Assembly: GCF_030116705.1 (NCBI RefSeq)
Contig: NZ_JAOTIK010000002.1
Span: 806,001-870,000, forward strand
DNA length: 64,000 nucleotides
Direction: 5' to 3'
From: Streptomyces sp. ML-6
Lineage (GTDB): Bacteria; Actinomycetota; Actinomycetes; Streptomycetales; Streptomycetaceae
Both the position numbers and the translations under genes were made by a program. Positions 1-64,000 of this stretch are shown piece by piece. The notes beneath the pieces were generated by a model that was not told the DNA's origin, searched no databases, and was given only the letters and a program-made list of their open reading frames with translations. How positions within the stretch are numbered: position 1 is the first letter of the stretch; each line of letters opens with the position of its first letter.

Positions 1-1
1 A

Positions 2-7600
<7,599 letters not shown>

Positions 7601-7612
7601 GGAAAGCCTGTG

Positions 7613-9241
7613 ATGAAAACGGAAACTTCTGAATCGCGATTGTCGCAGCCCTCAAGAACCCCGGACCGGCCGGAGGAGCCGGCCGGCCCGGCCGGGGAGT
7701 CCGGCGACCGCGCACCGTCGCAGCACCGGTGGATCGCCCTGACCGTGGTCACCCTGGCCTCGTTCCTCGACAACCTGGACGCGAACGCCGTCACCGTGGT
7801 CCTTCCCACCATTCAGCGGGATTTGGGCGCCGGTTTCACCGCGGCTCAGTGGACCCTGGCCGGCTACGCACTGGCCTACGCCCTGTTCCTGATCACGGGC
7901 GGCCGGCTGGGGGACATCTACGGGCGCAAGAGGCTGTTCATGTTCGGGGTGGCCGGCTTCACCCTGGCATCCATCGTGTGCGGCACCGCGGTGCTGCCCG
8001 AAGTGCTGGTGGCGGGGCGGTTCGCGCAGGGGTTCATGGCGGCCCTGATGGTTCCGCAGGCGGTCTCCGTCATCGTCACCATGTTCCACCGGGACGAGTG
8101 GGCACGGGCGTTCGCCGTGCTGGGGGCCGCCCTGAGCCTGGGCAGTGTCGGGGGGCCGCTCCTCGGCGGGATGCTGACCGAACTCGACGTCCTCGGCCTC
8201 GGCTGGCGCGCGATCTTCCTGATCAACGTGCCGCTCGGGGTGATCGCCCTGGTGCTGTCCGCCCACAGCATGCCCGAGTCCCGTTCGGACGAGGCGCTGC
8301 GCCTCGACCTCGTCGGTGTGGTGCTGCTGACGACCGCTTCCCTGGGAATCCTCTATCCGCTGATCCAGGGGCGTGAACAGGGCTGGCCCGGCTGGATGTT
8401 CGTGTTCATGGGCGTCGCGGTCCTGGTGCTCGCCCTGTTCGTCGGGCAGCAGCGTCGCCGGCACCGGCGCGACGGATCCGCGCTGATTCCGCCGACGCTC
8501 TTCAAGCACCGCTCCACCGTGGTGGGTCTGACAGTGACGTTGTTGGTCTTCAGCGGCGTCGCGTCGTTCTTCCTCGTCCTCACTTACCACCTGCAGACCG
8601 GTCTCGGCTGGTCCATCGTGAAGACCGCCCTGGTCACCGCGGCGTGGCCGGTCGGTATCACCGCCACTTTCCAGATCGCCTGGAAGTTCGGCACCGGCCG
8701 GGGCAGGCTGTGCGTACGCGTCGGTTCCTTCCTGATGGCCTGCGGCGCGCTGTGGACCCTGCTCGCGGTGGGGTCGGCCGGGAGCGGGGAGCTGTCCTGG
8801 CTGCAACTCGCCGGGGCCGAGCTGGTCATGGGCTGCGGCATGGGGCTGACCACGCCCGTGCTGACCGCCGTGGTCCTCGGCGACGTACCCCCGCAGGACG
8901 CGGGTGCCGGCTCGGGGGTGCTCAACGCCGCCATCCAGTTCAGCACCGCCGCGGGGGTGGCGATCCTCGGCGCCCTCTACTTCGGGGGAGTGGAAGGCGG
9001 GGTGGGGGCGAGCGCCGGCCCCGGACACTTCAGCTCCGTGACGTCTTCGGTGCTCTGGTGCAACGTGGGCGTTTTCGTACTGACCACCGTGCTCAGCTCC
9101 TTCCTTCCGGGCAGCGACGCCGCGGCCGCGGGGAAAAGCGATGCCGCGGCCGAATCCGCCGAACACGACGGAAAGACCGGGCACGAAGGAAAGAACGGGC
9201 ACGAAGGAACGGCCGGGCATCTCGTACCGGATCCGGTATAG
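7613..9241 (+). CDS. MFS drug exporter, DHA2 (14-TM) family
   Basis: Proton-driven efflux pump of the QacA/EmrB type, probably exporting the cluster product and giving self-resistance. It has 542 residues with about 14 hydrophobic segments. Motif A (GGRLGDIYGRKR, near residue 95) and motif C (GSVGGPLLGG, near 180) are clear. It starts only 12 bases after the PKS stop, so it is co-transcribed with it. GTG at 7610 is possible, but AGGAAAG at 7600-7606 is better spaced for the ATG at 7613. The cytoplasmic tail carries short GHEG repeats (GKTGHEGKNGHEGTAGH), a low-complexity feature without obvious function. Confidence 0.93.
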   Translation: MKTETSESRLSQPSRTPDRPEEPAGPAGESGDRAPSQHRWIALTVVTLASFLDNLDANAVTVVLPTIQRDLGAGFTAAQWTLAGYALAYALFLITGGRLGDIYGRKRLFMFGVAGFTLASIVCGTAVLPEVLVAGRFAQGFMAALMVPQAVSVIVTMFHRDEWARAFAVLGAALSLGSVGGPLLGGMLTELDVLGLGWRAIFLINVPLGVIALVLSAHSMPESRSDEALRLDLVGVVLLTTASLGILYPLIQGREQGWPGWMFVFMGVAVLVLALFVGQQRRRHRRDGSALIPPTLFKHRSTVVGLTVTLLVFSGVASFFLVLTYHLQTGLGWSIVKTALVTAAWPVGITATFQIAWKFGTGRGRLCVRVGSFLMACGALWTLLAVGSAGSGELSWLQLAGAELVMGCGMGLTTPVLTAVVLGDVPPQDAGAGSGVLNAAIQFSTAAGVAILGALYFGGVEGGVGASAGPGHFSSVTSSVLWCNVGVFVLTTVLSSFLPGSDAAAAGKSDAAAESAEHDGKTGHEGKNGHEGTAGHLVPDPV

Positions 9242-9345
9242 CCGGTGAGGCAGGTGCAGCCGATGAAGCAGGTGCGGTCGATGGAGCCGATGTGATCGGC
9301 GCAAGAAGAATCCGATTTTCTCTGACCGAAAGTAAATCTGGCCCG

Positions 9346-9395
9346 TCCTGAACTCCTGTGTCAGGCTGGCCGGGCTGTCAATTGCGTTCAGGAGG
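9346..9395 (+). promoter_or_regulatory. 5'-leader hairpin that hides the ribosome-binding site of the next gene
   Basis: TCCTGAAC at 9346-9353 is an exact inverted copy of GTTCAGGA at 9386-9393. The right arm covers most of the AGGAGG Shine-Dalgarno (9390-9395) of the ATG at 9401. A nested CCTG/CAGG pair (9355-9358 with 9362-9365) lies in the loop. The fold is seen in the sequence; a role in translation control is inference. Confidence 0.4.
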
Positions 9396-9400
9396 TTCGC

Positions 9401-9583
9401 ATGACCGACAAGCGGCTCATCGATGTCGAGGAGAACGGCCCCCGGCAGAAATTCCGCGAGGCGCTCGAGCGGAAGAGCAGCGCGACGAAGTCCAGGAAGG
9501 CCCACGAGGAGGGGCGGCTGAAGGTCAAGAACATGAGTGGATCCGCCGGAAAGAAGAGGTACTTCCGCCGCAAGACCGGGTGA
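9401..9583 (+). CDS. Small basic protein, DUF5302-like
   Basis: This protein of 60 residues is rich in Lys and Arg. It has the KFREALERK N-terminal motif and the GKKRYFRRKTG C-terminal motif that typify the short actinobacterial DUF5302 proteins, whose function is unknown. An AGGAGG sits 5 bases before the ATG, but it is partly paired in a leader hairpin. The gene lies between the exporter and a strong terminator. A 117-bp leader separates it from the exporter, so it may have its own promoter. Copies outside biosynthetic clusters are common, so a role in the pathway is not implied. Confidence 0.75.
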   Translation: MTDKRLIDVEENGPRQKFREALERKSSATKSRKAHEEGRLKVKNMSGSAGKKRYFRRKTG

Positions 9584-9600
9584 AGCGAACCGGACGGAAA

Positions 9601-9639
9601 GGCTGCCGCCCTCCCGCAGGGGAGGGCGGCAGCCTTTTT
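9601..9639 (+). terminator. Strong intrinsic terminator
   Basis: A 15-bp perfect GC-rich stem (GGCTGCCGCCCTCCC with its complement) and a 4-base loop are followed by TTTTT. This is a textbook rho-independent terminator closing the PKS-exporter-DUF5302 unit. Confidence 0.93.
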
Positions 9640-9653
9640 GCTGTCCCGGCATA

Positions 9654-9752
9654 CTCGAATTCGGATAGAACTCCGATCGAACTCCGACCGGATATCGCTC
9701 GAATTCCGCTCGAATCATGCTCGAGTGTTGCTGGAATTCCGGTCGAATCGTT
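9654..9752 (+). promoter_or_regulatory. Nine-unit direct-repeat array with exact 11-bp pitch (SARP-type box array)
   Basis: Nine units start at 9654, 9665, 9676, 9687, 9698, 9709, 9720, 9731 and 9742. Most match CTCGAATTCCG or ATCGAACTCCG; the units at 9687 and 9720 are weaker. The conserved heptamer core is TCGAA(T/C)(T/C) followed by four bases. Heptamers at 11-bp pitch are the known binding pattern of SARP activators (ActII-ORF4, DnrI). The array is noncoding: it follows a terminator and precedes the dehydrogenase gene at 9989. Binding by a SARP is inference. Confidence 0.7.
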
Positions 9753-9988
9753 GCCGGGAAGGCTTGATTCGCACTCGAAGCGGAGAAGGGGCGTGCTCGG
9801 AACGGGATCGTATTCGGACAGGGAAAGGAAAGGGGTCTGGTTCCGGACGGCTCGGCGGCCGTTCGGAAAATCGCGGACGACGAGTCGAGTTCCGCTCCAG
9901 CGCGGCGCGAGCCGCTGCCGTCAGGGTCGTGCGTACGGGCGCGATACCTGGCGCGCATCCTGCGACGACGGAGCTGACACCCGCTGCC
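9753..9988 (+). promoter_or_regulatory. Leader/promoter region of the acyl-CoA-dehydrogenase-like gene
   Basis: 236 bases without a convincing gene. The reading frame of the next gene stays open through it, but the low-complexity Arg-rich translation and the repeat array upstream argue that it is a leader. No clear -10 could be fixed. Confidence 0.35.
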
Positions 9989-11743
9989 ATGACCATCACT
10001 GCCGAGACCATCGAGACCACGGATGCCGACCGCAGGCGGTGGGAGGCCGACGCGCGCACGCGCGCGACCCGGCTGGAGACGCTGCTCGGCGATCCCTACG
10101 ACCCCGCCAACCCGCACGGGCTGCGCGCGCTGTTCGCCGCCGACGCCCGGCACATTCCGCCCGCCGACACGGAGGACCTGCTCGCCGGGACGGGACTGGG
10201 CGCCGAGTTCGTACCCGTCGAGCACGGCGGCCGGCTCACCCGGGCCGACCTGCTCGCACGCGTCCTGCGCCCGGTCTTCCGCCGTGACGTCGCCCTCGGC
10301 TTCGGCTCCGGGATTATCTCGCTGTTCGCCTCCGGCGCCGTCTGGGCGGCCGGCACCCCCGAACAGCGGCGCCGCGTCGCCGACCTGCTGCTCGGCGGCG
10401 GCCGGGCCACGATCCTCCACCACGAACTGGCCCACTCCAACGCGATCCTGCGCCACGAGTTCACCGCCCGCACCATCCCCGGCGGATACCGGCTGGACGG
10501 CCGCAAGGACGTGATCATCAACGCCGCGCGGGCCGATGCCCAGGTCGTCTACGCCCGCACCGACCCGGCCCGCGGACCGCACAGCCACTCCGTGCTGCTC
10601 CTGGACCGCGGCCGGCACGAGGGCACCGCCGTACGGCACCTGCCGCGCGTCCCCACCTCCGGCATGCGCGGGGCCCTCTTCTCCGGACTGGAGTTCGCCG
10701 GGCACACCGTCCCCGACGACGCCCGCGTCGGCGAAACCGGGGACGGCGTCCCCCTCGCCCTGCGCACCTTCCAGGTCAACCGCAGCCTCATCTGCGGCGT
10801 CGTCACCGCAGCCGCGGACACCGTTCTGCACTCCGCCGTACGGGCCGCGACCACCGGACGCAGCACCATCGCACGCCGCTGGCACAAACCACTGACCGGG
10901 GTCTTCGCCGACCTGCTGGCCTGCGACAGCATGGCCACCGTCGTCCTGCGCGCACTGAGCCTGCTGCCCGCCCGGGCCCACGTCTTCGCCGCGGCCGTCA
11001 AGTACGTGGTGCCCGACCTGCTGCGCGAGAACCTGGAGGAACTCTCCACCGTCCTGGGCGCCCGCGGCTACGAGCACCACAACCCGGAGTACGGCGCACT
11101 CGACAAGCTCGTACGGGACCTGCCGGTCGCCGGGCTCGGCCACGCCGGAACCGCCTCCTGCCAGGCCGTCATCGTCCCGCAACTGCGCGGCCTCGCCGAA
11201 CGCTCCTGGTTCGCGGAGGAGGAACCGCCGCCCGAACTGTTCCGCCGGGGCGCCGAGTTGCCCGCCCTGGACTACCGGGCGCTGGGCATCGCGGGCGGTG
11301 GCGACTTCATGGCCGCCTCCCTCGTCGGCTCCGCCGCCCGCCTCGCCGCGTCCCGCGGCCTCGGCGGCCAGATCGCCGCCCTCGCCGAGCTGGCCGAGGG
11401 CTTCGTCACCGAACTGCGGGCGCTGCGCGAGGAATGCCGCCGGCTCCCCGCGTACGGCACCACGGCACTCGCCGACCCCGCCGTCTGCGTACTCAGCGAC
11501 CGCTACAGCCTCATCGTCGCCGCCGCCGCGGTGCTCGGCGTGTGGGAGGGCCAGGACGGCCTGGACCCGTTCCTCGCCGACCCGGCCTGGGCGGTACTCG
11601 CCCTGTCCCGCCTCGGCGAACGCCTCGGCATGCCCGTGCCCGACCTGCCCGACGGCTGTCCGGCACAGGTACTGGACGAACTGGTCCGCCGATACCGCAC
11701 GGGCCGCAGCTGCGACCTGGACGCCATCGCCCTGGCCCGGTGA
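9989..11743 (+). CDS. Acyl-CoA dehydrogenase-like flavoprotein
   Basis: Predicted flavin-dependent oxidoreductase of 584 residues acting on an acyl thioester. The core resembles the ACAD fold: a substrate/FAD middle domain (HHELAHSNAIL near residue 150 and the GYRLDGRKDVIINAARADA stretch near 170, matching the G-x-KxxI-NA pattern), then a helical C-terminal domain (EEL..VLGARGYEHHN). It is longer than the usual 380-420 residues, with an extra C-terminal helical part. The ATG at 9989 is preferred over an open-frame extension to 9638, because the extension would translate the 11-bp repeat array. It sits just upstream of the PPTase gene, 44 bases away. In a PKS/NRPS cluster it probably dehydrogenates a carrier-bound acyl unit. 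The substrate is unknown. Confidence 0.8.
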   Translation: MTITAETIETTDADRRRWEADARTRATRLETLLGDPYDPANPHGLRALFAADARHIPPADTEDLLAGTGLGAEFVPVEHGGRLTRADLLARVLRPVFRRDVALGFGSGIISLFASGAVWAAGTPEQRRRVADLLLGGGRATILHHELAHSNAILRHEFTARTIPGGYRLDGRKDVIINAARADAQVVYARTDPARGPHSHSVLLLDRGRHEGTAVRHLPRVPTSGMRGALFSGLEFAGHTVPDDARVGETGDGVPLALRTFQVNRSLICGVVTAAADTVLHSAVRAATTGRSTIARRWHKPLTGVFADLLACDSMATVVLRALSLLPARAHVFAAAVKYVVPDLLRENLEELSTVLGARGYEHHNPEYGALDKLVRDLPVAGLGHAGTASCQAVIVPQLRGLAERSWFAEEEPPPELFRRGAELPALDYRALGIAGGGDFMAASLVGSAARLAASRGLGGQIAALAELAEGFVTELRALREECRRLPAYGTTALADPAVCVLSDRYSLIVAAAAVLGVWEGQDGLDPFLADPAWAVLALSRLGERLGMPVPDLPDGCPAQVLDELVRRYRTGRSCDLDAIALAR

Positions 11744-11787
11744 ACGGGCAGGCACCGACGGAGCAACGAGCAGGGGAGGAAAGACCG

Positions 11788-12684
11788 TTGACGCGGAGAG
11801 AGCCGATGACAGGGATACCGGGCGCGGGCGACGTGAGGGCCATCGAACAGCCGATGCCCCCGCCACCGACCGAGGAACGCATCACCGAGCCGATCCACGT
11901 CAGCGGCCCCGACGGACCGTGGGACCTGGTACGGGAGGGAATGGACCTGCGCGGCAACGCCGTGATCCACACAACCTGGGGGGAGTGGCTCACCGGAGCC
12001 CTCGCCGACCCCTCGCTGCGCCCGCTGCTCGGCCGGGACTGGCAGCGCTACCGGCGCACCACCGACCCCACGATCCGTTTCCGCTTCGTCGCCTCCCGGC
12101 TGGCCACCAAGTTCACGGCCGCCGCCGCGCTGGGCACCGGACCCGCCGAACTCGACCTCGCGTACAAGATCGGCGGACGGCCCTATCTGCGGGGCCTCGA
12201 CCAGATCGACGTGAGCCTCACCCACACCGACGACCTGATCGCCGTCGGCATCAGCCGCAGCGGCCGGATCGGGGTCGACGCCGAACCCGCCGACCGGCAC
12301 ATGTCGTTCGAACTCCTCCAGAGCCACGTCTGCACCCCCACCGAGCGCGCGGCCCTCGCCGAACTGTCCGAGACGGAACGCACGGCGGAGCTGCTGCGGC
12401 TGTGGACCCTGAAGGAGGCGTACACCAAGGCACTCGGCCAGGGACTGCGGCTCGGCTTCACCGAGTTCGGCTTCGGCATCGGCGAGGGCGGGCTGCTCGC
12501 CCCCGACGGCACACCGGCCGCGCGCGGCGAATGGGCGTTCACGACCCGTCGCGTGCTGGGTCGCTACCTGGTCAGCGTGGCCTGCCACGACGCCGGACTG
12601 GACACCTCGCGCGACACGGCGGCCCGCACCATGCTCGACGAGGGGTTCATGGGGGCCGTCGCGGGACTCCTCGACCCCGACTGA
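11788..12684 (+). CDS. Sfp-type 4'-phosphopantetheinyl transferase
   Basis: Activates the PKS ACPs and NRPS PCPs by moving phosphopantetheine from CoA onto their serine. Family motifs are present: GGRPYL (substrate loop), IGVDAEPADRHM (Mg-binding VDxE variant) and WTLKEAYTKALGQGL (WxxKEA). A TTG at 11788 lies 7 bases after GGGGAGGA (11773-11780), so it is chosen over the ATG at 11806, which lacks a good site. It has 298 residues, about 50 more than many Sfp-type enzymes because of the N-terminal extension. It lies 44 bases after the dehydrogenase-like gene and is probably co-transcribed. Confidence 0.93.
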   Translation: MTRREPMTGIPGAGDVRAIEQPMPPPPTEERITEPIHVSGPDGPWDLVREGMDLRGNAVIHTTWGEWLTGALADPSLRPLLGRDWQRYRRTTDPTIRFRFVASRLATKFTAAAALGTGPAELDLAYKIGGRPYLRGLDQIDVSLTHTDDLIAVGISRSGRIGVDAEPADRHMSFELLQSHVCTPTERAALAELSETERTAELLRLWTLKEAYTKALGQGLRLGFTEFGFGIGEGGLLAPDGTPAARGEWAFTTRRVLGRYLVSVACHDAGLDTSRDTAARTMLDEGFMGAVAGLLDPD

Positions 12685-12694
12685 CACCGTGGGG

Positions 12695-12729
12695 CCGGTT
12701 ACCGGAAATTTCCTTTAACTGGTAACCGG
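12695..12729. promoter_or_regulatory. Nested palindromes upstream of the LuxR-type gene
   Basis: CCGGTTACC at 12695-12703 is mirrored exactly by GGTAACCGG at 12721-12729. Between them lies the perfect 10-base palindrome GGAAATTTCC (12704-12713), an AT-rich island in GC-rich DNA. It could be an operator for the downstream regulator or the terminator of the gene before it; there is no T-run. Confidence 0.5.
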
Positions 12730-12874
12730 GCCGTTCCCGGTCCCTCCGTCGCGGGCGGGCCCACAGGGCCGTTCGCGGATCCGTCCAGGGCGGCTGGAGA
12801 AATCCGGCCCCGCCCCCGTACCCGGCTAGCGTGCCGGGGAACGGTTGCGGATACGGAGAACGAGGAGGCTGGTC

Positions 12875-13600
12875 GTGGGAGAAAGGGACCTCTCGGCACT
12901 CGCGGCCCGCCGCGCCACCCTGCGCGTACTGCCCGGCGGTGCACCACCCGCCGCGCCGCACGCGGCCGGAGCGACCACGACGGTACGGGTGTACGTGCTG
13001 GGCACCGACGCCCTGGCCCGCGGCGGCATCAGGGCACTGCTCGACGGCAGGCCCGCCATCCACGTCGTGGGCGACGGCGAGCCGGGGCAGACCTGCCCCG
13101 ACGACATCGCCACCGCCGGCCCGGACGTCGTCCTCGCGCACGGCACCCCGAACCCCGGAACGCTTCCGCCGGACTGCCGGCTGCTCACCATCGGCGGCCC
13201 GGAACCGGCAGCGGTCCCCGGCCCGGCGCACAGCCGGCTGCCCGGCACCGTCACCGCCGCCCAGCTCGCCTCCGCCGTCGTGCTGACCGCCGCCGGGTAC
13301 ACCGTCGCGGCCCGGTCCGACGGGCCGTCACCCGCGACCGCCCCCGGGACCGGGCCCGCCGCCCCGGTCATCTCCGACGTCGGCCCCGAACAGCTCACCG
13401 ACCGCGAGCGGCAGGTGCTGGGCCTGCTCGCCCACGGTCTGACCAACACGGAGATCGCCGGCTCGCTGACGCTCTCCGAGCACACGGTCAAGACGCACGT
13501 GCAGAACCTGCTCGGCAAGTTGCGCCTGCGCAACCGGGTCCAGGCAGTGGTCTACGCGTTCGAGGCCGGACTGCGCCGACCGCTCAGCCCGTCCCCCTGA
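12875..13600 (+). CDS. LuxR/NarL-type transcriptional regulator with degenerate receiver
   Basis: DNA-binding regulator of 241 residues, probably cluster-specific. The C-terminus is a full LuxR-type HTH (LTDRERQVLGLLAHGLTNTE.. EHTVKTHVQNLLGKLRLRNR, residues about 172-230). The N-terminal half keeps the order of a response-regulator receiver (VRVYVLGTDALARGGIRALL), but the strand that should carry the phospho-accepting Asp reads DVVLAHGTP, with no Asp at the usual place. It is therefore likely phosphorylation-independent. GTG at 12875 with GAGGAGG 6 bases upstream is preferred over TTG at 12845. No partner kinase is nearby. Confidence 0.88.
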   Translation: MGERDLSALAARRATLRVLPGGAPPAAPHAAGATTTVRVYVLGTDALARGGIRALLDGRPAIHVVGDGEPGQTCPDDIATAGPDVVLAHGTPNPGTLPPDCRLLTIGGPEPAAVPGPAHSRLPGTVTAAQLASAVVLTAAGYTVAARSDGPSPATAPGTGPAAPVISDVGPEQLTDRERQVLGLLAHGLTNTEIAGSLTLSEHTVKTHVQNLLGKLRLRNRVQAVVYAFEAGLRRPLSPSP

Positions 13601-13610
13601 CCGGCTCTAC

Positions 13611-13725
13611 CCGCACCGTCCGAATCCGCACCACCGAACCACCGGACTTGCACCACCGAACGCAGAACCCGCTTCACCGAAGCACCGCAACGCCGCAACA
13701 CCGAGTCCGCTCCACCGAACACCGT
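13611..13725 (+). repeat. Degenerate CACCGAA-rich direct repeats
   Basis: The motif (C)CACCGAA(C/G) or a near copy recurs at about 13632, 13654, 13675 and 13713, with related CCGAAT and ACCGAG copies between; several spacings are about 21-22 bases. The repeats fill the gap between the LuxR-type gene and the condensation-domain gene. A regulator site or a slippage-born repeat is possible. Confidence 0.35.
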
Positions 13726-13853
13726 GCCGATGGCCGGAGATCCCGGCCCATCGCCGTGTCAGCGCCGTATCAGGTCCGTATGGGCGGGCCTCGCATACTC
13801 GTTCCGTGCTCGCAGAGAGGGGAGGGAGGGGGGGTGCGCGCCCCGAACACATC

Positions 13854-16016
13854 ATGACCGCCAACCATTTCTCACCGATGTCGCAGGTCTCTCCGGATGG
13901 ACCGATGACCGTGGTCGTCGACCCCGGGGAACCCCCCTATGACGCTCCGCCGTTCCTGGAACTCCGCGGCCCCCTGGACACCCGGAGCCTGGAGGCCGCA
14001 CTGGACCGGCTCGCCGCCCGCCGGCCGGACGGCCCGGCCTGGCAGCACCGGCTCCGGCCCCACGGCCCCGGCCTGCACACCCTGAGACTCACCATGGGCG
14101 CCCCCGGGGAGTTCCCGGCCGGACTGCTGGCCGACCTGCTCACGGACCCGCCCCTGACGGGCCGCTGCGTGCGCACGGCCGGGGCGAGCCCGCTCCAGCT
14201 CGAACTGCTCGCCGACGCCGACGCGCACCCGGGCACCGGGCGCCACGTCGAGCAGCTCGCCTGGGACTGGCACGGCCCGCTCGACCCGGAACGCTTCACC
14301 GCCGCCTGGCAGTCCCTCTTCGACCGGGAGAGCGTGCTGCGCTCCGCCTTCGACGACGGCCCCGAACCACGGATCGTGGTGCACGACCGGGTCCGGGCCG
14401 AAGTGGTACGGCTGCCGCACAGCACCGAGGACTGGGCGTCGGTGGTCGAGTACGACCGGCGACGCGGCCTCGACCCGCGCCGCCCCGGACCGCTGCGCGT
14501 GACCGTGCTGGGCGGCGGCCCCGTCGTGTCGGTCACCGCCCCGCCCACCCGGGTGCTGCTCACCTACCACCACGCGCTGCTCGACGACTGGAGCGCACGC
14601 CTGCTGCTGCGGGAGTTCTACCGCGCCTACCTGGCCGACGGCGTCCTGCCCGGCGGGGAACGCCGCCCCGACATGGGCGACTACACGCAGTGGCTCGCCC
14701 GCCAGGACATCGGCCCCGCACGGGAGTTCTGGACGGACGCCGCACCCCCGCCCGATGCCGCGCACTCCCCGCTCCCCGCCACCTCCGACACACCTGCTTC
14801 CGACTTTCACGGCACGGGCACCGGAACCGGGCGCACCCGGCTGCGCCTGACCGCCGCCCGGACGGCACGGCTCGGCGCCTGGGCGGCCGGTTGGGGCAGT
14901 ACCGAGAGCGGCGCGCTCCAGGCCGTGTGGGCGCTGCTGCTGTACCGGGCCACCGGTTCGGCCGACCCGCGGCCGGTCCGCTTCAGCGTGACCGTGTCCG
15001 GCCGCGGAATCCCGTTCGACTCGGTGGAACGCCTGCCGGGCTCGCTGCGCAACCCGCTGCCGATGTCCGTCGTCGTCGACCCGGGGGCGAGCGTGCCCGG
15101 GCTGCTCGCCCTGCTGCGCGACCGGGCGCTGGACATGGCGGCGTACGAGTGGGCCTCGGCGGGCCGCATCCGCGGCTGGACCGGAACCCCGGACCGGCCG
15201 ACCGGACCGGAGGGCAGCCTCGTCGCCTTCGACGGCCGGCCCCGGAACACGGACGACCTCGCCCCCGAACTCGCCGCCCGGGGAATCCGGGTGGGCCCCC
15301 CGGAGACGCTCGGCGCCCGCACGGCCTTCCCTCTCACGCTCGCCGCCCACCACGACGAAGCGGGCGGACTCGTCATGACCGTCACCTACGACCGCGACCG
15401 ACTGGCCGGTATCGGCGGCGTCCTGGCACACGCCGCGTATCTGCTGGACGAACTCCCCAGGGTCGCAGGAGAGTTCACCACCGTCGCCGAGGTGCTGGAA
15501 CTCCTGTCCGCAGCGGACGCGGACGCGAGCACGGACACGGGGGCGGAAGCCCGCCCGGCCACGGACGACGGAGCCGAATCCGAAGCGGGGGACAGCACCG
15601 AAGTCGGGCCCGGGACCGGGGCCGGCACCGGCCCCGGTGGGGCGTCCGCGATCATCACCCTGCGGCCGTCCCGGAAACCCGGCGCCGGTACCGTCTGCCT
15701 CGTCCCGGCACACAGCACCCCGCGCTTCCGTCACGACCTGCTCGCCCGCTCCTACCGGGGCCCCGAGGCCCTCGTGCTGCTGGGCACCCCGCCGGACGAC
15801 GCGCGGGCCGGGTACGACGCGCTGCGACCGCTGATCGACGCGGGCGGCCCCCTGGTGCTCGGCGGCTTCACCGGCTGCGGAGTCGCCGCGTACGGGATCA
15901 CCCGGCTGATCGCGGAGAACGGCGGCCGACCGCCGCTGATCGTGCTCACCGGCACCGCGACCTCCGCCGCAGACCTCGCCCGACTGCTCGAATCCGCCGC
16001 CGAACGCGCCGGATGA
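13854..16016 (+). CDS. Free-standing condensation domain fused to a truncated thioesterase
   Basis: NRPS-type condensation protein of 720 residues. The active-site motif is HHALLDD (canonical HHxxxDG) near residue 242, with both His and the first Asp kept. There is no adenylation or carrier domain. After an acidic Thr/Gly/Glu-rich linker (about 560-610) the last 110 residues align with the first half of a type I thioesterase up to the nucleophile elbow, where the usual GGWSFGG is replaced by GGFTGCG, so Ser becomes Thr. The later catalytic Asp and His are missing, so this part is likely non-catalytic. It may form an amide or ester to release the polyketide. The start is uncertain: ATG 13854 has no clear Shine-Dalgarno, and GTG 13806 or ATG 13878 are possible. 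Confidence 0.8.
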
Positions 16017-16125
16017 CGAATCCGCCGGACGCCCGCCGGACGGTCCCCGGGCCGTCCGGCCCGCCGACGACCGACCGTTCGACGGACCTCGAACCGTTCA
16101 ACGGACCTCACACCTCTGGAGAGCC

Positions 16126-17349
16126 ATGTCCCGCCGCCTGTTCACCTCGGAGTCCGTCACCGAGGGCCACCCCGACAAGATCGCCGACCAGATCAGCGAC
16201 ACCATCCTCGACGCACTGCTCCGTGAGGACCCCCGGTCCCGCGTCGCCGTCGAGACGCTGATCACCACCGGCCAGGTGCACGTCGCGGGCGAGGTCACGA
16301 CCAAGGCCTACGCCGACATCCCGGCCCTCGTGCGCGACAAGGTCCTCGAAATCGGCTACGACTCCTCCGGCAAGGGCTTCGACGGTGCCTCCTGCGGCGT
16401 CTCGGTGTCCATCGGCGCGCAGTCGCCCGACATCGCGCAGGGCGTCGACACCGCCTACGAGCAGCGCCTCCAGGGCTCCGCCGCAGGTGGGGAGGGGGAC
16501 GAGCTCGACCAGCAGGGCGCCGGTGACCAAGGGCTGATGTTCGGCTACGCCACGGACGAGACCCCGTCCCTGATGCCCCTGCCGATCGACCTGGCCCACC
16601 GCCTCTCGCGCCGACTCTCCGAGGTCCGCAAGAACGGGACCGTCCCGTACCTGCGCCCCGACGGCAAGACCCAGGTCACCATCGAGTACGTGGGCAGCCG
16701 CCCCGTCCGTCTCGACACCGTCGTCATCTCCTCGCAGCACGCCTCCGACATCGACCTCGACACCCTGCTGACCCCGGACGTCCGCCGGCACGTCGTCGAG
16801 CACGTGCTGTCCGAACTCGCCGACAGCGGCATCAAGCTGGAGACCGAGGGATATCGGCTGCTGGTGAACCCGACCGGGCGTTTCGAGATCGGCGGCCCGA
16901 TGGGCGACGCCGGTCTGACCGGCCGGAAGATCATCATCGACACCTACGGCGGCATGGCCCGGCACGGCGGCGGCGCCTTCTCCGGCAAGGACCCGTCGAA
17001 GGTGGACCGCTCGGCGGCGTACGCGATGCGCTGGGTCGCCAAGAACGTCGTCGCGGCCGGCCTCGCCGCCCGCTGCGAGGTCCAGGTCGCGTACGCGATC
17101 GGCAAGGCCGAGCCGGTCGGCCTGTTCGTCGAGACCTTCGGCACCGGCACCGTGGCCCAGGACCGCATCGAGCACGCCATCGGCGAGGTCTTCGACCTGC
17201 GCCCGGCCGCGATCATCCGCGACCTCGACCTGCTGCGCCCGATCTACTCCCCGACCGCGGCGTACGGCCACTTCGGCCGCGAGCTGCCCGACTTCACCTG
17301 GGAGCGCACCGACCGCGCCCAGCGGCTGAAGGCCGCGGCCGGTCTCTGA
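16126..17349 (+). CDS. metK: S-adenosylmethionine synthetase
   Basis: Makes S-adenosylmethionine from methionine and ATP. It has 407 residues, the full family length, with signatures [12 protein letters not shown] near the N-terminus and [19 protein letters not shown] near residue 285. It has a weak site (CTGGAG) before the ATG. It lies inside the cluster next to metF, so it is probably a dedicated second copy raising methyl supply for the cluster's methyltransferases. It is co-directional with the condensation gene 110 bases upstream. Confidence 0.97.
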
Positions 17350-17370
17350 CCGGTCGGGCCACTCCGTCCC

Positions 17371-17496
17371 CCGCATCCCAGGGAGTACGTCCATGGCCTC
17401 GTTGCCGACCCCTTCTGCCCCGAACAGTCCACCGACGCCATCGTCATCCACCACCCCGAAGCGAGATACTTCAACGCGGGAGGCCGTAGGCCATGA
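17371..17496 (+). pseudogene. metH: Probable 3' remnant of cobalamin-dependent methionine synthase
   Basis: Between metK and metF the frame read from metK's stop has no start codon, but encodes a peptide with PEQSTDAIVIHHPEARYFNA just before its stop. This closely matches the conserved end of the activation domain of actinobacterial MetH (HPEQST..., HHPEAKYFN). Its TGA (17494-17496) overlaps the metF ATG as ATGA, as expected if a full metH once preceded metF. The identification rests on remembered family sequence, so it is tentative. Confidence 0.6.
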
Positions 17497-18452
17497 CCAC
17501 ACTGCCCGAACTCCTGGCGAGCGGTACGCCCTCGTTCTCCTTCGAGTTCTTCCCGCCGAGGACGGCGGCCGGCACCCGCACGCTGTGGGAGGCGATCCGC
17601 CGGATCGAGGCCCTGGCCCCGACGTTCGTCTCGGTCACCTACGGTGCGGGCGGCACGTCCCGGGACCGCACCGTCGAGGTCACCAAGCGCATCGCCGCCG
17701 AGACCACACTGCGGCCGGTCGCGCACCTGACGGCGGTCGGCCACTCCACCGCCGAACTGCGCCACATCATCGGCCAGTACGCGGACGCGGGCGTGCGCGA
17801 CGTGCTCGCCCTGCGCGGCGACCCGCCGGGCGACGACCCCTCCGCCCCCTGGACCCCGCATCCGGAGGGCTTCACCCACGCCCATGAACTCGTCTCGCTG
17901 GTACGCCGGTCGGGCGACTTCAGCGTGGGTGTGGCGGCCTTCCCCGAACGGCACCCGCGCTCGGCGGACTGGGCGGACGACATCCGGCACTTCCTCGCCA
18001 AGTGCCGCGCGGGCGCCGACTACGCCATCACCCAGATGTTCTTCCGGGTCGAGGACTACCTGCGCCTGCGCGACCGGGTCGCCGCCGCGGGCTGCGACAC
18101 ACCGATCATTCCCGAGATCATGCCGGCGACCGACGTACGCCAGATCGGCCGCTTCGCCGAACTCAGCAACGCCACCTTCCCCGACGACCTCGCCCGGCGC
18201 CTGGACGCCGCCCGCGACAATCCGGCCGACGGCCACCGCATCGGTGTCGAGTACGCCACCGCCATGGCCGACCGCCTGCTCGCCGAAGGCGCTCCAGGGC
18301 TGCACTACATCACGCTCAACCGGTCCACCGCGACGCTGGAGATCCACCGGAACCTCCAGCACACCCACCTTGCCCGTACTGCCCGGAGTACTCAGGGCAC
18401 TCAGGGAATTCGGGGCACAAGGAGTGCACAGGCCCTCGCAGCCGCCCGCTGA
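17493..18452 (+). CDS. metF: Methylenetetrahydrofolate reductase
   Basis: Flavoprotein that reduces 5,10-methylene-THF to 5-methyl-THF, the methyl donor for methionine regeneration. It has 319 residues. Family motifs [27 protein letters not shown] and ALRGDPPG are all present. GGGAGG at 17478-17483 lies 9 bases before the ATG, which overlaps the stop of the metH-like remnant. With metK it forms a methyl-cycle pair serving the cluster. The final 25 residues (Thr/Gly/Arg-rich) go beyond the usual end of the family. A strong terminator follows. Confidence 0.95.
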
Positions 18453-18573
18453 CTTCCCGGCCTTCAAGGTCGCCCGCCTCCACCCCGACGCCTTCGGGGG
18501 CGAGGCCGAGGGCCGTACAAGCCCGACCACCACCGCTCCTGATCCCGCCCACCGACGACCACCGGCTACGGAC

Positions 18574-18615
18574 ACGAGTACGGCCATCGCTCCGCGGAGC
18601 GGTGGCCGTACTCGT
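18574..18615. terminator. Bidirectional terminator hairpin
   Basis: A 21-bp stem (ACGAGTACGGCCATCGCTCCG with its complement, one G-T mismatch) with almost no loop lies between the convergent metF and the peptidase gene. There is no T-run, as is usual in Streptomyces. Confidence 0.85.
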
Positions 18616-18650
18616 CGGTACAGGACACCACGAACGGGTCAAAGGGCGGA

Positions 18651-19370
18651 TCAGAACACGTGCTTGAACGTGCCCCAGCCGTGTCCGATCTTCACGGGGC
18701 TGCTCAGCCCGGTGCCGTTGTGCGGGTAGTACAGGAGGTTCCCCGACGCGTCCACGCCCAGTACGTCGGCCCTGTCGTCCCCACTGAAATCGGAGGCGAA
18801 CACGTGCTTGAACGTGCCCCAGCCGTGTCCGATCTTCACGGGGCTGCTCAGCCCGGCACCATTGTGCGCGTAGTACAGCAGGTTCCCCGACGCGTCCACG
18901 CCCAGTACGTCGGCCCTGCCATCGCCGCTCCAGTCGGCGGCCATGACCTGCTTGAAGGCTCCCCAACCCGGCCCGATCTTCACCGGGTTGCTGAGGCCGG
19001 TGCCGTTGTGCGGGTAGTACAGCAGGTTCCCCGACCCGTCGACGCCCAGTACGTCGGCCTTGCCGTCGCCGCTCCAGTCGGCGGCCATGACGTGCTTGAA
19101 CGTGCCCCAGCCCTGCCCGATCTGCGTGGGGGCGGTGAGCTTGTAGCTGTTGTTGGGGTAGTACAGGAGCCTCCCCGACCCGTCGATGCCGAGCACGTCC
19201 GCGGCACCGTCGCCGCTCCAGTCGGCGGCCATGACGTGCTTGAACGTGCCCCAGCCGTTTCCGATCTTCACGGGGTTGCTGAGGCCGGTGCCGTTGTGCG
19301 GGTAGTACAGCAGGTTCCCCGAGGAGTTGACGCCCAGTACGTCGGACTTGCCGTCGCCGCTGAAGTCGGA
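18651..19370 (-). repeat. Tandem ~144-bp coding repeats (FG-GAP units)
   Basis: Five units of about 144 bp are nearly identical at the DNA level; the phrase CGGTGCCGTTGTGCGGGTAGTA recurs in parts, and GTGCTTGAACGTGCCCCAGCC recurs at 18660, 18803, 19091 and 19235. Such identity suggests recent duplication or gene conversion. Confidence 0.85.
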
Positions 19371-19934
19371 CACCCGCTCACCGTCGGGCCAGAGCGTCTG
19401 CAGGCCGTTCCGGCTCACCGGTGCGTAGCCGGTGGGGTAATGGGTGCCGGTCTCCACCGAGTTGGGTATCTCGCGGCTGAGCTGGCTGTTGCAGTGGACG
19501 ATGTTCCAGTGCAGGTGCGGACCGGTCGCGTTGCCGGTGGCCCCGGACGTGCCGATCCGCTGGCCCTGCGCCACTCTCTGCCCGGCGTCGACGATCGTGG
19601 AATTGAGGTGGGCGTACTGGCTGCACCGATTGTTGCCGTGGTCGATCAGCGCCATGATGCCCCCGCCGGTCGACCATCCCTCGAAGTAGACGGTGCCGGC
19701 CGCGGAAGCGACGATCGGAGTTCCGGTGGGCATGGCGAAGTCGACGGCATGGCGGTTGTAGTCGTCGTTGTGCGAATAACCGCTGCCCGGCGTCTGTGTG
19801 ATCGTGTACGCCGATCCGGCGGGATAGGGGAGTTTGAACGGGGCGCCGGGGGCCGCGTGCGCGGACCCGAGCGGAACCGTGACCCCCAGGCAGGCGAGGA
19901 ACATGGTCAGAGCGACGGCGATGCCGCGGCGCAT
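18651..19934 (-). CDS. Secreted M23 (LytM-like) peptidase with FG-GAP/VCBS repeats
   Basis: Exported protein of 427 residues. A signal peptide (MRRGIAVALTMFLACLG... with AHA cleavage region) is followed by an M23 metallopeptidase domain: H-x3-D in HAVDFAMP and HLHW supply the zinc ligands, so it probably cuts peptidoglycan crosslinks. The C-terminal 240 residues are five near-identical FG-GAP-type repeats of about 48 residues, each with a DxSGDGxxDVLG calcium-binding-like loop, forming a partial beta-propeller. It has no link to natural-product synthesis; it lies downstream of the minus-strand operon with its own AT-richer upstream region. It is probably a cell-wall or neighbour-directed enzyme. 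Confidence 0.92.
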   Translation of the reverse strand: MRRGIAVALTMFLACLGVTVPLGSAHAAPGAPFKLPYPAGSAYTITQTPGSGYSHNDDYNRHAVDFAMPTGTPIVASAAGTVYFEGWSTGGGIMALIDHGNNRCSQYAHLNSTIVDAGQRVAQGQRIGTSGATGNATGPHLHWNIVHCNSQLSREIPNSVETGTHYPTGYAPVSRNGLQTLWPDGERVSDFSGDGKSDVLGVNSSGNLLYYPHNGTGLSNPVKIGNGWGTFKHVMAADWSGDGAADVLGIDGSGRLLYYPNNSYKLTAPTQIGQGWGTFKHVMAADWSGDGKADVLGVDGSGNLLYYPHNGTGLSNPVKIGPGWGAFKQVMAADWSGDGRADVLGVDASGNLLYYAHNGAGLSSPVKIGHGWGTFKHVFASDFSGDDRADVLGVDASGNLLYYPHNGTGLSSPVKIGHGWGTFKHVF

Positions 19935-20317
19935 GAGCGCCTCCTTTGCGGAATTACGGGCATGAGGAGCTTCCGGGGCAACCCGGGCCGCACCGCGAGG
20001 AATTGGAGTGGCCGCCCGATTGGCGAGCGACCGTAGCAGCGGGAATTGTGCTTGTCGAGTAGGCCGTCGAAATGGTGCCGTCGGTATTGATCCGTGCCGG
20101 ATTGTTATTCCGGACCGGTAATGCGTAAGGCGTAATTGTCAAGTTCCGCGGCTGGCATGTAGAGGACATGGGGGCGTTCTCGTTCACCGGAACTCATGAG
20201 GTGATCCGGTGGGACACCGAGCCGGGCCGGGCGTCACCCGGAGCGGTGGTCGGCCCCGGCGAACCGGATCGGACGCCGGGGCCGGATCCGTCAGCGGCTC
20301 AGGCCCCGGATTCCCCG
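19935..20317. promoter_or_regulatory. Peptidase promoter region and operon-end terminator
   Basis: 383 bases with no credible gene. 20040-20160 is AT-richer than its surroundings and probably holds the minus-strand promoter of the peptidase gene. At 20251-20284 a perfect 11-bp stem (CGGCCCCGGCG with CGCCGGGGCCG, 12-base loop) lies just past the end of the adenylation gene and is a likely terminator of the long minus-strand operon. Confidence 0.6.
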
Positions 20318-21991
20318 TTACGCGGCCAGTGCCGCCCGGTCCAGCTTGCCGTTGGGCGTCACCGGCAGCCGGTCCAGATGGCACACCCGCTGGGGCACCA
20401 TGTGCGCGGGCAGGCGCGCGGCCAGTGCGGACCGTACCGCGCTCGCCGGGACGGCCGTCCGCTCCGCCACGATGTACGCGGTGAGCGACTGGTCACCGTG
20501 CCGGGTCTCCGTCACCAGACAGGCCGCGCCCGACACCCCCGGCACCGCGCGCAGCGCCGACTCGACCTCGCCCAGCTCGATGCGGAAACCGCGCAGCTTC
20601 ACCTGGCCGTCCTGCCGGCCCGCGTAGTGCAGCAGCCCGTCCTCGTCGGCCACGGCCCAGTCCCCGCTGCGGTAGTGGCGGCCGGAACCGTCGCCCGCGT
20701 CGACGAAGCGCTGCTCCGTCAACTCCGGCCTTCCCAGGTACCCGTGGGCGACCCCGCTGCCGGCGACCCACATCTCGCCGCGCCCGCCCGGCGGCACGGG
20801 CCGGCCTTCGGCGTCGCGCAACGCGACCGACAGATGCGGCAGTGGACGCCCGATCGGGGTGCGGCCGGGCCCCGCGCCCGCCAGGACGGCCGGGGTGAGC
20901 GGACAGTACGTGACATGGACCGTGGTCTCGGTGATCCCGTACATGTTGACCAGCTCGGCGTCCGGGGCGATCCCGGAGTCCCACCAGCGCCGCACGTCGG
21001 CGGGCACCAGCGCCTCCCCGCCGAGGACGACCCGGCGCAGCGCGGGCAGCCGGGCCTTCTCGGCGGCGGCCTCGACGACCAGGTTGCCGAAGGCGGAGGG
21101 CACCTGGTTGAGGACGGTGACGCCCCGGTCCGCGAGCAGCCGGGCGAACTCGGCGGGCTCCGTGGCGGTCTCGCGGTCGACGACGACGGCGTGCCCGCCG
21201 TACAGCAGCGGACCCCACAGCTCCCAGACGCTGAAGTCGAAACTCGGCGAGTGGAACAGCGTCCACACATCGTCCGGGCCCGTGCCCAGCAGCGGCACGG
21301 CCGCGTCCAGCAGGGCCAGCACCTGGCCGTGCCCGACCACGCAGCCCTTGGGGGCGCCGGTGGAGCCGGAGGTGTGGATGACGTACGCGGTGTCCTCGGG
21401 CACCCTCGGCCCGGCCGGCGCCGTGCCCGTGCCCGCACCGGCCACGGCACGGGTCGCCAGGACGAACGGGCCGGCCTTGGCGATCGGCGTCTCGTCCGCC
21501 AGCAGACCGCTGTCGGACAGGACCATTTCGACCGCGCCGTCCTCCAGCAGGTACTCCTGCCGGGCCACCGGATAACCGGGGTCGACGGGCAGGTACGCGG
21601 CACCGGAACGCAGGATGCCGAGGACCGCCCCCGGGGCGTACCGGGTGCGGGCGGCGCGCAGCGCGACCAGCCGGCCGGGCCCGGTGCGGCCCTCCAGGCG
21701 CTGCGCGACGGCGTCGGCGAGCCACTCCAGTTCGAGGTAGCTCAGCTCGCCCTCGGCGTCGGACACGGCGGTGCGGGCGGCATGGCGGGCGGCCACCGCG
21801 GTGAACCGGGTGTCGAGGCGATCGGCGGACTCCGCCGGGCGGGCCGGGGGCCGGCCGATGGCGTCCAGCAGGGTGCCGACGTCATCGGCGAGCCGGTCCA
21901 GTCCGGGCAGCCCGCCCGGACCGTTCTCGGGGCGGGTGTTCATGGGACCTCCCAGGTGGGCGGGGGAGACGGGCGGTGGGGTGTCGCTCAT
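20318..21991 (-). CDS. Free-standing NRPS adenylation protein, predicted L-threonine-specific
   Basis: Activates an amino acid as its aminoacyl-adenylate for loading on a separate carrier protein. It has 557 residues and no carrier domain. Core motifs: HTSGSTGAPKG (A3), FDFSVWELW (A4), NMYGITETT (A5), YRSGD (A7), and NGKLDR (A10 Lys). Reading the ten specificity positions by alignment to GrsA gives D-F-W-N-V-G-M-V-H-K, the standard threonine code. Its ATG overlaps the KamE stop as ATGA, so it is translationally coupled to the lysine-aminomutase genes. It is the last gene of the minus-strand operon. Likely carrier partner: the free PCP at 39978-40274. Confidence 0.93.
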   Translation of the reverse strand: MSDTPPPVSPAHLGGPMNTRPENGPGGLPGLDRLADDVGTLLDAIGRPPARPAESADRLDTRFTAVAARHAARTAVSDAEGELSYLELEWLADAVAQRLEGRTGPGRLVALRAARTRYAPGAVLGILRSGAAYLPVDPGYPVARQEYLLEDGAVEMVLSDSGLLADETPIAKAGPFVLATRAVAGAGTGTAPAGPRVPEDTAYVIHTSGSTGAPKGCVVGHGQVLALLDAAVPLLGTGPDDVWTLFHSPSFDFSVWELWGPLLYGGHAVVVDRETATEPAEFARLLADRGVTVLNQVPSAFGNLVVEAAAEKARLPALRRVVLGGEALVPADVRRWWDSGIAPDAELVNMYGITETTVHVTYCPLTPAVLAGAGPGRTPIGRPLPHLSVALRDAEGRPVPPGGRGEMWVAGSGVAHGYLGRPELTEQRFVDAGDGSGRHYRSGDWAVADEDGLLHYAGRQDGQVKLRGFRIELGEVESALRAVPGVSGAACLVTETRHGDQSLTAYIVAERTAVPASAVRSALAARLPAHMVPQRVCHLDRLPVTPNGKLDRAALAA

Positions 21992-22917
21992 CCGACGTCC
22001 TCCAGAACGGCTGCGGACACGGCGGGGGCGGCGGCGGGCACCAGGGCGTGCACCAGATAGCTGGCGACGTCGCCCGGCGTGGTGCCGCGGCCGAAGATCC
22101 GGTCCGCGCCCAGCGTCGCCGCGGCGGCCGGGTCGAAGCGGGGGCCGCCCACCACGAGCAGGGGACGTTCGTGTTCGGCGAACGAGGCCCGCAGTTCGGC
22201 GCTCAGCTCCCGGACGTTGGTGAGATGGGCGTCCCGCTGGGTGACGGCCTGCGAGACCAGGACGGCGTCGGCGCGCTCGGACCCGGCCCGGCGCACCAGC
22301 TCCCCGACCGGGACCTGCGCGCCCAGGTTCAGGACCCGCATCTGCCGGTAGTACTCCAGCCCCTTCTCGCCGGCGAAACCCTTGATGTTGAGGATCGCGT
22401 CGATCCCCACGGTGTGCGCGTCCGTGCCGATGCAGGCGCCCAGCACCACGAGTCTGCGGCCGAGCCGGTCCCGTACCGCCGCGTCGGCCTCCTTGGCGGA
22501 CAGCAGCGGGTAGTCGCGCTCGGCCACCACGACCCGGTCGAGGTCCACGGTGTGGGCGACGGCCCCGTACACCACGAAGAAGCTGAAGTCGGTGCCGCCG
22601 ACCGCCTTGCTGTGCACGACCAGGGGGCGCTCCATGCCCATGCGACGGGCCAGTTGGAGCGCGGCGCCCTCGGCACGCGGGCCGTGCGGCAGGGGCAGGG
22701 TGAAGGACAGCTGCACCATGCCGTCGTCGGTGGTGTCGCCGTAGGGGCGGATGATGGTGTCGGCCTTCGGAGTGCTCTCCGGACCGCCCCCCGGGCCGTT
22801 CGAGGGGCCGCCGTACAGGCTCTCGTACAGGTCCTCGGGCAGGTTTTTGGGCAGGTTTTTGGGCGGGCCGGGCCGGTTCTCGGGGCGGGGCCCGGGGGCC
22901 CACGGGTCGGTGTTCAT
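21988..22917 (-). CDS. kamE: Lysine 5,6-aminomutase, cobalamin-binding beta subunit
   Basis: Small subunit of the adenosylcobalamin- and PLP-dependent enzyme that moves the terminal amino group of lysine or beta-lysine to carbon 5. It has 309 residues. The B12 base-off motif is clear: GTDAHTVG (DxHxxG), then a Rossmann-type B12 domain with LLVVGGPRFD and GADRIFGRGTTPGD. The stretch SKAVGGTDFSFF near residue 95 should hold the Lys that forms the PLP Schiff base. Start and stop overlap its neighbours by four bases, giving equal expression with KamD. The Pro-rich first 35 residues are an unusual extension. Confidence 0.93.
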   Translation of the reverse strand: MNTDPWAPGPRPENRPGPPKNLPKNLPEDLYESLYGGPSNGPGGGPESTPKADTIIRPYGDTTDDGMVQLSFTLPLPHGPRAEGAALQLARRMGMERPLVVHSKAVGGTDFSFFVVYGAVAHTVDLDRVVVAERDYPLLSAKEADAAVRDRLGRRLVVLGACIGTDAHTVGIDAILNIKGFAGEKGLEYYRQMRVLNLGAQVPVGELVRRAGSERADAVLVSQAVTQRDAHLTNVRELSAELRASFAEHERPLLVVGGPRFDPAAAATLGADRIFGRGTTPGDVASYLVHALVPAAAPAVSAAVLEDVG

Positions 22918-24497
22918 CGGGCCTCGGTTCCTTCCAGGAGGTCGGTGGCCGGATTGCGGTAGCCGGGTGCGCGGCGCACGACGCCGTCCGCGCCCCGCCC
23001 GCCGTCCGCGGGGCGCCGCATCCCGCCGAACGTGCCGTGCCCGATGGCGTCCAGCAGGCCCCGGTCGCAGATCTGCTCCAGCAGACCGACCGCCTCGTCG
23101 AGCACGTGATGGGCGCGCCGGGCGATGAAACCGCCGGGGGCGGGGCGGAAGTCCTCGGCCAGCGAACCCGCCGAGCCCAGGACGTAACGGACGTTCTGCA
23201 ACGCCAGGTCGCGGTCGGACAGGAACGGGGTGACGACGGCCTCGGTCATCATCCCGACCAGCAGGATGCTCTGCCCGGTCAGCGCCCCCGCCAGGTTGAA
23301 GAAGCCGTTGAGGAGGTAGCCGCGGAAGACGTCACCGGTCATGTGCCGGGTCGGCGGCATCCACTTCAGCGGCGCGTCGGGGAACAGCTCACGGGCCAGC
23401 ATCGCGTGCGCCAGCTCCAGCCGGAACGAGTCCGGCCGGTCCGGGTCGATCTCGAAGGCGTGCCCGAGGCCGAGCTGCCCGTCCGGCAGGCCCGCCTCCT
23501 TCGCGAAGTACTCGTTCAGCAGCTGACTGGCCGTCACCGTGTGGGCGGCGTCCACCGCGTCGGCGGTCGTCAGGTAGTTGTCCTCGCCGGTGTTGATGAG
23601 GATGCCCGCGCGGGCGTGCAACTGCCGGGAGAAACGCTGGTCGACGAAGGTGCGCACCGGGTTGATGTCGCGGAAGAGGATGCCGTACATCGAGTCGTTG
23701 AGCATCATGTCGAGGCGTTCGAGACCGGCCAGCGCCGCGATCTCCGGCATGCACAACCCGGACGCGTAGTTGGTGAGCCGTACGTAGCGCCCGAGTTCGG
23801 CGGACACCTCGTCCAGCGCGGCCCGCATCAGCCGGAAGTTCTCCCGGGTGGCGTAGGTGCCGGCGTAGCCCTCCCGGGTCGCGCCCTGCGGCACGTAGTC
23901 CAGCAGCGACTGGCCCGTGGAACGGATCACCGCGATCACGTCCGCGCCACCGCGCGCCGCCGCGCGGGCCTGCCGGATGTCCTCGTGGATGTCGCCGGTC
24001 GCCACGATCAGATAGATCCAGGGCGCGGGCGGATCGCCCAACTCGCCCACCATGCGGTCCCGTTCGGCGCGCCGGGCATCGATGGCGGCCAGGCCGCGGG
24101 CGACCGCGCGGTGCGCCCCGGCGGCGGCCTCCTTGGCGTCTGCGCCCTCGGGGAGGCGGAACGGCACGGTGCGGGCGGCGGCGTGCGCCGCCAGGTCGGT
24201 GAGGTCGCGGTACGGTCCGGTGCGCAGTGCGTCCCAGACCGGCAGGCAGACGCCGTGCTCCAGGCCGACGGAATCGGCCACGGCGTCGACGAGGCGGTTC
24301 ACCCAGGGGATGCCCTCGGGGTCGGCGCCGTCGAGCCCGGCCAGCCGCAGCGTGGCCCGTTCGACGGACACGGTGGTGTGGGAGCGGGCGAGGTCGACGA
24401 CGGGGCGTCCGGCGCGGACGGCCAGGGCTCGGGCCCGTGCGACGACGTCCGGGTCGAGGTCCAGCTTGCCGTGGACGGGCGGCGCGGGGGCGGTCAC
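22914..24497 (-). CDS. kamD: Lysine 5,6-aminomutase, alpha subunit
   Basis: Large (PLP/cobalamin barrel) subunit of lysine 5,6-aminomutase. It has 527 residues, the full length for the family, and starts KLDLDPDVVARARALA like other KamD proteins. Conserved stretches include GADVIAVIRSTGQSLLDYVPQG, RENFRLMRAALDE, VRLTNYASGLCMPEIA and MLNDSMYGILFRDIN. The substrate here is expected to be L-beta-lysine from KamA, giving 3,5-diaminohexanoate. GTG start 24497 overlaps the dehydrogenase stop (GTGA). No reactivase genes (KamB/KamC type) are visible in the window. Confidence 0.95.
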   Translation of the reverse strand: MTAPAPPVHGKLDLDPDVVARARALAVRAGRPVVDLARSHTTVSVERATLRLAGLDGADPEGIPWVNRLVDAVADSVGLEHGVCLPVWDALRTGPYRDLTDLAAHAAARTVPFRLPEGADAKEAAAGAHRAVARGLAAIDARRAERDRMVGELGDPPAPWIYLIVATGDIHEDIRQARAAARGGADVIAVIRSTGQSLLDYVPQGATREGYAGTYATRENFRLMRAALDEVSAELGRYVRLTNYASGLCMPEIAALAGLERLDMMLNDSMYGILFRDINPVRTFVDQRFSRQLHARAGILINTGEDNYLTTADAVDAAHTVTASQLLNEYFAKEAGLPDGQLGLGHAFEIDPDRPDSFRLELAHAMLARELFPDAPLKWMPPTRHMTGDVFRGYLLNGFFNLAGALTGQSILLVGMMTEAVVTPFLSDRDLALQNVRYVLGSAGSLAEDFRPAPGGFIARRAHHVLDEAVGLLEQICDRGLLDAIGHGTFGGMRRPADGGRGADGVVRRAPGYRNPATDLLEGTEAR

Positions 24498-25585
24498 CGG
24501 ACCGCTCCGTTCCCCAGGGCCCCGACGTTCGCAGTCGTACGGGCCGCCGTTCCCGGTACCCGGTCGAACAGGGCACGCACCCCCGGCTCCTCGCGCACCA
24601 GGCCGAGGGCCAGGTCGCTGTGGCCGGGCTGGTACCCGTTGCCGATCAGCATCGTGACGTCACGGCCCAGCCCCTCGGCCCCGAGCGCGGCCGTGCTGAA
24701 CGACGTCGCCATCGAGAAGAACGCCACCGTGCCGCCGTCCCGGGTGGCCAGGATCGCCGCGTGCTCGCACCCCGCCACGTCCGTGCACACCACCGTCACG
24801 TCGGCCGGGCCGCCCCGGCCGTCGAGCAGGGCGTGCAGGGCGACGGCGTCCCTCGCGTCCGCCCGCACCACCTCGTCCGCGAGACCGGCCGCGGTCAGGG
24901 CCGCCTCCTCGGCGGCGTCCGGCACCACCCCGACGACCCGGCCGGCCCCGGCGCGGCGGGCGGCGGCGAGCGACAGGGAACCCGACTTGCCACTGGCCCC
25001 CAGCACCAGCACCGAGGGAGCGGCGGCACCGCCCCGCGCGTACGAGGCGACCAGCCGCCCGGTCAGCGCCGGGGCACCGCACACGTCCAGGACGGACAGG
25101 GCCAGCTCGTCCGGCAGGTCGTCCGGCAGGACCGCGGCGACGGAGCGGCCGAACAGGATGGCGTGCCCGCGCGCCGGGACCCGTTCGCCGCGGCCGTCCC
25201 AGTCGCGCAGCCCGTCCGTGATCTCCAGCGGGGTCAGGGTCAGCGACACCAGGGTCGCCACCCGGTCGCCGGGCCGCAGCCCCAGCGGGGATTCGGGCCC
25301 CACCTCGGCGACGGTGCCGATCAGCATGCCGCCCGACCCGGTCACCGGGTTGTGCATCTTGCCCCGGTCGCGCACCAGCGCGCACGCTGCCGCCCGCACC
25401 GCGTCGCCGTCCCCGCCGTGCGCCTCGCGCAACTGCCGGAAGGACGCCGCGTCCAGGTTCAGACAGGTGACGTCGATGCGCACCTCGTCGGGGGCCGGGC
25501 GCGGATCGGTGTCGAGCCGGAGGGCGGCCTGCGGCAGCACCCCCCGCGGCTCGCGCACCCGGTGCAGCCCCAGCGCGGTGCTCAC
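24494..25585 (-). CDS. kdd: L-erythro-3,5-diaminohexanoate dehydrogenase
   Basis: NAD-dependent oxidation of 3,5-diaminohexanoate to 5-amino-3-oxohexanoate, the third step of the clostridial lysine-fermentation route. It has 363 residues with the Kdd-type pattern of a medium-chain dehydrogenase relative: CLNLDAASFRQLRE, GSGGMLIGTVAEVGP, the Rossmann segment VLVLGASGKSGSLSLAAARR, and TDVAGCEHAAIL. GTG 25585 overlaps the KamA stop and its own stop overlaps kamD. Because the next degradative enzyme (Kce) is absent from the window, the keto-amino acid is probably the end point, used as a building block. Confidence 0.88.
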   Translation of the reverse strand: MSTALGLHRVREPRGVLPQAALRLDTDPRPAPDEVRIDVTCLNLDAASFRQLREAHGGDGDAVRAAACALVRDRGKMHNPVTGSGGMLIGTVAEVGPESPLGLRPGDRVATLVSLTLTPLEITDGLRDWDGRGERVPARGHAILFGRSVAAVLPDDLPDELALSVLDVCGAPALTGRLVASYARGGAAAPSVLVLGASGKSGSLSLAAARRAGAGRVVGVVPDAAEEAALTAAGLADEVVRADARDAVALHALLDGRGGPADVTVVCTDVAGCEHAAILATRDGGTVAFFSMATSFSTAALGAEGLGRDVTMLIGNGYQPGHSDLALGLVREEPGVRALFDRVPGTAARTTANVGALGNGAVR

Positions 25586-26991
25586 GACACCCCGCCGATC
25601 AGCGCCTGCGCACTCGTCCACCACGCCCGCCCCTGCCGGGGCAGGGTGTGCACCGGGTCGTAGTAGTGGTGCACCCGGTCGAGCGCCGCCGGGTCGTCGT
25701 GGTCGACGGTCGTGCGGTAGTTCTTCGTCCAGGACGATATGCCGCGCTCCCGGTCGTAGCCGTCCGCCTGGTCCACCCACCGTTTGCCGACGTACGGCAC
25801 GTCGCAGACCAGCCGCGGGGTCGCGAACCCGGGCAGGTACCCCATGAGCGAACGCTGGAGCTCCTGGGCGCGGGCGAGCGGCAGCCGCCAGTGCTCGGCA
25901 CCGGGGACCATGTCGCAGAGGTAGAAGTAGTAGGGCATGACACCGGCGGTGTCCAGCAGGGCGAAGCACAGGTCGAGCAGCGACTCGGTCGTGCCGTTGA
26001 CCCCGTCGAGCAGCACCCCCTGGTTGCGGATGTCGCGCAGGCCCGCGTCGAGCAGGGCCCGGGACGCGCGGGCGACCAGCGGGGTGACCTGCTGGGCGGC
26101 GTTGGCGTGGGTGTGCAGTGCCAGCGACACCTCGCGGGCCCGGGCGGTCGCGGACAGCTCCGCGACCCCGTCGAGGACCTGCGGGGCGAGCCAGTGCTGC
26201 GGCAGCCCGACCAGGCCCTTGCTGGCGAGCCGGATGTCCCGCACCGAGTCGATCTCCAGGAGCCGGCCGACGAACGAGGCGAGCCGCGGCCAGGGCACAT
26301 TGGCCACGTCGCCGCCCGAGACGACGACGTCGCGCACCGTCGGGGTGGCCCGCAGGTACTCGATCATGCGGTCCAGCCGGTCGGCGGGGCGCAGCACGAA
26401 GCGGTACTTGGTGACCTGCGGCGTGGACGTCCCGACGAGGTCCATCCGGGTGCAGTGCCCGCAGTACTGCGGGCAGGTGCTCACCAGCTCGGCGAGGACC
26501 TTGGTCGGATACCGGTGGGTCAGTCCCTCCACCGCCCACATCTCCGCCTCGTGCAGCGAGTCGCGGGAGGCGAGCGGGTGGCTCGGCCACAACGGGTGCC
26601 GGTCGGAGGCGACCGGCAGCATGTAGCGGCGCACCGGGTCCTCGTACCAGGCGGCCGTCTCCACCCCGGTGTGCGGGGCGATCGTGTTCAGGACGTGCGG
26701 CGGCAGCAGGACCGGCATCGTCGCGTGGGCGCGCTGGTCGGCCTCGACGTCGTCGTAGAACGCGTCGTCGAGGCCGGGGCCCGCCACCGCGCGCAGCTCC
26801 CCGGCCCCCTTGACGCAGTGCGCGCGCTGCCACTGGGGGTCGCACCACTCCCGCTCGGTGACGTCGCGCCACCCGGGGAAGCGGCGCCAGTCCGGTTCCA
26901 CCGCCTCGTGACGGCGGTACGTGTAGGGCTGGGGGAGGGGCTCGGCGGCCATGTCCGCGGGGGCCGCCTCGGCACGGAGTGAACGGGACAC
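25582..26991 (-). CDS. kamA: Lysine 2,3-aminomutase (radical SAM/PLP)
   Basis: Converts L-lysine to L-beta-lysine with a 4Fe-4S cluster, SAM and PLP. It has 469 residues. The radical-SAM motif CPQYCGHC (CxxxCxxC) is near residue 185, followed by VVSGGDVANVPW, and SLALHTHANAAQQVTP in the barrel. The PLP lysine is probably in YVGKRWV near residue 400, a departure from the usual glycine-rich GGGGK context. GTG 26991 follows AGGAAC by 5 bases. It heads the coupled block kamA-kdd-kamD-kamE-adenylation gene. The C-terminal ending DPVHTLPRQGRAWW replaces the usual Zn-binding tail. Confidence 0.93.
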   Translation of the reverse strand: MSRSLRAEAAPADMAAEPLPQPYTYRRHEAVEPDWRRFPGWRDVTEREWCDPQWQRAHCVKGAGELRAVAGPGLDDAFYDDVEADQRAHATMPVLLPPHVLNTIAPHTGVETAAWYEDPVRRYMLPVASDRHPLWPSHPLASRDSLHEAEMWAVEGLTHRYPTKVLAELVSTCPQYCGHCTRMDLVGTSTPQVTKYRFVLRPADRLDRMIEYLRATPTVRDVVVSGGDVANVPWPRLASFVGRLLEIDSVRDIRLASKGLVGLPQHWLAPQVLDGVAELSATARAREVSLALHTHANAAQQVTPLVARASRALLDAGLRDIRNQGVLLDGVNGTTESLLDLCFALLDTAGVMPYYFYLCDMVPGAEHWRLPLARAQELQRSLMGYLPGFATPRLVCDVPYVGKRWVDQADGYDRERGISSWTKNYRTTVDHDDPAALDRVHHYYDPVHTLPRQGRAWWTSAQALIGGVS

Positions 26992-27033
26992 CTTGTTCCT
27001 CGGAATTCCTCTGGCGGACCGGCGGACAGCCGG

Positions 27034-27723
27034 TCAGCGGGTGAGCCGGTAGACGAACAGACCTTCCGCATCGCGCTCGGGCAGCAGCTCGAAGCCCGCG
27101 CGTTCCATGACGCGCTGCGAGGCGACGTTGTCCTCGGTGGTCGTGGCGACGACCGTGTCGACCTTGTCCTGCCGCAGCGACCAGGCGGCGAGTTCGCGCA
27201 GCGCCTCGGTGGCGTAACCCCGGCCCCTGGCCTCGCCGTCGAGGTCGAAGCCGATCTCCGCGGAGCCGTCGGACGGCGGGCCGTGGAAGCCCATCGCGCC
27301 GACCACCCGGGCGTCCTGCGTGCGCAGCAGCAGGTACATGCCCCAGCCGGGCACGTGCACCCCGGCACCGGCGGCCCGCGTCAGCATCTTCGCCGCGATC
27401 CGGGTCTCCGCGCTGGGCGCGCCGCCCAGCCATTCGAGCCCGGCGGTGCCGCCCTCGGTGATCTGCCCGGCCTCCTCGGGCAGCACCTCGCGCATCCACA
27501 GCCGCGGGGTGACCAGCAGCTGCACGGCGGGCCGGGCGGCGTCCTCGGCGACGGCCCGGCGCACCGGGGCGGGCCGGCCGTCCTTCCACAGCTCGGCGAT
27601 CCGGTCCAGACAGGCCTGCTCGCCACCGGTCCAGCCGGTGGCCTGCCAGCCTTCGGGCAGACCGGTGCCGCTCGGCCACAGGGCGTACTGCTGCCGGTCG
27701 TTGACGATGACTGCGTGGGTCAC
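27034..27723 (-). CDS. MbtH-like domain fused to a GNAT acetyltransferase
   Basis: A 229-residue two-domain fusion. Residues about 5-60 follow the MbtH signature in order: VIVNDRQQYALWP, PEGWQATGW, CLDRIAELWKDGRP, keeping the three Trp positions and the RP that clasp adenylation domains. Residues about 70-229 are a GNAT N-acetyltransferase with the acetyl-CoA loop ARGRGYATEAL and the end N-x-ASQRVMERAGF typical of RimJ/RimL. MbtH proteins help NRPS adenylation domains fold and work; the partner could be either adenylation domain of the cluster. The GNAT half could acylate the amino group of a lysine-derived unit or give self-protection. GTG start with AGGAGA 5 bases upstream. Confidence 0.88.
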   Translation of the reverse strand: MTHAVIVNDRQQYALWPSGTGLPEGWQATGWTGGEQACLDRIAELWKDGRPAPVRRAVAEDAARPAVQLLVTPRLWMREVLPEEAGQITEGGTAGLEWLGGAPSAETRIAAKMLTRAAGAGVHVPGWGMYLLLRTQDARVVGAMGFHGPPSDGSAEIGFDLDGEARGRGYATEALRELAAWSLRQDKVDTVVATTTEDNVASQRVMERAGFELLPERDAEGLFVYRLTR

Positions 27724-27751
27724 AAGTTCTCCTGAGGGGGGTTACGGCCCG

Positions 27752-28780
27752 TCAGCGGACGGGGTCGATCAGATCGAGGGCGTCCATCAACCGCACCAGG
27801 TCCTTGGCGGGGCCGAGGGACACCCGCAGATGTCCGGCGAAACCGAAACGTCCGGCATCGCGGACGAGGATGTCATGATCCTGCGCCAACAACCGTTCGG
27901 CGGCGGCCGGGTCGGAGACGGCGACGGCCACGAAGTTCGTGGCCGAAGGCAGCGATCGTCGCCCCCTGCGCGTCAACTCGCTGCGGAACCAGGCGCGTTG
28001 CAGCGCGTTCTGGCGGCGCACCTCGTCCAGGTGGTCGCGGTCCGCGAGCGCGGCGACGGCGGCGGCCTGGGCGACGGCGTTGGCACTGAACGGCATGGTG
28101 CCCTGCACCTCGTGCAGCCGGGCGACGAGTTCCGCACTGCCCACCGCGTAGCCGAGCCGCAGCGCGGCCAGCCCGTACGCCTTGGAGAACGTACGCAGCG
28201 ACAGCAACGGGGCACCGCTGCCCAGGTAGTCACGCAGCTGCGGGGTGCCGGCCGGGGCGAACTCCAGGTACGCCTCGTCGACCACCAGGGGAGTGCCGGT
28301 GACGGCCGCCCGCTCGACCAGCAGATCCATGCGGCCCCGGTCCAGGACGGCCCCGGAGGGGTTGTGCGGGTGACAGAGGTAGACGATGCCCGCGCGCTCC
28401 ATCGCGGCGGCGACGGCGTCCGCGTCCACCTGGACGCCGTCCAGCGGGATCTCCTCGCAGCCGCGCCCCACGGCGGTCAGGCAGACGCGGTAGCCGGGGA
28501 AGGTGCCGGCGGTGGTGACGCCGGGGCGGTCGCGGTCGCCGAGTGCGAGCGCGGACAGCAGCACCAGCTCGTCGCTGCCGTTGGCGACGGCGATCTGGTG
28601 CTCCCCGACGCCGAGCCGTGCGGCGACGGCCTGCGCGGGTGCGGAGCGGGCCGGGTCGGGGTAGACGGCCGTCGGGTCGAGGGCCTCCCGCGCGGCCAGC
28701 AGGGCCAGCGGGCTGGCGCCGTGGGCGTTCTCGCTCAGGTGCAGCCGGGCCGGGCCCGTACGCGGAGCGGCGATCGTCAT
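27752..28780 (-). CDS. HisC-type PLP aminotransferase
   Basis: Fold-type I aminotransferase of 342 residues close to the histidinol-phosphate aminotransferase family. Landmarks: ANGSDELVLL, LCHPHNPSGA, VVDEAYLEFA, and the PLP lysine in LRTFSKAYGLAALRLGYAVG. HisC-type enzymes also act on aromatic amino acids. Here it is coupled (ATGA overlap) to a cupin and shares the operon with an arylpyruvate-type methyltransferase, the gene set that makes beta-methyl-tryptophan in the maremycin and streptonigrin pathways. An alternative is transamination of a lysine-derived intermediate. Confidence 0.88.
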   Translation of the reverse strand: MTIAAPRTGPARLHLSENAHGASPLALLAAREALDPTAVYPDPARSAPAQAVAARLGVGEHQIAVANGSDELVLLSALALGDRDRPGVTTAGTFPGYRVCLTAVGRGCEEIPLDGVQVDADAVAAAMERAGIVYLCHPHNPSGAVLDRGRMDLLVERAAVTGTPLVVDEAYLEFAPAGTPQLRDYLGSGAPLLSLRTFSKAYGLAALRLGYAVGSAELVARLHEVQGTMPFSANAVAQAAAVAALADRDHLDEVRRQNALQRAWFRSELTRRGRRSLPSATNFVAVAVSDPAAAERLLAQDHDILVRDAGRFGFAGHLRVSLGPAKDLVRLMDALDLIDPVR

Positions 28781-29148
28781 GCGGAGTCCCCCAGCAGGAT
28801 GCCGAAGCAGTAACTGCCGGGCTCCGCCTCCAGGGTGAGGAAGCGGTGCTCCGCCCCGGCCGGGACGTGCAGCAGCGCCGGGGACGACAGCTGTTGGGTC
28901 TCGCCGTCGACGGTCACCTCGATGCGGGCGCCGCCGGGGTTGGGCGAGACGAGGAAGTAGATCTCGGCGACCTCGTGCCGGTGCGGGTCGGCCACGGGGC
29001 GGCCCACCAGATGGTCGATCGGCCCGCCCGCGAGCTGGACCGGCACCCCGCCGAACATGTCGGCGGTGAGGTAGAAGGGGGCGGGGTCGTGGTGACCGGC
29101 CACCGGCAGGAACTGCGGTACGTCGGTACGGATCTCAGCGGTTGCCAC
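28777..29148 (-). CDS. Small cupin protein (MarH-like)
   Basis: Single-domain cupin of 123 residues. Metal ligands are expected from DPHRHEVAEIYF (HxH...E) near residue 57 and HVPAGAEHRF near 98. A small cupin (MarH/StnK3) acts as an epimerase in beta-methyl-tryptophan formation together with an aminotransferase and a methyltransferase; the same three types of gene are in this operon. GTG 29148 with GGAAGGGG 7-9 bases upstream is preferred to GTG 29157. The stop overlaps the aminotransferase start. Confidence 0.78.
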   Translation of the reverse strand: MATAEIRTDVPQFLPVAGHHDPAPFYLTADMFGGVPVQLAGGPIDHLVGRPVADPHRHEVAEIYFLVSPNPGGARIEVTVDGETQQLSSPALLHVPAGAEHRFLTLEAEPGSYCFGILLGDSA

Positions 29149-29315
29149 GGAGGGCACTCCCCTTCCGGCTGCTACGGTCCTGTGGAGGGGGACCAGCGTC
29201 CTCGACCCGACTAGAGCGCCGGTGGAGCACCCGCCCGGACGACGGGGGCGCCCCGCGCCACGAGGGCACGGGCCAGGGGGAGTTCACCCCGGGGGCGCGT
29301 ACGGTCCGGGGCCGC
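29149..29315 (-). other. Intergenic gap
   Basis: 167 bases between the ATP-grasp stop and the cupin start. No gene or clear repeat is seen; it may hold an internal minus-strand promoter. Confidence 0.3.
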
Positions 29316-30665
29316 TCACCACACGGGGACGGGCCGGGCCGTCGCCCCGGTCCGCCGCCCGGCCGGGACCACGGCGGCCACGGGGACGGCGGCGGCCGTC
29401 CCGGCGGACCCGGTCACCACGCGGTGGGTCCCGTCCGGGGCCGCCACCGTGAACGACAGGACCGACAGCACCCGCTCGATCACCTGGAGCATGGTCTCGT
29501 GGTCCGCCACCGAGCCCTCCACCCAGGCGAGTTCCCCGGTCTGCACACCGGAGGCCAGCCGGGAGCCGGGCGAGTGCGGGACGACGACGTTCTCCACGCC
29601 CTCCACGGCGAGCGCCTCGCGCAGCCCGCGCACCCCCACGTAGGTGCCGCCGCCGGGCGGCGCGGGCACCGCCCGGGCGAACACCACCCGCCGGTCACCG
29701 GCCCGCACGTCCGACACGTCCTCGCCGAGCGCCACCCGCCCGGCCAGTGTGATCGCGTCGAAGTCGCCGGACAGACGCGCGAGTTGGGGCTGGAAACCAC
29801 CGAGCCTCCCGTTCACCTCGATGATCCTCGGGCCGTCGGCGGTCAGCTTCAGCTCGGTGTGGGTGATGCCCGTGGTGATGTCCAGGGCGTGCAGGGCGGC
29901 GGTCACCACCTCCAGGGCCGCCGCGCGCTCCGCCTCCGCCAGCGGCGCCGGACGCAGATGGCCGACCTCCCGGAACGGCGGCTCCAGCGGGAACTTCCCG
30001 GTCACCGCCCAGTGCGAGACCCGGCCGTCGGTCACCGCCGACTCCACGGAGATGTGGTCGCCGTACGGGCCGCAGTCCCGCCCGCGCAGATACTCCTCCA
30101 GCACCAGGGAGTTCTCCCTGCCCGGACCCGACAGGAGCCGTTCCACCAGAGCCGTGCCCCGTTCGGCGTCCACGATCAGATGGGTGCTGCGGCTGCCCTC
30201 GCCGCACAGCGGCTTGAGCACGGCCGGCAGCCCGACGGCCGCGAGCGCCCCCGCCCAGTCCTCCGGCCGGCGCACCGCGAACGAACGCACCGAGTCGGCG
30301 CCCCGCTCCCGCAGCCGGCGGCGCTGCGCGTACTTGTTCCGCAGCAGCTCCACCGTGGCCGGCGAGTGGTAGGGCAGGCCGAGCCGTTCGGCGATCTCGG
30401 CGGTGACCGAAAGCCGGGACTCGCTGAAGGTCACGATGGCGTCGGGGGAGTGCGCGGCGAGCCGCCGCGCCGATGCGTCGTGGTCCGTGGCGTCCAGCCG
30501 TACGACGGTGGTCAGTTCCTCGGCCAGCGGGGCCAGTTCGTCGGTGTGGTCGCCGGGCCACAGGGCCAGCAACGGCTCGCCCAGCGGGGACAGGCCGTCG
30601 ACGATGTCGAGGAGGGAGGCGGACCCCCGGTCCAGGACGACGGCGATGACGGGACGCTCAGACAT
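29316..30665 (-). CDS. ATP-grasp ligase
   Basis: Carboxylate-amine ligase of 449 residues that should form an amide through an acyl-phosphate. ATP-grasp features: central lid region with PAVLKPLCGEGS (ATP-binding Lys, near residue 170), LVLEEYLRG, and the Mg-binding IIEVNGRLGGF near residue 285. The N-terminal part resembles a BtrJ/DapdC-like substrate domain (VTFSESRL...AERLGLPYHS). It probably couples a free amino acid or amine (for example a lysine- or threonine-derived unit) to another acid outside the assembly line. Its partner substrates are unknown. Confidence 0.9.
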   Translation of the reverse strand: MSERPVIAVVLDRGSASLLDIVDGLSPLGEPLLALWPGDHTDELAPLAEELTTVVRLDATDHDASARRLAAHSPDAIVTFSESRLSVTAEIAERLGLPYHSPATVELLRNKYAQRRRLRERGADSVRSFAVRRPEDWAGALAAVGLPAVLKPLCGEGSRSTHLIVDAERGTALVERLLSGPGRENSLVLEEYLRGRDCGPYGDHISVESAVTDGRVSHWAVTGKFPLEPPFREVGHLRPAPLAEAERAAALEVVTAALHALDITTGITHTELKLTADGPRIIEVNGRLGGFQPQLARLSGDFDAITLAGRVALGEDVSDVRAGDRRVVFARAVPAPPGGGTYVGVRGLREALAVEGVENVVVPHSPGSRLASGVQTGELAWVEGSVADHETMLQVIERVLSVLSFTVAAPDGTHRVVTGSAGTAAAVPVAAVVPAGRRTGATARPVPVW

Positions 30666-30680
30666 GGATCAGTCCTTCGG

Positions 30681-30752
30681 GCAGGGCACGGCAGGGCACG
30701 GCAGGGCACGGTATGACAGGGCGGGGCGTGGCATGGGCACGGCATGGCATGG
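30681..30752. repeat. 10-bp tandem repeat tract
   Basis: GCAGGGCACG occurs three times without gap (30681-30710), followed by diverged copies such as GTATGACAGG, GCGGGGCGTG, GCATGGGCAC and GGCATGGCAT. The tract fills most of the 126-bp gap between the GNAT and ATP-grasp genes. Slippage-prone filler is likely. Confidence 0.7.
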
Positions 30753-30791
30753 ACGCGGATCGGGCCGGGTCGGATCGGCCCGGGCAGGCAC

Positions 30792-31532
30792 TCAGGCGGC
30801 GGACTGGTCGGACTCCTCGGCGTAGCGCACTCCGGAGAGCACGCTCGCCACCGGAACGCCGGGAACGGCGGTCACGTTCCGGGCGGCGGCCGGGGCCGTC
30901 GCGCCGAACAGGGGCAGCGCGGCGGTGGTACCGGTCACCTCGGCCCCGATGGAGCGGTGGGCCTCCCAGCGCTCCCGGGAGAGCCGGAACCGGTCGCTGA
31001 CCACCTGCTCGCCGCGGACCGCGTTGATCTGGCTGCCGTCGCGCTCGAAGCCGAACTTGGCGCACACGCCCTGCGAGGCGTCGTTGCCGCGACGGACGAC
31101 GGAGAACGCCTGTTCGGCGCCCAGCCCGGTGAAGGCCAGCTCCAGGGCGGCCGCACGGGCATGGCCGCCGAGCCCCTCGCCCTGCCGGTCCAGCGCCAGC
31201 CACGAGGTCAGCAGCACCTCCCGGGTGACGCCGAAGTCCCGCGCGCCCAGGCTCTGCGAGCCGATCACCTCGCCGTCGGCCACGACGACCAGGTACAGCG
31301 TCCAGTCCTCGGGGGTCCAGGTGGCCATGGCGTGCCAGTGGCGCTGGAGGACGCGGCGGGCGACCTGCTCGGGGGTGCCGTCCGTCCACTGGGAGAAGAA
31401 CGGCATGAAGCCGGGGGCGTGGACGCCCTCGACGGCCCGGGTCGCGAGCGCGTCGAGATCCTCGGGGGTGGGCCAGCGCAGCTCGATGCGCGATGTGCGC
31501 ACGCCGATGCGGGCGAGCGGCCAGTTGTCCAT
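30792..31532 (-). CDS. GNAT N-acetyltransferase (RimJ/RimL type)
   Basis: Acyl-CoA-dependent N-acyltransferase of 246 residues. The GNAT core includes LTSWLALDRQGEGLGGHARAAALELAF (acetyl-CoA pyrophosphate loop) and NDASQGVCAKFGFERDG. The ATG at 31532 gives MDNWPLARIGV, a usual start for the family. About 35 extra residues follow the GNAT fold. In this operon it may acylate an amino group of the product or of an intermediate, or protect the host. It lies between the ATP-grasp and exporter genes. Confidence 0.85.
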   Translation of the reverse strand: MDNWPLARIGVRTSRIELRWPTPEDLDALATRAVEGVHAPGFMPFFSQWTDGTPEQVARRVLQRHWHAMATWTPEDWTLYLVVVADGEVIGSQSLGARDFGVTREVLLTSWLALDRQGEGLGGHARAAALELAFTGLGAEQAFSVVRRGNDASQGVCAKFGFERDGSQINAVRGEQVVSDRFRLSRERWEAHRSIGAEVTGTTAALPLFGATAPAAARNVTAVPGVPVASVLSGVRYAEESDQSAA

Positions 31533-31609
31533 GGTGTACGGCACCTCGGTACGTCGTAGGGAGTGAAGGGGGAAGAGGGGGGCGGGACGCGGTCGGGCCG
31601 GGGCGTGCG

Positions 31610-33031
31610 CTACACGGCGGCCGTGACGGGTTCGGCGGCGGCCTTCTCCGACGGTGCTTCCGGCGCGGAGGTCCCGGTTCCTTCCGGTGTGACGATCCCG
31701 GTTCCTTCCGGTGCGGCGGTCCTGGCTTCTTCCGGTGCGGCGGTTCCGGCTTCTTCCGGTGCCGCGCTCTCCTCCGGCTTCGGCAGGTCCGCACCGGGCC
31801 CCAGCGACGTGCGCAGCCGCACCGCCACGGCGACGACCGCCAGGCAGCCCGCGAGCAGCGTCACCATCAGGCCCAGCCCGTCGGCCCACGGCAGCAGGGC
31901 CCCGGCGAGCGCCGGCCCGGCCACCGAACCGGTCGAGACGGCCACCGAGAGCAGGGCGTTGACCCGGCCCCGTATGCGCTCGGTCGCCAGGTCGTTCAGC
32001 AGCGAGGTCACCACCGGGAAGACCAGCGCCTCGCCCACCGAGAGCAGCACCACCCCGGCCAGGGCCGGCCCGAGCGCGCTGCCGCCCCGTTGCAGGCCCG
32101 CGGCGAGCACCAGCGCCCAGGCCACGGTCCACACCGCGCCCGAGACGGCCAGCACCGTGCTGCGGCGGACGCGCTGGATGCGATCGGCCAGCAGCACCTG
32201 CGCGCCCACCGCGACCAGGATGTTGACCGCGAAGGCACCGGAGATGCCCTCGGGCCCGAGCGCCCCGCCCTGCGTCAGATAACCCGGCAGACCCGAACGG
32301 AACTGCCCGTACGAGACGAGCGAACAAACCGTCAGAGCAGCCAGCAGCACACCGATGTGACGTTGTGTCAGTACGTCCCGGTAGCCCACCCGGCGCTTCT
32401 CGCCGGAGTCGTCGCCGGCCCCGTCGCCCGCCTGGACGACCTTGGGCAGCAGCCAGAACAGCACCGCGCCGGCCAGCAGGAACGTCGCCCCGTCCGCCAG
32501 GTACAGCAGGGCGAACCGGACCGCGCGCGACCCCGCGTCCAGGGACGCCACCAGACCGCCGGCCAGCACGCCGAGCCCGGTCATCGCGTTGAACACCGCG
32601 TAGTCGGCGGAGTAGGCGAGTCCCCTCTCCCGGGCGGAGGGGGCCCCCGCGTACAGGAAGCGGAGCACCGTGCCCACGCCGCTGATCCCGAAGCCGTACA
32701 CCAGCGCCGCGGCCAGCGCGGTGTACACACCGGTCGCCTGCGCGTACAGGGCCGTGCCGACCCCGGCCACCGCCATCACCACGGGCACCGTGGTGCGCGG
32801 CGGGAAGCGGTCGAGCAGCGAGCCCCACAGCAGCCCGCCGGCCACGGCCGTGGCCGCCTGCACGGCCAGTGTCACGGCGGGCACCCAGGAGGGCAGCCCG
32901 CGCACGTCGCTGAGGTAGATCCACAGGAACGGCAGCACCAGGCCGCCACCGAAGGAGTTGAGCGCGTTGACGCAGAGCACGACACGGGTGCGCGGGGAGA
33001 ACTCCCGCAGCACCGCCAGGGGGTTGGCCAT
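31610..33031 (-). CDS. MFS transporter (12-TM)
   Basis: Major-facilitator efflux protein of 473 residues with about 12 hydrophobic helices. It has WGSLLDRFPPR (motif A-like) near residue 70, and DLATERIRGRVNALLSVAVSTGSVAGPALAG in the second half. Its ATG overlaps the methyltransferase stop (TGATG). The cytoplasmic tail holds an 8-residue tandem repeat (TAAPEEAR / TAAPEGTG). It is the second exporter of the cluster, besides the 14-TM one at 7613. Confidence 0.9.
   Translation of the reverse strand: MANPLAVLREFSPRTRVVLCVNALNSFGGGLVLPFLWIYLSDVRGLPSWVPAVTLAVQAATAVAGGLLWGSLLDRFPPRTTVPVVMAVAGVGTALYAQATGVYTALAAALVYGFGISGVGTVLRFLYAGAPSARERGLAYSADYAVFNAMTGLGVLAGGLVASLDAGSRAVRFALLYLADGATFLLAGAVLFWLLPKVVQAGDGAGDDSGEKRRVGYRDVLTQRHIGVLLAALTVCSLVSYGQFRSGLPGYLTQGGALGPEGISGAFAVNILVAVGAQVLLADRIQRVRRSTVLAVSGAVWTVAWALVLAAGLQRGGSALGPALAGVVLLSVGEALVFPVVTSLLNDLATERIRGRVNALLSVAVSTGSVAGPALAGALLPWADGLGLMVTLLAGCLAVVAVAVRLRTSLGPGADLPKPEESAAPEEAGTAAPEEARTAAPEGTGIVTPEGTGTSAPEAPSEKAAAEPVTAAV
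31673..31768 (-). repeat. Four 24-bp tandem coding repeats in the MFS tail
   Basis: Units at 31673, 31697, 31721 and 31745; each encodes an 8-residue Ala-Pro-Glu repeat. The copies differ by only a few bases, so the copy number may vary between strains. Confidence 0.8.
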
Positions 33032-34101
33032 CACCGGGCCTCCAGCACGTACAGCCAGGAGTGCGGGGTGCCGAAGGGCACGATGCGGCGCGGGACCAGG
33101 CCGGCGCCGGCGAACAGCTCCTCGTACGTCTCCTTGGTGTGCAGCGGGACGCCCATGAGCGCGTGGGCCAGTTCGTAGCCGAGCGAGAAGACGGGCAGCG
33201 TCCGCGAGTTCTCCGAGTCGGGGCGCAGCATCGTGTCCGCGAGGACGAACGTGCGGGCCGCCGGGAACGCCTCGCGCAGCCGGGTGAAGGTGTGCGGGCG
33301 GGTCACGGGGTCCGCCAGCAGGTCGTGCAGCAGGAAGAAGCTCATCACCGTGTCGACCTCGGCGAGGGTGTCGCGGTGCGCGGCCCGGTGGCACACGTCC
33401 AGCACGTCCGTCCGGATCGCCCGGACCCGGTCGGCCAGGCCCGCCTCGGCGATCGTGCGGTGGCCCAGCTCGGTGGCCGGGCCGCTGATGTCCAGGCCGA
33501 GGCCCCGGGTGCCGGGACGCTCGCCGACCACCCGGGAGACCCGGGCGGAGATGCCGCTGCCCAGGTCGGCGAGGACGGAGAAGTCCACGTCGGCCAGGAC
33601 CGAGTCGAGCGTCCCGGCCATGAAGGAGCGGTCGTTCTGGCCGGAGCCGAGCGCCACCATGGCCTCGTCGCGCAGCACGTCCGTGCCGAACGCTGCCTCG
33701 CCGGAGACGATGCGGTGGGCCTGCGCGAACACCTCGTCGTAACCGCCGACGCCCCAGGTGAAGTACCCGCGCATGCGGATGATCTCCTGGCCCGCGGTGG
33801 TCAGCAGCGCGGTGTCGCCGTCGTCCTGGAGCCGGACCCAGCCGCAGGTGGCGGCGGCCCGGACGACCTCGCGCAGCACCCGCTCGCGGACGGCGGGGCC
33901 GATCTCGGCGGCGAGGACGCGCAGGTCGATCAGGGGGTCGGTGGCCAGCCGGTCCCACACGCCCAGCCGGTCGAGCGCGTTGATGACGGTACCGGCCACG
34001 TAGCCGTTGAACGCCTGGTCCACCCCCATCGGGGCGGGGGCGGCGCCGGCCCAGTCGGCTGGGGTGGGCACCGCGGTGCTGAGGTCCTGGACGACGGTCA
34101 T
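33031..34101 (-). CDS. SAM-dependent methyltransferase (arylpyruvate C-methyltransferase-like)
   Basis: Class I methyltransferase of 356 residues. An N-terminal winged-helix dimerisation domain (YVAGTVINALDRLGVWDRL) is followed by a SAM Rossmann domain with VLADLGSGISARV (motif I) and GLGLDISGPA (acidic loop). RMRGYFTWGVGGYDEVF resembles the region before the catalytic domain in MppJ-type phenylpyruvate C3-methyltransferases. With the HisC-like aminotransferase and the cupin it would form a beta-methyl amino acid set. O-methylation of the product is an alternative, since the same fold includes O-methyltransferases. ATG at 34101. Confidence 0.82.
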   Translation of the reverse strand: MTVVQDLSTAVPTPADWAGAAPAPMGVDQAFNGYVAGTVINALDRLGVWDRLATDPLIDLRVLAAEIGPAVRERVLREVVRAAATCGWVRLQDDGDTALLTTAGQEIIRMRGYFTWGVGGYDEVFAQAHRIVSGEAAFGTDVLRDEAMVALGSGQNDRSFMAGTLDSVLADVDFSVLADLGSGISARVSRVVGERPGTRGLGLDISGPATELGHRTIAEAGLADRVRAIRTDVLDVCHRAAHRDTLAEVDTVMSFFLLHDLLADPVTRPHTFTRLREAFPAARTFVLADTMLRPDSENSRTLPVFSLGYELAHALMGVPLHTKETYEELFAGAGLVPRRIVPFGTPHSWLYVLEAR

Positions 34102-34276
34102 GGCGGAGTCCTTTCGAGTGTGCTGATGAGGGGTGCGTGGATGAGGGCGTGTGCGGTGGGGATGCGCTGATGGGGGCGGCCAGGGCGAGCGCTGCACGGG
34201 CGGGCGGAGGTCGGGGACGAGGTGCTGCTGCGGACGAGTGTCGGGGACGGGGGTCGAGGATGAGGGGAGCCGGGGC
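34102..34276 (-). other. Intergenic gap within the minus-strand operon
   Basis: 175 bases, one of the larger gaps in an otherwise tight operon. No gene; GATGAGGG/GCTGATG-like repeats only. It may contain an internal promoter for the downstream half. Confidence 0.3.
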
Positions 34277-35596
34277 TCAGGCCGTTCGGGCCCCGGCCCC
34301 GGCGGCCGGGCGGAGCGGTGTCCCGGCGAACTCGGCCCATTCGGCGAGCAGTTCGTCCGCGGACGAGCCGCCCGCGACCGGGGCGTACACGGCGAGCGCC
34401 ACCGCCCGGCCCCCGTCCGCCGGGGCGAGGACGCAGCGGACCAGCGGGACGTCCGCCGCGGCGAACGTCTCGTCCACGGCGGCGGCCCGCACCAGCGCCT
34501 CCGGTTCGGCGCCCGGGGCCGGGGCGAGGAGGCGTGCGGCGACCGGCCGGCGGGATTCGCGGGCGAACCACCGGCCGCCGTCCCGGGTGAAGACGGTGCG
34601 CAGGTTCGGGTGGCGGTCCAGGAGCGCGGCCAGCGCGGCGTCGGCGTCGGGGGCCCCGGGCACGGTGCCGGGCAGGACGGCCGTGGCGCACAGCGCGTGC
34701 TCGGCCGCGCTCCCCGAACGCACCAGGTCGTGGAAGAGCCAGCGCTGCTCGTGCGGGGTGAGCGGGCGCAGCCCGGGCGCGGGCGACGCGGCGGTGACGG
34801 AACCCGAGCGCCGGAAGGGGTACCCGGGCAGCCGCACCCGGCTCCCGCCCCGGCCGAGCGTGCAGTCCACGTCGAAGCCGTGCTCCCACAGCGCGGCGAA
34901 GAGCCGGGCGTACGAGGCGGGGTCGAGCGGGTCGAGCCCCAGCGCACCGGGGCCGTCGGCGCCGTCGCCCACCCGGACCACCAGCACCGCCTTCTCCGGG
35001 TCCTGCGGAATCGTCCCCTGCGGGACGTCCGCGCCCGTCGCCGCCGCCCGCAGGGCGTCCGGCAGGGACAGGTCGCCGCGCACGGCGGCGGCAGCGGCGG
35101 CGGCGGCCGGACCCCGGCCGACGACCGTCTCCGGACGCACCCCGTGGGCGGCCAGCCAGGACGCCGTGCCGTACAGCTCCGCCGCCGTGCGCACGGTCGC
35201 CGCCGGGGAAACGGACCCGGCGACCGCCGACGCCTCGACGACCTGCGGCAGCGCGGGGGTGCCGGGCAGCGCCGAACCGTCACCGAGGTCGAGCACCAGG
35301 GCGGGCACCAGGGCGGGCACCGGGGCCTCCCGGCGCGGGCGCGCCGCGGACTCCCGCAGGGCGTCCGCCAGTTCGGCGCCGGTCGTGCCGGTCACCGCGT
35401 GCCGGACGGCGAACCGCTCCCGTCCGCGCACGAGGGTGAGCGCCACGTCGTCCGGGTCCAGGGAGGGGTCCCCCGCCAGCCGGTCCGCCAGCCGCCCGGC
35501 CGCGTCCGCCGCGGCCCGCCCGTCCCGGGCGGACACGGCCAGGACGCGCGGTGCGCCGGGCCCTGCCAGAAACGTCGTCCCCATCGCGGAACTCAC
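34277..35596 (-). CDS. PKS/NRPS remnant protein: KS-AT linker, inactive AT core and half condensation domain
   Basis: 439 residues with no intact catalytic domain. Residues 20-90 match a KS-to-AT linker (LAVSARDGRAAADAAGRLADRL). Residues about 125-180 match the middle of an acyltransferase, but the nucleophile motif GHSxGE is replaced by GRGPAAA. Residues about 230-285 match the post-AT segment that ends YPFxRxxYW (here LPGYPFRRSG). The last 145 residues look like the start of a condensation domain (LTPHEQRWLFHDLV) but stop before any HHxxxDG. The GTG start at 35596 overlaps the stop of the KS that ends the previous protein, as if the KS-AT boundary had been split into two genes. It may be a docking platform for a trans-acting AT, or a decaying fragment. 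Confidence 0.78.
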   Translation of the reverse strand: MSSAMGTTFLAGPGAPRVLAVSARDGRAAADAAGRLADRLAGDPSLDPDDVALTLVRGRERFAVRHAVTGTTGAELADALRESAARPRREAPVPALVPALVLDLGDGSALPGTPALPQVVEASAVAGSVSPAATVRTAAELYGTASWLAAHGVRPETVVGRGPAAAAAAAAVRGDLSLPDALRAAATGADVPQGTIPQDPEKAVLVVRVGDGADGPGALGLDPLDPASYARLFAALWEHGFDVDCTLGRGGSRVRLPGYPFRRSGSVTAASPAPGLRPLTPHEQRWLFHDLVRSGSAAEHALCATAVLPGTVPGAPDADAALAALLDRHPNLRTVFTRDGGRWFARESRRPVAARLLAPAPGAEPEALVRAAAVDETFAAADVPLVRCVLAPADGGRAVALAVYAPVAGGSSADELLAEWAEFAGTPLRPAAGAGARTA

Positions 35597-38500
35597 ACCC
35601 TCTCCCGTACGTGTTCCTGCACGACCACATGGGCGTTCGTGCCGCCCACCCCGAACGAGCTCACGCCCGCCGTGCGCGGCCGGCCCGCGGGGGCGTCCCA
35701 CGCCCGGCCCTCCGTCAGCAGGTCGAACCGCCCTCCCCGGGCGGTGAGTTCGTCGATCGGATCGCTCACGTTCGGCGTCGCGGGCAGCACCCCGTGCCGC
35801 ACCGCGAGCACCGTCTTGATGAGCCCGGCGATCCCCGCGGCCGTGTTGCAGTGCCCGATGGACGCCTTCACGGAGCCGACGGCCACCCGCGGCCCCGTCG
35901 TGCCCAGCGCCGCGCCGAGGGCGGTCGCCTCGATCGCGTCGCCGAGCCGGGTGCCGGTCCCGTGCGCCTCCACGTAGCCGATGTCGGCCCCGGTGACCCC
36001 GGCGGCGGCGACGGCCCGGCGGATCACCCGGGCCTGGCCCTCGATCCCGGGCGCCGAGTAACCGACGCGCTCCCGCCCGTCGTTGTTGACGGCGCTGCCC
36101 CGGATCACGGCGTGCACCGGGTCGCCGTCCCGCTCGGCGTCACGGAGGCGGCGCAGCAGCAGCGCCCCCGCACCGAACCCGCCGACGGTGCCCGAGGCCC
36201 GCCGGTCGAAGGGGCGGCACATCCCGTCGTCGGCGTACAGCAGACCGGGCCGGTGGACGTACGAGCCGTCGGACTCGCCGTCCAGCGAGACCGCGCCGGC
36301 CAGCGCGTAGTCGCTCTCGTGGCGCAGCAGCGCCCGGCAGGCCAGGTGCACGGCGTACAGACCGGTGGAGCAGGCGGTGTCGAGCAGTAGCGCCTCGCCC
36401 CACAGGTCGTGCAGGTACGCGAAGCGCGACGCCACGAACGTCGGGTCGACGCTCACCACGTCGTCCACCCGGGCCTCGCCGTCGGTGTGCACCAGCCGGG
36501 GGCAGCCCGCGTACAGGCTGGTGCGGTGGGCGATGTCGGACAGCCGCAGCGACGCGTCCTCGACGGCCGCCCACAGCACCTCGTGCAGCACACCGTGCTG
36601 GGGGTCGCCCGACTCGACGTCGTCGGCGGTGAGGCCGAGCAGACCGGCGTCGTACCCCGTCCCGTCGGCGAGCATGCCCCAGCGGGCCACCCGGCGGGTG
36701 CCGTCGCCCCGTTCGGTGATCAGCGGCCCCGGGCCCTCGGTGAAGCAGTCGCGGCCCGCGACCAGGTTGTCCCAGAAGGCGTCCAGGTCGGGGGCGCCGG
36801 CGAACCGCGCGCCCATCCCGACCACGGCGATCGCGTCGTCGTCCTCGCGGACCGTCGCCCGGGGCGCCAGCCCCGGCTCCGCCGGCTCCTCGTCGGCGGC
36901 CGGACCGCCGATCAGCCGGGCCTGGGAGCGCACGGTCGTGTACCGCATCAGGTCGGCGACGGCCGGGCCGGTGCCGGTGGTCTCGCGCAACGCGTCCTGG
37001 AGCTTGACCAGCAGCAGCGAATGACCGCCCGCGTCGAAGAAGTTGGTGTCCCGGCCGAAGACCCGGCCCGGCACCACCTTGCGCCAGGCCCGCAGGACCG
37101 CGGCGGTCACCCCCTCGGCCGACTCCTCCCGGGCAGCGGAGGCACCCGGCGCCGCGGCCCGCGCCGCCGGCATGTCCGCCGCCGGATCCGTCCCCGCGTC
37201 CGGCGGGGCGGGCAGCCGCTTGCGGTCGATCTTGCCGTTCGCGGTCAGCGGCAGCTCGTCGAGGGCCAGCAGGTGCGAGGGCACGGCGAACTGCGGCAGT
37301 ACGGAACGCAGATGGGCCCGCACCGCCTCCGGGTCCGCCGGACGCTCCAGGACCGCGTAGCCGACGATCTCCTTCGCACCGGCCCCGTCGATCCGGGTGG
37401 TGACGAACGCGCCCCGCACCGACGGGTGCGCGCGCAGCGCCGCCTCGACCTCGCCCAGCTCCACCCGCTGGCTGCGGATCTTGACCTGGTTGTCGGCGCG
37501 GCCGATGAACTCCAGCTGCCCGTCGGCGGCCCACCGCACCCGGTCCCCGGTGCGGTACAGCCGCGCCCCCGGCTCGTCGCCGAACGGGTCGGGCACGAAC
37601 CGCTCGGCGGTGCGGCGCGGGTCGCCCAGGTAGCCGCGGGCCACGCCCGAGCCGCCGAGGACCAGCTCGCCGGGCACGTACAGGGGCGCCGGATCGAGGG
37701 TGCCCTCCAGGACCACGTGGAGCCGGGTGCCCGGCACCGCCCGGCCGATCGGCACGCTGCGGGCCTCCTGCGGCACGTCCTCGACGGGGTACCAGGAGGA
37801 GGTGAAGGAGTTCTCCGTCGGCCCGTAGCTGTGCAGCAGGGTGCCGGGGCGCGCCCAGCGCAGCGCCTTGCGGACGTGCGGCACCGAGATGATCTCGCCG
37901 CCGAAGTAGACCCGGCGCAGCGACTGGAGCAGATCGGGGGTGTCCTCGATCAGCCGGTTCAGCAGCGGTGTGGTGACCAGCAGCGTCGTCACCCCGTGGG
38001 CCCGCAGCGCGGTGCGCAGCTCGCGGGGGCTGAGGACGAGCTCCTTGTCGAGCACGACCAGTTTCGCGCCGTGGGCCAGCGCGCCCCAGATCTCGTACGT
38101 CGCCCCGTCGAAGTTGAGGGGCGACAGGTGGGAGACCGCGTCGTCGGGGCCCAGCGGCACGAAATCGGGGCGGTGCATCATCCGCAGCACCCCGCCGTGC
38201 GGCAGCACGACCCCCTTGGGCCGGCCCGTGGAGCCGGAGGTGTAGAGCACGTTGAAGGCCGTGTCCGGTCCGGCCGACGTGGTCGGCGCCGACACCGGCA
38301 TCGGCGCGGCGGCCTCCCGGACCGCCTGCGGGGTGTGCACGGGAAGTCCGGTGATCCGGTGCTCCTCGCCCGGCTCGGCGATCAGCAGCCGGGGCCGGGC
38401 GTCGCGGACCACCAGCTCCAGCCGGGCGTCGGGGTAGGTGGGGTCGAGCGGCAGGTACGCGGCTCCGGCCAGCCCCACCGCCAGCATGGTGGTGACGGTG

Positions 38501-39981
38501 TCCGGGCCGGGGCGCAGCAGCAGCGCGACGACATCGTCCGTGCGCACCCCCCGTACCCGCAGCCAGTGCGCCATCCGCGCGGCGTCCCGCACCAGTTCGC
38601 CGTAGCTCAGCCGGGCCCCGTTGTGCACGACGGCGGGGGCGTCGGGGGTGCGGCGCGCCTGCTCCAGCACGAGCTGCGGCACGGTGGCCGCGGTCACCGG
38701 CGCACCGGGGCGCGGCCGGCCGATGCCGGGCGGGGGCGCGAGCGAGGTCAGCAGCTCGCGGCAGGTGACACCGGGCCGGGACGCCGCCGCGAGCAGCCGG
38801 TCGAGCTGTTCCACCATCAGCTCGGCCGTGGCCGGCGCGTACAGGGCCCGGTCGTAGTCGATGCGCAGCACGAGCCGGTCGGGGGCCTCGACGGCTGCGA
38901 ACGCCAGGTCGTACTTGGCCACCGCGCTCTGCGGGTGCAGCAGCCGCACCTCGGCGCCCGGCACCTGCCAGGCCGACGCGGGCTGCGGCTGGTGCAGGAA
39001 GACCGCCCCGTACGAGGGGGCCGTGCCCGGCGGCAGGTCGCCCGACTCCGCGTGCGCCTCCATGGACTCCAGGACCTGCTCGCCGAGCGCGGCCGCGTAG
39101 TCGGCGAAGGGGCGGGCCGCCTCGTGCACCGTACGGACGGGCAGGACCCGGGTGAACAGCCCGACGGCGTCCTCCGTGTCCGGCTCGTGCCGCCCGGCGA
39201 ACGGCATGCCGAGCACCCCGTCGTCCTCCCCGGACCAGGCGTGCAGCAGCAGCCCCCACGCGGCGAGCAGCACCATCGCGGGGCTGGCGCCCTCGCGGGC
39301 GGCGAGCGCGCGGACCTCGGCGAGCCGCCGCCGGTCCAGCTCCCGCTCGGTCCAGCCCGCCCGGCCGCGCAGCCCGTCCTCGGGGCGCAGCCGGTCCGGC
39401 AGCGGGGCGAGCCGCGCGGGCTCGCCGTCCAGGAGCGCCGTCCAGTACGGGTCGGGGGCCGCCGCCACGGGCTGCGGGGCGGGCACCGGCACCGGCACGA
39501 AACGCGGGTCGCGGCCCGAGCTCCGGGCCCGGTAGGCGGTGACCAGGTCCTCGGCGAGCACCTCGACGGAACGGCCGTCCGCCACGATGTGATGCACCGT
39601 CACGGTCACCAGGGCCCCGTCGTCGTACCGCAGCGCCTCGGCCCGCAGCAGCGGCGCGGTGCCCGGGTCGAGCGGGCGCGCCGCGGCCAGGGAGGCGTCG
39701 GCGAGCGCCGCCTCGCGGTCGTAGCGGCCGGGGCGCACCGCGATGTGCAGCGGCACCGTCGCGGCGGGCTCGGCGGTGTGCCGGAGCGCACCGTCCACCG
39801 TCTCGAACCGCCCCGCCGGCGCGGGATGGCGGGCCAGTACGTCGGCCAGGGCCGTGCGCAGCGCCCGGTCGTCCAGCTCGCCGCGGAACTCCAGGCAGAG
39901 CGGGATGTTGTACCGGCCGGAATCGGGCTCGCAGCGGTCGGCGAGCCAGATCTCCAGCTGGGCGGAGGAGGCCGCGGTCAC
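35593..39981 (-). CDS. Hybrid NRPS-PKS: condensation-adenylation-PCP-ketosynthase
   Basis: 1462 residues. C domain (HHIVADG at 130-136); A domain about 450-960 with LYTSGSTGRPKG, NFDGATYEIW, HSYGPTENS, YRTGD and NGKIDRKRL; PCP about 980-1055 (FFDAGGHSLL); KS about 1080-1462 with Cys1204 (DTACSTGL), HGTGT His 1340 and the second His about 1377 (SIGH for the usual NIGH). The ten-position A code reads D-G-Y-V-Y-G-S-F-T-K, which I cannot match to a known amino acid. The protein adds one amino acid and the KS then extends it with a malonyl-type unit, but there is no AT in this protein and the following one has a dead AT, so an AT must act in trans. GTG 39981 overlaps the PCP stop. Confidence 0.95.
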   Translation of the reverse strand: MTAASSAQLEIWLADRCEPDSGRYNIPLCLEFRGELDDRALRTALADVLARHPAPAGRFETVDGALRHTAEPAATVPLHIAVRPGRYDREAALADASLAAARPLDPGTAPLLRAEALRYDDGALVTVTVHHIVADGRSVEVLAEDLVTAYRARSSGRDPRFVPVPVPAPQPVAAAPDPYWTALLDGEPARLAPLPDRLRPEDGLRGRAGWTERELDRRRLAEVRALAAREGASPAMVLLAAWGLLLHAWSGEDDGVLGMPFAGRHEPDTEDAVGLFTRVLPVRTVHEAARPFADYAAALGEQVLESMEAHAESGDLPPGTAPSYGAVFLHQPQPASAWQVPGAEVRLLHPQSAVAKYDLAFAAVEAPDRLVLRIDYDRALYAPATAELMVEQLDRLLAAASRPGVTCRELLTSLAPPPGIGRPRPGAPVTAATVPQLVLEQARRTPDAPAVVHNGARLSYGELVRDAARMAHWLRVRGVRTDDVVALLLRPGPDTVTTMLAVGLAGAAYLPLDPTYPDARLELVVRDARPRLLIAEPGEEHRITGLPVHTPQAVREAAAPMPVSAPTTSAGPDTAFNVLYTSGSTGRPKGVVLPHGGVLRMMHRPDFVPLGPDDAVSHLSPLNFDGATYEIWGALAHGAKLVVLDKELVLSPRELRTALRAHGVTTLLVTTPLLNRLIEDTPDLLQSLRRVYFGGEIISVPHVRKALRWARPGTLLHSYGPTENSFTSSWYPVEDVPQEARSVPIGRAVPGTRLHVVLEGTLDPAPLYVPGELVLGGSGVARGYLGDPRRTAERFVPDPFGDEPGARLYRTGDRVRWAADGQLEFIGRADNQVKIRSQRVELGEVEAALRAHPSVRGAFVTTRIDGAGAKEIVGYAVLERPADPEAVRAHLRSVLPQFAVPSHLLALDELPLTANGKIDRKRLPAPPDAGTDPAADMPAARAAAPGASAAREESAEGVTAAVLRAWRKVVPGRVFGRDTNFFDAGGHSLLLVKLQDALRETTGTGPAVADLMRYTTVRSQARLIGGPAADEEPAEPGLAPRATVREDDDAIAVVGMGARFAGAPDLDAFWDNLVAGRDCFTEGPGPLITERGDGTRRVARWGMLADGTGYDAGLLGLTADDVESGDPQHGVLHEVLWAAVEDASLRLSDIAHRTSLYAGCPRLVHTDGEARVDDVVSVDPTFVASRFAYLHDLWGEALLLDTACSTGLYAVHLACRALLRHESDYALAGAVSLDGESDGSYVHRPGLLYADDGMCRPFDRRASGTVGGFGAGALLLRRLRDAERDGDPVHAVIRGSAVNNDGRERVGYSAPGIEGQARVIRRAVAAAGVTGADIGYVEAHGTGTRLGDAIEATALGAALGTTGPRVAVGSVKASIGHCNTAAGIAGLIKTVLAVRHGVLPATPNVSDPIDELTARGGRFDLLTEGRAWDAPAGRPRTAGVSSFGVGGTNAHVVVQEHVRERV

Positions 39982-40274
39982 GCCCCCGCCTCCGCACGCC
40001 TCGGCTCCTCGCCGCGGGCCGGGACGATGCCGGTGAGGAAGAGCGCCAGCTCGGCCACGGTCGGATGGGCGAAGAACTGACGGGCCGTCAACGATATGCC
40101 CAGTTCCTGCTTGAGGGCGCGCACGATCCGCAGCGCGCACATCGAGTGGCCGCCGACCAGGAAGAAGTTCTCGTCGTCGTGGAACTCGTCGTGGCCGAGG
40201 TTGTCGGCCCAGGCGGTGCGCACCAGCGACGCCAGTTCGCTCGTCACGCCCGCGGGGGGAAGCGCCGATGTCAT
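39978..40274 (-). CDS. Free-standing peptidyl carrier protein
   Basis: Carrier protein of 98 residues with the phosphopantetheine site in FFLVGGHSM (Ser about 44). It probably carries the residue activated by the free adenylation protein (threonine predicted) to the condensation domain encoded by the next, overlapping gene. It is the first carrier in the operon; its stop overlaps the NRPS-PKS start. Confidence 0.93.
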   Translation of the reverse strand: MTSALPPAGVTSELASLVRTAWADNLGHDEFHDDENFFLVGGHSMCALRIVRALKQELGISLTARQFFAHPTVAELALFLTGIVPARGEEPRRAEAGA

Positions 40275-40292
40275 GGGAGGTCTCCTTCGGGA

Positions 40293-41153
40293 TCAGGACG
40301 CCGCGTCAGCGGGCACGGCGGGGACGAATCGTCGGTAGGTGGCGTCCACGGCATCCCACAGCTGCGGGAAGAGCGTGCGCTCGGACATCCGGACGAGGCC
40401 GGCGGTGGACTCCCCGCGCAGGCTCGTGGGCATGGCGGGACAGGCCCGGCCGCCCACCGAATGCGGCTCGGCCTCGGGATGCCCGCCCAACTGACCCCAC
40501 ACCATGCGCAGATGGAGCTGTTTCCAGTCCCCGATCGCCCCGTCCAGCCGCATCAGGCCCTGCCGCACCAGTGCGAGATCGACCGCGGCCCGCTCGTGCC
40601 CGGCGGGCGGGACGAGCCGGCCCTGCGCCGAGATCAGCTCCACGACGGTGAGCCCGGCGCGCTCCAGCGCCCGGGTGAAGGCCCGCCACAGCGGCTGCGC
40701 CGCGCGGCGCAGGTTGCGGGCACCGGGGGAGTCCAGGCCCGTGGTGTTCTCGGGGAAGGTGTCACGCATGGTGAGCAGCCCGGTCTGCGGCAGGTACTCC
40801 ACCAGGGTGTTCAGCGCCTGCACCGGTATCCGGCCCAGCGAGGCGGCGCGCTCCAGCACCTGCGTGGCCAGCAGCGGGTCGTCGTCGTCCAGCAGGGCCA
40901 CCGCACGGCCCATCTCGAAGTGCATCGCGGCCCATGCGTACTCCGTGATCAGGTGCACGGACTGGAACAGCCGCTGGTCGGGGTGGACGAGCTGGTCCTC
41001 GGGGAGCAGGGCGGACAGCGCGGTGGTGAGCCGGGTGTCCTTCTCGTAGTTGCTGCCCCGGTCGTACTCGTAGACGAGCTGCGGGTCCGCGGCATCCGGG
41101 TTCAGGGCGCGGCGCGCGGCGCCCGGCCGTCCGGTGGTGGCTCTCTTGCTCAT
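40293..41153 (-). CDS. Tryptophan 2,3-dioxygenase-superfamily haem protein, diverged copy
   Basis: 286 residues. The N-terminal half matches the TDO helix bundle (HPDQRLFQSVHLITEYAWAAMHFEMGRAV, aligning with the LFIVQHQTSELWLK helix). A His in DGAIGDWKQLHLRMVWGQLG fits the proximal haem ligand. The loop that binds the amino acid carboxylate in true TDO (GTGGT) is not kept: here it reads SVGGRACPAMP. Its end (MSERTLFPQLWDAVD) still matches TDO. It is probably either a partner of the adjacent TDO-like protein or an enzyme with a new reaction, as with the TDO relatives MarE and PrnB. Confidence 0.82.
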   Translation of the reverse strand: MSKRATTGRPGAARRALNPDAADPQLVYEYDRGSNYEKDTRLTTALSALLPEDQLVHPDQRLFQSVHLITEYAWAAMHFEMGRAVALLDDDDPLLATQVLERAASLGRIPVQALNTLVEYLPQTGLLTMRDTFPENTTGLDSPGARNLRRAAQPLWRAFTRALERAGLTVVELISAQGRLVPPAGHERAAVDLALVRQGLMRLDGAIGDWKQLHLRMVWGQLGGHPEAEPHSVGGRACPAMPTSLRGESTAGLVRMSERTLFPQLWDAVDATYRRFVPAVPADAAS

Positions 41154-41186
41154 GGGCTTCGGGGTCCTCCGGTTCGCGGATCGTGG

Positions 41187-42455
41187 TCAGCCGACGGCCG
41201 GCTGCTTCTCCATGGCCGGGAACAGCCGTTGGGAGATCACCGACGCCAGGTAGGGCACGCCCTCCGTGGCACCGGTGCCGGTGCGGGTGCCGATCATCCG
41301 CACGGCCAGTCGGTAGTGGGTCTGCTTCCATCGCTGGTGCACCGCCTCCAGTTGCAGGGCCGCGGCCCGCACGGCTGCGGCGTCCGGCTCGGTGAGCCAG
41401 CCACTGGAGATCACGTCCTCCCAGGTGCCCTGCACGGTCTCCCGGCCGGCCAGCACCTCGCCGCGCACGTCCGGAACAGAGAGGAACGCGGACGAGTCCA
41501 GCCTTGCTCGAGCCGGGGTGGAGCAGTACGACTCGAAGGTCTTGTAACCCTCGGACTGGATGGCGCTCGCACCCTCCGTGAACTGCCGGAACAGCCGGAA
41601 CGACTCGGGCTGCATGGTGGCCAGCAACGAGAACAGCGGCAGCGACTCGCGCAGTACGTCGGCGACCGCGGCGATCAACGCGGCGGCGTCGCCCGGCTGT
41701 TCGGCGCGCAGCGTGCGCACCGCCTCGTCCAGCGTCGCCGACATGAAGGCGAACGTGGCCTCGAACGACTGAAGCACCCGCAGGAAGAGGTACTCGTCGT
41801 GCAGCACGTACACCGGCTGGACACTGGTGCGCAGCAGCAGCCGCTCCCCGGCGGTGGTGGTGCGCAGCACGGCGTCCGCCAGCTCACCGGCCGGCGTGCG
41901 GCCCGGCGTCGCGGCGACGGCGACGGGGTCGACGGCCCCGTCCAGCGCCCGCAGCGCGGCCGGCTCCATGACCCGGACCGCCAGCCGCAGCCGCTTGTTC
42001 AGGAGCAGGGCGTCCGGAAGCATCCCCTGCGGATCGTGCGGGGTGCCGTCCAGGACGAGGCGCTCGAAACCGATCAGGTCGGCGAGCAGCAGGAGCACCG
42101 TGCGGTCGCGGTGCCGGCGCAGCACCTCCCAGCCCGCCCGGTCGTCCGGCGCGCCCCGGCGCAGCAACGCCAGCGCCGTGTAGCTGGGGTAGTCGTAGCG
42201 GCCGTCGAACTTGTCCAGGAGAACGTCGAGGAAGGGCCCGGCATGGGCGTCCCGGACACCTCCGGCGCCACCCGCGTCCGCTGCGAGGAGCAGGGCGCGG
42301 CATTCGGCCAGGAGCGACAGGAGCTCCTCGTCGAGGAAGTGCTTTCCCACGGCACGCAGACGGCCGATGACACCGTCGTACGGAAATTCCTCCGCCCCTC
42401 CGGAACCGCACCAGGCGGAGAGCTCGTGCCGGAGCGCTGTGTCGGTCGCTGTCAT
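41187..42455 (-). CDS. Tryptophan 2,3-dioxygenase-superfamily haem protein
   Basis: 422 residues, longer than the 280-300 of bacterial TDO because of N-terminal and middle insertions. It keeps FRLFRQFTEGASAIQSEGYK (TDO substrate helix FR..L..S.FQS), the haem His in RWKQTHYRLAVRMIG, the GTGATEGVPYL loop (TDO GTGGTSGVSYL) and the ending SQRLFP. It is therefore the more TDO-like of the pair and may act on tryptophan or a beta-methyl-tryptophan. It is the promoter-proximal gene of the 17-gene minus-strand operon. True TDO activity would give N-formylkynurenine; MarE-type hydroxylation is the alternative. Confidence 0.85.
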   Translation of the reverse strand: MTATDTALRHELSAWCGSGGAEEFPYDGVIGRLRAVGKHFLDEELLSLLAECRALLLAADAGGAGGVRDAHAGPFLDVLLDKFDGRYDYPSYTALALLRRGAPDDRAGWEVLRRHRDRTVLLLLADLIGFERLVLDGTPHDPQGMLPDALLLNKRLRLAVRVMEPAALRALDGAVDPVAVAATPGRTPAGELADAVLRTTTAGERLLLRTSVQPVYVLHDEYLFLRVLQSFEATFAFMSATLDEAVRTLRAEQPGDAAALIAAVADVLRESLPLFSLLATMQPESFRLFRQFTEGASAIQSEGYKTFESYCSTPARARLDSSAFLSVPDVRGEVLAGRETVQGTWEDVISSGWLTEPDAAAVRAAALQLEAVHQRWKQTHYRLAVRMIGTRTGTGATEGVPYLASVISQRLFPAMEKQPAVG

Positions 42456-42776
42456 CTCGTTTCTCCTTGGGCCCGGCAGTGGATGGTTCGAGATTCACCG
42501 GAACCCCTGGAAGAACGCTCAAGTCTCGCTCCACAACAGACCCGGACCCGGTGGAGGCCGCCCCGTCCGCCCCCGGTCGGGCGGTCGCGCCCACAGCACC
42601 GGTAGGGGAACGGTCGAGAACGGGTCCGGCCCGGTGGCCGCCGCGCCCGCCGCCGCCTACGGTGGGGCGCCTCGGGCACTCCGTTCCTCCGCAGGGCCGA
42701 AAAGCTGGACGCCCGCGTATGGAGTTGAGCGTTGTGGCTATGGCCCGTCTCATCGGACTGGAGTTGACTGATCGGC
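42456..42776. promoter_or_regulatory. Divergent promoter region at the cluster edge
   Basis: 321 bases between the minus-strand operon and the NmrA-like gene. On the minus strand TGGAGCG (42533-42527) and TTGAGCG (42522-42516) lie 11 bp apart, and a weak third copy TCCAGGG (42511-42505) continues the pitch. TGAATC (42497-42492), 7 bases further on, could be the -10. This is the layout of SARP-activated promoters. It marks the likely right border of the cluster. Confidence 0.55.
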
Positions 42777-43616
42777 ATGACGAACACGCAGAACGGACAG
42801 ACGACCGAGAAGAAGACGACCCTGGTGATCGGCGGCACCGGCAAGACCGGACGCCGGGTCGCGGAGCGGCTCACCGCACGGGGGCTGCCGGTGCGTGTGG
42901 GCTCGCGCAACGGCGAACCGCCCTTCGACTGGGAGAACCCCGGCACCTGGGAGGCGGCACTGGACGGCGTCGGGGCCGTCTACGTCACCTACTACCCCGA
43001 CCTCGCCTTCCCGGGCGCCGCCGAAGCCGTCGGAGCCTTCTCCGCACTCGCCGTGAAGAAGGGCGCGCGCCGCCTGGTGCTGCTCTCCGGACGCGGCGAG
43101 GAGGGCGCGGTCATCAGCGAGGACAAGCTCAAGGAGTCCGGCGCCGACTGGACCGTCGTACGGGCCAACTGGTTCAACCAGAACTTCAACGAGAGCTTCT
43201 TCCTGGAGCCCGTCCTCTCCGGGGAGCTCGCCCTGCCGACCGCCGACGCCGTGGAGCCGTTCGTCGACGCCGACGACATCGCCGACGTCGTCACCGCGGC
43301 CCTCACCGACGACAAGCACATCGGCCGGACCTACGAACTGTCCGGCCCCCGGCTGCTCAGCTTCCACGACGTGGCCGCCGAACTGTCGAAGGCCACCGGC
43401 CGGGAGATCACCTACATCCCGGTCGGGCTCGACGACTACCGGGCGGTCCTGCGGGAGAACGGGCTGCCGGTCGAGTTCGCCGACCTGTTCGGCCTGATCC
43501 TCGACGGACGCAACGCCAGCGTCGTCCACGGGGTGGAGGAGGCCCTCGGCCGCAAGCCGCGGGACTTCTCCGACTTCGCGAAGGACGCCGCCGCGACCGG
43601 CGTCTGGAACGTCTGA
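42777..43616 (+). CDS. NmrA-like NAD(P)-binding oxidoreductase
   Basis: Atypical short-chain dehydrogenase (NmrA/QOR2 group), 279 residues. The dinucleotide motif is VIGGTGKTGRRVAERL near residue 18; VRANWFNQNFNE and FVDADDIADV match family members that act as NADPH-dependent reductases or redox sensors. No classical YxxxK pair is clear. It lies just outside the biosynthetic operon with a terminator after it, so it is probably a general gene. Confidence 0.88.
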   Translation: MTNTQNGQTTEKKTTLVIGGTGKTGRRVAERLTARGLPVRVGSRNGEPPFDWENPGTWEAALDGVGAVYVTYYPDLAFPGAAEAVGAFSALAVKKGARRLVLLSGRGEEGAVISEDKLKESGADWTVVRANWFNQNFNESFFLEPVLSGELALPTADAVEPFVDADDIADVVTAALTDDKHIGRTYELSGPRLLSFHDVAAELSKATGREITYIPVGLDDYRAVLRENGLPVEFADLFGLILDGRNASVVHGVEEALGRKPRDFSDFAKDAAATGVWNV

Positions 43617-43649
43617 GAACCGGTCCGGGAACCCCGGCGCCACGGCCCC

Positions 43650-43680
43650 GGAGTCCGTCGGGGACCACCCGACGGACTCC
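43650..43680 (+). terminator. Intrinsic terminator hairpin
   Basis: A perfect 13-bp stem (GGAGTCCGTCGGG with its complement) and a 5-base loop, 34 bases after the NmrA-like gene; no T-run. Confidence 0.8.
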
Positions 43681-43764
43681 CGGCCGCGGCACCGGACCCC
43701 GAACCGCGCACGGCCTGAACCACGCGCACGGCATGATCCGAACGAGAGGCCCCAGGAGGCGACC

Positions 43765-44427
43765 ATGAGCAGCACCATGTCCAGCGAGCGCCTGGACACC
43801 CTGCCCGGACACTTCCACGGCTTCGCGCTCATGCACGTGGCGATGCGCCGCGACGCGCGACGGCTGACGGCCGCCGCGCCCCGGCTCGCCGCCACCGGAC
43901 CGGACCCGGCCGTCGCCGAGTGGTGGCAACGGCTGCGCGACGTCATCGACTGGCACCACCACAGCGAGGACGAACTGCTCTGGCCCGAACTGCTGCGCCG
44001 GCTGCCCGGCGCCGAGGACGTGGCACGGGCCCTGGACGGGGACCACGCCGAGCTGGACGCGGCGATGGACGGAGTGGGCGCCGCCCTGCGGCCGGGTGCC
44101 GACCCGGCGGCGATGACACCGGCGGCCGCCCGCTTCGACGAGGTCCTGCACGAACACCTCGCGGCCGAGGAGAAGGTCGTCTTCCCGCTCTTCGCCCGCC
44201 TCGACGCCCGGGACTACCTGGCACTGGAGCAACGCCTGGTGCGCACCGCGCCGCGGGGCGTCCTCACGTACCTCCCGCCGTGGATGTTCGACGGCGCGGA
44301 ACCACGGTCCGTGTCCCTGGTCGCGGCGACGATGCCGCCACCGGTACGCCTCCTCGGCCGTACGGTGCTCAGACGCCGCTACGAGCGCGGACTCGCCGCG
44401 ATCGCCACCCCCGGCCGACGGAACTGA
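43765..44427 (+). CDS. Hemerythrin HHE-domain protein
   Basis: Four-helix diiron protein of 220 residues. Ligand candidates are HxxFALMHVAMRR near residue 17-24, DWHHHSEDELLWP (HxxxE) near 64, GDHAELD near 92 and HEHLAAEEKVVFP (HxxxE) near 130. It probably binds O2 or NO or stores iron. AGGAGGCGACC precedes the ATG. The C-terminal 70 residues (WMFDGAEPRSV...) are an extension seen in Streptomyces relatives, without known role. Confidence 0.88.
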   Translation: MSSTMSSERLDTLPGHFHGFALMHVAMRRDARRLTAAAPRLAATGPDPAVAEWWQRLRDVIDWHHHSEDELLWPELLRRLPGAEDVARALDGDHAELDAAMDGVGAALRPGADPAAMTPAAARFDEVLHEHLAAEEKVVFPLFARLDARDYLALEQRLVRTAPRGVLTYLPPWMFDGAEPRSVSLVAATMPPPVRLLGRTVLRRRYERGLAAIATPGRRN

Positions 44428-44508
44428 TCACTCCCCGGCCGACGGAACTGATCGTCACCCCGGCCGATGGAACCGATCGTCACCCCCCCCGGCCGACGGA
44501 ACCGACGG
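44411..44508 (+). repeat. Four imperfect 24-29-bp direct repeats
   Basis: Units beginning CCGGCCGA(C/T)GGAAC(T/C)GA start at 44411, 44435, 44460 and 44489. The first contains the hemerythrin stop codon, the last runs into the next gene's ribosome-binding site. They may be a slippage product. Confidence 0.75.
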
Positions 44509-44521
44509 AAGGAACCCCGCA

Positions 44522-45007
44522 ATGTCCACGGCAGCCCAGCCCGCGCTCACCGCCGCCACCATCGCCATGGGGCTCAGCGCGGGTCTGTACTTCGCCTTCG
44601 ACGTCTCCGTGATGCCGGGACTGGACCGGGGCGACGACCGGACGTACCTCACCGCGATGAACCACATCAACGAGGCGATCGAGAACGGCCTGTTCGGCCT
44701 CGTCTTCATCGGCGCCTTCCTCGCCACGGCCGTCGCCGGCGGACAGCTCCGGCGCATCGGGCGGCGCACCGCGGCCCGGTGGACCTGGGCGGCCCTCGGG
44801 TTCTACACCACCGCGCTCGCCCTGACGGCCACCGTCAACATCCCCCTCAACCGGCGCCTCGCCGCATCGGGCCGCACCGCCGGTGAACTCGCCGAACTGC
44901 GAAGGGCGTTCACCTCCACCTGGGTGCGCTCCAACGCGGCCCGTACACTCGCCTGCACGGCGGCCCTGGTCTGTCTGGGCCGCGCCCTGGCCTCGTCCCG
45001 GCCCTGA
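44522..45007 (+). CDS. DUF1772 (anthrone-oxygenase-like) membrane protein
   Basis: 161 residues with four hydrophobic helices; features typical of DUF1772 proteins (GLYFAFDVSVMPGLDR, FNIPLN-like VNIPLNRRLA, WVRSNAARTLAC). Some members oxidise anthrones in aromatic polyketide pathways, but most have no known role. GAAGGA is 8 bases before the ATG. Terminator follows. Confidence 0.85.
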   Translation: MSTAAQPALTAATIAMGLSAGLYFAFDVSVMPGLDRGDDRTYLTAMNHINEAIENGLFGLVFIGAFLATAVAGGQLRRIGRRTAARWTWAALGFYTTALALTATVNIPLNRRLAASGRTAGELAELRRAFTSTWVRSNAARTLACTAALVCLGRALASSRP

Positions 45008-45033
45008 TCCCGGCCCCGACAGGCCCCCGAACC

Positions 45034-45074
45034 GCGCCCGCCCTCCGGCCATCCCCCGTCCGGAGGGCGGGCGC
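45034..45074 (+). terminator. Intrinsic terminator hairpin
   Basis: A perfect 15-bp stem (GCGCCCGCCCTCCGG with its complement) with an 11-base loop, between the DUF1772 and AraC genes; no T-run. Confidence 0.82.
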
Positions 45075-45102
45075 CATCCTCCCGGAACGGACGGACCACC
45101 CC

Positions 45103-46095
45103 ATGGACGTGCTCACCGGCCTCCTGGAGGGGCCCAAGGCGCGCGGCGCCTTTCTGCTCAAGTCCGTCTTCAACCCGCCCTGGTCGCTGCGTGTCGAGGA
45201 CCGTGCCCCGATCTCCCTGGTCACCATGGTCCACGGCGATGCCCGGGTGATCCCCGACCGCGGAGTCCCGGCCCGCATCGGCCCCGGTGACGTCGCGGTG
45301 CTGCGCGGCCCCGACCCGTACACCATCGCCGACGCCCCGGACACCCCCGTCCAGGTCACCGTCGGCCCCGAACAGCGCTGCAGCACCACCGAGGGCGAGG
45401 ACGTCACCGACACCATGGCCCTGGGGGTCCGCACCTGGGGCGACCCGATCGGCCAGGGCTCGGCGGTCATGCTCAGCGGCACGTACCAGGCGCCCAGCGA
45501 GATCGGCCGCCGCCTGCTCAACGCCCTGCCCGCCCTCCTGGTCCGCCCCGCCGCCCTCGACGACACCCCGCTCGTGCCCCTGCTGGCCGAGGAGATCGGG
45601 CGCGACGCGCCGGGCCAGGAACTGGTCCTGGACCGTCTGCTCGACCTGCTCTTCGTCAACGTGCTGCGCACCTGGCTCGCCGAACCGGACGCCGGGGCGC
45701 CCGCCTGGTACCGGGCCCAGTCCGACCCGGTCGTGGGCCCCGCCCTGCGGCTCCTGCACGAGAACCCGGCCCGCGCCTGGACGGTGGAGTCGCTGGCCCG
45801 CAAGGTCGGCGTCTCCCGGGCGGGCCTCGCCCGCCGCTTCACCGAGGTGGTGGGGGAGCCGCCGATGACGTACCTGGCCGGCTGGCGGCTCGCCCTGGCC
45901 GCCGACCTGCTGCGCGAACCCGACGCCACCGTGGCCACGGTGGCCCGTCAGGTCGGCTACAGCAGCGCGTTCGCGCTGAGCTCGGCCTTCAAACGGGTAC
46001 GGGGGATGAGCCCGCAGGAGTACCGCACGAACGGCGCCTCGCGGGAGGTGCAGCCCTCGGCGGCCCCGTCGCAGACGGTCGTGCTGGGCGACTGA
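45103..46095 (+). CDS. AraC-family regulator with cupin-type sensor domain
   Basis: 330 residues. N-terminal cupin_6-like domain (LRVEDRAPISLVTMVHGDARV, GDVAVLRGPDPYTIAD) is followed by two HTH motifs (WTVESLARKVGVSRAGLARRF and VATVARQVGYSSAFALSSAFKR) from about residue 215. Regulators of this type often control a nearby oxidoreductase gene; candidates here are the NmrA-like, hemerythrin and DUF1772 genes upstream. Its own mRNA is separated from these by terminators. Confidence 0.9.
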   Translation: MDVLTGLLEGPKARGAFLLKSVFNPPWSLRVEDRAPISLVTMVHGDARVIPDRGVPARIGPGDVAVLRGPDPYTIADAPDTPVQVTVGPEQRCSTTEGEDVTDTMALGVRTWGDPIGQGSAVMLSGTYQAPSEIGRRLLNALPALLVRPAALDDTPLVPLLAEEIGRDAPGQELVLDRLLDLLFVNVLRTWLAEPDAGAPAWYRAQSDPVVGPALRLLHENPARAWTVESLARKVGVSRAGLARRFTEVVGEPPMTYLAGWRLALAADLLREPDATVATVARQVGYSSAFALSSAFKRVRGMSPQEYRTNGASREVQPSAAPSQTVVLGD

Positions 46096-46127
46096 CGCCC
46101 CGCGGCCGGTCATGCCGGCGACCGACG

Positions 46128-46715
46128 TCACATGGGCGACACCGTCACCGTCCGCCGCTCGGCCCGGAAGCGGCGGACGGCCAGCACGACGCCCAGTACG
46201 GCGCCCGTCCAGACGACGGCCTCGGCCAGCACGATCGACGGGGTCAGGGTGAGGTGCGGCCGGGGTGGCATCACGACCATCTGCACGGCGGCGCCCACCG
46301 GGACCGTCAGCGCCGCGAACAGGCCGACCCGTCCGGGCCGCCGGACGGCCGCTCCCACCGCGCCGAGGGCCGGCCCGAACAGCAGCGCCGCCACCGCCCA
46401 ATAGGCCATGGCGGACTCGGCGTCCGCGACATAGGCGTCCGTCAGGTAGTACGCCACCGTGGCGGCGATCAGCGACAGCGTCCCGGCCAGCGCGCCCCGG
46501 ACCAGGGTCCCGGCCAGCCAGCCCGCCGCCACCGCCAGCGCGGCCCAGGCCCAGCCCGAGTCCAGCAGCAGACTGAGCACCTTGGCGGTCCTGCCCCCGG
46601 GCGTGCCCTTGAGCGGCGCCCCGATCTCCGTGTACGGCGACGAGAGCGCGTTGGCGAGCGAGGTGACGGTCCCGAAACCCGCCCCGGCGACGAGACTCCC
46701 CAGAGTGATCTTCAT
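46128..46715 (-). CDS. Integral membrane protein of unknown function
   Basis: 195 residues with five or six hydrophobic segments and a conserved-looking loop (VAYYLTDAYVADAESAMAYW). Similar membrane proteins (DUF6518-like) occur widely in Streptomyces; no function known. Convergent with the AraC gene, 32 bases apart. Confidence 0.7.
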   Translation of the reverse strand: MKITLGSLVAGAGFGTVTSLANALSSPYTEIGAPLKGTPGGRTAKVLSLLLDSGWAWAALAVAAGWLAGTLVRGALAGTLSLIAATVAYYLTDAYVADAESAMAYWAVAALLFGPALGAVGAAVRRPGRVGLFAALTVPVGAAVQMVVMPPRPHLTLTPSIVLAEAVVWTGAVLGVVLAVRRFRAERRTVTVSPM

Positions 46716-46800
46716 ACCGGGAGGGTAGTCGGTGCGCTGCGGCGCACCCCGGGGCGTGTGCGGCGGGGCCGACGGCTCCCGAACGGGGCACGGACACGTG

Positions 46801-46841
46801 CGGGCGCCGGGTCGTGGGATGTCGTCACGACCCGGCGCCCG
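46801..46841 (-). terminator. Terminator hairpin of the minus-strand oxidase/hydrolase operon
   Basis: A perfect 16-bp stem (CGGGCGCCGGGTCGTG with its complement) and a 9-base loop, 15 bases past the hydrolase stop. Confidence 0.85.
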
Positions 46842-46856
46842 CGGTGCGGGGTCCGT

Positions 46857-47681
46857 TCACACCAGCTCCCGCACCGCCCGCACGACCGCGTCCGGAGCCT
46901 CCAGGGGCAGCATGTGCCCCACGGAACCCAGCTCCTCGAACCGGGCCTTCGGCAGGGCGTCCGCCACCGCGCGGCCCAGCTCCGGGGCGATCACCCGGTC
47001 GCCCTCGCCCGCCAGCACGACCGTCGGCACCCGGACGTTCCCGAGCGCCTCGCGCAGGTCCATGCCGCGCGAGGAGCGGAACGCGTCCGCCCGTACCCGG
47101 GGCGAAGTGGCCGCGAACATCTGCCGGTTGACCTCCATGGCCCGCGGGTCGGCCCGCTTGCCCATGGTCTGCCCCAGCAGCCTGCGGCCCAGCGCCGGCC
47201 GGGACAGCGCCCGGGAGAACAGCGCGCTGCCCATCATCCGCACCTCGCCGTCCGGGGTGTCCTGGCCGTGCGCCGCCGTGCCCAGCAGCACCAGGCCCTT
47301 CAGCGCGCGCGCCCCCGAGGAGACGTACGACAGGGCCGCGAAGCCGCCGCCGGAGTGGCCCACGACCACCGCGTCGGGGGCGTCCACCCGGTCGATGACG
47401 GTGCCCAGGTCCTCGCCGAGGCGGGCGATGCCGAACGGCTCGCGGCCCGGCACCGAGGCACCGTGCCCGCGCTGGTCGTACAGCACGACCCGGTGCCCCT
47501 CCCGGATCAGCCGGTCCGCCACCGTGCCCCACACCCGCCGGGACGCCGCCCAGCCGTGGGACAGGACCACGGTGGTGCCCGACGGGGTGCCGAGGGGGGC
47601 CAGGACGGTGAGCGCGAGCAGGCCCCCGTCACTCGGGTACGCAACCGTCTCCGCGACCGGCGCGGTCGCGACCGCGGTCAT
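46857..47681 (-). CDS. Alpha/beta-hydrolase
   Basis: 274 residues with the nucleophile elbow GHSGGG (Ser about 108), oxyanion-hole segment SHGWAAS, acid in LAGEGDRVIAPE and the catalytic His in GSVGHMLPLEAP, so a complete triad. It probably hydrolyses an ester or lactone. As last gene of an operon that encodes a Baeyer-Villiger-type monooxygenase it could open the ester or lactone made by that enzyme. ATG overlaps the SRPBCC stop (ATGA). Confidence 0.9.
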   Translation of the reverse strand: MTAVATAPVAETVAYPSDGGLLALTVLAPLGTPSGTTVVLSHGWAASRRVWGTVADRLIREGHRVVLYDQRGHGASVPGREPFGIARLGEDLGTVIDRVDAPDAVVVGHSGGGFAALSYVSSGARALKGLVLLGTAAHGQDTPDGEVRMMGSALFSRALSRPALGRRLLGQTMGKRADPRAMEVNRQMFAATSPRVRADAFRSSRGMDLREALGNVRVPTVVLAGEGDRVIAPELGRAVADALPKARFEELGSVGHMLPLEAPDAVVRAVRELV

Positions 47682-48172
47682 GCCCGCTCCTTCGCCAGGG
47701 CCCGTTCCTTCGCCAGGACCCGGTTCAGCGACACGAACGCGGCGCTCGTCGCCCGCGAATGCTCCGCGCCGATGTCGGCGACCTTGGCGAGCAGCCGCAG
47801 CCAGCCGTGCGGGCGGCCCCGGAAGTGCATCCCGATCCGGGTCCGGGCGCCGTCGTCCACCGGGTCGAGCACGAAGTCGCTCACCCCCCGGAACGCCCCG
47901 TCGACGTACTCGACCGACAGCCGCCGCCCCGGATCCACCGCGGTCGTGCGCGCGGTGAACCGCAGCTTGGGGCCGCCCTTGTCGACGCCCTTGGTGTGCA
48001 CCGTGACCGCGACCTCGCCGCCCACCACGTCCGGCGCGCCGGACGAGACCGCGAAGGTGTTGGCCGGCACCCACCAGCGCCCCCCGCCGCGGAACTCGGC
48101 GAGCAGCGCGTCCCAGACGGCCTCCCGGGGCGCGTCGACGACCGCCTCGTCGATCAGGTCGTAACTGGTCAT
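47678..48172 (-). CDS. SRPBCC (START-like) domain protein
   Basis: 164 residues with the pattern of polyketide cyclase/START-like hydrophobic-ligand proteins: YDLIDEAVVDAPREAVWDALL at the start, RLSVEYVDGAFRG and RTRIGMHFRGRPHGW. It may bind or cyclise the lipid-like product of the locus. It is coupled on both sides (TGATG with the oxidase, ATGA with the hydrolase). Confidence 0.82.
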   Translation of the reverse strand: MTSYDLIDEAVVDAPREAVWDALLAEFRGGGRWWVPANTFAVSSGAPDVVGGEVAVTVHTKGVDKGGPKLRFTARTTAVDPGRRLSVEYVDGAFRGVSDFVLDPVDDGARTRIGMHFRGRPHGWLRLLAKVADIGAEHSRATSAAFVSLNRVLAKERALAKERA

Positions 48173-49671
48173 CAGCCCGCCTCTCCGCCGAAGAATCCCT
48201 GACCCGGGGTGAGGACGTTCGACGGGTCGTAGCGCCGCTTCGCCCGGCAGAAACCGTCCCAGCGAGCCCCGAAGTGCGCCTTCCAGTCGGCCCTCGTCAT
48301 CCCCGGCACCGCACCGACCAGGTACCGCTTGCCACCCATCGCCACGGCCTTGTCGTACAGCCGGCGGTTCTGGTCCAGCATCGCCCGGATGCCGGTCTCG
48401 CCGGGGTCGGGGAACCGCAGCAGGTCGAAGAGGTAGCCGACCGGCTCGGCCGGCTGCACCGCGAGCGGCCGGGTCACCTTGCGCGTGTAGTACGGGTAGA
48501 AGAGCAGGAACCCGCCGCCGAGGTCGGCCGCGGTCAGCTCCCTCTCGACGATCTCCATGAACGTCCTGGTCTTCGAGGCCGGCAGGAACAGGCTCAGCCA
48601 GGGCTTGGGCTGGTACCAGTGGCCGCTCTCCTTGAGGTACGCCTCGTAGCCGTCGAGCCGGAACATGTAGTCCCGGTAGCCGATGTCCTCGATCACCGCC
48701 TCGGCGCGGCTGTCGCGCAGCCCCGACAGCAGCCTCGCCCGGTCCGGGACGGCGCCGCCCGAGTAGTTGGCGGCGACCTCCATCTTGTAGCGCCAGCCCG
48801 AGTCGTCGGGCCTGCGCAGGGTCTCGCCGGCCTGGATGTGGAAGCGGTTCTCCGCCATCACCTTCTCGCTGTCCGCGAGATAGGTCGCCAGGTCGTCGTA
48901 GAAGAGGCTGAAGACCACCGACCGTTCGGGGGCCGGTACCAGCCGCACCTTGGCGCGCAGGATGATCGCGGTCTGGCCGCCGCCCGACAGCACCGAGTCG
49001 AACAGGTCGGCGCAGGACGACGGGGACACGGTGAGCAGGTCGCCGTTGCCGGTCACGACGTCCAGCGACTGGACCGTGTCGCACAGCAGGCCGTACTTCT
49101 GCACGGTGCCGCCGATGCCGCCGATGGACAGCGTCCCGCCGATCGACAGGTGCATGTAGTCGGGCAGCGCGGGCGGGGTCAGGCCCGACCTCAGCGCGGC
49201 GTCCGTCAGCTGGCCCCAGGTGACGCCCGCCTCCACCACCGCACTGGTCGAGTCGATCCTGATGATCCTCGACCTGGCGCGGGCGTCGATGGAGATGCCG
49301 CCGGCGGGGACGGACGCCTGGCCGTAGACCGAGTGCGACTCCTGGTCGGTCCCGGTGCCGCCCTGCCCGTTCACGGCGATCTTCAGACCGTTCGTCCGGG
49401 CGTAGCAGACCATCCTGGCGATGTCCCGGTCGGAGCCGGGGCGCAGCACCGCCCAGGGGGCCGAGCCCTTCAGCCGTCCGAAGTCCTGGCGGAAGCGGTC
49501 CAGGTCCGCGGCCGAGGTGGTCAGCGTGCCGTCAAGGGTGGGCACCGGCGCCACGGAAGCGCCGCCGGACACCTCGGCCGCGGTGGCCCACGACTGGCTC
49601 GCGGCACTCCATCCGACGACCGCGGCCGTGATGCCGCCCAGCACCTTGCGCCGCGAGAGCGTGGTGTTCAT
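48172..49671 (-). CDS. Tat-signal FAD-linked oxidase (PCMH/VAO type)
   Basis: 499 residues. The N-terminus carries a Tat-like signal (LSRRKVLGGITAAVVG) so it may be exported folded. The PCMH-type FAD domain shows AVLRPGSDRDIARMV, NGQGGTGTDQESHS, LSIGGTLSIGGIGG and DVVTGNGDLLTVS, near cytokinin-dehydrogenase-like oxidases; the C-terminus YDPSNVLTPGQGFF is the family's usual end. No His-Cys pair for double covalent FAD is evident. Together with a CFA-type methyltransferase it recalls the BfaA/BfaB pair of 10-methyl fatty-acid synthesis, but an export signal would not fit that cytoplasmic role. Confidence 0.88.
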   Translation of the reverse strand: MNTTLSRRKVLGGITAAVVGWSAASQSWATAAEVSGGASVAPVPTLDGTLTTSAADLDRFRQDFGRLKGSAPWAVLRPGSDRDIARMVCYARTNGLKIAVNGQGGTGTDQESHSVYGQASVPAGGISIDARARSRIIRIDSTSAVVEAGVTWGQLTDAALRSGLTPPALPDYMHLSIGGTLSIGGIGGTVQKYGLLCDTVQSLDVVTGNGDLLTVSPSSCADLFDSVLSGGGQTAIILRAKVRLVPAPERSVVFSLFYDDLATYLADSEKVMAENRFHIQAGETLRRPDDSGWRYKMEVAANYSGGAVPDRARLLSGLRDSRAEAVIEDIGYRDYMFRLDGYEAYLKESGHWYQPKPWLSLFLPASKTRTFMEIVERELTAADLGGGFLLFYPYYTRKVTRPLAVQPAEPVGYLFDLLRFPDPGETGIRAMLDQNRRLYDKAVAMGGKRYLVGAVPGMTRADWKAHFGARWDGFCRAKRRYDPSNVLTPGQGFFGGEAG

Positions 49672-49690
49672 CTGCGTTCCTCTCCTTCGG

Positions 49691-51259
49691 CTATGCGTGG
49701 TCAAGAGTGGGTCTGCCGGCCCCGACCGAGGTGGCCAGCCGGTACTCGGACAGGTCGAAGCGGCGGGTGCGGCGGCGGAACCGCCAGGTGTAGGTGGGCC
49801 AGATCGACGGGTTGCGCCCGTGCTCGTCGAGGTACCAGCTCCGGCAGTTCCCGGCGTTCCACACGGTCCCGTCGAGGCGCCCCTGCACCTCGTCGTTCCA
49901 GGCCCGCTGGGCCTCCTCGCGGACCTCGACACTGGCCAGACCGCGCCGCTCCATGTGCCGCAGGGCGTCCAGTACGTAACCGATCTGCGCCTCGATCATC
50001 ACGACCTGGGACGAGTGCCCGAGGGTGGTGTTGGGGCCGAGGAGCAGGAACAGGTTGGGGAATCCGGCGACCGTCGTGCCGCGGTGCGCCGCCATGCCGT
50101 GCTCGCGCCACACGTCGCGCAGCAGTCGGCCGTCGCGGCCCGTGATGCGTCCGGCGACCGGCCGGTCGGTGGCCTTGAACCCGGTGCCGAGGATGATCGT
50201 GTCGACGACGCGTTCGGTGCCGTCGGCCGTGACGACCGACTTGGCGCGCACCTCGGTGATGGCGTCGGTGACCAGGTCGACGTTGGGCTGCTGGATCGCC
50301 GGGTACCAGGTGTTGGAGAACAGCAGCCGCTTGCACGCCATGACGTAGTCGGGCGTGAGCCGGGCGCGCAGCGCCTCGTCCGGCACGGACTTGACCAGGT
50401 GGTCGCTTGCCATCTTCTGCATCTTCCCGGCGACCTTGGGCCGCTTCATGACGAAGGCCAGGATCTCGCGGCCCCACATGTTGAAGTTGCGTCGGAAGTT
50501 CTGGTATCCGGGCACCTTGTGCAGCAGCTTCGACTGCAGCGCGCTGGTCGGCTTGTCGTTCTTCGGGCCGATCCACGCCGGGGTGCGCTGGTACAGGTCG
50601 AGCCGTCCCACCTCGGGCTGGATCTTCGGCACGAACTGGATGGCGGAGGCGCCCGTGCCGATGACGGCGACGTCGCGGCCCTTCAGGTCGTGGCCGTGGT
50701 CCCAGCGCGAGGAGTGGAACACCGTGCCCTCGAAGTTTTCGAGCCCGGGGATGTCCGGGTACGCCGGCTCGGAGAGGTAGCCGGTGCCCGAGACCAGCAC
50801 CTGGGCGGTGTAGTCGCCCTGCGAGGTCTCGATGTACCAGCGCCGGGTCGGTTCGTCCCAACGGGCGGAGAGCAGCTCGTGGTTGAACCGGATGTGGGGG
50901 CGGACCCCGAACCGGTCGGCCACGTCCCGCAGGTAGGCGAGCAGTTCCTCCTGCTTGCCGAAGGTGGACTTCCAGCCCGGGTTCTGCGCGAACGAGAAGG
51001 AGTACAGATGGGACATCACGTCGCAGGCGGCGCCCGGGTAGGTGTTGTCCCGCCAGGTCCCGCCCACCTCGTCGGCCCGTTCGAAGACCAGGAAGTCGTC
51101 GGTCCCGCCGCGCAGCAGGCGGATCGCCATGCCCAGTCCGGAGAAGCCGCTGCCGATCACGGCGACCCGCAGGTGCCGGGTGGGTCCGCCGCCGCCCGGC
51201 CGGGGTGCGGCGGGCGCGGCGACGCCGTCGTCGCGCGCGGGTTCGAGAATGCTCGTCAC
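49691..51259 (-). CDS. Flavin monooxygenase, Baeyer-Villiger type
   Basis: 522 residues. First Rossmann motif VIGSGFSGLGMAIRL (about 33), second VIGTGASAIQFVP (about 205), and between them the fingerprint FEGTVFHSSRWDHG, which matches FxGxxxHxxxW(P/D) of Baeyer-Villiger monooxygenases. It uses NADPH and O2 to turn a ketone into an ester or lactone. It belongs to an operon with a CFA-type methyltransferase upstream (10-bp gap) and an FAD oxidase downstream. Confidence 0.93.
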   Translation of the reverse strand: MTSILEPARDDGVAAPAAPRPGGGGPTRHLRVAVIGSGFSGLGMAIRLLRGGTDDFLVFERADEVGGTWRDNTYPGAACDVMSHLYSFSFAQNPGWKSTFGKQEELLAYLRDVADRFGVRPHIRFNHELLSARWDEPTRRWYIETSQGDYTAQVLVSGTGYLSEPAYPDIPGLENFEGTVFHSSRWDHGHDLKGRDVAVIGTGASAIQFVPKIQPEVGRLDLYQRTPAWIGPKNDKPTSALQSKLLHKVPGYQNFRRNFNMWGREILAFVMKRPKVAGKMQKMASDHLVKSVPDEALRARLTPDYVMACKRLLFSNTWYPAIQQPNVDLVTDAITEVRAKSVVTADGTERVVDTIILGTGFKATDRPVAGRITGRDGRLLRDVWREHGMAAHRGTTVAGFPNLFLLLGPNTTLGHSSQVVMIEAQIGYVLDALRHMERRGLASVEVREEAQRAWNDEVQGRLDGTVWNAGNCRSWYLDEHGRNPSIWPTYTWRFRRRTRRFDLSEYRLATSVGAGRPTLDHA

Positions 51260-51269
51260 GTCGGCCTCC

Positions 51270-52148
51270 TCAGCGTCGCGCGATGGTGACGCGGAAGTTG
51301 TTGAAGAACTTGTCTTCCAGCGTGTAGGCGAAGATGTCCAGGTAGCGCTCGAAGCGGGCCACGACCTCCTCGCCCTCCAGGGCGACGGCCTCGTCCCGGC
51401 GGGCGGCCAGCAGTTTCAGCCAGGCGCGGCAGGCGACGGCGAACGACTCGCGTTCGTTGACGATCTCGATGACGTCGAAGAGCCCCTCGGCGGCCTGCGT
51501 CAGCTCGTGCAGGTGCGGGATGTGGCAGTTCTCGAACTCGGAGCGCTGGAGGAACTTCAGGTCGTCGAGCAGCTGCCGGTTCATCGGCAGGGCCTCGGCG
51601 GTCATGGTGTGCAGCACGAACCGGCCGCCCGGCTTCAGCGCCGCGCCCACCTTGTTGAAGAACACCCGGTACTTCTTGGTGCGTTCGCGCGGCGGCAGCG
51701 TGGAGGAGACGAAGTGCTCCAGCGCGTTGATGCAGAACGCCGCGTCGTACGGGTCGTCGGTGACGTGGTCCTCCCACGACTCGACCCGGGTGGTGATCCT
51801 GGGGTTGTCCAGGCCGGCGATGAACTGTTCCTGGGTACGGCTGAGGGTGAGGCCGACGGCCTGCTCCACGCCGTGCACGGTGGTCAGCCGGTTGAGCATG
51901 GTGCCCCAGCCGCAGCCCACGTCCAGCACCCGGCGGGCGCCGGCGGCCCCCGCGAGTTCGACGAACGTGTCGAGCTTGCGCTCCTGGGCCTCGTCGAGGG
52001 CCTCGGTCAGGCCCTCGCCCTCCTCCCAGTACCCACCGGAATACATCATGGTCGGGCCCAGCAGGAGGCGGTAGAAGTCGTTGCTCACCTCGTAGTGGTG
52101 CCTGATCGCGTCGACCTCGGGGACCGACCTGTCTGCGACCGTCGTCAT
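51270..52148 (-). CDS. CFA-synthase-like SAM methyltransferase
   Basis: 292 residues of the cyclopropane-fatty-acid/mycolic-acid methyltransferase family: HYEVSNDFYRLLLGPTMMYSGGYW, SAM motif VLDVGCGWGTMLNRL, LSRTQEQF, FCINALEHF. Members methylenate or methylate an unsaturated lipid chain; others act on small molecules. It is smaller than CfaS (about 380) and near the mycolate enzymes. It starts the minus-strand half of the divergent locus. Confidence 0.9.
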   Translation of the reverse strand: MTTVADRSVPEVDAIRHHYEVSNDFYRLLLGPTMMYSGGYWEEGEGLTEALDEAQERKLDTFVELAGAAGARRVLDVGCGWGTMLNRLTTVHGVEQAVGLTLSRTQEQFIAGLDNPRITTRVESWEDHVTDDPYDAAFCINALEHFVSSTLPPRERTKKYRVFFNKVGAALKPGGRFVLHTMTAEALPMNRQLLDDLKFLQRSEFENCHIPHLHELTQAAEGLFDVIEIVNERESFAVACRAWLKLLAARRDEAVALEGEEVVARFERYLDIFAYTLEDKFFNNFRVTIARR

Positions 52149-52207
52149 TCTTCGTCAACTCCTGTCCGGCGGCGTGCGGATGTCGCAGACGAGAAAACCG
52201 GGTCGCT

Positions 52208-52260
52208 CGCAACAGATGTGCAAGACGGCGGTGGCGGTCCCGTGTTGCGCACGCGTTGCG
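52208..52260. promoter_or_regulatory. Mirrored repeat operator between divergent operons
   Basis: On the minus strand TTGCACATCTGTTGCG (52223-52208) and on the plus strand TTGCGCACGCGTTGCG (52245-52260) are related 16-mers (12/16 identical) facing away from each other around 52234. Within each, TTGC-type heptamers repeat at 11-bp pitch. This arrangement suits one regulator controlling both operons. The rest of 52149-52318 shows no gene. Confidence 0.6.
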
Positions 52261-52318
52261 TGGGCCGGGATTCGATTCCTTCCGAACGACCGAGCCCCGC
52301 GAGAGAGGACCGCACATC

Positions 52319-52573
52319 ATGTCCATGCCCACCATTGAAGAACTGGCGAGCCAGCTCGAAGCCGTCTCCGGCGCCAAGAAGGTCGACCCGGACCACCCGC
52401 TCCAGCACATCGCGGACGTGGACTCGCTGGACCTGATGGAGTGGCTGTACGGGTTCCAGAACAGGTACCCGGACATCCCCGCCGACGAGTCGCTGTTCGC
52501 CGACATCGACGACACGACCACCCTGCGCGTCGTCCACGAGCGCATCCTCGCGCTCGTGCCGGCGCGGGCCTGA
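52319..52573 (+). CDS. Acyl carrier protein
   Basis: 84 residues with the phosphopantetheine Ser in DVDSLDLMEWL (about 36) and acidic helices typical of discrete ACPs. It carries the acyl chain for the ketosynthase encoded 12 bases downstream. GAGAGAGGA precedes the ATG. Confidence 0.93.
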   Translation: MSMPTIEELASQLEAVSGAKKVDPDHPLQHIADVDSLDLMEWLYGFQNRYPDIPADESLFADIDDTTTLRVVHERILALVPARA

Positions 52574-52585
52574 GCGGGGCCGCCC

Positions 52586-53572
52586 GTGAACGGCTTCGAC
52601 ATCACCGGGTGGGGCATGTCCGTACCCGAACGCGTCGTCTCCAGCGAGGAGCTGGCGCAGCGCTTCGGCGTCGACGAGCACTGGATCGTCAGCCGGTGCG
52701 GGATCCGTGAGCGCCGGGCCGTCGGACCGGGCCAGACGACCGCCTCCCTGGCTGTCGAGGCCGGCCGGCGAGCCCTGGAGAAGGCAGGGCTGAGCGGCGG
52801 CGACATCGCGCATCTGATCGTCGCCACCGCCACGCCCGAGCAGCCCTCCCCGGCCACGTCCGCGTTCGTCCACCACGAACTCGGCATCGCCGGCAGCGCG
52901 CACGACGTCAACTCCGAGTGCGCGGGGTTCGTGTACGGACTGGTCCAGGCCATGGCGCTGATCAGGATCGACCCCCGGCCCATCCTGCTGATCGGCTCCG
53001 ACACCCACACCCTGACCGCCAACCCGGCCGACCGGGACCTGTCGATCCTCGTCGGCGACGGCGCGGGCGCCGTGGTGCTCCGGCCGGCGGACCGGGACCG
53101 GGTCCTGGCCTGGAACCTGGGCGCGGACGGCAGCTGCACCGGCAGCCTCAAGGTGCTGGCCGGCGGCAGCCGGATGCCCACCACCGAGGAGACCGTCCGC
53201 CAGGGACTGCACTACGCGCAGATCAACGGCAACGAGATCTACCTCAACGCCGTGCGCTACACGGTGCGCACGGTGCGGGAGACCCTGAAGGAGGCGAAGG
53301 TCGAGGCGGCCGACGTGAACCACGTCATCCCGCACCAGGCCAACATCAGGATCATCAACTCCATCCTCGGCCACACCGGTCTGCGCACGGAGGCCCTGGT
53401 CACCAATCTGCACAAGTACGGGAACACGGCGTCCGCGTCGATTCCCATCGCACTGACCGAAGCCCTGGACGAGGGCCGGATCGAGGACGGCGACCTGGTG
53501 CTGCTGGCCGGCTTCGGCGCGGGCATGACCTGGGGATCGGTCCTCCTGGAATGGGGCGGAGGAGACAGTTGA
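52586..53572 (+). CDS. Ketosynthase III (FabH-like)
   Basis: 328 residues with the complete KASIII triad: Cys in NSECAGF (about 111), His in IPHQANIRI (about 252), Asn in YGNTASAS (about 282). It joins an acyl-CoA starter to malonyl-ACP, or acts as an ester/C-C-forming CerJ-type relative. With a private ACP and reductase it defines a small dedicated chain-building system rather than primary fatty-acid synthesis. GTG start. Confidence 0.93.
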   Translation: MNGFDITGWGMSVPERVVSSEELAQRFGVDEHWIVSRCGIRERRAVGPGQTTASLAVEAGRRALEKAGLSGGDIAHLIVATATPEQPSPATSAFVHHELGIAGSAHDVNSECAGFVYGLVQAMALIRIDPRPILLIGSDTHTLTANPADRDLSILVGDGAGAVVLRPADRDRVLAWNLGADGSCTGSLKVLAGGSRMPTTEETVRQGLHYAQINGNEIYLNAVRYTVRTVRETLKEAKVEAADVNHVIPHQANIRIINSILGHTGLRTEALVTNLHKYGNTASASIPIALTEALDEGRIEDGDLVLLAGFGAGMTWGSVLLEWGGGDS

Positions 53573-54321
53573 GCGCAAAACCGGTGGGAACCCGGCCACA
53601 GCGGCCGGTCGCCCTGGTCACGGGCGCGTCCGGCGGGCTGGGCCAGGCCCTGGCGATCGAGCTGGACGCCCTCGGCTGCCGGGTCGCGGTCCACTACAAC
53701 CGCTCCGAGGAGCGGGCCCGGGCGGTACAGGACAAGCTGACGAACGACTCGGTCGTGGTCACCGGGGACGTCGGCTCGTACGAGGCCGTCACCGCGATGT
53801 ACCGGGAGATCGGGGAACGGCTCGGCCCGGTGGACGTGCTCGTCAACAACGGCGCGATCCGCAAGGACGCGCTGATGGCGATGCAGTCGCCGGAGGACTG
53901 GGCCCAGGTGATCCGGACGAACCTGATCGGTTCGTTCCACACCGCGCGGGCGGCCGTCCCGCACATGCTGCGGCAGCGGTGGGGGAGGGTCGTCAACGTG
54001 GTCTCGCCGTCCGGTCTGATCGCGACCGCGGGCCAGACGGCGTACTCCGCGTCGAAGGCGGGTCTGATCGGTTTCACCCGCACCCTGGCCGCCGAGTGCG
54101 GCCGACGCGGGGTCACCGTCAACGCCCTGTCCCCGGGATTCATGATCACGGGCATGACGGAGAGCCTGCCCGACCGGGTGAAGGAGAGCATGGAGGAGAA
54201 GGCCCCCGTACCGCGCTTCGTGACGGTGGAGGAGGTGGCCCGCAGCGCGGGCCTGTTCCTCGACCAGGACTGCATGACGGGGCAGGTCATCAGCATCGAC
54301 AGCGGGGTCTCCATCACCTGA
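53569..54321 (+). CDS. FabG-like short-chain reductase
   Basis: 250 residues with TGASGGLGQALA (cofactor), NNGAIRKDALMA, and catalytic S...YSASK: VSPSGLIATAGQTAYSASKAG. It probably reduces the 3-ketoacyl-ACP made by the KASIII. The TTG at 53569 overlaps the upstream stop (TTGA) and has GGCGGAGGAGA just before it; no ATG is available near. Terminators follow. Confidence 0.93.
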   Translation: MSAKPVGTRPQRPVALVTGASGGLGQALAIELDALGCRVAVHYNRSEERARAVQDKLTNDSVVVTGDVGSYEAVTAMYREIGERLGPVDVLVNNGAIRKDALMAMQSPEDWAQVIRTNLIGSFHTARAAVPHMLRQRWGRVVNVVSPSGLIATAGQTAYSASKAGLIGFTRTLAAECGRRGVTVNALSPGFMITGMTESLPDRVKESMEEKAPVPRFVTVEEVARSAGLFLDQDCMTGQVISIDSGVSIT

Positions 54322-54410
54322 CCCCGCGTGCGGGGCAGGGGCCCGGGCCCCGGTGACGTCCGGGGGCCGTCGCGGCACACGGCCGGGTCCACCGGCCCCG
54401 AGCGGTTCAC

Positions 54411-54514
54411 GCAGGCGCCCGGCCGGGCTCTCCCGGCCGGGCGCCTGCGCGTGGGTGGGTGCGTGGGTACGGGGAAACTCCACTGGATGCAGGTGCCGGT
54501 CGGCCGGCACCTGC
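54411..54514 (+). terminator. Two tandem terminator hairpins
   Basis: 54411-54448: a perfect 17-bp stem (GCAGGCGCCCGGCCGGG) with a 4-base loop. 54489-54514: a perfect 11-bp stem (GCAGGTGCCGG) with loop TCGG. They lie between the convergent reductase and CBS genes; the 54322-54652 gap otherwise holds nothing clear. Confidence 0.85.
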
Positions 54515-54652
54515 CCCCAGCGAAGCCGATCGATGAGCTGCCGGCCGGCCTGGAGCAGGCTGCCGGATGAGCGTGTACGGGCTCGTCATCCCCACGTCTG
54601 CACCGTCCTTGCCTTGCCCGGCGGATGTCATCGGTTGTCTCCCGGCTGGGGG

Positions 54653-55135
54653 TCATCGGCCCCGTGCGGCCGCCGCGCGTTCCTCGGCACGCGCCCGCAC
54701 GCCGGCGTCGGAGCAGAAGCCGAGCCCCGACCTCTTCAGGCAGAGCAGGCCGACCAGCCGGCCGCCCTCGGTGGTGACGGCGACCCGGCGGCGCCCCGCG
54801 GCGACCATCGCGTCCCAGGTCTCGCGCAGCCCGGCGGACGGCGCGACCACCCGGTCGCCCAGCCGTCCCGCCGGCGCGGCCGGCTCGTGGTCGTCCCGTC
54901 CCATCAGGTCGGTCCGCTCGACGACCGAGATCAGCACGCCGCCGTCGACCACCAGCAGGGCGTGCACCTTGTCGTTCCTGAAGAGCTCCCGCGCCTGCCG
55001 GACCGTCGTCGACGGAGGGGAGGTCTTGGGGAAGGTGTGCATCGAGTCCGCGACGGCGGTGTCCGTCCCGGCGCCCATCGGTCCGGCGTTCATCGGCCCG
55101 GTCCCGGCGTTCATCGGCCCGGTTTTGGCGTTCAT
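54653..55135 (-). CDS. CBS-domain protein
   Basis: 160 residues with a CBS pair (VRQARELFRNDKVHALLVVDGGVLISVVERTDL and APSAGLRETWDAMVAAGRRRVAVTTEGGRLVGLLCLKRSG). CBS pairs sense adenine nucleotides and control partner proteins. The end contains GFCSDAGVRARAEER. GGGAGG lies 7 bases before the ATG. The first 25 residues repeat MNA(K/G)TGP/MNAGPMGAG, so several in-frame ATGs exist. It follows a small Cys-rich ORF and faces candidate operator sites. Confidence 0.85.
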   Translation of the reverse strand: MNAKTGPMNAGTGPMNAGPMGAGTDTAVADSMHTFPKTSPPSTTVRQARELFRNDKVHALLVVDGGVLISVVERTDLMGRDDHEPAAPAGRLGDRVVAPSAGLRETWDAMVAAGRRRVAVTTEGGRLVGLLCLKRSGLGFCSDAGVRARAEERAAAARGR

Positions 55136-55154
55136 GGGGGCGCCTCCCGTCGTG

Positions 55155-55319
55155 CTACCTCGGCCGGGTGCAGCCGCACGCCGTCCCCCGGTTCTGGAGC
55201 GCCTGCAGCGCACAGGCGGCAAGGCATTGGAGCACGGCCCGTCCGGCCTGGGACGTGACCGCGGCGACAACGGCCGAGCGAAGTTTCGGTGCTTGCGTGC
55301 GTTCCGTGACGTCGGACAT
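55155..55319 (-). CDS. Small Cys-rich hypothetical protein
   Basis: 54 residues with a hydrophobic central helix and four Cys near the C-terminus (QCLAAC and ACGC). AGGGAG sits 8 bases before the ATG and the CBS gene starts 19 bases after its stop, so a two-gene operon is likely. Not recognised. The Cys pairs and the operator-like repeats upstream hint at metal or redox sensing, but the ORF could be non-functional. Confidence 0.45.
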   Translation of the reverse strand: MSDVTERTQAPKLRSAVVAAVTSQAGRAVLQCLAACALQALQNRGTACGCTRPR

Positions 55320-55345
55320 GGGGCGAGCTCCCTGCGTATACGGCT

Positions 55346-55500
55346 GGGGGGTATGTTCCCCTATGCAGTCTACATACCCCTGGGTGGTATCAGGGTTGGC
55401 TGAAACATTCCCCTCCCATCGTTCCCTGTCGGTCGAGGTGTGATCAAAGGCTTGCGGCATTACCCCCGGGGGGTGTACTTCTTGATACCCCACCAGGGTA
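55346..55500. promoter_or_regulatory. Cluster of CsoR/CstR-type operator candidates
   Basis: C-tract/G-tract dyads recur between the divergent small ORF and the molybdoenzyme gene: ATACCCCTGGGTGGTAT (55374-55390), TACCCCCGGGGGGTGTA (55461-55477) and ATACCCCACCAGGGTA (55485-55500), with a weaker one around 55346-55362. Their form (ATACCCC-N3-GGGTAT) is that of copper- or persulfide-sensing CsoR-family repressors. No such repressor gene is in the window. Confidence 0.55.
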
Positions 55501-55643
55501 CCCGGAAGTGCGGGAAGACCGACCGGGACCGTTCCCGTTCCCGGACCCGTTCTCGTGCCCGGACGGCCCGACCCGAACCCTCCGCACCCCTCCGGCACAC
55601 CGGAGCCCGATGCCCGACCACTACCAAGGGGAGACGACGGACG

Positions 55644-58600
55644 ATGACCGAGGCACGTGGCTACTGCACCCTCTGCAAGTCACGCTGCGGCGCGATCTAC
55701 ACCATCGAATCGGGAGCCATGGTCGGCGTGCGCCCGGACCCGGATCACCCCACGGGCGCGGCGCTGTGCCCCAAGGGCCGGGCCGCACCCGAACTCGTGC
55801 ACAGCCCGGCCCGTCTCACCCGCCCGCTGCGCCGCACCACACCGCGGACCGACCCCGATCCCAAGTGGCGGGAGATCGGCTGGGAGGAGGCGATGACGGA
55901 GATCAGCAGCCGGCTCGCGGAGTTCCGCGACACCACGGGGCCGGAGTCCGTCGCCTTCTCGGTGACCTCGGCCAGCGGCACGCCGATGAGCGACGCCCTC
56001 GAATGGGTGGAGCGGTTCGTCCACCTCTACGGCAGTCCGAACATCTCCTACTCGACCGAGATCTGCAACTGGCACAAGGACTTCGCCCACGCCTTCACCT
56101 TCGGCAGCGCCCAGCCCGCACCCGACTTCCCGCACACCGACCTGACCGTGATGTGGGGGCACAATCCCGCCAAGACCTGGCTGTCCCGGTCGGTGGCCCT
56201 GGCCGAGGCACGCGCACGAGGGGCCCGCCTCGCCGTCGTCGACCCGCGCCGGACGGCCGCCGCGATGCAGGCCGATCACTGGCTGCGGGTACGGCCGGGC
56301 ACCGACGGCGCCCTCGCCCTCGGACTGGCCGACCTCGTGCTGCGCCGCCACGGCGGCGACCAGGAGTTCCTGCGGGCCTGGACCAACGGGCCGCTGCTGG
56401 TGCGCGACGACGACGGCCGCTTCCTGAAGGCCGACGAGCTGAGCCCCGACGGCGTCGGCCACGTGGTGTGGGACGAGCACGCCGGCCGGCCCGAGCCCTA
56501 CGACACCACCCGGGCCGCCCCCGCCCCGCAGCGATTCGCCCTGCGCGGCACCCACCGGGTCCGCACCCGCTCCGGAACGGTCACCTGCCGGCCGGCGTTC
56601 CAGCACTACCTCGACGCCGTGGCGGCCTGGCCGCTGGAACGCACCTCCTCGGTGACCGGGGTGGACCCCGGCACCCTCATCGCGTTCGCCGACGACCTGG
56701 CCACCTCGCGCGCGGTCAGCTACGGAACGTGGACCGGAGTCGGCCAGCACGTCGACGCGACACAGACCGAACGCGCCATCGCCACCCTGTACGCACTCAC
56801 CGGCTGCCACGACGCCCCCGGCGGGAACGTCGTCCTGCCGCAGCAACCGACCACCAAGGTGTCCCTGCCGCCCGTGCCCGAACAGGCGGCGAAGACCCTG
56901 GGCCTGACCGAACACCCCCTCGGCCCCCCGGCATCCGGCTGGATCTCCGCGCGGGCCCTGTGCAGGGCGATCACCGAAGGGGAACCGTACCGCGTGCGCG
57001 CCCTGGTCTCCTTCGGCGGCAACCTGCTGCTGTCGCAGCCCGACCCGATACGCACCGCCGAAGCCCTGCGGCAGCTCGAATTCGGCGTGCACATCGACCT
57101 GTTCGAGAACCCCACCGCCCGGTTCGCCGACATCCTCCTGCCCGCCAACACTCCCTGGGAGCGGGAAGGGCTGCGCGCGGGCTTCGAGATATCGCAGCAG
57201 GCCCAGCAGCGCGTGCAACTGCGCCCCCGCATGCTCGACCCGCTCGGCGAATCCCGCTCCGACCTGGAGATCGCCTTCGACCTCGCCTGCCGCCTCGGCC
57301 TCGGGGACGATTTCTTCGGCGGAGACATCCAGGCGGCCTGGAACCACCAGCTCGAACCCCTCGGCCTCACCGTGGACGACCTGCGCGCGGCCCCGGGCGG
57401 CGTGGACGTGCCGCTGCCGATGCGGTACCGGAAGTACGCCGAGACCACGCCCGACGGGCGGGTCACCGGATTCGCCACCCCGACCGGGCGGGTGGAGCTG
57501 TACTCACAACGACTGCTCGACCACGGCTACTCCCCGGTCCCCGAAGCCGGCGACCCGCCCGCCGACCCCGACTTCCCACTGACACTGAGCTGCGCCAAGA
57601 ACGGGTACTTCTGCCACAGCCAGCAACGTGGACTGGCCTCACTGCGCAGACGCTCACCCGAACCCCTCGTCGAGATCGGCGAACAGGTCGCCGCGGACCG
57701 GGGCATCACCGACGGCGACATGGTGGAGATCACGACACGCAACGCCACCGTGCGGATGCGCGCCCGGGTGGACCCGGGCCTGCACCCCGACACCGTGGTT
57801 GCCGAGTACGGGTGGTGGCAGAGCACTCCCGACCTGGCACTGCCCGGATCGGACCCGCTGGCCGACGGCGGACAGAACTACAACCTGCTGGTCGGCGACA
57901 CCGCGCACGACCCGATCAGCGGCTCGGCACCGCTGCGCTCGACGGCCTGCGAGGTCCGCCGGACACCGACCGGAACATGGTCCGGTCCACGCGAGTTCGT
58001 TGTCGAGGCCTCCGACGAAGTGACCGAAGACGTACGGGAGTTGCTGCTCCGCCCGGCCGACGGCGGCCCGCTGCCGGAGTTCCGCCCCGGCCAGCACGTC
58101 ACCATCGCCGACGACGGCGCCCCCGACATCACCCGGGCGTACTCGCTGACCGGCGTGGCCCGGGGCGACGACCTCGCGACGTACCGGCTGGCCGTCCGGC
58201 GGATCGAGGGCGGCGCGTTCTCCCCGCTCGTGCACCGTGGCCTCACCGCCGGGGCCCGGGTACGGGTGACCGCTCCTTCCGGCCTGTTCGCCATCCCGGT
58301 CGACCACAGCCAACCGGTGGTGCTGCTCGCGGCCGGTGTCGGCATAACCCCCTTCCTCGGCTACCTCGAAACGCTCGGTTCCGTCGGCGGTTCGGTCCCC
58401 GAGGTGGTCCTGCACTACGGCAACCGCAACAGCAGGACCCACGCGTTCGCGGACCGGCTGCGGGAACTGGCCTCATTAATGCCGCAGTTGACGGTGATCG
58501 ACCATTACAGTCGCCCGGTGGCCGAGGACGTGGAGGCAGTGCACTACTCGGTCCGCGGCCGGATCACCGCCGACGCGGTCGAGGAGGAACTGATCCGCCG

Positions 58601-59000
58601 CCGCGCCCGCTTCTACCTGTGCGGGCCCCAGGAGATGATCGATGGCGTCACCGCCGGACTGAAGGCCCGCGGAGTCCCGAAGTTCGACATCTTCGCCGAG
58701 AGGTTCCAGGTCACCACGCGGAACGTCGAGGTCCCGGCGGATGCCACCGCGACCGTGCGCTTCGCGCGCTCGGAACGCGAACTGACCTGGACCCGGGCGG
58801 ACGGCACACTGCTCGAACTCGGCGAGAGGGCAGGGCTGAAGCTGCCGAACGGCTGCCGCCTGGGACAGTGCGAGAGCTGCGCCGTCACCGTCCTGGGCGG
58901 ACAGGTCGCCCACCTGGTGGCCCCGGCCGAGGACCTGCCCGACGACCAGGTGCTGACCTGCCAGGCGGTGCCGGTCACGGACGTGGTGCTCGACGTCTGA
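55644..59000 (+). CDS. Molybdopterin oxidoreductase fused to flavin reductase and 2Fe-2S ferredoxin
   Basis: 1118 residues combining a whole electron chain. Residues 1-60: 4Fe-4S site (Cys8, 11, 15, 42). To about 680: molybdopterin-guanine-dinucleotide catalytic domains of the NapA/NasC/formate-dehydrogenase family (WGHNPAKTW, FGGNLLLSQ, LPANTPWER). About 690-780: dinucleotide-binding C-terminal barrel (LTLSCAKNGYFCHSQQRG). About 785-1020: FNR-type FAD/NAD(P) module (RAYSLTG, GITPFLGYLE). Residues 1040-1118: plant-type ferredoxin (Cys1071, 1076, 1079, 1106). It probably reduces an oxyanion such as nitrate with NAD(P)H, or oxidises a small substrate. A rare TTA (leucine 945, 58476-58478) makes it dependent on the bldA tRNA. 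Confidence 0.92.
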   Translation: MTEARGYCTLCKSRCGAIYTIESGAMVGVRPDPDHPTGAALCPKGRAAPELVHSPARLTRPLRRTTPRTDPDPKWREIGWEEAMTEISSRLAEFRDTTGPESVAFSVTSASGTPMSDALEWVERFVHLYGSPNISYSTEICNWHKDFAHAFTFGSAQPAPDFPHTDLTVMWGHNPAKTWLSRSVALAEARARGARLAVVDPRRTAAAMQADHWLRVRPGTDGALALGLADLVLRRHGGDQEFLRAWTNGPLLVRDDDGRFLKADELSPDGVGHVVWDEHAGRPEPYDTTRAAPAPQRFALRGTHRVRTRSGTVTCRPAFQHYLDAVAAWPLERTSSVTGVDPGTLIAFADDLATSRAVSYGTWTGVGQHVDATQTERAIATLYALTGCHDAPGGNVVLPQQPTTKVSLPPVPEQAAKTLGLTEHPLGPPASGWISARALCRAITEGEPYRVRALVSFGGNLLLSQPDPIRTAEALRQLEFGVHIDLFENPTARFADILLPANTPWEREGLRAGFEISQQAQQRVQLRPRMLDPLGESRSDLEIAFDLACRLGLGDDFFGGDIQAAWNHQLEPLGLTVDDLRAAPGGVDVPLPMRYRKYAETTPDGRVTGFATPTGRVELYSQRLLDHGYSPVPEAGDPPADPDFPLTLSCAKNGYFCHSQQRGLASLRRRSPEPLVEIGEQVAADRGITDGDMVEITTRNATVRMRARVDPGLHPDTVVAEYGWWQSTPDLALPGSDPLADGGQNYNLLVGDTAHDPISGSAPLRSTACEVRRTPTGTWSGPREFVVEASDEVTEDVRELLLRPADGGPLPEFRPGQHVTIADDGAPDITRAYSLTGVARGDDLATYRLAVRRIEGGAFSPLVHRGLTAGARVRVTAPSGLFAIPVDHSQPVVLLAAGVGITPFLGYLETLGSVGGSVPEVVLHYGNRNSRTHAFADRLRELASLMPQLTVIDHYSRPVAEDVEAVHYSVRGRITADAVEEELIRRRARFYLCGPQEMIDGVTAGLKARGVPKFDIFAERFQVTTRNVEVPADATATVRFARSERELTWTRADGTLLELGERAGLKLPNGCRLGQCESCAVTVLGGQVAHLVAPAEDLPDDQVLTCQAVPVTDVVLDV

Positions 59001-59081
59001 GGCAGGCCCCGTTCCGGGCGGCGTGACCGGGCTCCCCTTCCGGCGCCCGGTCGAGCCGGGCGGGCCGCGTCGGCTCGTCGA

Positions 59082-59711
59082 TCACGGCCGGGCCACCAGC
59101 AGATGGACGGCGAGCCCGACGATCACCGCGCTGGACACCAGGGCGGTGGACAAACGACCATGAGGACCCGTCAGCACGCGGCCGAGCAGGGCTCCGCCAC
59201 CGGCGAGCAGCAGTTGCCAACTGGCGGAGGCCGCGAAGGCCGCCAGGACGAACACGGCCTTGGCCCAGTGATCCGGTGCGGCACCCTGGCCGGCGAGCAC
59301 CAGGGCCGCGAAATAGATCACGGTGATCGGGTTCATCAGCGTGATGCCCAGGAACCCGAGATACACCCGCACCGGACTCATCGGTTCGCGGTTCGCCCCG
59401 CCCACGTCCTGCCCCTTGCGGTACCCGGCGACGGCCGTCACAGCGCTCCGGCACGCCAGCGCGAGGAGCACCACGGCCGAGGCCCGACGCAGGGGCAGCG
59501 CGATCGGCTCGATGACGGGCGCGAGCGCCGAGCCCCCGACCATCGAGATCAGCGCGTACAGGCCGTCGGCGGTCGCGATGCCCAGAGCGGCACAGGCACC
59601 GACCCGCCACGACGTCCGCGCGGTGAGGGCCACGAGATACGTCGCGACCGCTCCCACCGGCATGGCGATGCCATAACCGGCCAGGAGCCCGGCGACCAGG
59701 GCCGCGCTCAT
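59082..59711 (-). CDS. LysE-family amino-acid exporter
   Basis: 209 residues with six hydrophobic helices and the LysE/RhtB pattern (AALVAGLLAGYGIAMPVGAVATYLV, GFLGITLMNPITVIYFAAL). It exports amino acids or small cationic compounds. The ATG at 59711 gives the usual family length; a longer open frame to 59930 is ignored. Convergent with the molybdoenzyme gene; an 8-bp stem at 59025-59052 lies between. Confidence 0.9.
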   Translation of the reverse strand: MSAALVAGLLAGYGIAMPVGAVATYLVALTARTSWRVGACAALGIATADGLYALISMVGGSALAPVIEPIALPLRRASAVVLLALACRSAVTAVAGYRKGQDVGGANREPMSPVRVYLGFLGITLMNPITVIYFAALVLAGQGAAPDHWAKAVFVLAAFAASASWQLLLAGGGALLGRVLTGPHGRLSTALVSSAVIVGLAVHLLVARP

Positions 59712-59944
59712 GTGCGGTGCGGAGTCGGCCTTCCCGGACGGCCGGACTGCTGTCGGCCCGGTCCCGCAACGGCGGCGGAGGGCATCGGCAGCAGGCAAGC
59801 AGTCGTCGTGGTCATGGGCAGATTCTTGGAGCGGCCCGGTCGGCCGCGCAACCCGATTAAACGGCTGTTCCGGCCCGGACGGAGGCTCTTGCGCCGCCCA
59901 CCACCCACTACCCTCGACCGGGGAAGTCACAACAGGGGCGGGCG

Positions 59945-61180
59945 ATGGACAACAGGATTCAGCTGATCAGTGACGGCGACGGACTCGCGGTCGTCGGGAG
60001 CCCGGTGGACGTCGAGCACTTCCTCGCCTCGGAGCGGCTGCTGTCGCTGTCGAAGGACCTCGGGCTGCGCCGCCTCGGATCTCTCCTCCGCGCCGGGTCC
60101 GGAGTGGCGCGGGCCGCCTCCGAGATCGCCGCCCATTCGGGCCGCTGGGTGAAACTGACCGAGGAGTCCGCTCAACTCGTCAAGAAGTTCGGGCTGATGG
60201 AGAGCCGGACGCCGGGCATCAGCCACGCGATGGTGGGGAAGCCGGGGGCGATCGGGTCATGGCTCCAGATCGTGCAGGGGACCGGCTCGTTCCTGACCAG
60301 CCCGGCGGTGCTCACCGGTGCCGCGGGGATCATGGCCCAGCTCGCGCGGCAGCACGAGATGGGCGAGATCAGGGACTGTCTCGCGACGATCGACAGGAAG
60401 ATCGACGACGTGATCCGCGCCCAGAAGGACGCCGAGTTGGGGAAGGTGTCCGGGGCGGGCCTCGACATCGAGTCCGCCATGACCGTCCTGGAAGTGGAGG
60501 GCCGGGTCGACGACGACACCTGGTCGACCGTCCAGGCCAGGACTCACACGATCACGGACGCCCTGGGGTGGGCGCTGCGCCGGTTCGACGCGCTCGCGGA
60601 GAGGGCGGAGGGCACGACCGGGATCGGTGATCTCGTGCGGACGGCCAAGCAGGCGGAGTTCGAGGTCCAGGAGCTGCTCGTCGTCGTGGCCCGTTGCTTC
60701 GAACTGCAGTCCGCGCTCGACGCGTTGCGACTGGCGAGGGCGCTGGAAGAGTCTCCGGAGGTGCTGGAGGGGCGTCGGCGCGCGCTGACCGTCGACCGGC
60801 GGAGGCGGCGGGAACTCGTCTCGGGGAGGATCGAGCACCTGATGGCACGCCTGGACGCGGCTGCCGACAGGGTCAACTCGAACGTGCTGCTGCATCTGTC
60901 CGCGCACCGGGCGGTGGTGGGTTCGGTCAACCACGTCGGCATCACCGTCGATGAATTCCACCGACCGCTCGGGATCGAGTCCGCCCGGCCCGCGCTGGAG
61001 ACGACACGCTGGTGGGACGCGGCCCGGGACCCGGCGCAATTGAGGAACGCGACCGCGGAGGTGGGACGCAAAGCGGTCGTGGGAGCGGTGGTCGTGGGAG
61101 CCGCGGGGGTCCTGGCGAAGGGGGCGCACGGCGGCCGGGACCTGATCGGCAATGGGACGACCCGCGGAACTCGTGGCTGA
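59945..61180 (+). CDS. Hypothetical protein
   Basis: 411 residues; not recognised. It starts MDNRIQLISDGDGLAVVGSP, has a hydrophobic, Gly/Ala-rich segment (GSFLTSPAVLTGAAGIMAQLA, about 110-135) and a long helical central part rich in Arg, Glu and Leu. The C-terminus has another hydrophobic run (AVVGAVVVGAAGVLAKGA). It may associate with the membrane. It lies between LysE and a SMI1-like gene; a toxin-immunity or phage-defence context is conceivable but unsupported. Confidence 0.75.
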   Translation: MDNRIQLISDGDGLAVVGSPVDVEHFLASERLLSLSKDLGLRRLGSLLRAGSGVARAASEIAAHSGRWVKLTEESAQLVKKFGLMESRTPGISHAMVGKPGAIGSWLQIVQGTGSFLTSPAVLTGAAGIMAQLARQHEMGEIRDCLATIDRKIDDVIRAQKDAELGKVSGAGLDIESAMTVLEVEGRVDDDTWSTVQARTHTITDALGWALRRFDALAERAEGTTGIGDLVRTAKQAEFEVQELLVVVARCFELQSALDALRLARALEESPEVLEGRRRALTVDRRRRRELVSGRIEHLMARLDAAADRVNSNVLLHLSAHRAVVGSVNHVGITVDEFHRPLGIESARPALETTRWWDAARDPAQLRNATAEVGRKAVVGAVVVGAAGVLAKGAHGGRDLIGNGTTRGTRG

Positions 61181-61349
61181 TGGACGCCGCCGAGCACTGG
61201 GTGCCGGTTCGCTGAACGCGGCCGGTCGGCCGAGTGGAAACGCGGCCCGGGGCGCGAACGATGAAGTCGATCTGCGAAGCCGCAGCGAGACGTGCGGCAA
61301 CGCCGCGGGCCGTTGGCGGTCAGGCGGAGAGCCGTGCCAGGAGGCGTGG

Positions 61350-61973
61350 ATGGACGACCTCGTACGCAATTGGACGCGCGTCGAGAGCTGGCATCGGCAA
61401 CACCGATGCGCCGGCACGCTCCTCGAACTGCATCCGCCCGCTTCGGAGGAGGCCGTCCAGTCCCTCCGCCGGGCCATCCCCTATCCGCTTCATCCGCATC
61501 TCGTGCAGTGGCTCGGCATCCACGCGGGCGCGCCCTTGTACGACGCTCCCGTCTGGCCGGGGGGCTACGTTCCGTACGATCTCGAAACGCTCATGGCCGG
61601 ACCGGCGTACATGGCGGAGATGCTTGAGGAGTGGGAGGAGCAGCGCGACGAGGATCCCGAGGCCTGGATCCAGGAACCGTGGGCGGACCCCTTGTGGCTG
61701 CCCGTCGCCGGTACGCACACGGGGGAGAGCCTCGTCGTGGACCACCGGCCCGGCGACGGCTTCGGCACCGTCATCGAGATCGACTACGAGGGCACCGAGG
61801 TCGTCACGGCCCGCTGGAGGAGCCTGGGGGAGATGATCCGGCTGATGGCCGATTCGCTGGAATCGGGAGAGGCCATGCCGTACGCGCGCGAGTACGTGCG
61901 CGTCCCACGCCTGGACGAGGACCCGCCCCGTCGTCTCACCTGGGCGTTGGAGAAGCCCCGGCGGGAGGGGTGA
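61350..61973 (+). CDS. SMI1/KNR4-family protein
   Basis: 207 residues with SMI1/KNR4 features: LHPPASEEAVQSLRRAI (start of the fold), LVQWLGIHAGAPL, WLPVAGTHTGESLVVDHRPGDGFGTVIEID and the final helix SLGEMIRLMADSLESG. Family members are often immunity proteins in contact-dependent or polymorphic toxin systems. AGGAGG lies 5 bases before the ATG at 61350; 61181-61349 has no gene. Confidence 0.85.
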   Translation: MDDLVRNWTRVESWHRQHRCAGTLLELHPPASEEAVQSLRRAIPYPLHPHLVQWLGIHAGAPLYDAPVWPGGYVPYDLETLMAGPAYMAEMLEEWEEQRDEDPEAWIQEPWADPLWLPVAGTHTGESLVVDHRPGDGFGTVIEIDYEGTEVVTARWRSLGEMIRLMADSLESGEAMPYAREYVRVPRLDEDPPRRLTWALEKPRREG

Positions 61974-62646
61974 GGAACAGGGACAGCTCCCTCGCCCCGC
62001 TTGTGGGGGAGGGAGCTGCCGTCGGCTGTGCCGTCGCTCGCCACGGTCTGGTGAGGCCGGGTACGTCGATGAAGTACGCGTCGTTGTCCAGCATGCGCTG
62101 CTTCGTGCAGAAGCCCGACAGGCGGGATCCGGCACGCTCGTTCTGGGCGCCCGGCAGGGTGGTGCGGGCGCACTTCTCGGGGCAAGTGGGTGCGGTGTTC
62201 GGCGCCCTCAGGTCGTCATAGAGACGCCACTTGTCATCGGCGTCCTTACGGGCGTAAGCCTGGAGGCACTGTGTGCCGTTCTCGGCACCTTGCTGAGATC
62301 CGCCGCTCTCCTTGGTTGCCGCGAAGGCGTACTCGTCGCACCGGGTCTTCTTGCCGGCACCGGTTGCCTGCGGGTGCAGTGCCAGTGCGTACTGGCCGGA
62401 GTCCGGGCAGACCACGGCTCGGTTCGCGTCCCGCTCGGCAGAGTCGAACTCACGATGCAGCGGGCTGTTGTCCTTCTTGCTGCCGGGGTGCCAGGCGAGT
62501 TTGTCGCGCATCTCCATGTAATAGAGGGCGGCGCCTTCGACGTACTTGTGCTTCAGCTCGAAGGTGGGCGTGTACTTGGTGAAGACACAACCGACAGATG
62601 CCGTGTTCGGCGTCATCTGGTCGCAGCGGATCTGCTCCCGGAACAC
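61936..62646 (-). pseudogene. Truncated secreted NucA/NucB-like nuclease-domain protein
   Basis: About 236 residues without signal peptide or the expected long N-terminal part. It matches the C-terminal region of Streptomyces secreted proteins with a NucA/NucB-like deoxyribonuclease domain (REQIRCDQM, GCVFTKYTPTFEL, TRCDEYAFAATKESGG, SGFCTKQRMLDNDAYFID). The frame stays open upstream of GTG 62646 into DNA that belongs to the truncated TetR gene on the other strand, so its 5' end is lost. The C-terminus runs on through a terminator-like hairpin. Not expected to make a functional secreted protein. Confidence 0.7.
61984..62018. terminator. Terminator hairpin between convergent genes
   Basis: CAGCTCCCTC..CCCC pairs with GGGG..GAGGGAGCTG (10 + 4 bp, one bulged G; loop of about 6). 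It lies 11 bases past the SMI1-like gene and inside the tail of the broken gene opposite, whose original end may therefore have been before it. Confidence 0.7.
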
Positions 62647-62663
62647 CCAGCTGGGTTCGGTAG

Positions 62664-63176
62664 CGCGGCTTCGCCGCCACGACGGTACGGGATATCGCCG
62701 GGGCGGCCGGCGTCAGCACCGGGACCGTGATGATGGTCGGTGACAAGAACGCACTGTTGGTCAGGGTTTTCGACTCGATGGTGGCTGCGGAGCATGCCCG
62801 GCGCGCCGACATCGACCTGCAATCAACTGGCCCTGACGTTTGCGTGGACCGCTTGGGCGTTCTGGTCCAGCCGTTCGTCCTACTGTTCACCGACAGTCCC
62901 GAGCTGGCGCGATCGTACGCGTCGATCCTGGTATCCGGCGCGCATTCCTCCTCGCTGTTCACTGACCTCGCCGCCCAGCTCATCGACGATTTTGCGGCCG
63001 CGATCACCATGCGCGGGTGCAGCTCGCAGGCTGACGCACCGGCCAAGGCGAAGGCGCTCTATGCCGCCTACGTCGGCACGCTCTTCACCTGGTCGGCACT
63101 TGGCTCCGCCGATCCCTCCGGCCTCACGGACAGCCTCCGAACCACCTTCGCGGCCATCTGCACCTGCAAGGAGTAA
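62664..63176 (+). pseudogene. TetR-family regulator, N-terminally truncated
   Basis: In frame after a TAG at 62661 the DNA encodes RGFAATTVRDIAGAAGVSTG, the middle of a TetR helix-turn-helix, then a normal ligand-binding part (DKNALLVRVFDSMVAAEHARR ... LRTTFAAICTCKE). The first 20-25 residues of the HTH and the start codon are absent. Translation from GTG 62727 would give a 149-residue protein without DNA-binding domain. A DoxX gene follows 4 bases after the stop, the usual TetR-target arrangement. Confidence 0.75.
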
Positions 63177-63180
63177 CCCC

Positions 63181-63540
63181 ATGCCCCTGACCCCCGATCC
63201 GTGGTGGCCCCCGGCCGTCCTCGCCATCGCCTTGTTCAGCGACGCGGCGATGTCACTGCGGCCGCCGAAGTTCATCCGCGACTGCCTGAACGGCGTGGGC
63301 TTCCCTCGCGAGTGGTGGTGGACGCTGATCGTGATCAAGACCCTCGCCGTGATCGGGCTCATTGCCGGGATCTGGATTCCCGGCATCGCTCTGGCTACCA
63401 ACACTGGCGTGATCGTCTACTTCGTGAGTGCCGCCGCGGCCCATGTCCGAGCCCGCTTCACCGGGCAGGCGTTCTGGCTCAACTGCCTTGGCATGCTTGC
63501 ACTCTCCATCACAGTTCTCGTGCTCTCGTTCGCGCTCTGA
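63181..63540 (+). CDS. DoxX-like membrane protein
   Basis: 119 residues with four hydrophobic segments; DoxX-like pattern (FIRDCLNGVGFPREWWWTLIVIKTLAVIGLIAGIW). Such proteins often follow a TetR regulator and help with oxidative or solvent stress; the enzymatic role is unknown. It follows the TetR remnant by 4 bases, so it may have lost its regulation. Confidence 0.85.
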   Translation: MPLTPDPWWPPAVLAIALFSDAAMSLRPPKFIRDCLNGVGFPREWWWTLIVIKTLAVIGLIAGIWIPGIALATNTGVIVYFVSAAAAHVRARFTGQAFWLNCLGMLALSITVLVLSFAL

Positions 63541-64000
63541 GTGGCCGATACCTCAAGACGCGCCCCCTCCGGCACGACGCCCCCGCGCTCTCACCGGAAC
63601 GCGCCCCTCACGCCCGAGGGGCGCAAGCGGCTGATCGAACGATGCCGCACCCGTCCGATCGCACACGTAGCCGCAGAGACGGGTATCTCCCGAGCCACCG
63701 CGTCGAAGTGGGTAAACCGGTACAAGGAGTTCGGCGAGCTCGGTCTCATCGACCGATCGTCCGCTCCGACACGGCAGCCGACCGCGACGCCCGGATGCTT
63801 GGTGAAGCGGACCGAATCGATGCGGCGCGAGCACAAGTGGTCAGCATCCCGCATCGCGTTCGAGCTGCATCAAGACGGAACCCCGGTCAGTCGCCGCACC
63901 ATCACACGGCTGCTCGCGCAGCTCGGCTTGAACCGGCGGAAATTCATCGACCCGAATGGCGAGACGAACCGGGAGCCACAGAAGATCATCGCCGAGCGTC
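63541..64000 (+). mobile_element. IS481-type transposase, 5' part
   Basis: From GTG 63541, directly after the DoxX stop, an open frame runs off the window: APLTPEGRKRLIERCR, HVAAETGISRATASKWVNRY (HTH), LGLIDRSSAPTRQP, EHKWSASRIAFELHQDG (second HTH), LNRRKFIDPNGE. This is the N-terminal DNA-binding half of an IS481-family transposase; the DDE catalytic core lies beyond the edge. No left inverted repeat was recognised between DoxX and the start. Confidence 0.85.

Follow-up and report, generated by a model that had tools for sequence, protein, structure and literature searches.

Lysine fermentation runs through KamA, KamDE, Kdd, Kce and Kal. The early enzymes of this pathway, as far as 5-amino-3-oxohexanoate, are also encoded in the 64,000-nucleotide stretch of Streptomyces sp. 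ML-6 DNA analysed here, which we refer to as the window; in contrast to the complete pathway, which has Kal and Kce, this genome is without a kal gene over the profile cut-off and without a Kce-family match. A second comparison is with the fungal tenuazonic acid synthetase TAS1, whose KS closes a ring and whose C-A-T-KS domain order, as described, is like that of a protein in the window. A third comparison is with the clusters for maremycin and FR900452, the latter a compound whose structure requires C-C joining. The FR900452 producer B9173 is reported to carry the minimal set amcB, F, G and H (PMC10698177), and orthologues of marA-Q have been reported in another FR-900452 producer (PMC4611700).

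Identity and arrangement of the kam genes

The earlier note on this DNA described five coupled genes, and these are real: they occupy 20318-26991 on the minus strand, and reading of the ORF ends and bases places 4-base overlaps at all four junctions from kamA through kdd, kamD and kamE to an A-domain gene, overlaps that depend on the chosen start codons, which are predicted.

25582-26991, minus strand: kamA, lysine 2,3-aminomutase (PDB 2a5h match, catalytic residues kept)
24494-25585, minus strand: kdd, 3,5-diaminohexanoate dehydrogenase (NF052381, 255 bits; PDB 7dl3)
22914-24497, minus strand: kamD, lysine 5,6-aminomutase alpha (NF052384, 686 bits; PDB 1xrs)
21988-22917, minus strand: kamE, lysine 5,6-aminomutase beta (NF052385, 329 bits; motif kept)
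20318-21991, minus strand: free-standing A domain with a threonine-like code (TIGR01733, 379 bits)

The gene names given in that note also stand. The NCBIfam cut-offs were passed by kdd (255 vs 200 bits), kamD (686 vs 600) and kamE (329 vs 280); kamA falls below its own (159 vs 525 bits), but it keeps the catalytic residues and its sole PDB match at E <= 1e-3 is the lysine 2,3-aminomutase 2a5h. It is 60-68% identical to the kamA of other actinobacterial kam loci in matches covering more than half. In alignments with the cluster genomes and control loci defined below, the KamA Cys triad and the equivalents of R134, D293, D330 and K337, to which we ascribe catalytic roles, are present in 69 of 69 rows (9 cluster, 60 control), and the KamE DxHxxG motif with a Lys 11 residues past the His, which we take to be the B12/PLP motif, is present in 84 of 84 (9 cluster, 75 control).

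The kam genes close a longer run

These five genes form the downstream end of a longer same-direction run on the minus strand, 20318-42455, the remainder of which comprises the following:

41187-42455, minus strand: TDO-like heme-oxygenase relative, 422 aa (PF03301, 52 bits)
40293-41153, minus strand: MarE-type 2-oxindole-forming heme oxygenase, 286 aa (fold search of AlphaFold model)
39978-40274, minus strand: discrete carrier protein, 98 aa (PF00550, 62 bits)
35593-39981, minus strand: C-A-T-KS protein (domain scan, from 39879; C, T and KS motifs present; start at 39981 placed by a 4-base overlap with the carrier gene)
34277-35602, minus strand: KS-AT linker with putative AT and C remnants (domain scan; remnants read by eye; AT serine motif absent)
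33031-34110, minus strand: C-methyltransferase of the beta-methyltryptophan set (best PDB relative MppJ)
31610-33034, minus strand: MFS transporter (PF07690)
30792-31541, minus strand: GNAT acetyltransferase (PF13302)
29316-30665, minus strand: ATP-grasp ligase (PF13535, barely above cut-off)
28777-29157, minus strand: cupin of the beta-methyltryptophan set, presumably MarH-like (PDB 6j4b and 7eqk, 176 bits)
27752-28780, minus strand: HisC-like aminotransferase of the beta-methyltryptophan set (PF00155)
27034-27723, minus strand: MbtH-GNAT fusion (PF03621 and PF13302, single frame)

The earlier inventory was thus right about the five genes and incomplete beyond them, having missed the carrier gene at 39978-40274 as well as the MarE-type and beta-methyltryptophan genes. 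Pfam and NCBIfam scans of the 40293-41153 protein gave nothing, and its identity came from the fold search: the AlphaFold model has a pLDDT of 89, and MarE chains, 46-48% identical, take the top five places among its PDB matches. Its SLRG stretch is closer to the MarE motif SLGGR than to the TDO motif GTGGS, both as described in PMC11904535. The carrier protein is likely the partner of the free A domain.

Several further features of the region were recorded. The TDO-like gene adjoins the MarE-type gene; it is present in all four other kam clusters whose stretch extends that far (59-61% identity) and in locus L115 (45%), and none of the four fetched maremycin-like loci gave a match to its protein. 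MbtH makes up residues 2-43 of the MbtH-GNAT fusion, and L114 and L115 encode a similar protein. The linker/remnant protein at 34277-35602 is an open frame in the five kam clusters read, with only 44-47% identity to that of the window. On the plus strand, positions 8-18452 encode a modular PKS, an MFS protein, an acyl-CoA-dehydrogenase-like protein, LuxR, a C-domain protein, MetK and MTHFR, which probably belong to a separate cluster. We considered these genes as part of the system and set them aside, as MetK, MTHFR, LuxR and the C-domain protein have no convincing counterpart in the kam-cluster stretches, most of which extend little beyond the A domain or stop on other ground. The nearest relative, L014, retains an M23 gene beyond the A domain.

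Conservation of the run

A scan of genome contigs, from which the best 80 of at least 582 relatives were taken, recovered the same cluster, as far as each stretch reaches (8-12 of the genes), in four cases, Streptomyces sk2.1, A0642, mangrovisoli and M41; the 76 without the cluster are our control kam loci. Among 392 sampled congener genomes, KamD occurs in five, this one included, all of which are cluster genomes. The five-gene order is present in all nine cluster genomes, and the arrangement is therefore not due to chance; looking for it in other Streptomyces clusters, as had been suggested, thus yielded eight genomes besides the window. The entire run at 20318-42455 has the same order in these eight, as far as each stretch reaches. 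With 16 genes of the window as queries, spanning the TDO-like through the A-domain gene but excluding the carrier gene, three of the four other congeners had all 16 and G125 had 15; the MbtH-GNAT gene was not found in the G125 kam cluster. Orthologues of the carrier gene occur in all four other kam clusters that reach this far and in all four maremycin-like loci.

In a KamD+KamE tree of 84 rows, the nine cluster rows fall on one side of a branch with an SH-aLRT of 100, although the M41 locus (L016) and G208 are near-identical in these proteins and the nine clusters are not nine independent cases. A gene for a luciferase-like monooxygenase (15532-16659 in L006) follows the A domain in six of the nine (L006, L008, L011, L013, L015 and L016); no counterpart was found in L014, in L021 or in the window.

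Degradation genes are missing from the cluster genomes

In many other actinobacteria the same enzymes are encoded together with kal, in a layout that is presumably degradative, which favours the reading that the kam genes of the window are an ordinary lysine-degradation operon merely adjoining a biosynthetic cluster. We compared the occurrence of kal, which encodes 3-aminobutyryl-CoA ammonia lyase, and of the Kce family. In a Kribbella control, kal is the last gene of the operon (198 bits, cut-off 160). Genome-wide, kal exceeded the cut-off in 11 of 11 control genomes, hand-picked from the 76 control loci, and in none of the nine cluster genomes, whose best matches reached only 32-36 bits. By tblastn it was found in 75 of the 76 control stretches, the single miss being a 3.1-kb contig, and was absent from all 17 cluster stretches (nine genomes). 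Of 364 genomes sampled evenly across the class, 71 had KamD and 64 had Kal over the cut-off; all 64 lie within the 71, and 63 have both genes within 5 kb. The seven genomes with KamD and no Kal are this one and G376, which also has the cluster, together with G432, G478, G508, G547 and G556, of which G508, G547 and G556 hold KamD as a contig-end piece, G432 has it close to the end of a contig, and the G478 genome has a completeness of 73%. Nine further genomes without KamD gave Kal-like matches below the cut-off, including one congener, G328, at 149 bits.

The Kce family, PF05853, which is broader than Kce alone, had no match in this genome; among the eight other cluster genomes it had none in three and scored 75-212 bits in five, while all 11 controls scored at least 302 bits. 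The earlier note had argued from the absence of Kce at the locus. That argument is not diagnostic, because the 76 control kam loci likewise gave no match in tblastn with two Kce-family proteins as queries. The same note held that a kce gene or full degradation pathway elsewhere, under the same regulation, would refute its proposal, and the genome-wide searches, with kal over the cut-off in 0 of 9 cluster genomes and no Kce-family match here, speak in its favour. In one control operon, L018, an amidohydrolase gene (PF07969; 8415-9998) lies between kdd and kamD, and a relative of it is present in 40 of the 76 control stretches.

On kal, Kce-family matches and gene order we rejected the ordinary degradation operon, which we consider very improbable given also the fixed position of the kam genes inside the run and the restriction of KamD, among the 392 congeners, to the five cluster genomes. 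By gene content, the system in the window is classed outside the degradation pathway, though its first steps are alike. The conserved order in nine genomes, the single KamD+KamE clade, the absence of kal over the cut-off from all nine and the lack of a Kce-family match here make it well supported that the upper lysine-fermentation route was recruited into a biosynthetic cluster, as originally proposed, and the kam genes almost certainly serve that cluster.

Comparison with maremycin/FR900452-like clusters

In the 392-genome sample, 16 genomes have a match to the MarE-type protein at E <= 1e-3, and 11 of them reach 250 bits; of these 11 genomes, five are the kam genomes and six are without KamD. 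Four of the six, G363, G339, G158 and G352, combine genes for a methyltransferase, a cupin, an aminotransferase and a MarE-type enzyme with a C-A-T unit and a gene for a carrier protein. They also encode a second methyltransferase, a thioesterase, a type II KS and an AMP enzyme, and are labelled maremycin/FR900452-like by this gene content. A discrete KS with 57-59% identity to the fused KS of the window is present in three of the four, and the same three encode an A-methyltransferase enzyme, presumably of the S-methylcysteine type, together with an ADH and a SnoaL-like protein; none of these four was found in the 32 kb fetched from G339.

The window shares with this type the beta-methyltryptophan trio (methyltransferase 50-52% identical, cupin 69-71%, aminotransferase 54-59%), the MarE-type oxygenase, the discrete carrier, a related KS and a C-A-T unit whose A-domain code, DGYLYGSFT, is identical in the window, the four other kam clusters read and all four maremycin-like loci. 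Two slots are swapped. Where the maremycin/FR900452 type has its A-methyltransferase enzyme, the window has the threonine-like A domain, and a search for that enzyme in the window returned only ordinary A domains, matching in part. Where that type has a cyclopentenone-type set, the window has the kam genes; within the window the type II KS of the set is matched only by the KS of the unrelated plus-strand PKS, and the AMP enzyme and thioesterase have no counterpart. The KS, moreover, is fused in the window whereas it is discrete in most maremycin-like clusters, and the TDO-like, ATP-grasp and MbtH-GNAT genes are extra. We class the cluster in the window as FR900452-like, with what would be a new source of precursor.

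The other two of the six genomes without KamD have a different assembly line, likewise without kam genes. In these, G047 and G362, C-A-T-KS is followed by an AT with the motif GHSVG, then C, carrier and reductase domains, and G362 additionally encodes a TDO-like protein and an A-methyltransferase protein. L114 and L115 have a MarE-type gene beside C-A-T-KS-AT-C-carrier-reductase assemblies, with neither beta-methylation nor kam genes, and are another branch of the MarE-type/C-A-T-KS cluster family.

A-domain codes, the KS and a proposed pathway

The motif-read code of the free A domain is DFWNVGMVH in all nine cluster genomes, its fourth letter being read as Q in two rows when the other query is the reference. 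It resembles what we take to be a threonine code, in agreement with the threonine-type assignment made earlier. Because of this code and because the gene occupies the slot of the A-methyltransferase enzyme, the free A domain probably does not activate the lysine product; a role as keto-acid activator was judged less likely on the same code.

The AT serine motif is absent from all seven post-KS proteins compared, which span both cluster types, and malonyl loading in cis is therefore unlikely. Kam-cluster, maremycin-like and actinobacterial C-A-T-KS sequences form one clade in the KS tree, whose topology therefore gives no specific pointer to the role we propose for this KS, and the C-A-T-KS proteins with intact AT in G047 and G362 indicate that KSs of this family are also able to act with an AT.

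From the computed gene content, conservation, missing degradation genes and slot match, we infer the following chemical steps and their order. KamA, KamDE and Kdd would convert L-lysine through beta-lysine and 3,5-diaminohexanoate to 5-amino-3-oxohexanoate, where the route would end. In parallel, the methyltransferase, aminotransferase and cupin would make beta-methyltryptophan, whose indole the MarE-type enzyme would oxidise to a 2-oxindole. The free A domain would place threonine on the discrete carrier protein, and the C-A-T part would form a Thr-(beta-methyl-oxindolylalanyl) thioester. In a decarboxylative step that releases CO2, the AT-less KS would then couple the lysine-derived beta-keto acid to the dipeptidyl chain. 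Closure of the threonine amine onto the new ketone would give a piperazinone like that of FR900452, carrying an acyclic amino-ketone arm. Lysine atoms would thus be expected in the final product. The predicted core is C21H28N4O4, [M+H]+ 401.2183, not counting groups that the GNAT and ATP-grasp enzymes might add by acylation or ligation; the same atom bookkeeping reproduces the formula of FR900452, C22H25N3O3S. Both the kam and the cyclopentenone-type supplies would yield a beta-keto acid. We assign a probability of about one half to this model as a whole, a kam-armed maremycin/FR900452 relative in which the KS joins a lysine-derived beta-keto acid to a Thr-oxindole dipeptide.

Its parts differ in strength. 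That the building unit is the keto acid and not a diamine is probable. Beta-lysine is a known antibiotic building block and the run includes an ATP-grasp gene, so that beta-lysine or 3,5-diaminohexanoate could instead be attached by the ATP-grasp enzyme, with Kdd acting in tailoring; the retention of Kdd in all nine clusters, over its curated cut-off, makes this rather unlikely. For the joining itself, decarboxylation by the KS stands at even odds, and we know of no citable precedent for a KS that uses a free beta-keto acid. The C-A-T-KS order and a KS without AT would also suit a TAS1-like route in which the lysine keto acid acylates an amino group, through the C domain or the ATP-grasp enzyme, and the KS closes the ring to a 3-acyl tetramic acid. 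However, the nearest KS relatives seen are in maremycin-like clusters, FR900452 requires C-C joining, and the threonine-like A domain and carrier would be left with no clear task; we regard ring closure as unlikely. The window KS groups with actinobacterial C-A-T-KS and maremycin-like KS, and TAS1 was not named among 60 of the 151 PDB rows.

Implications

A lysine-fermentation route within a biosynthetic cluster was not found in the open-access PMC literature, and we know of no lysine route beyond beta-lysine that serves as a natural-product precursor. The kam cluster would thus represent a new precursor route, taking lysine past beta-lysine, and would predict a concrete, new family of Streptomyces compounds. 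We suggest, tentatively and at somewhat less than even odds, that the AT-less KS takes a fermentation-made beta-keto acid as its extender, that the KS of FR900452-like clusters does likewise, and that this KS family is a general joiner of peptides and beta-keto acids. If so, the extender would not come from a malonyl-carrier protein; lysine, as 5-amino-3-oxohexanoate, would become the amino-ketone arm, FR900452-like clusters would use a cyclopentenone beta-keto acid in the same way, and such acids would be interchangeable. The C-C joining of FR900452 would thereby become testable in clusters that have a common KS type and a different beta-keto acid supply.
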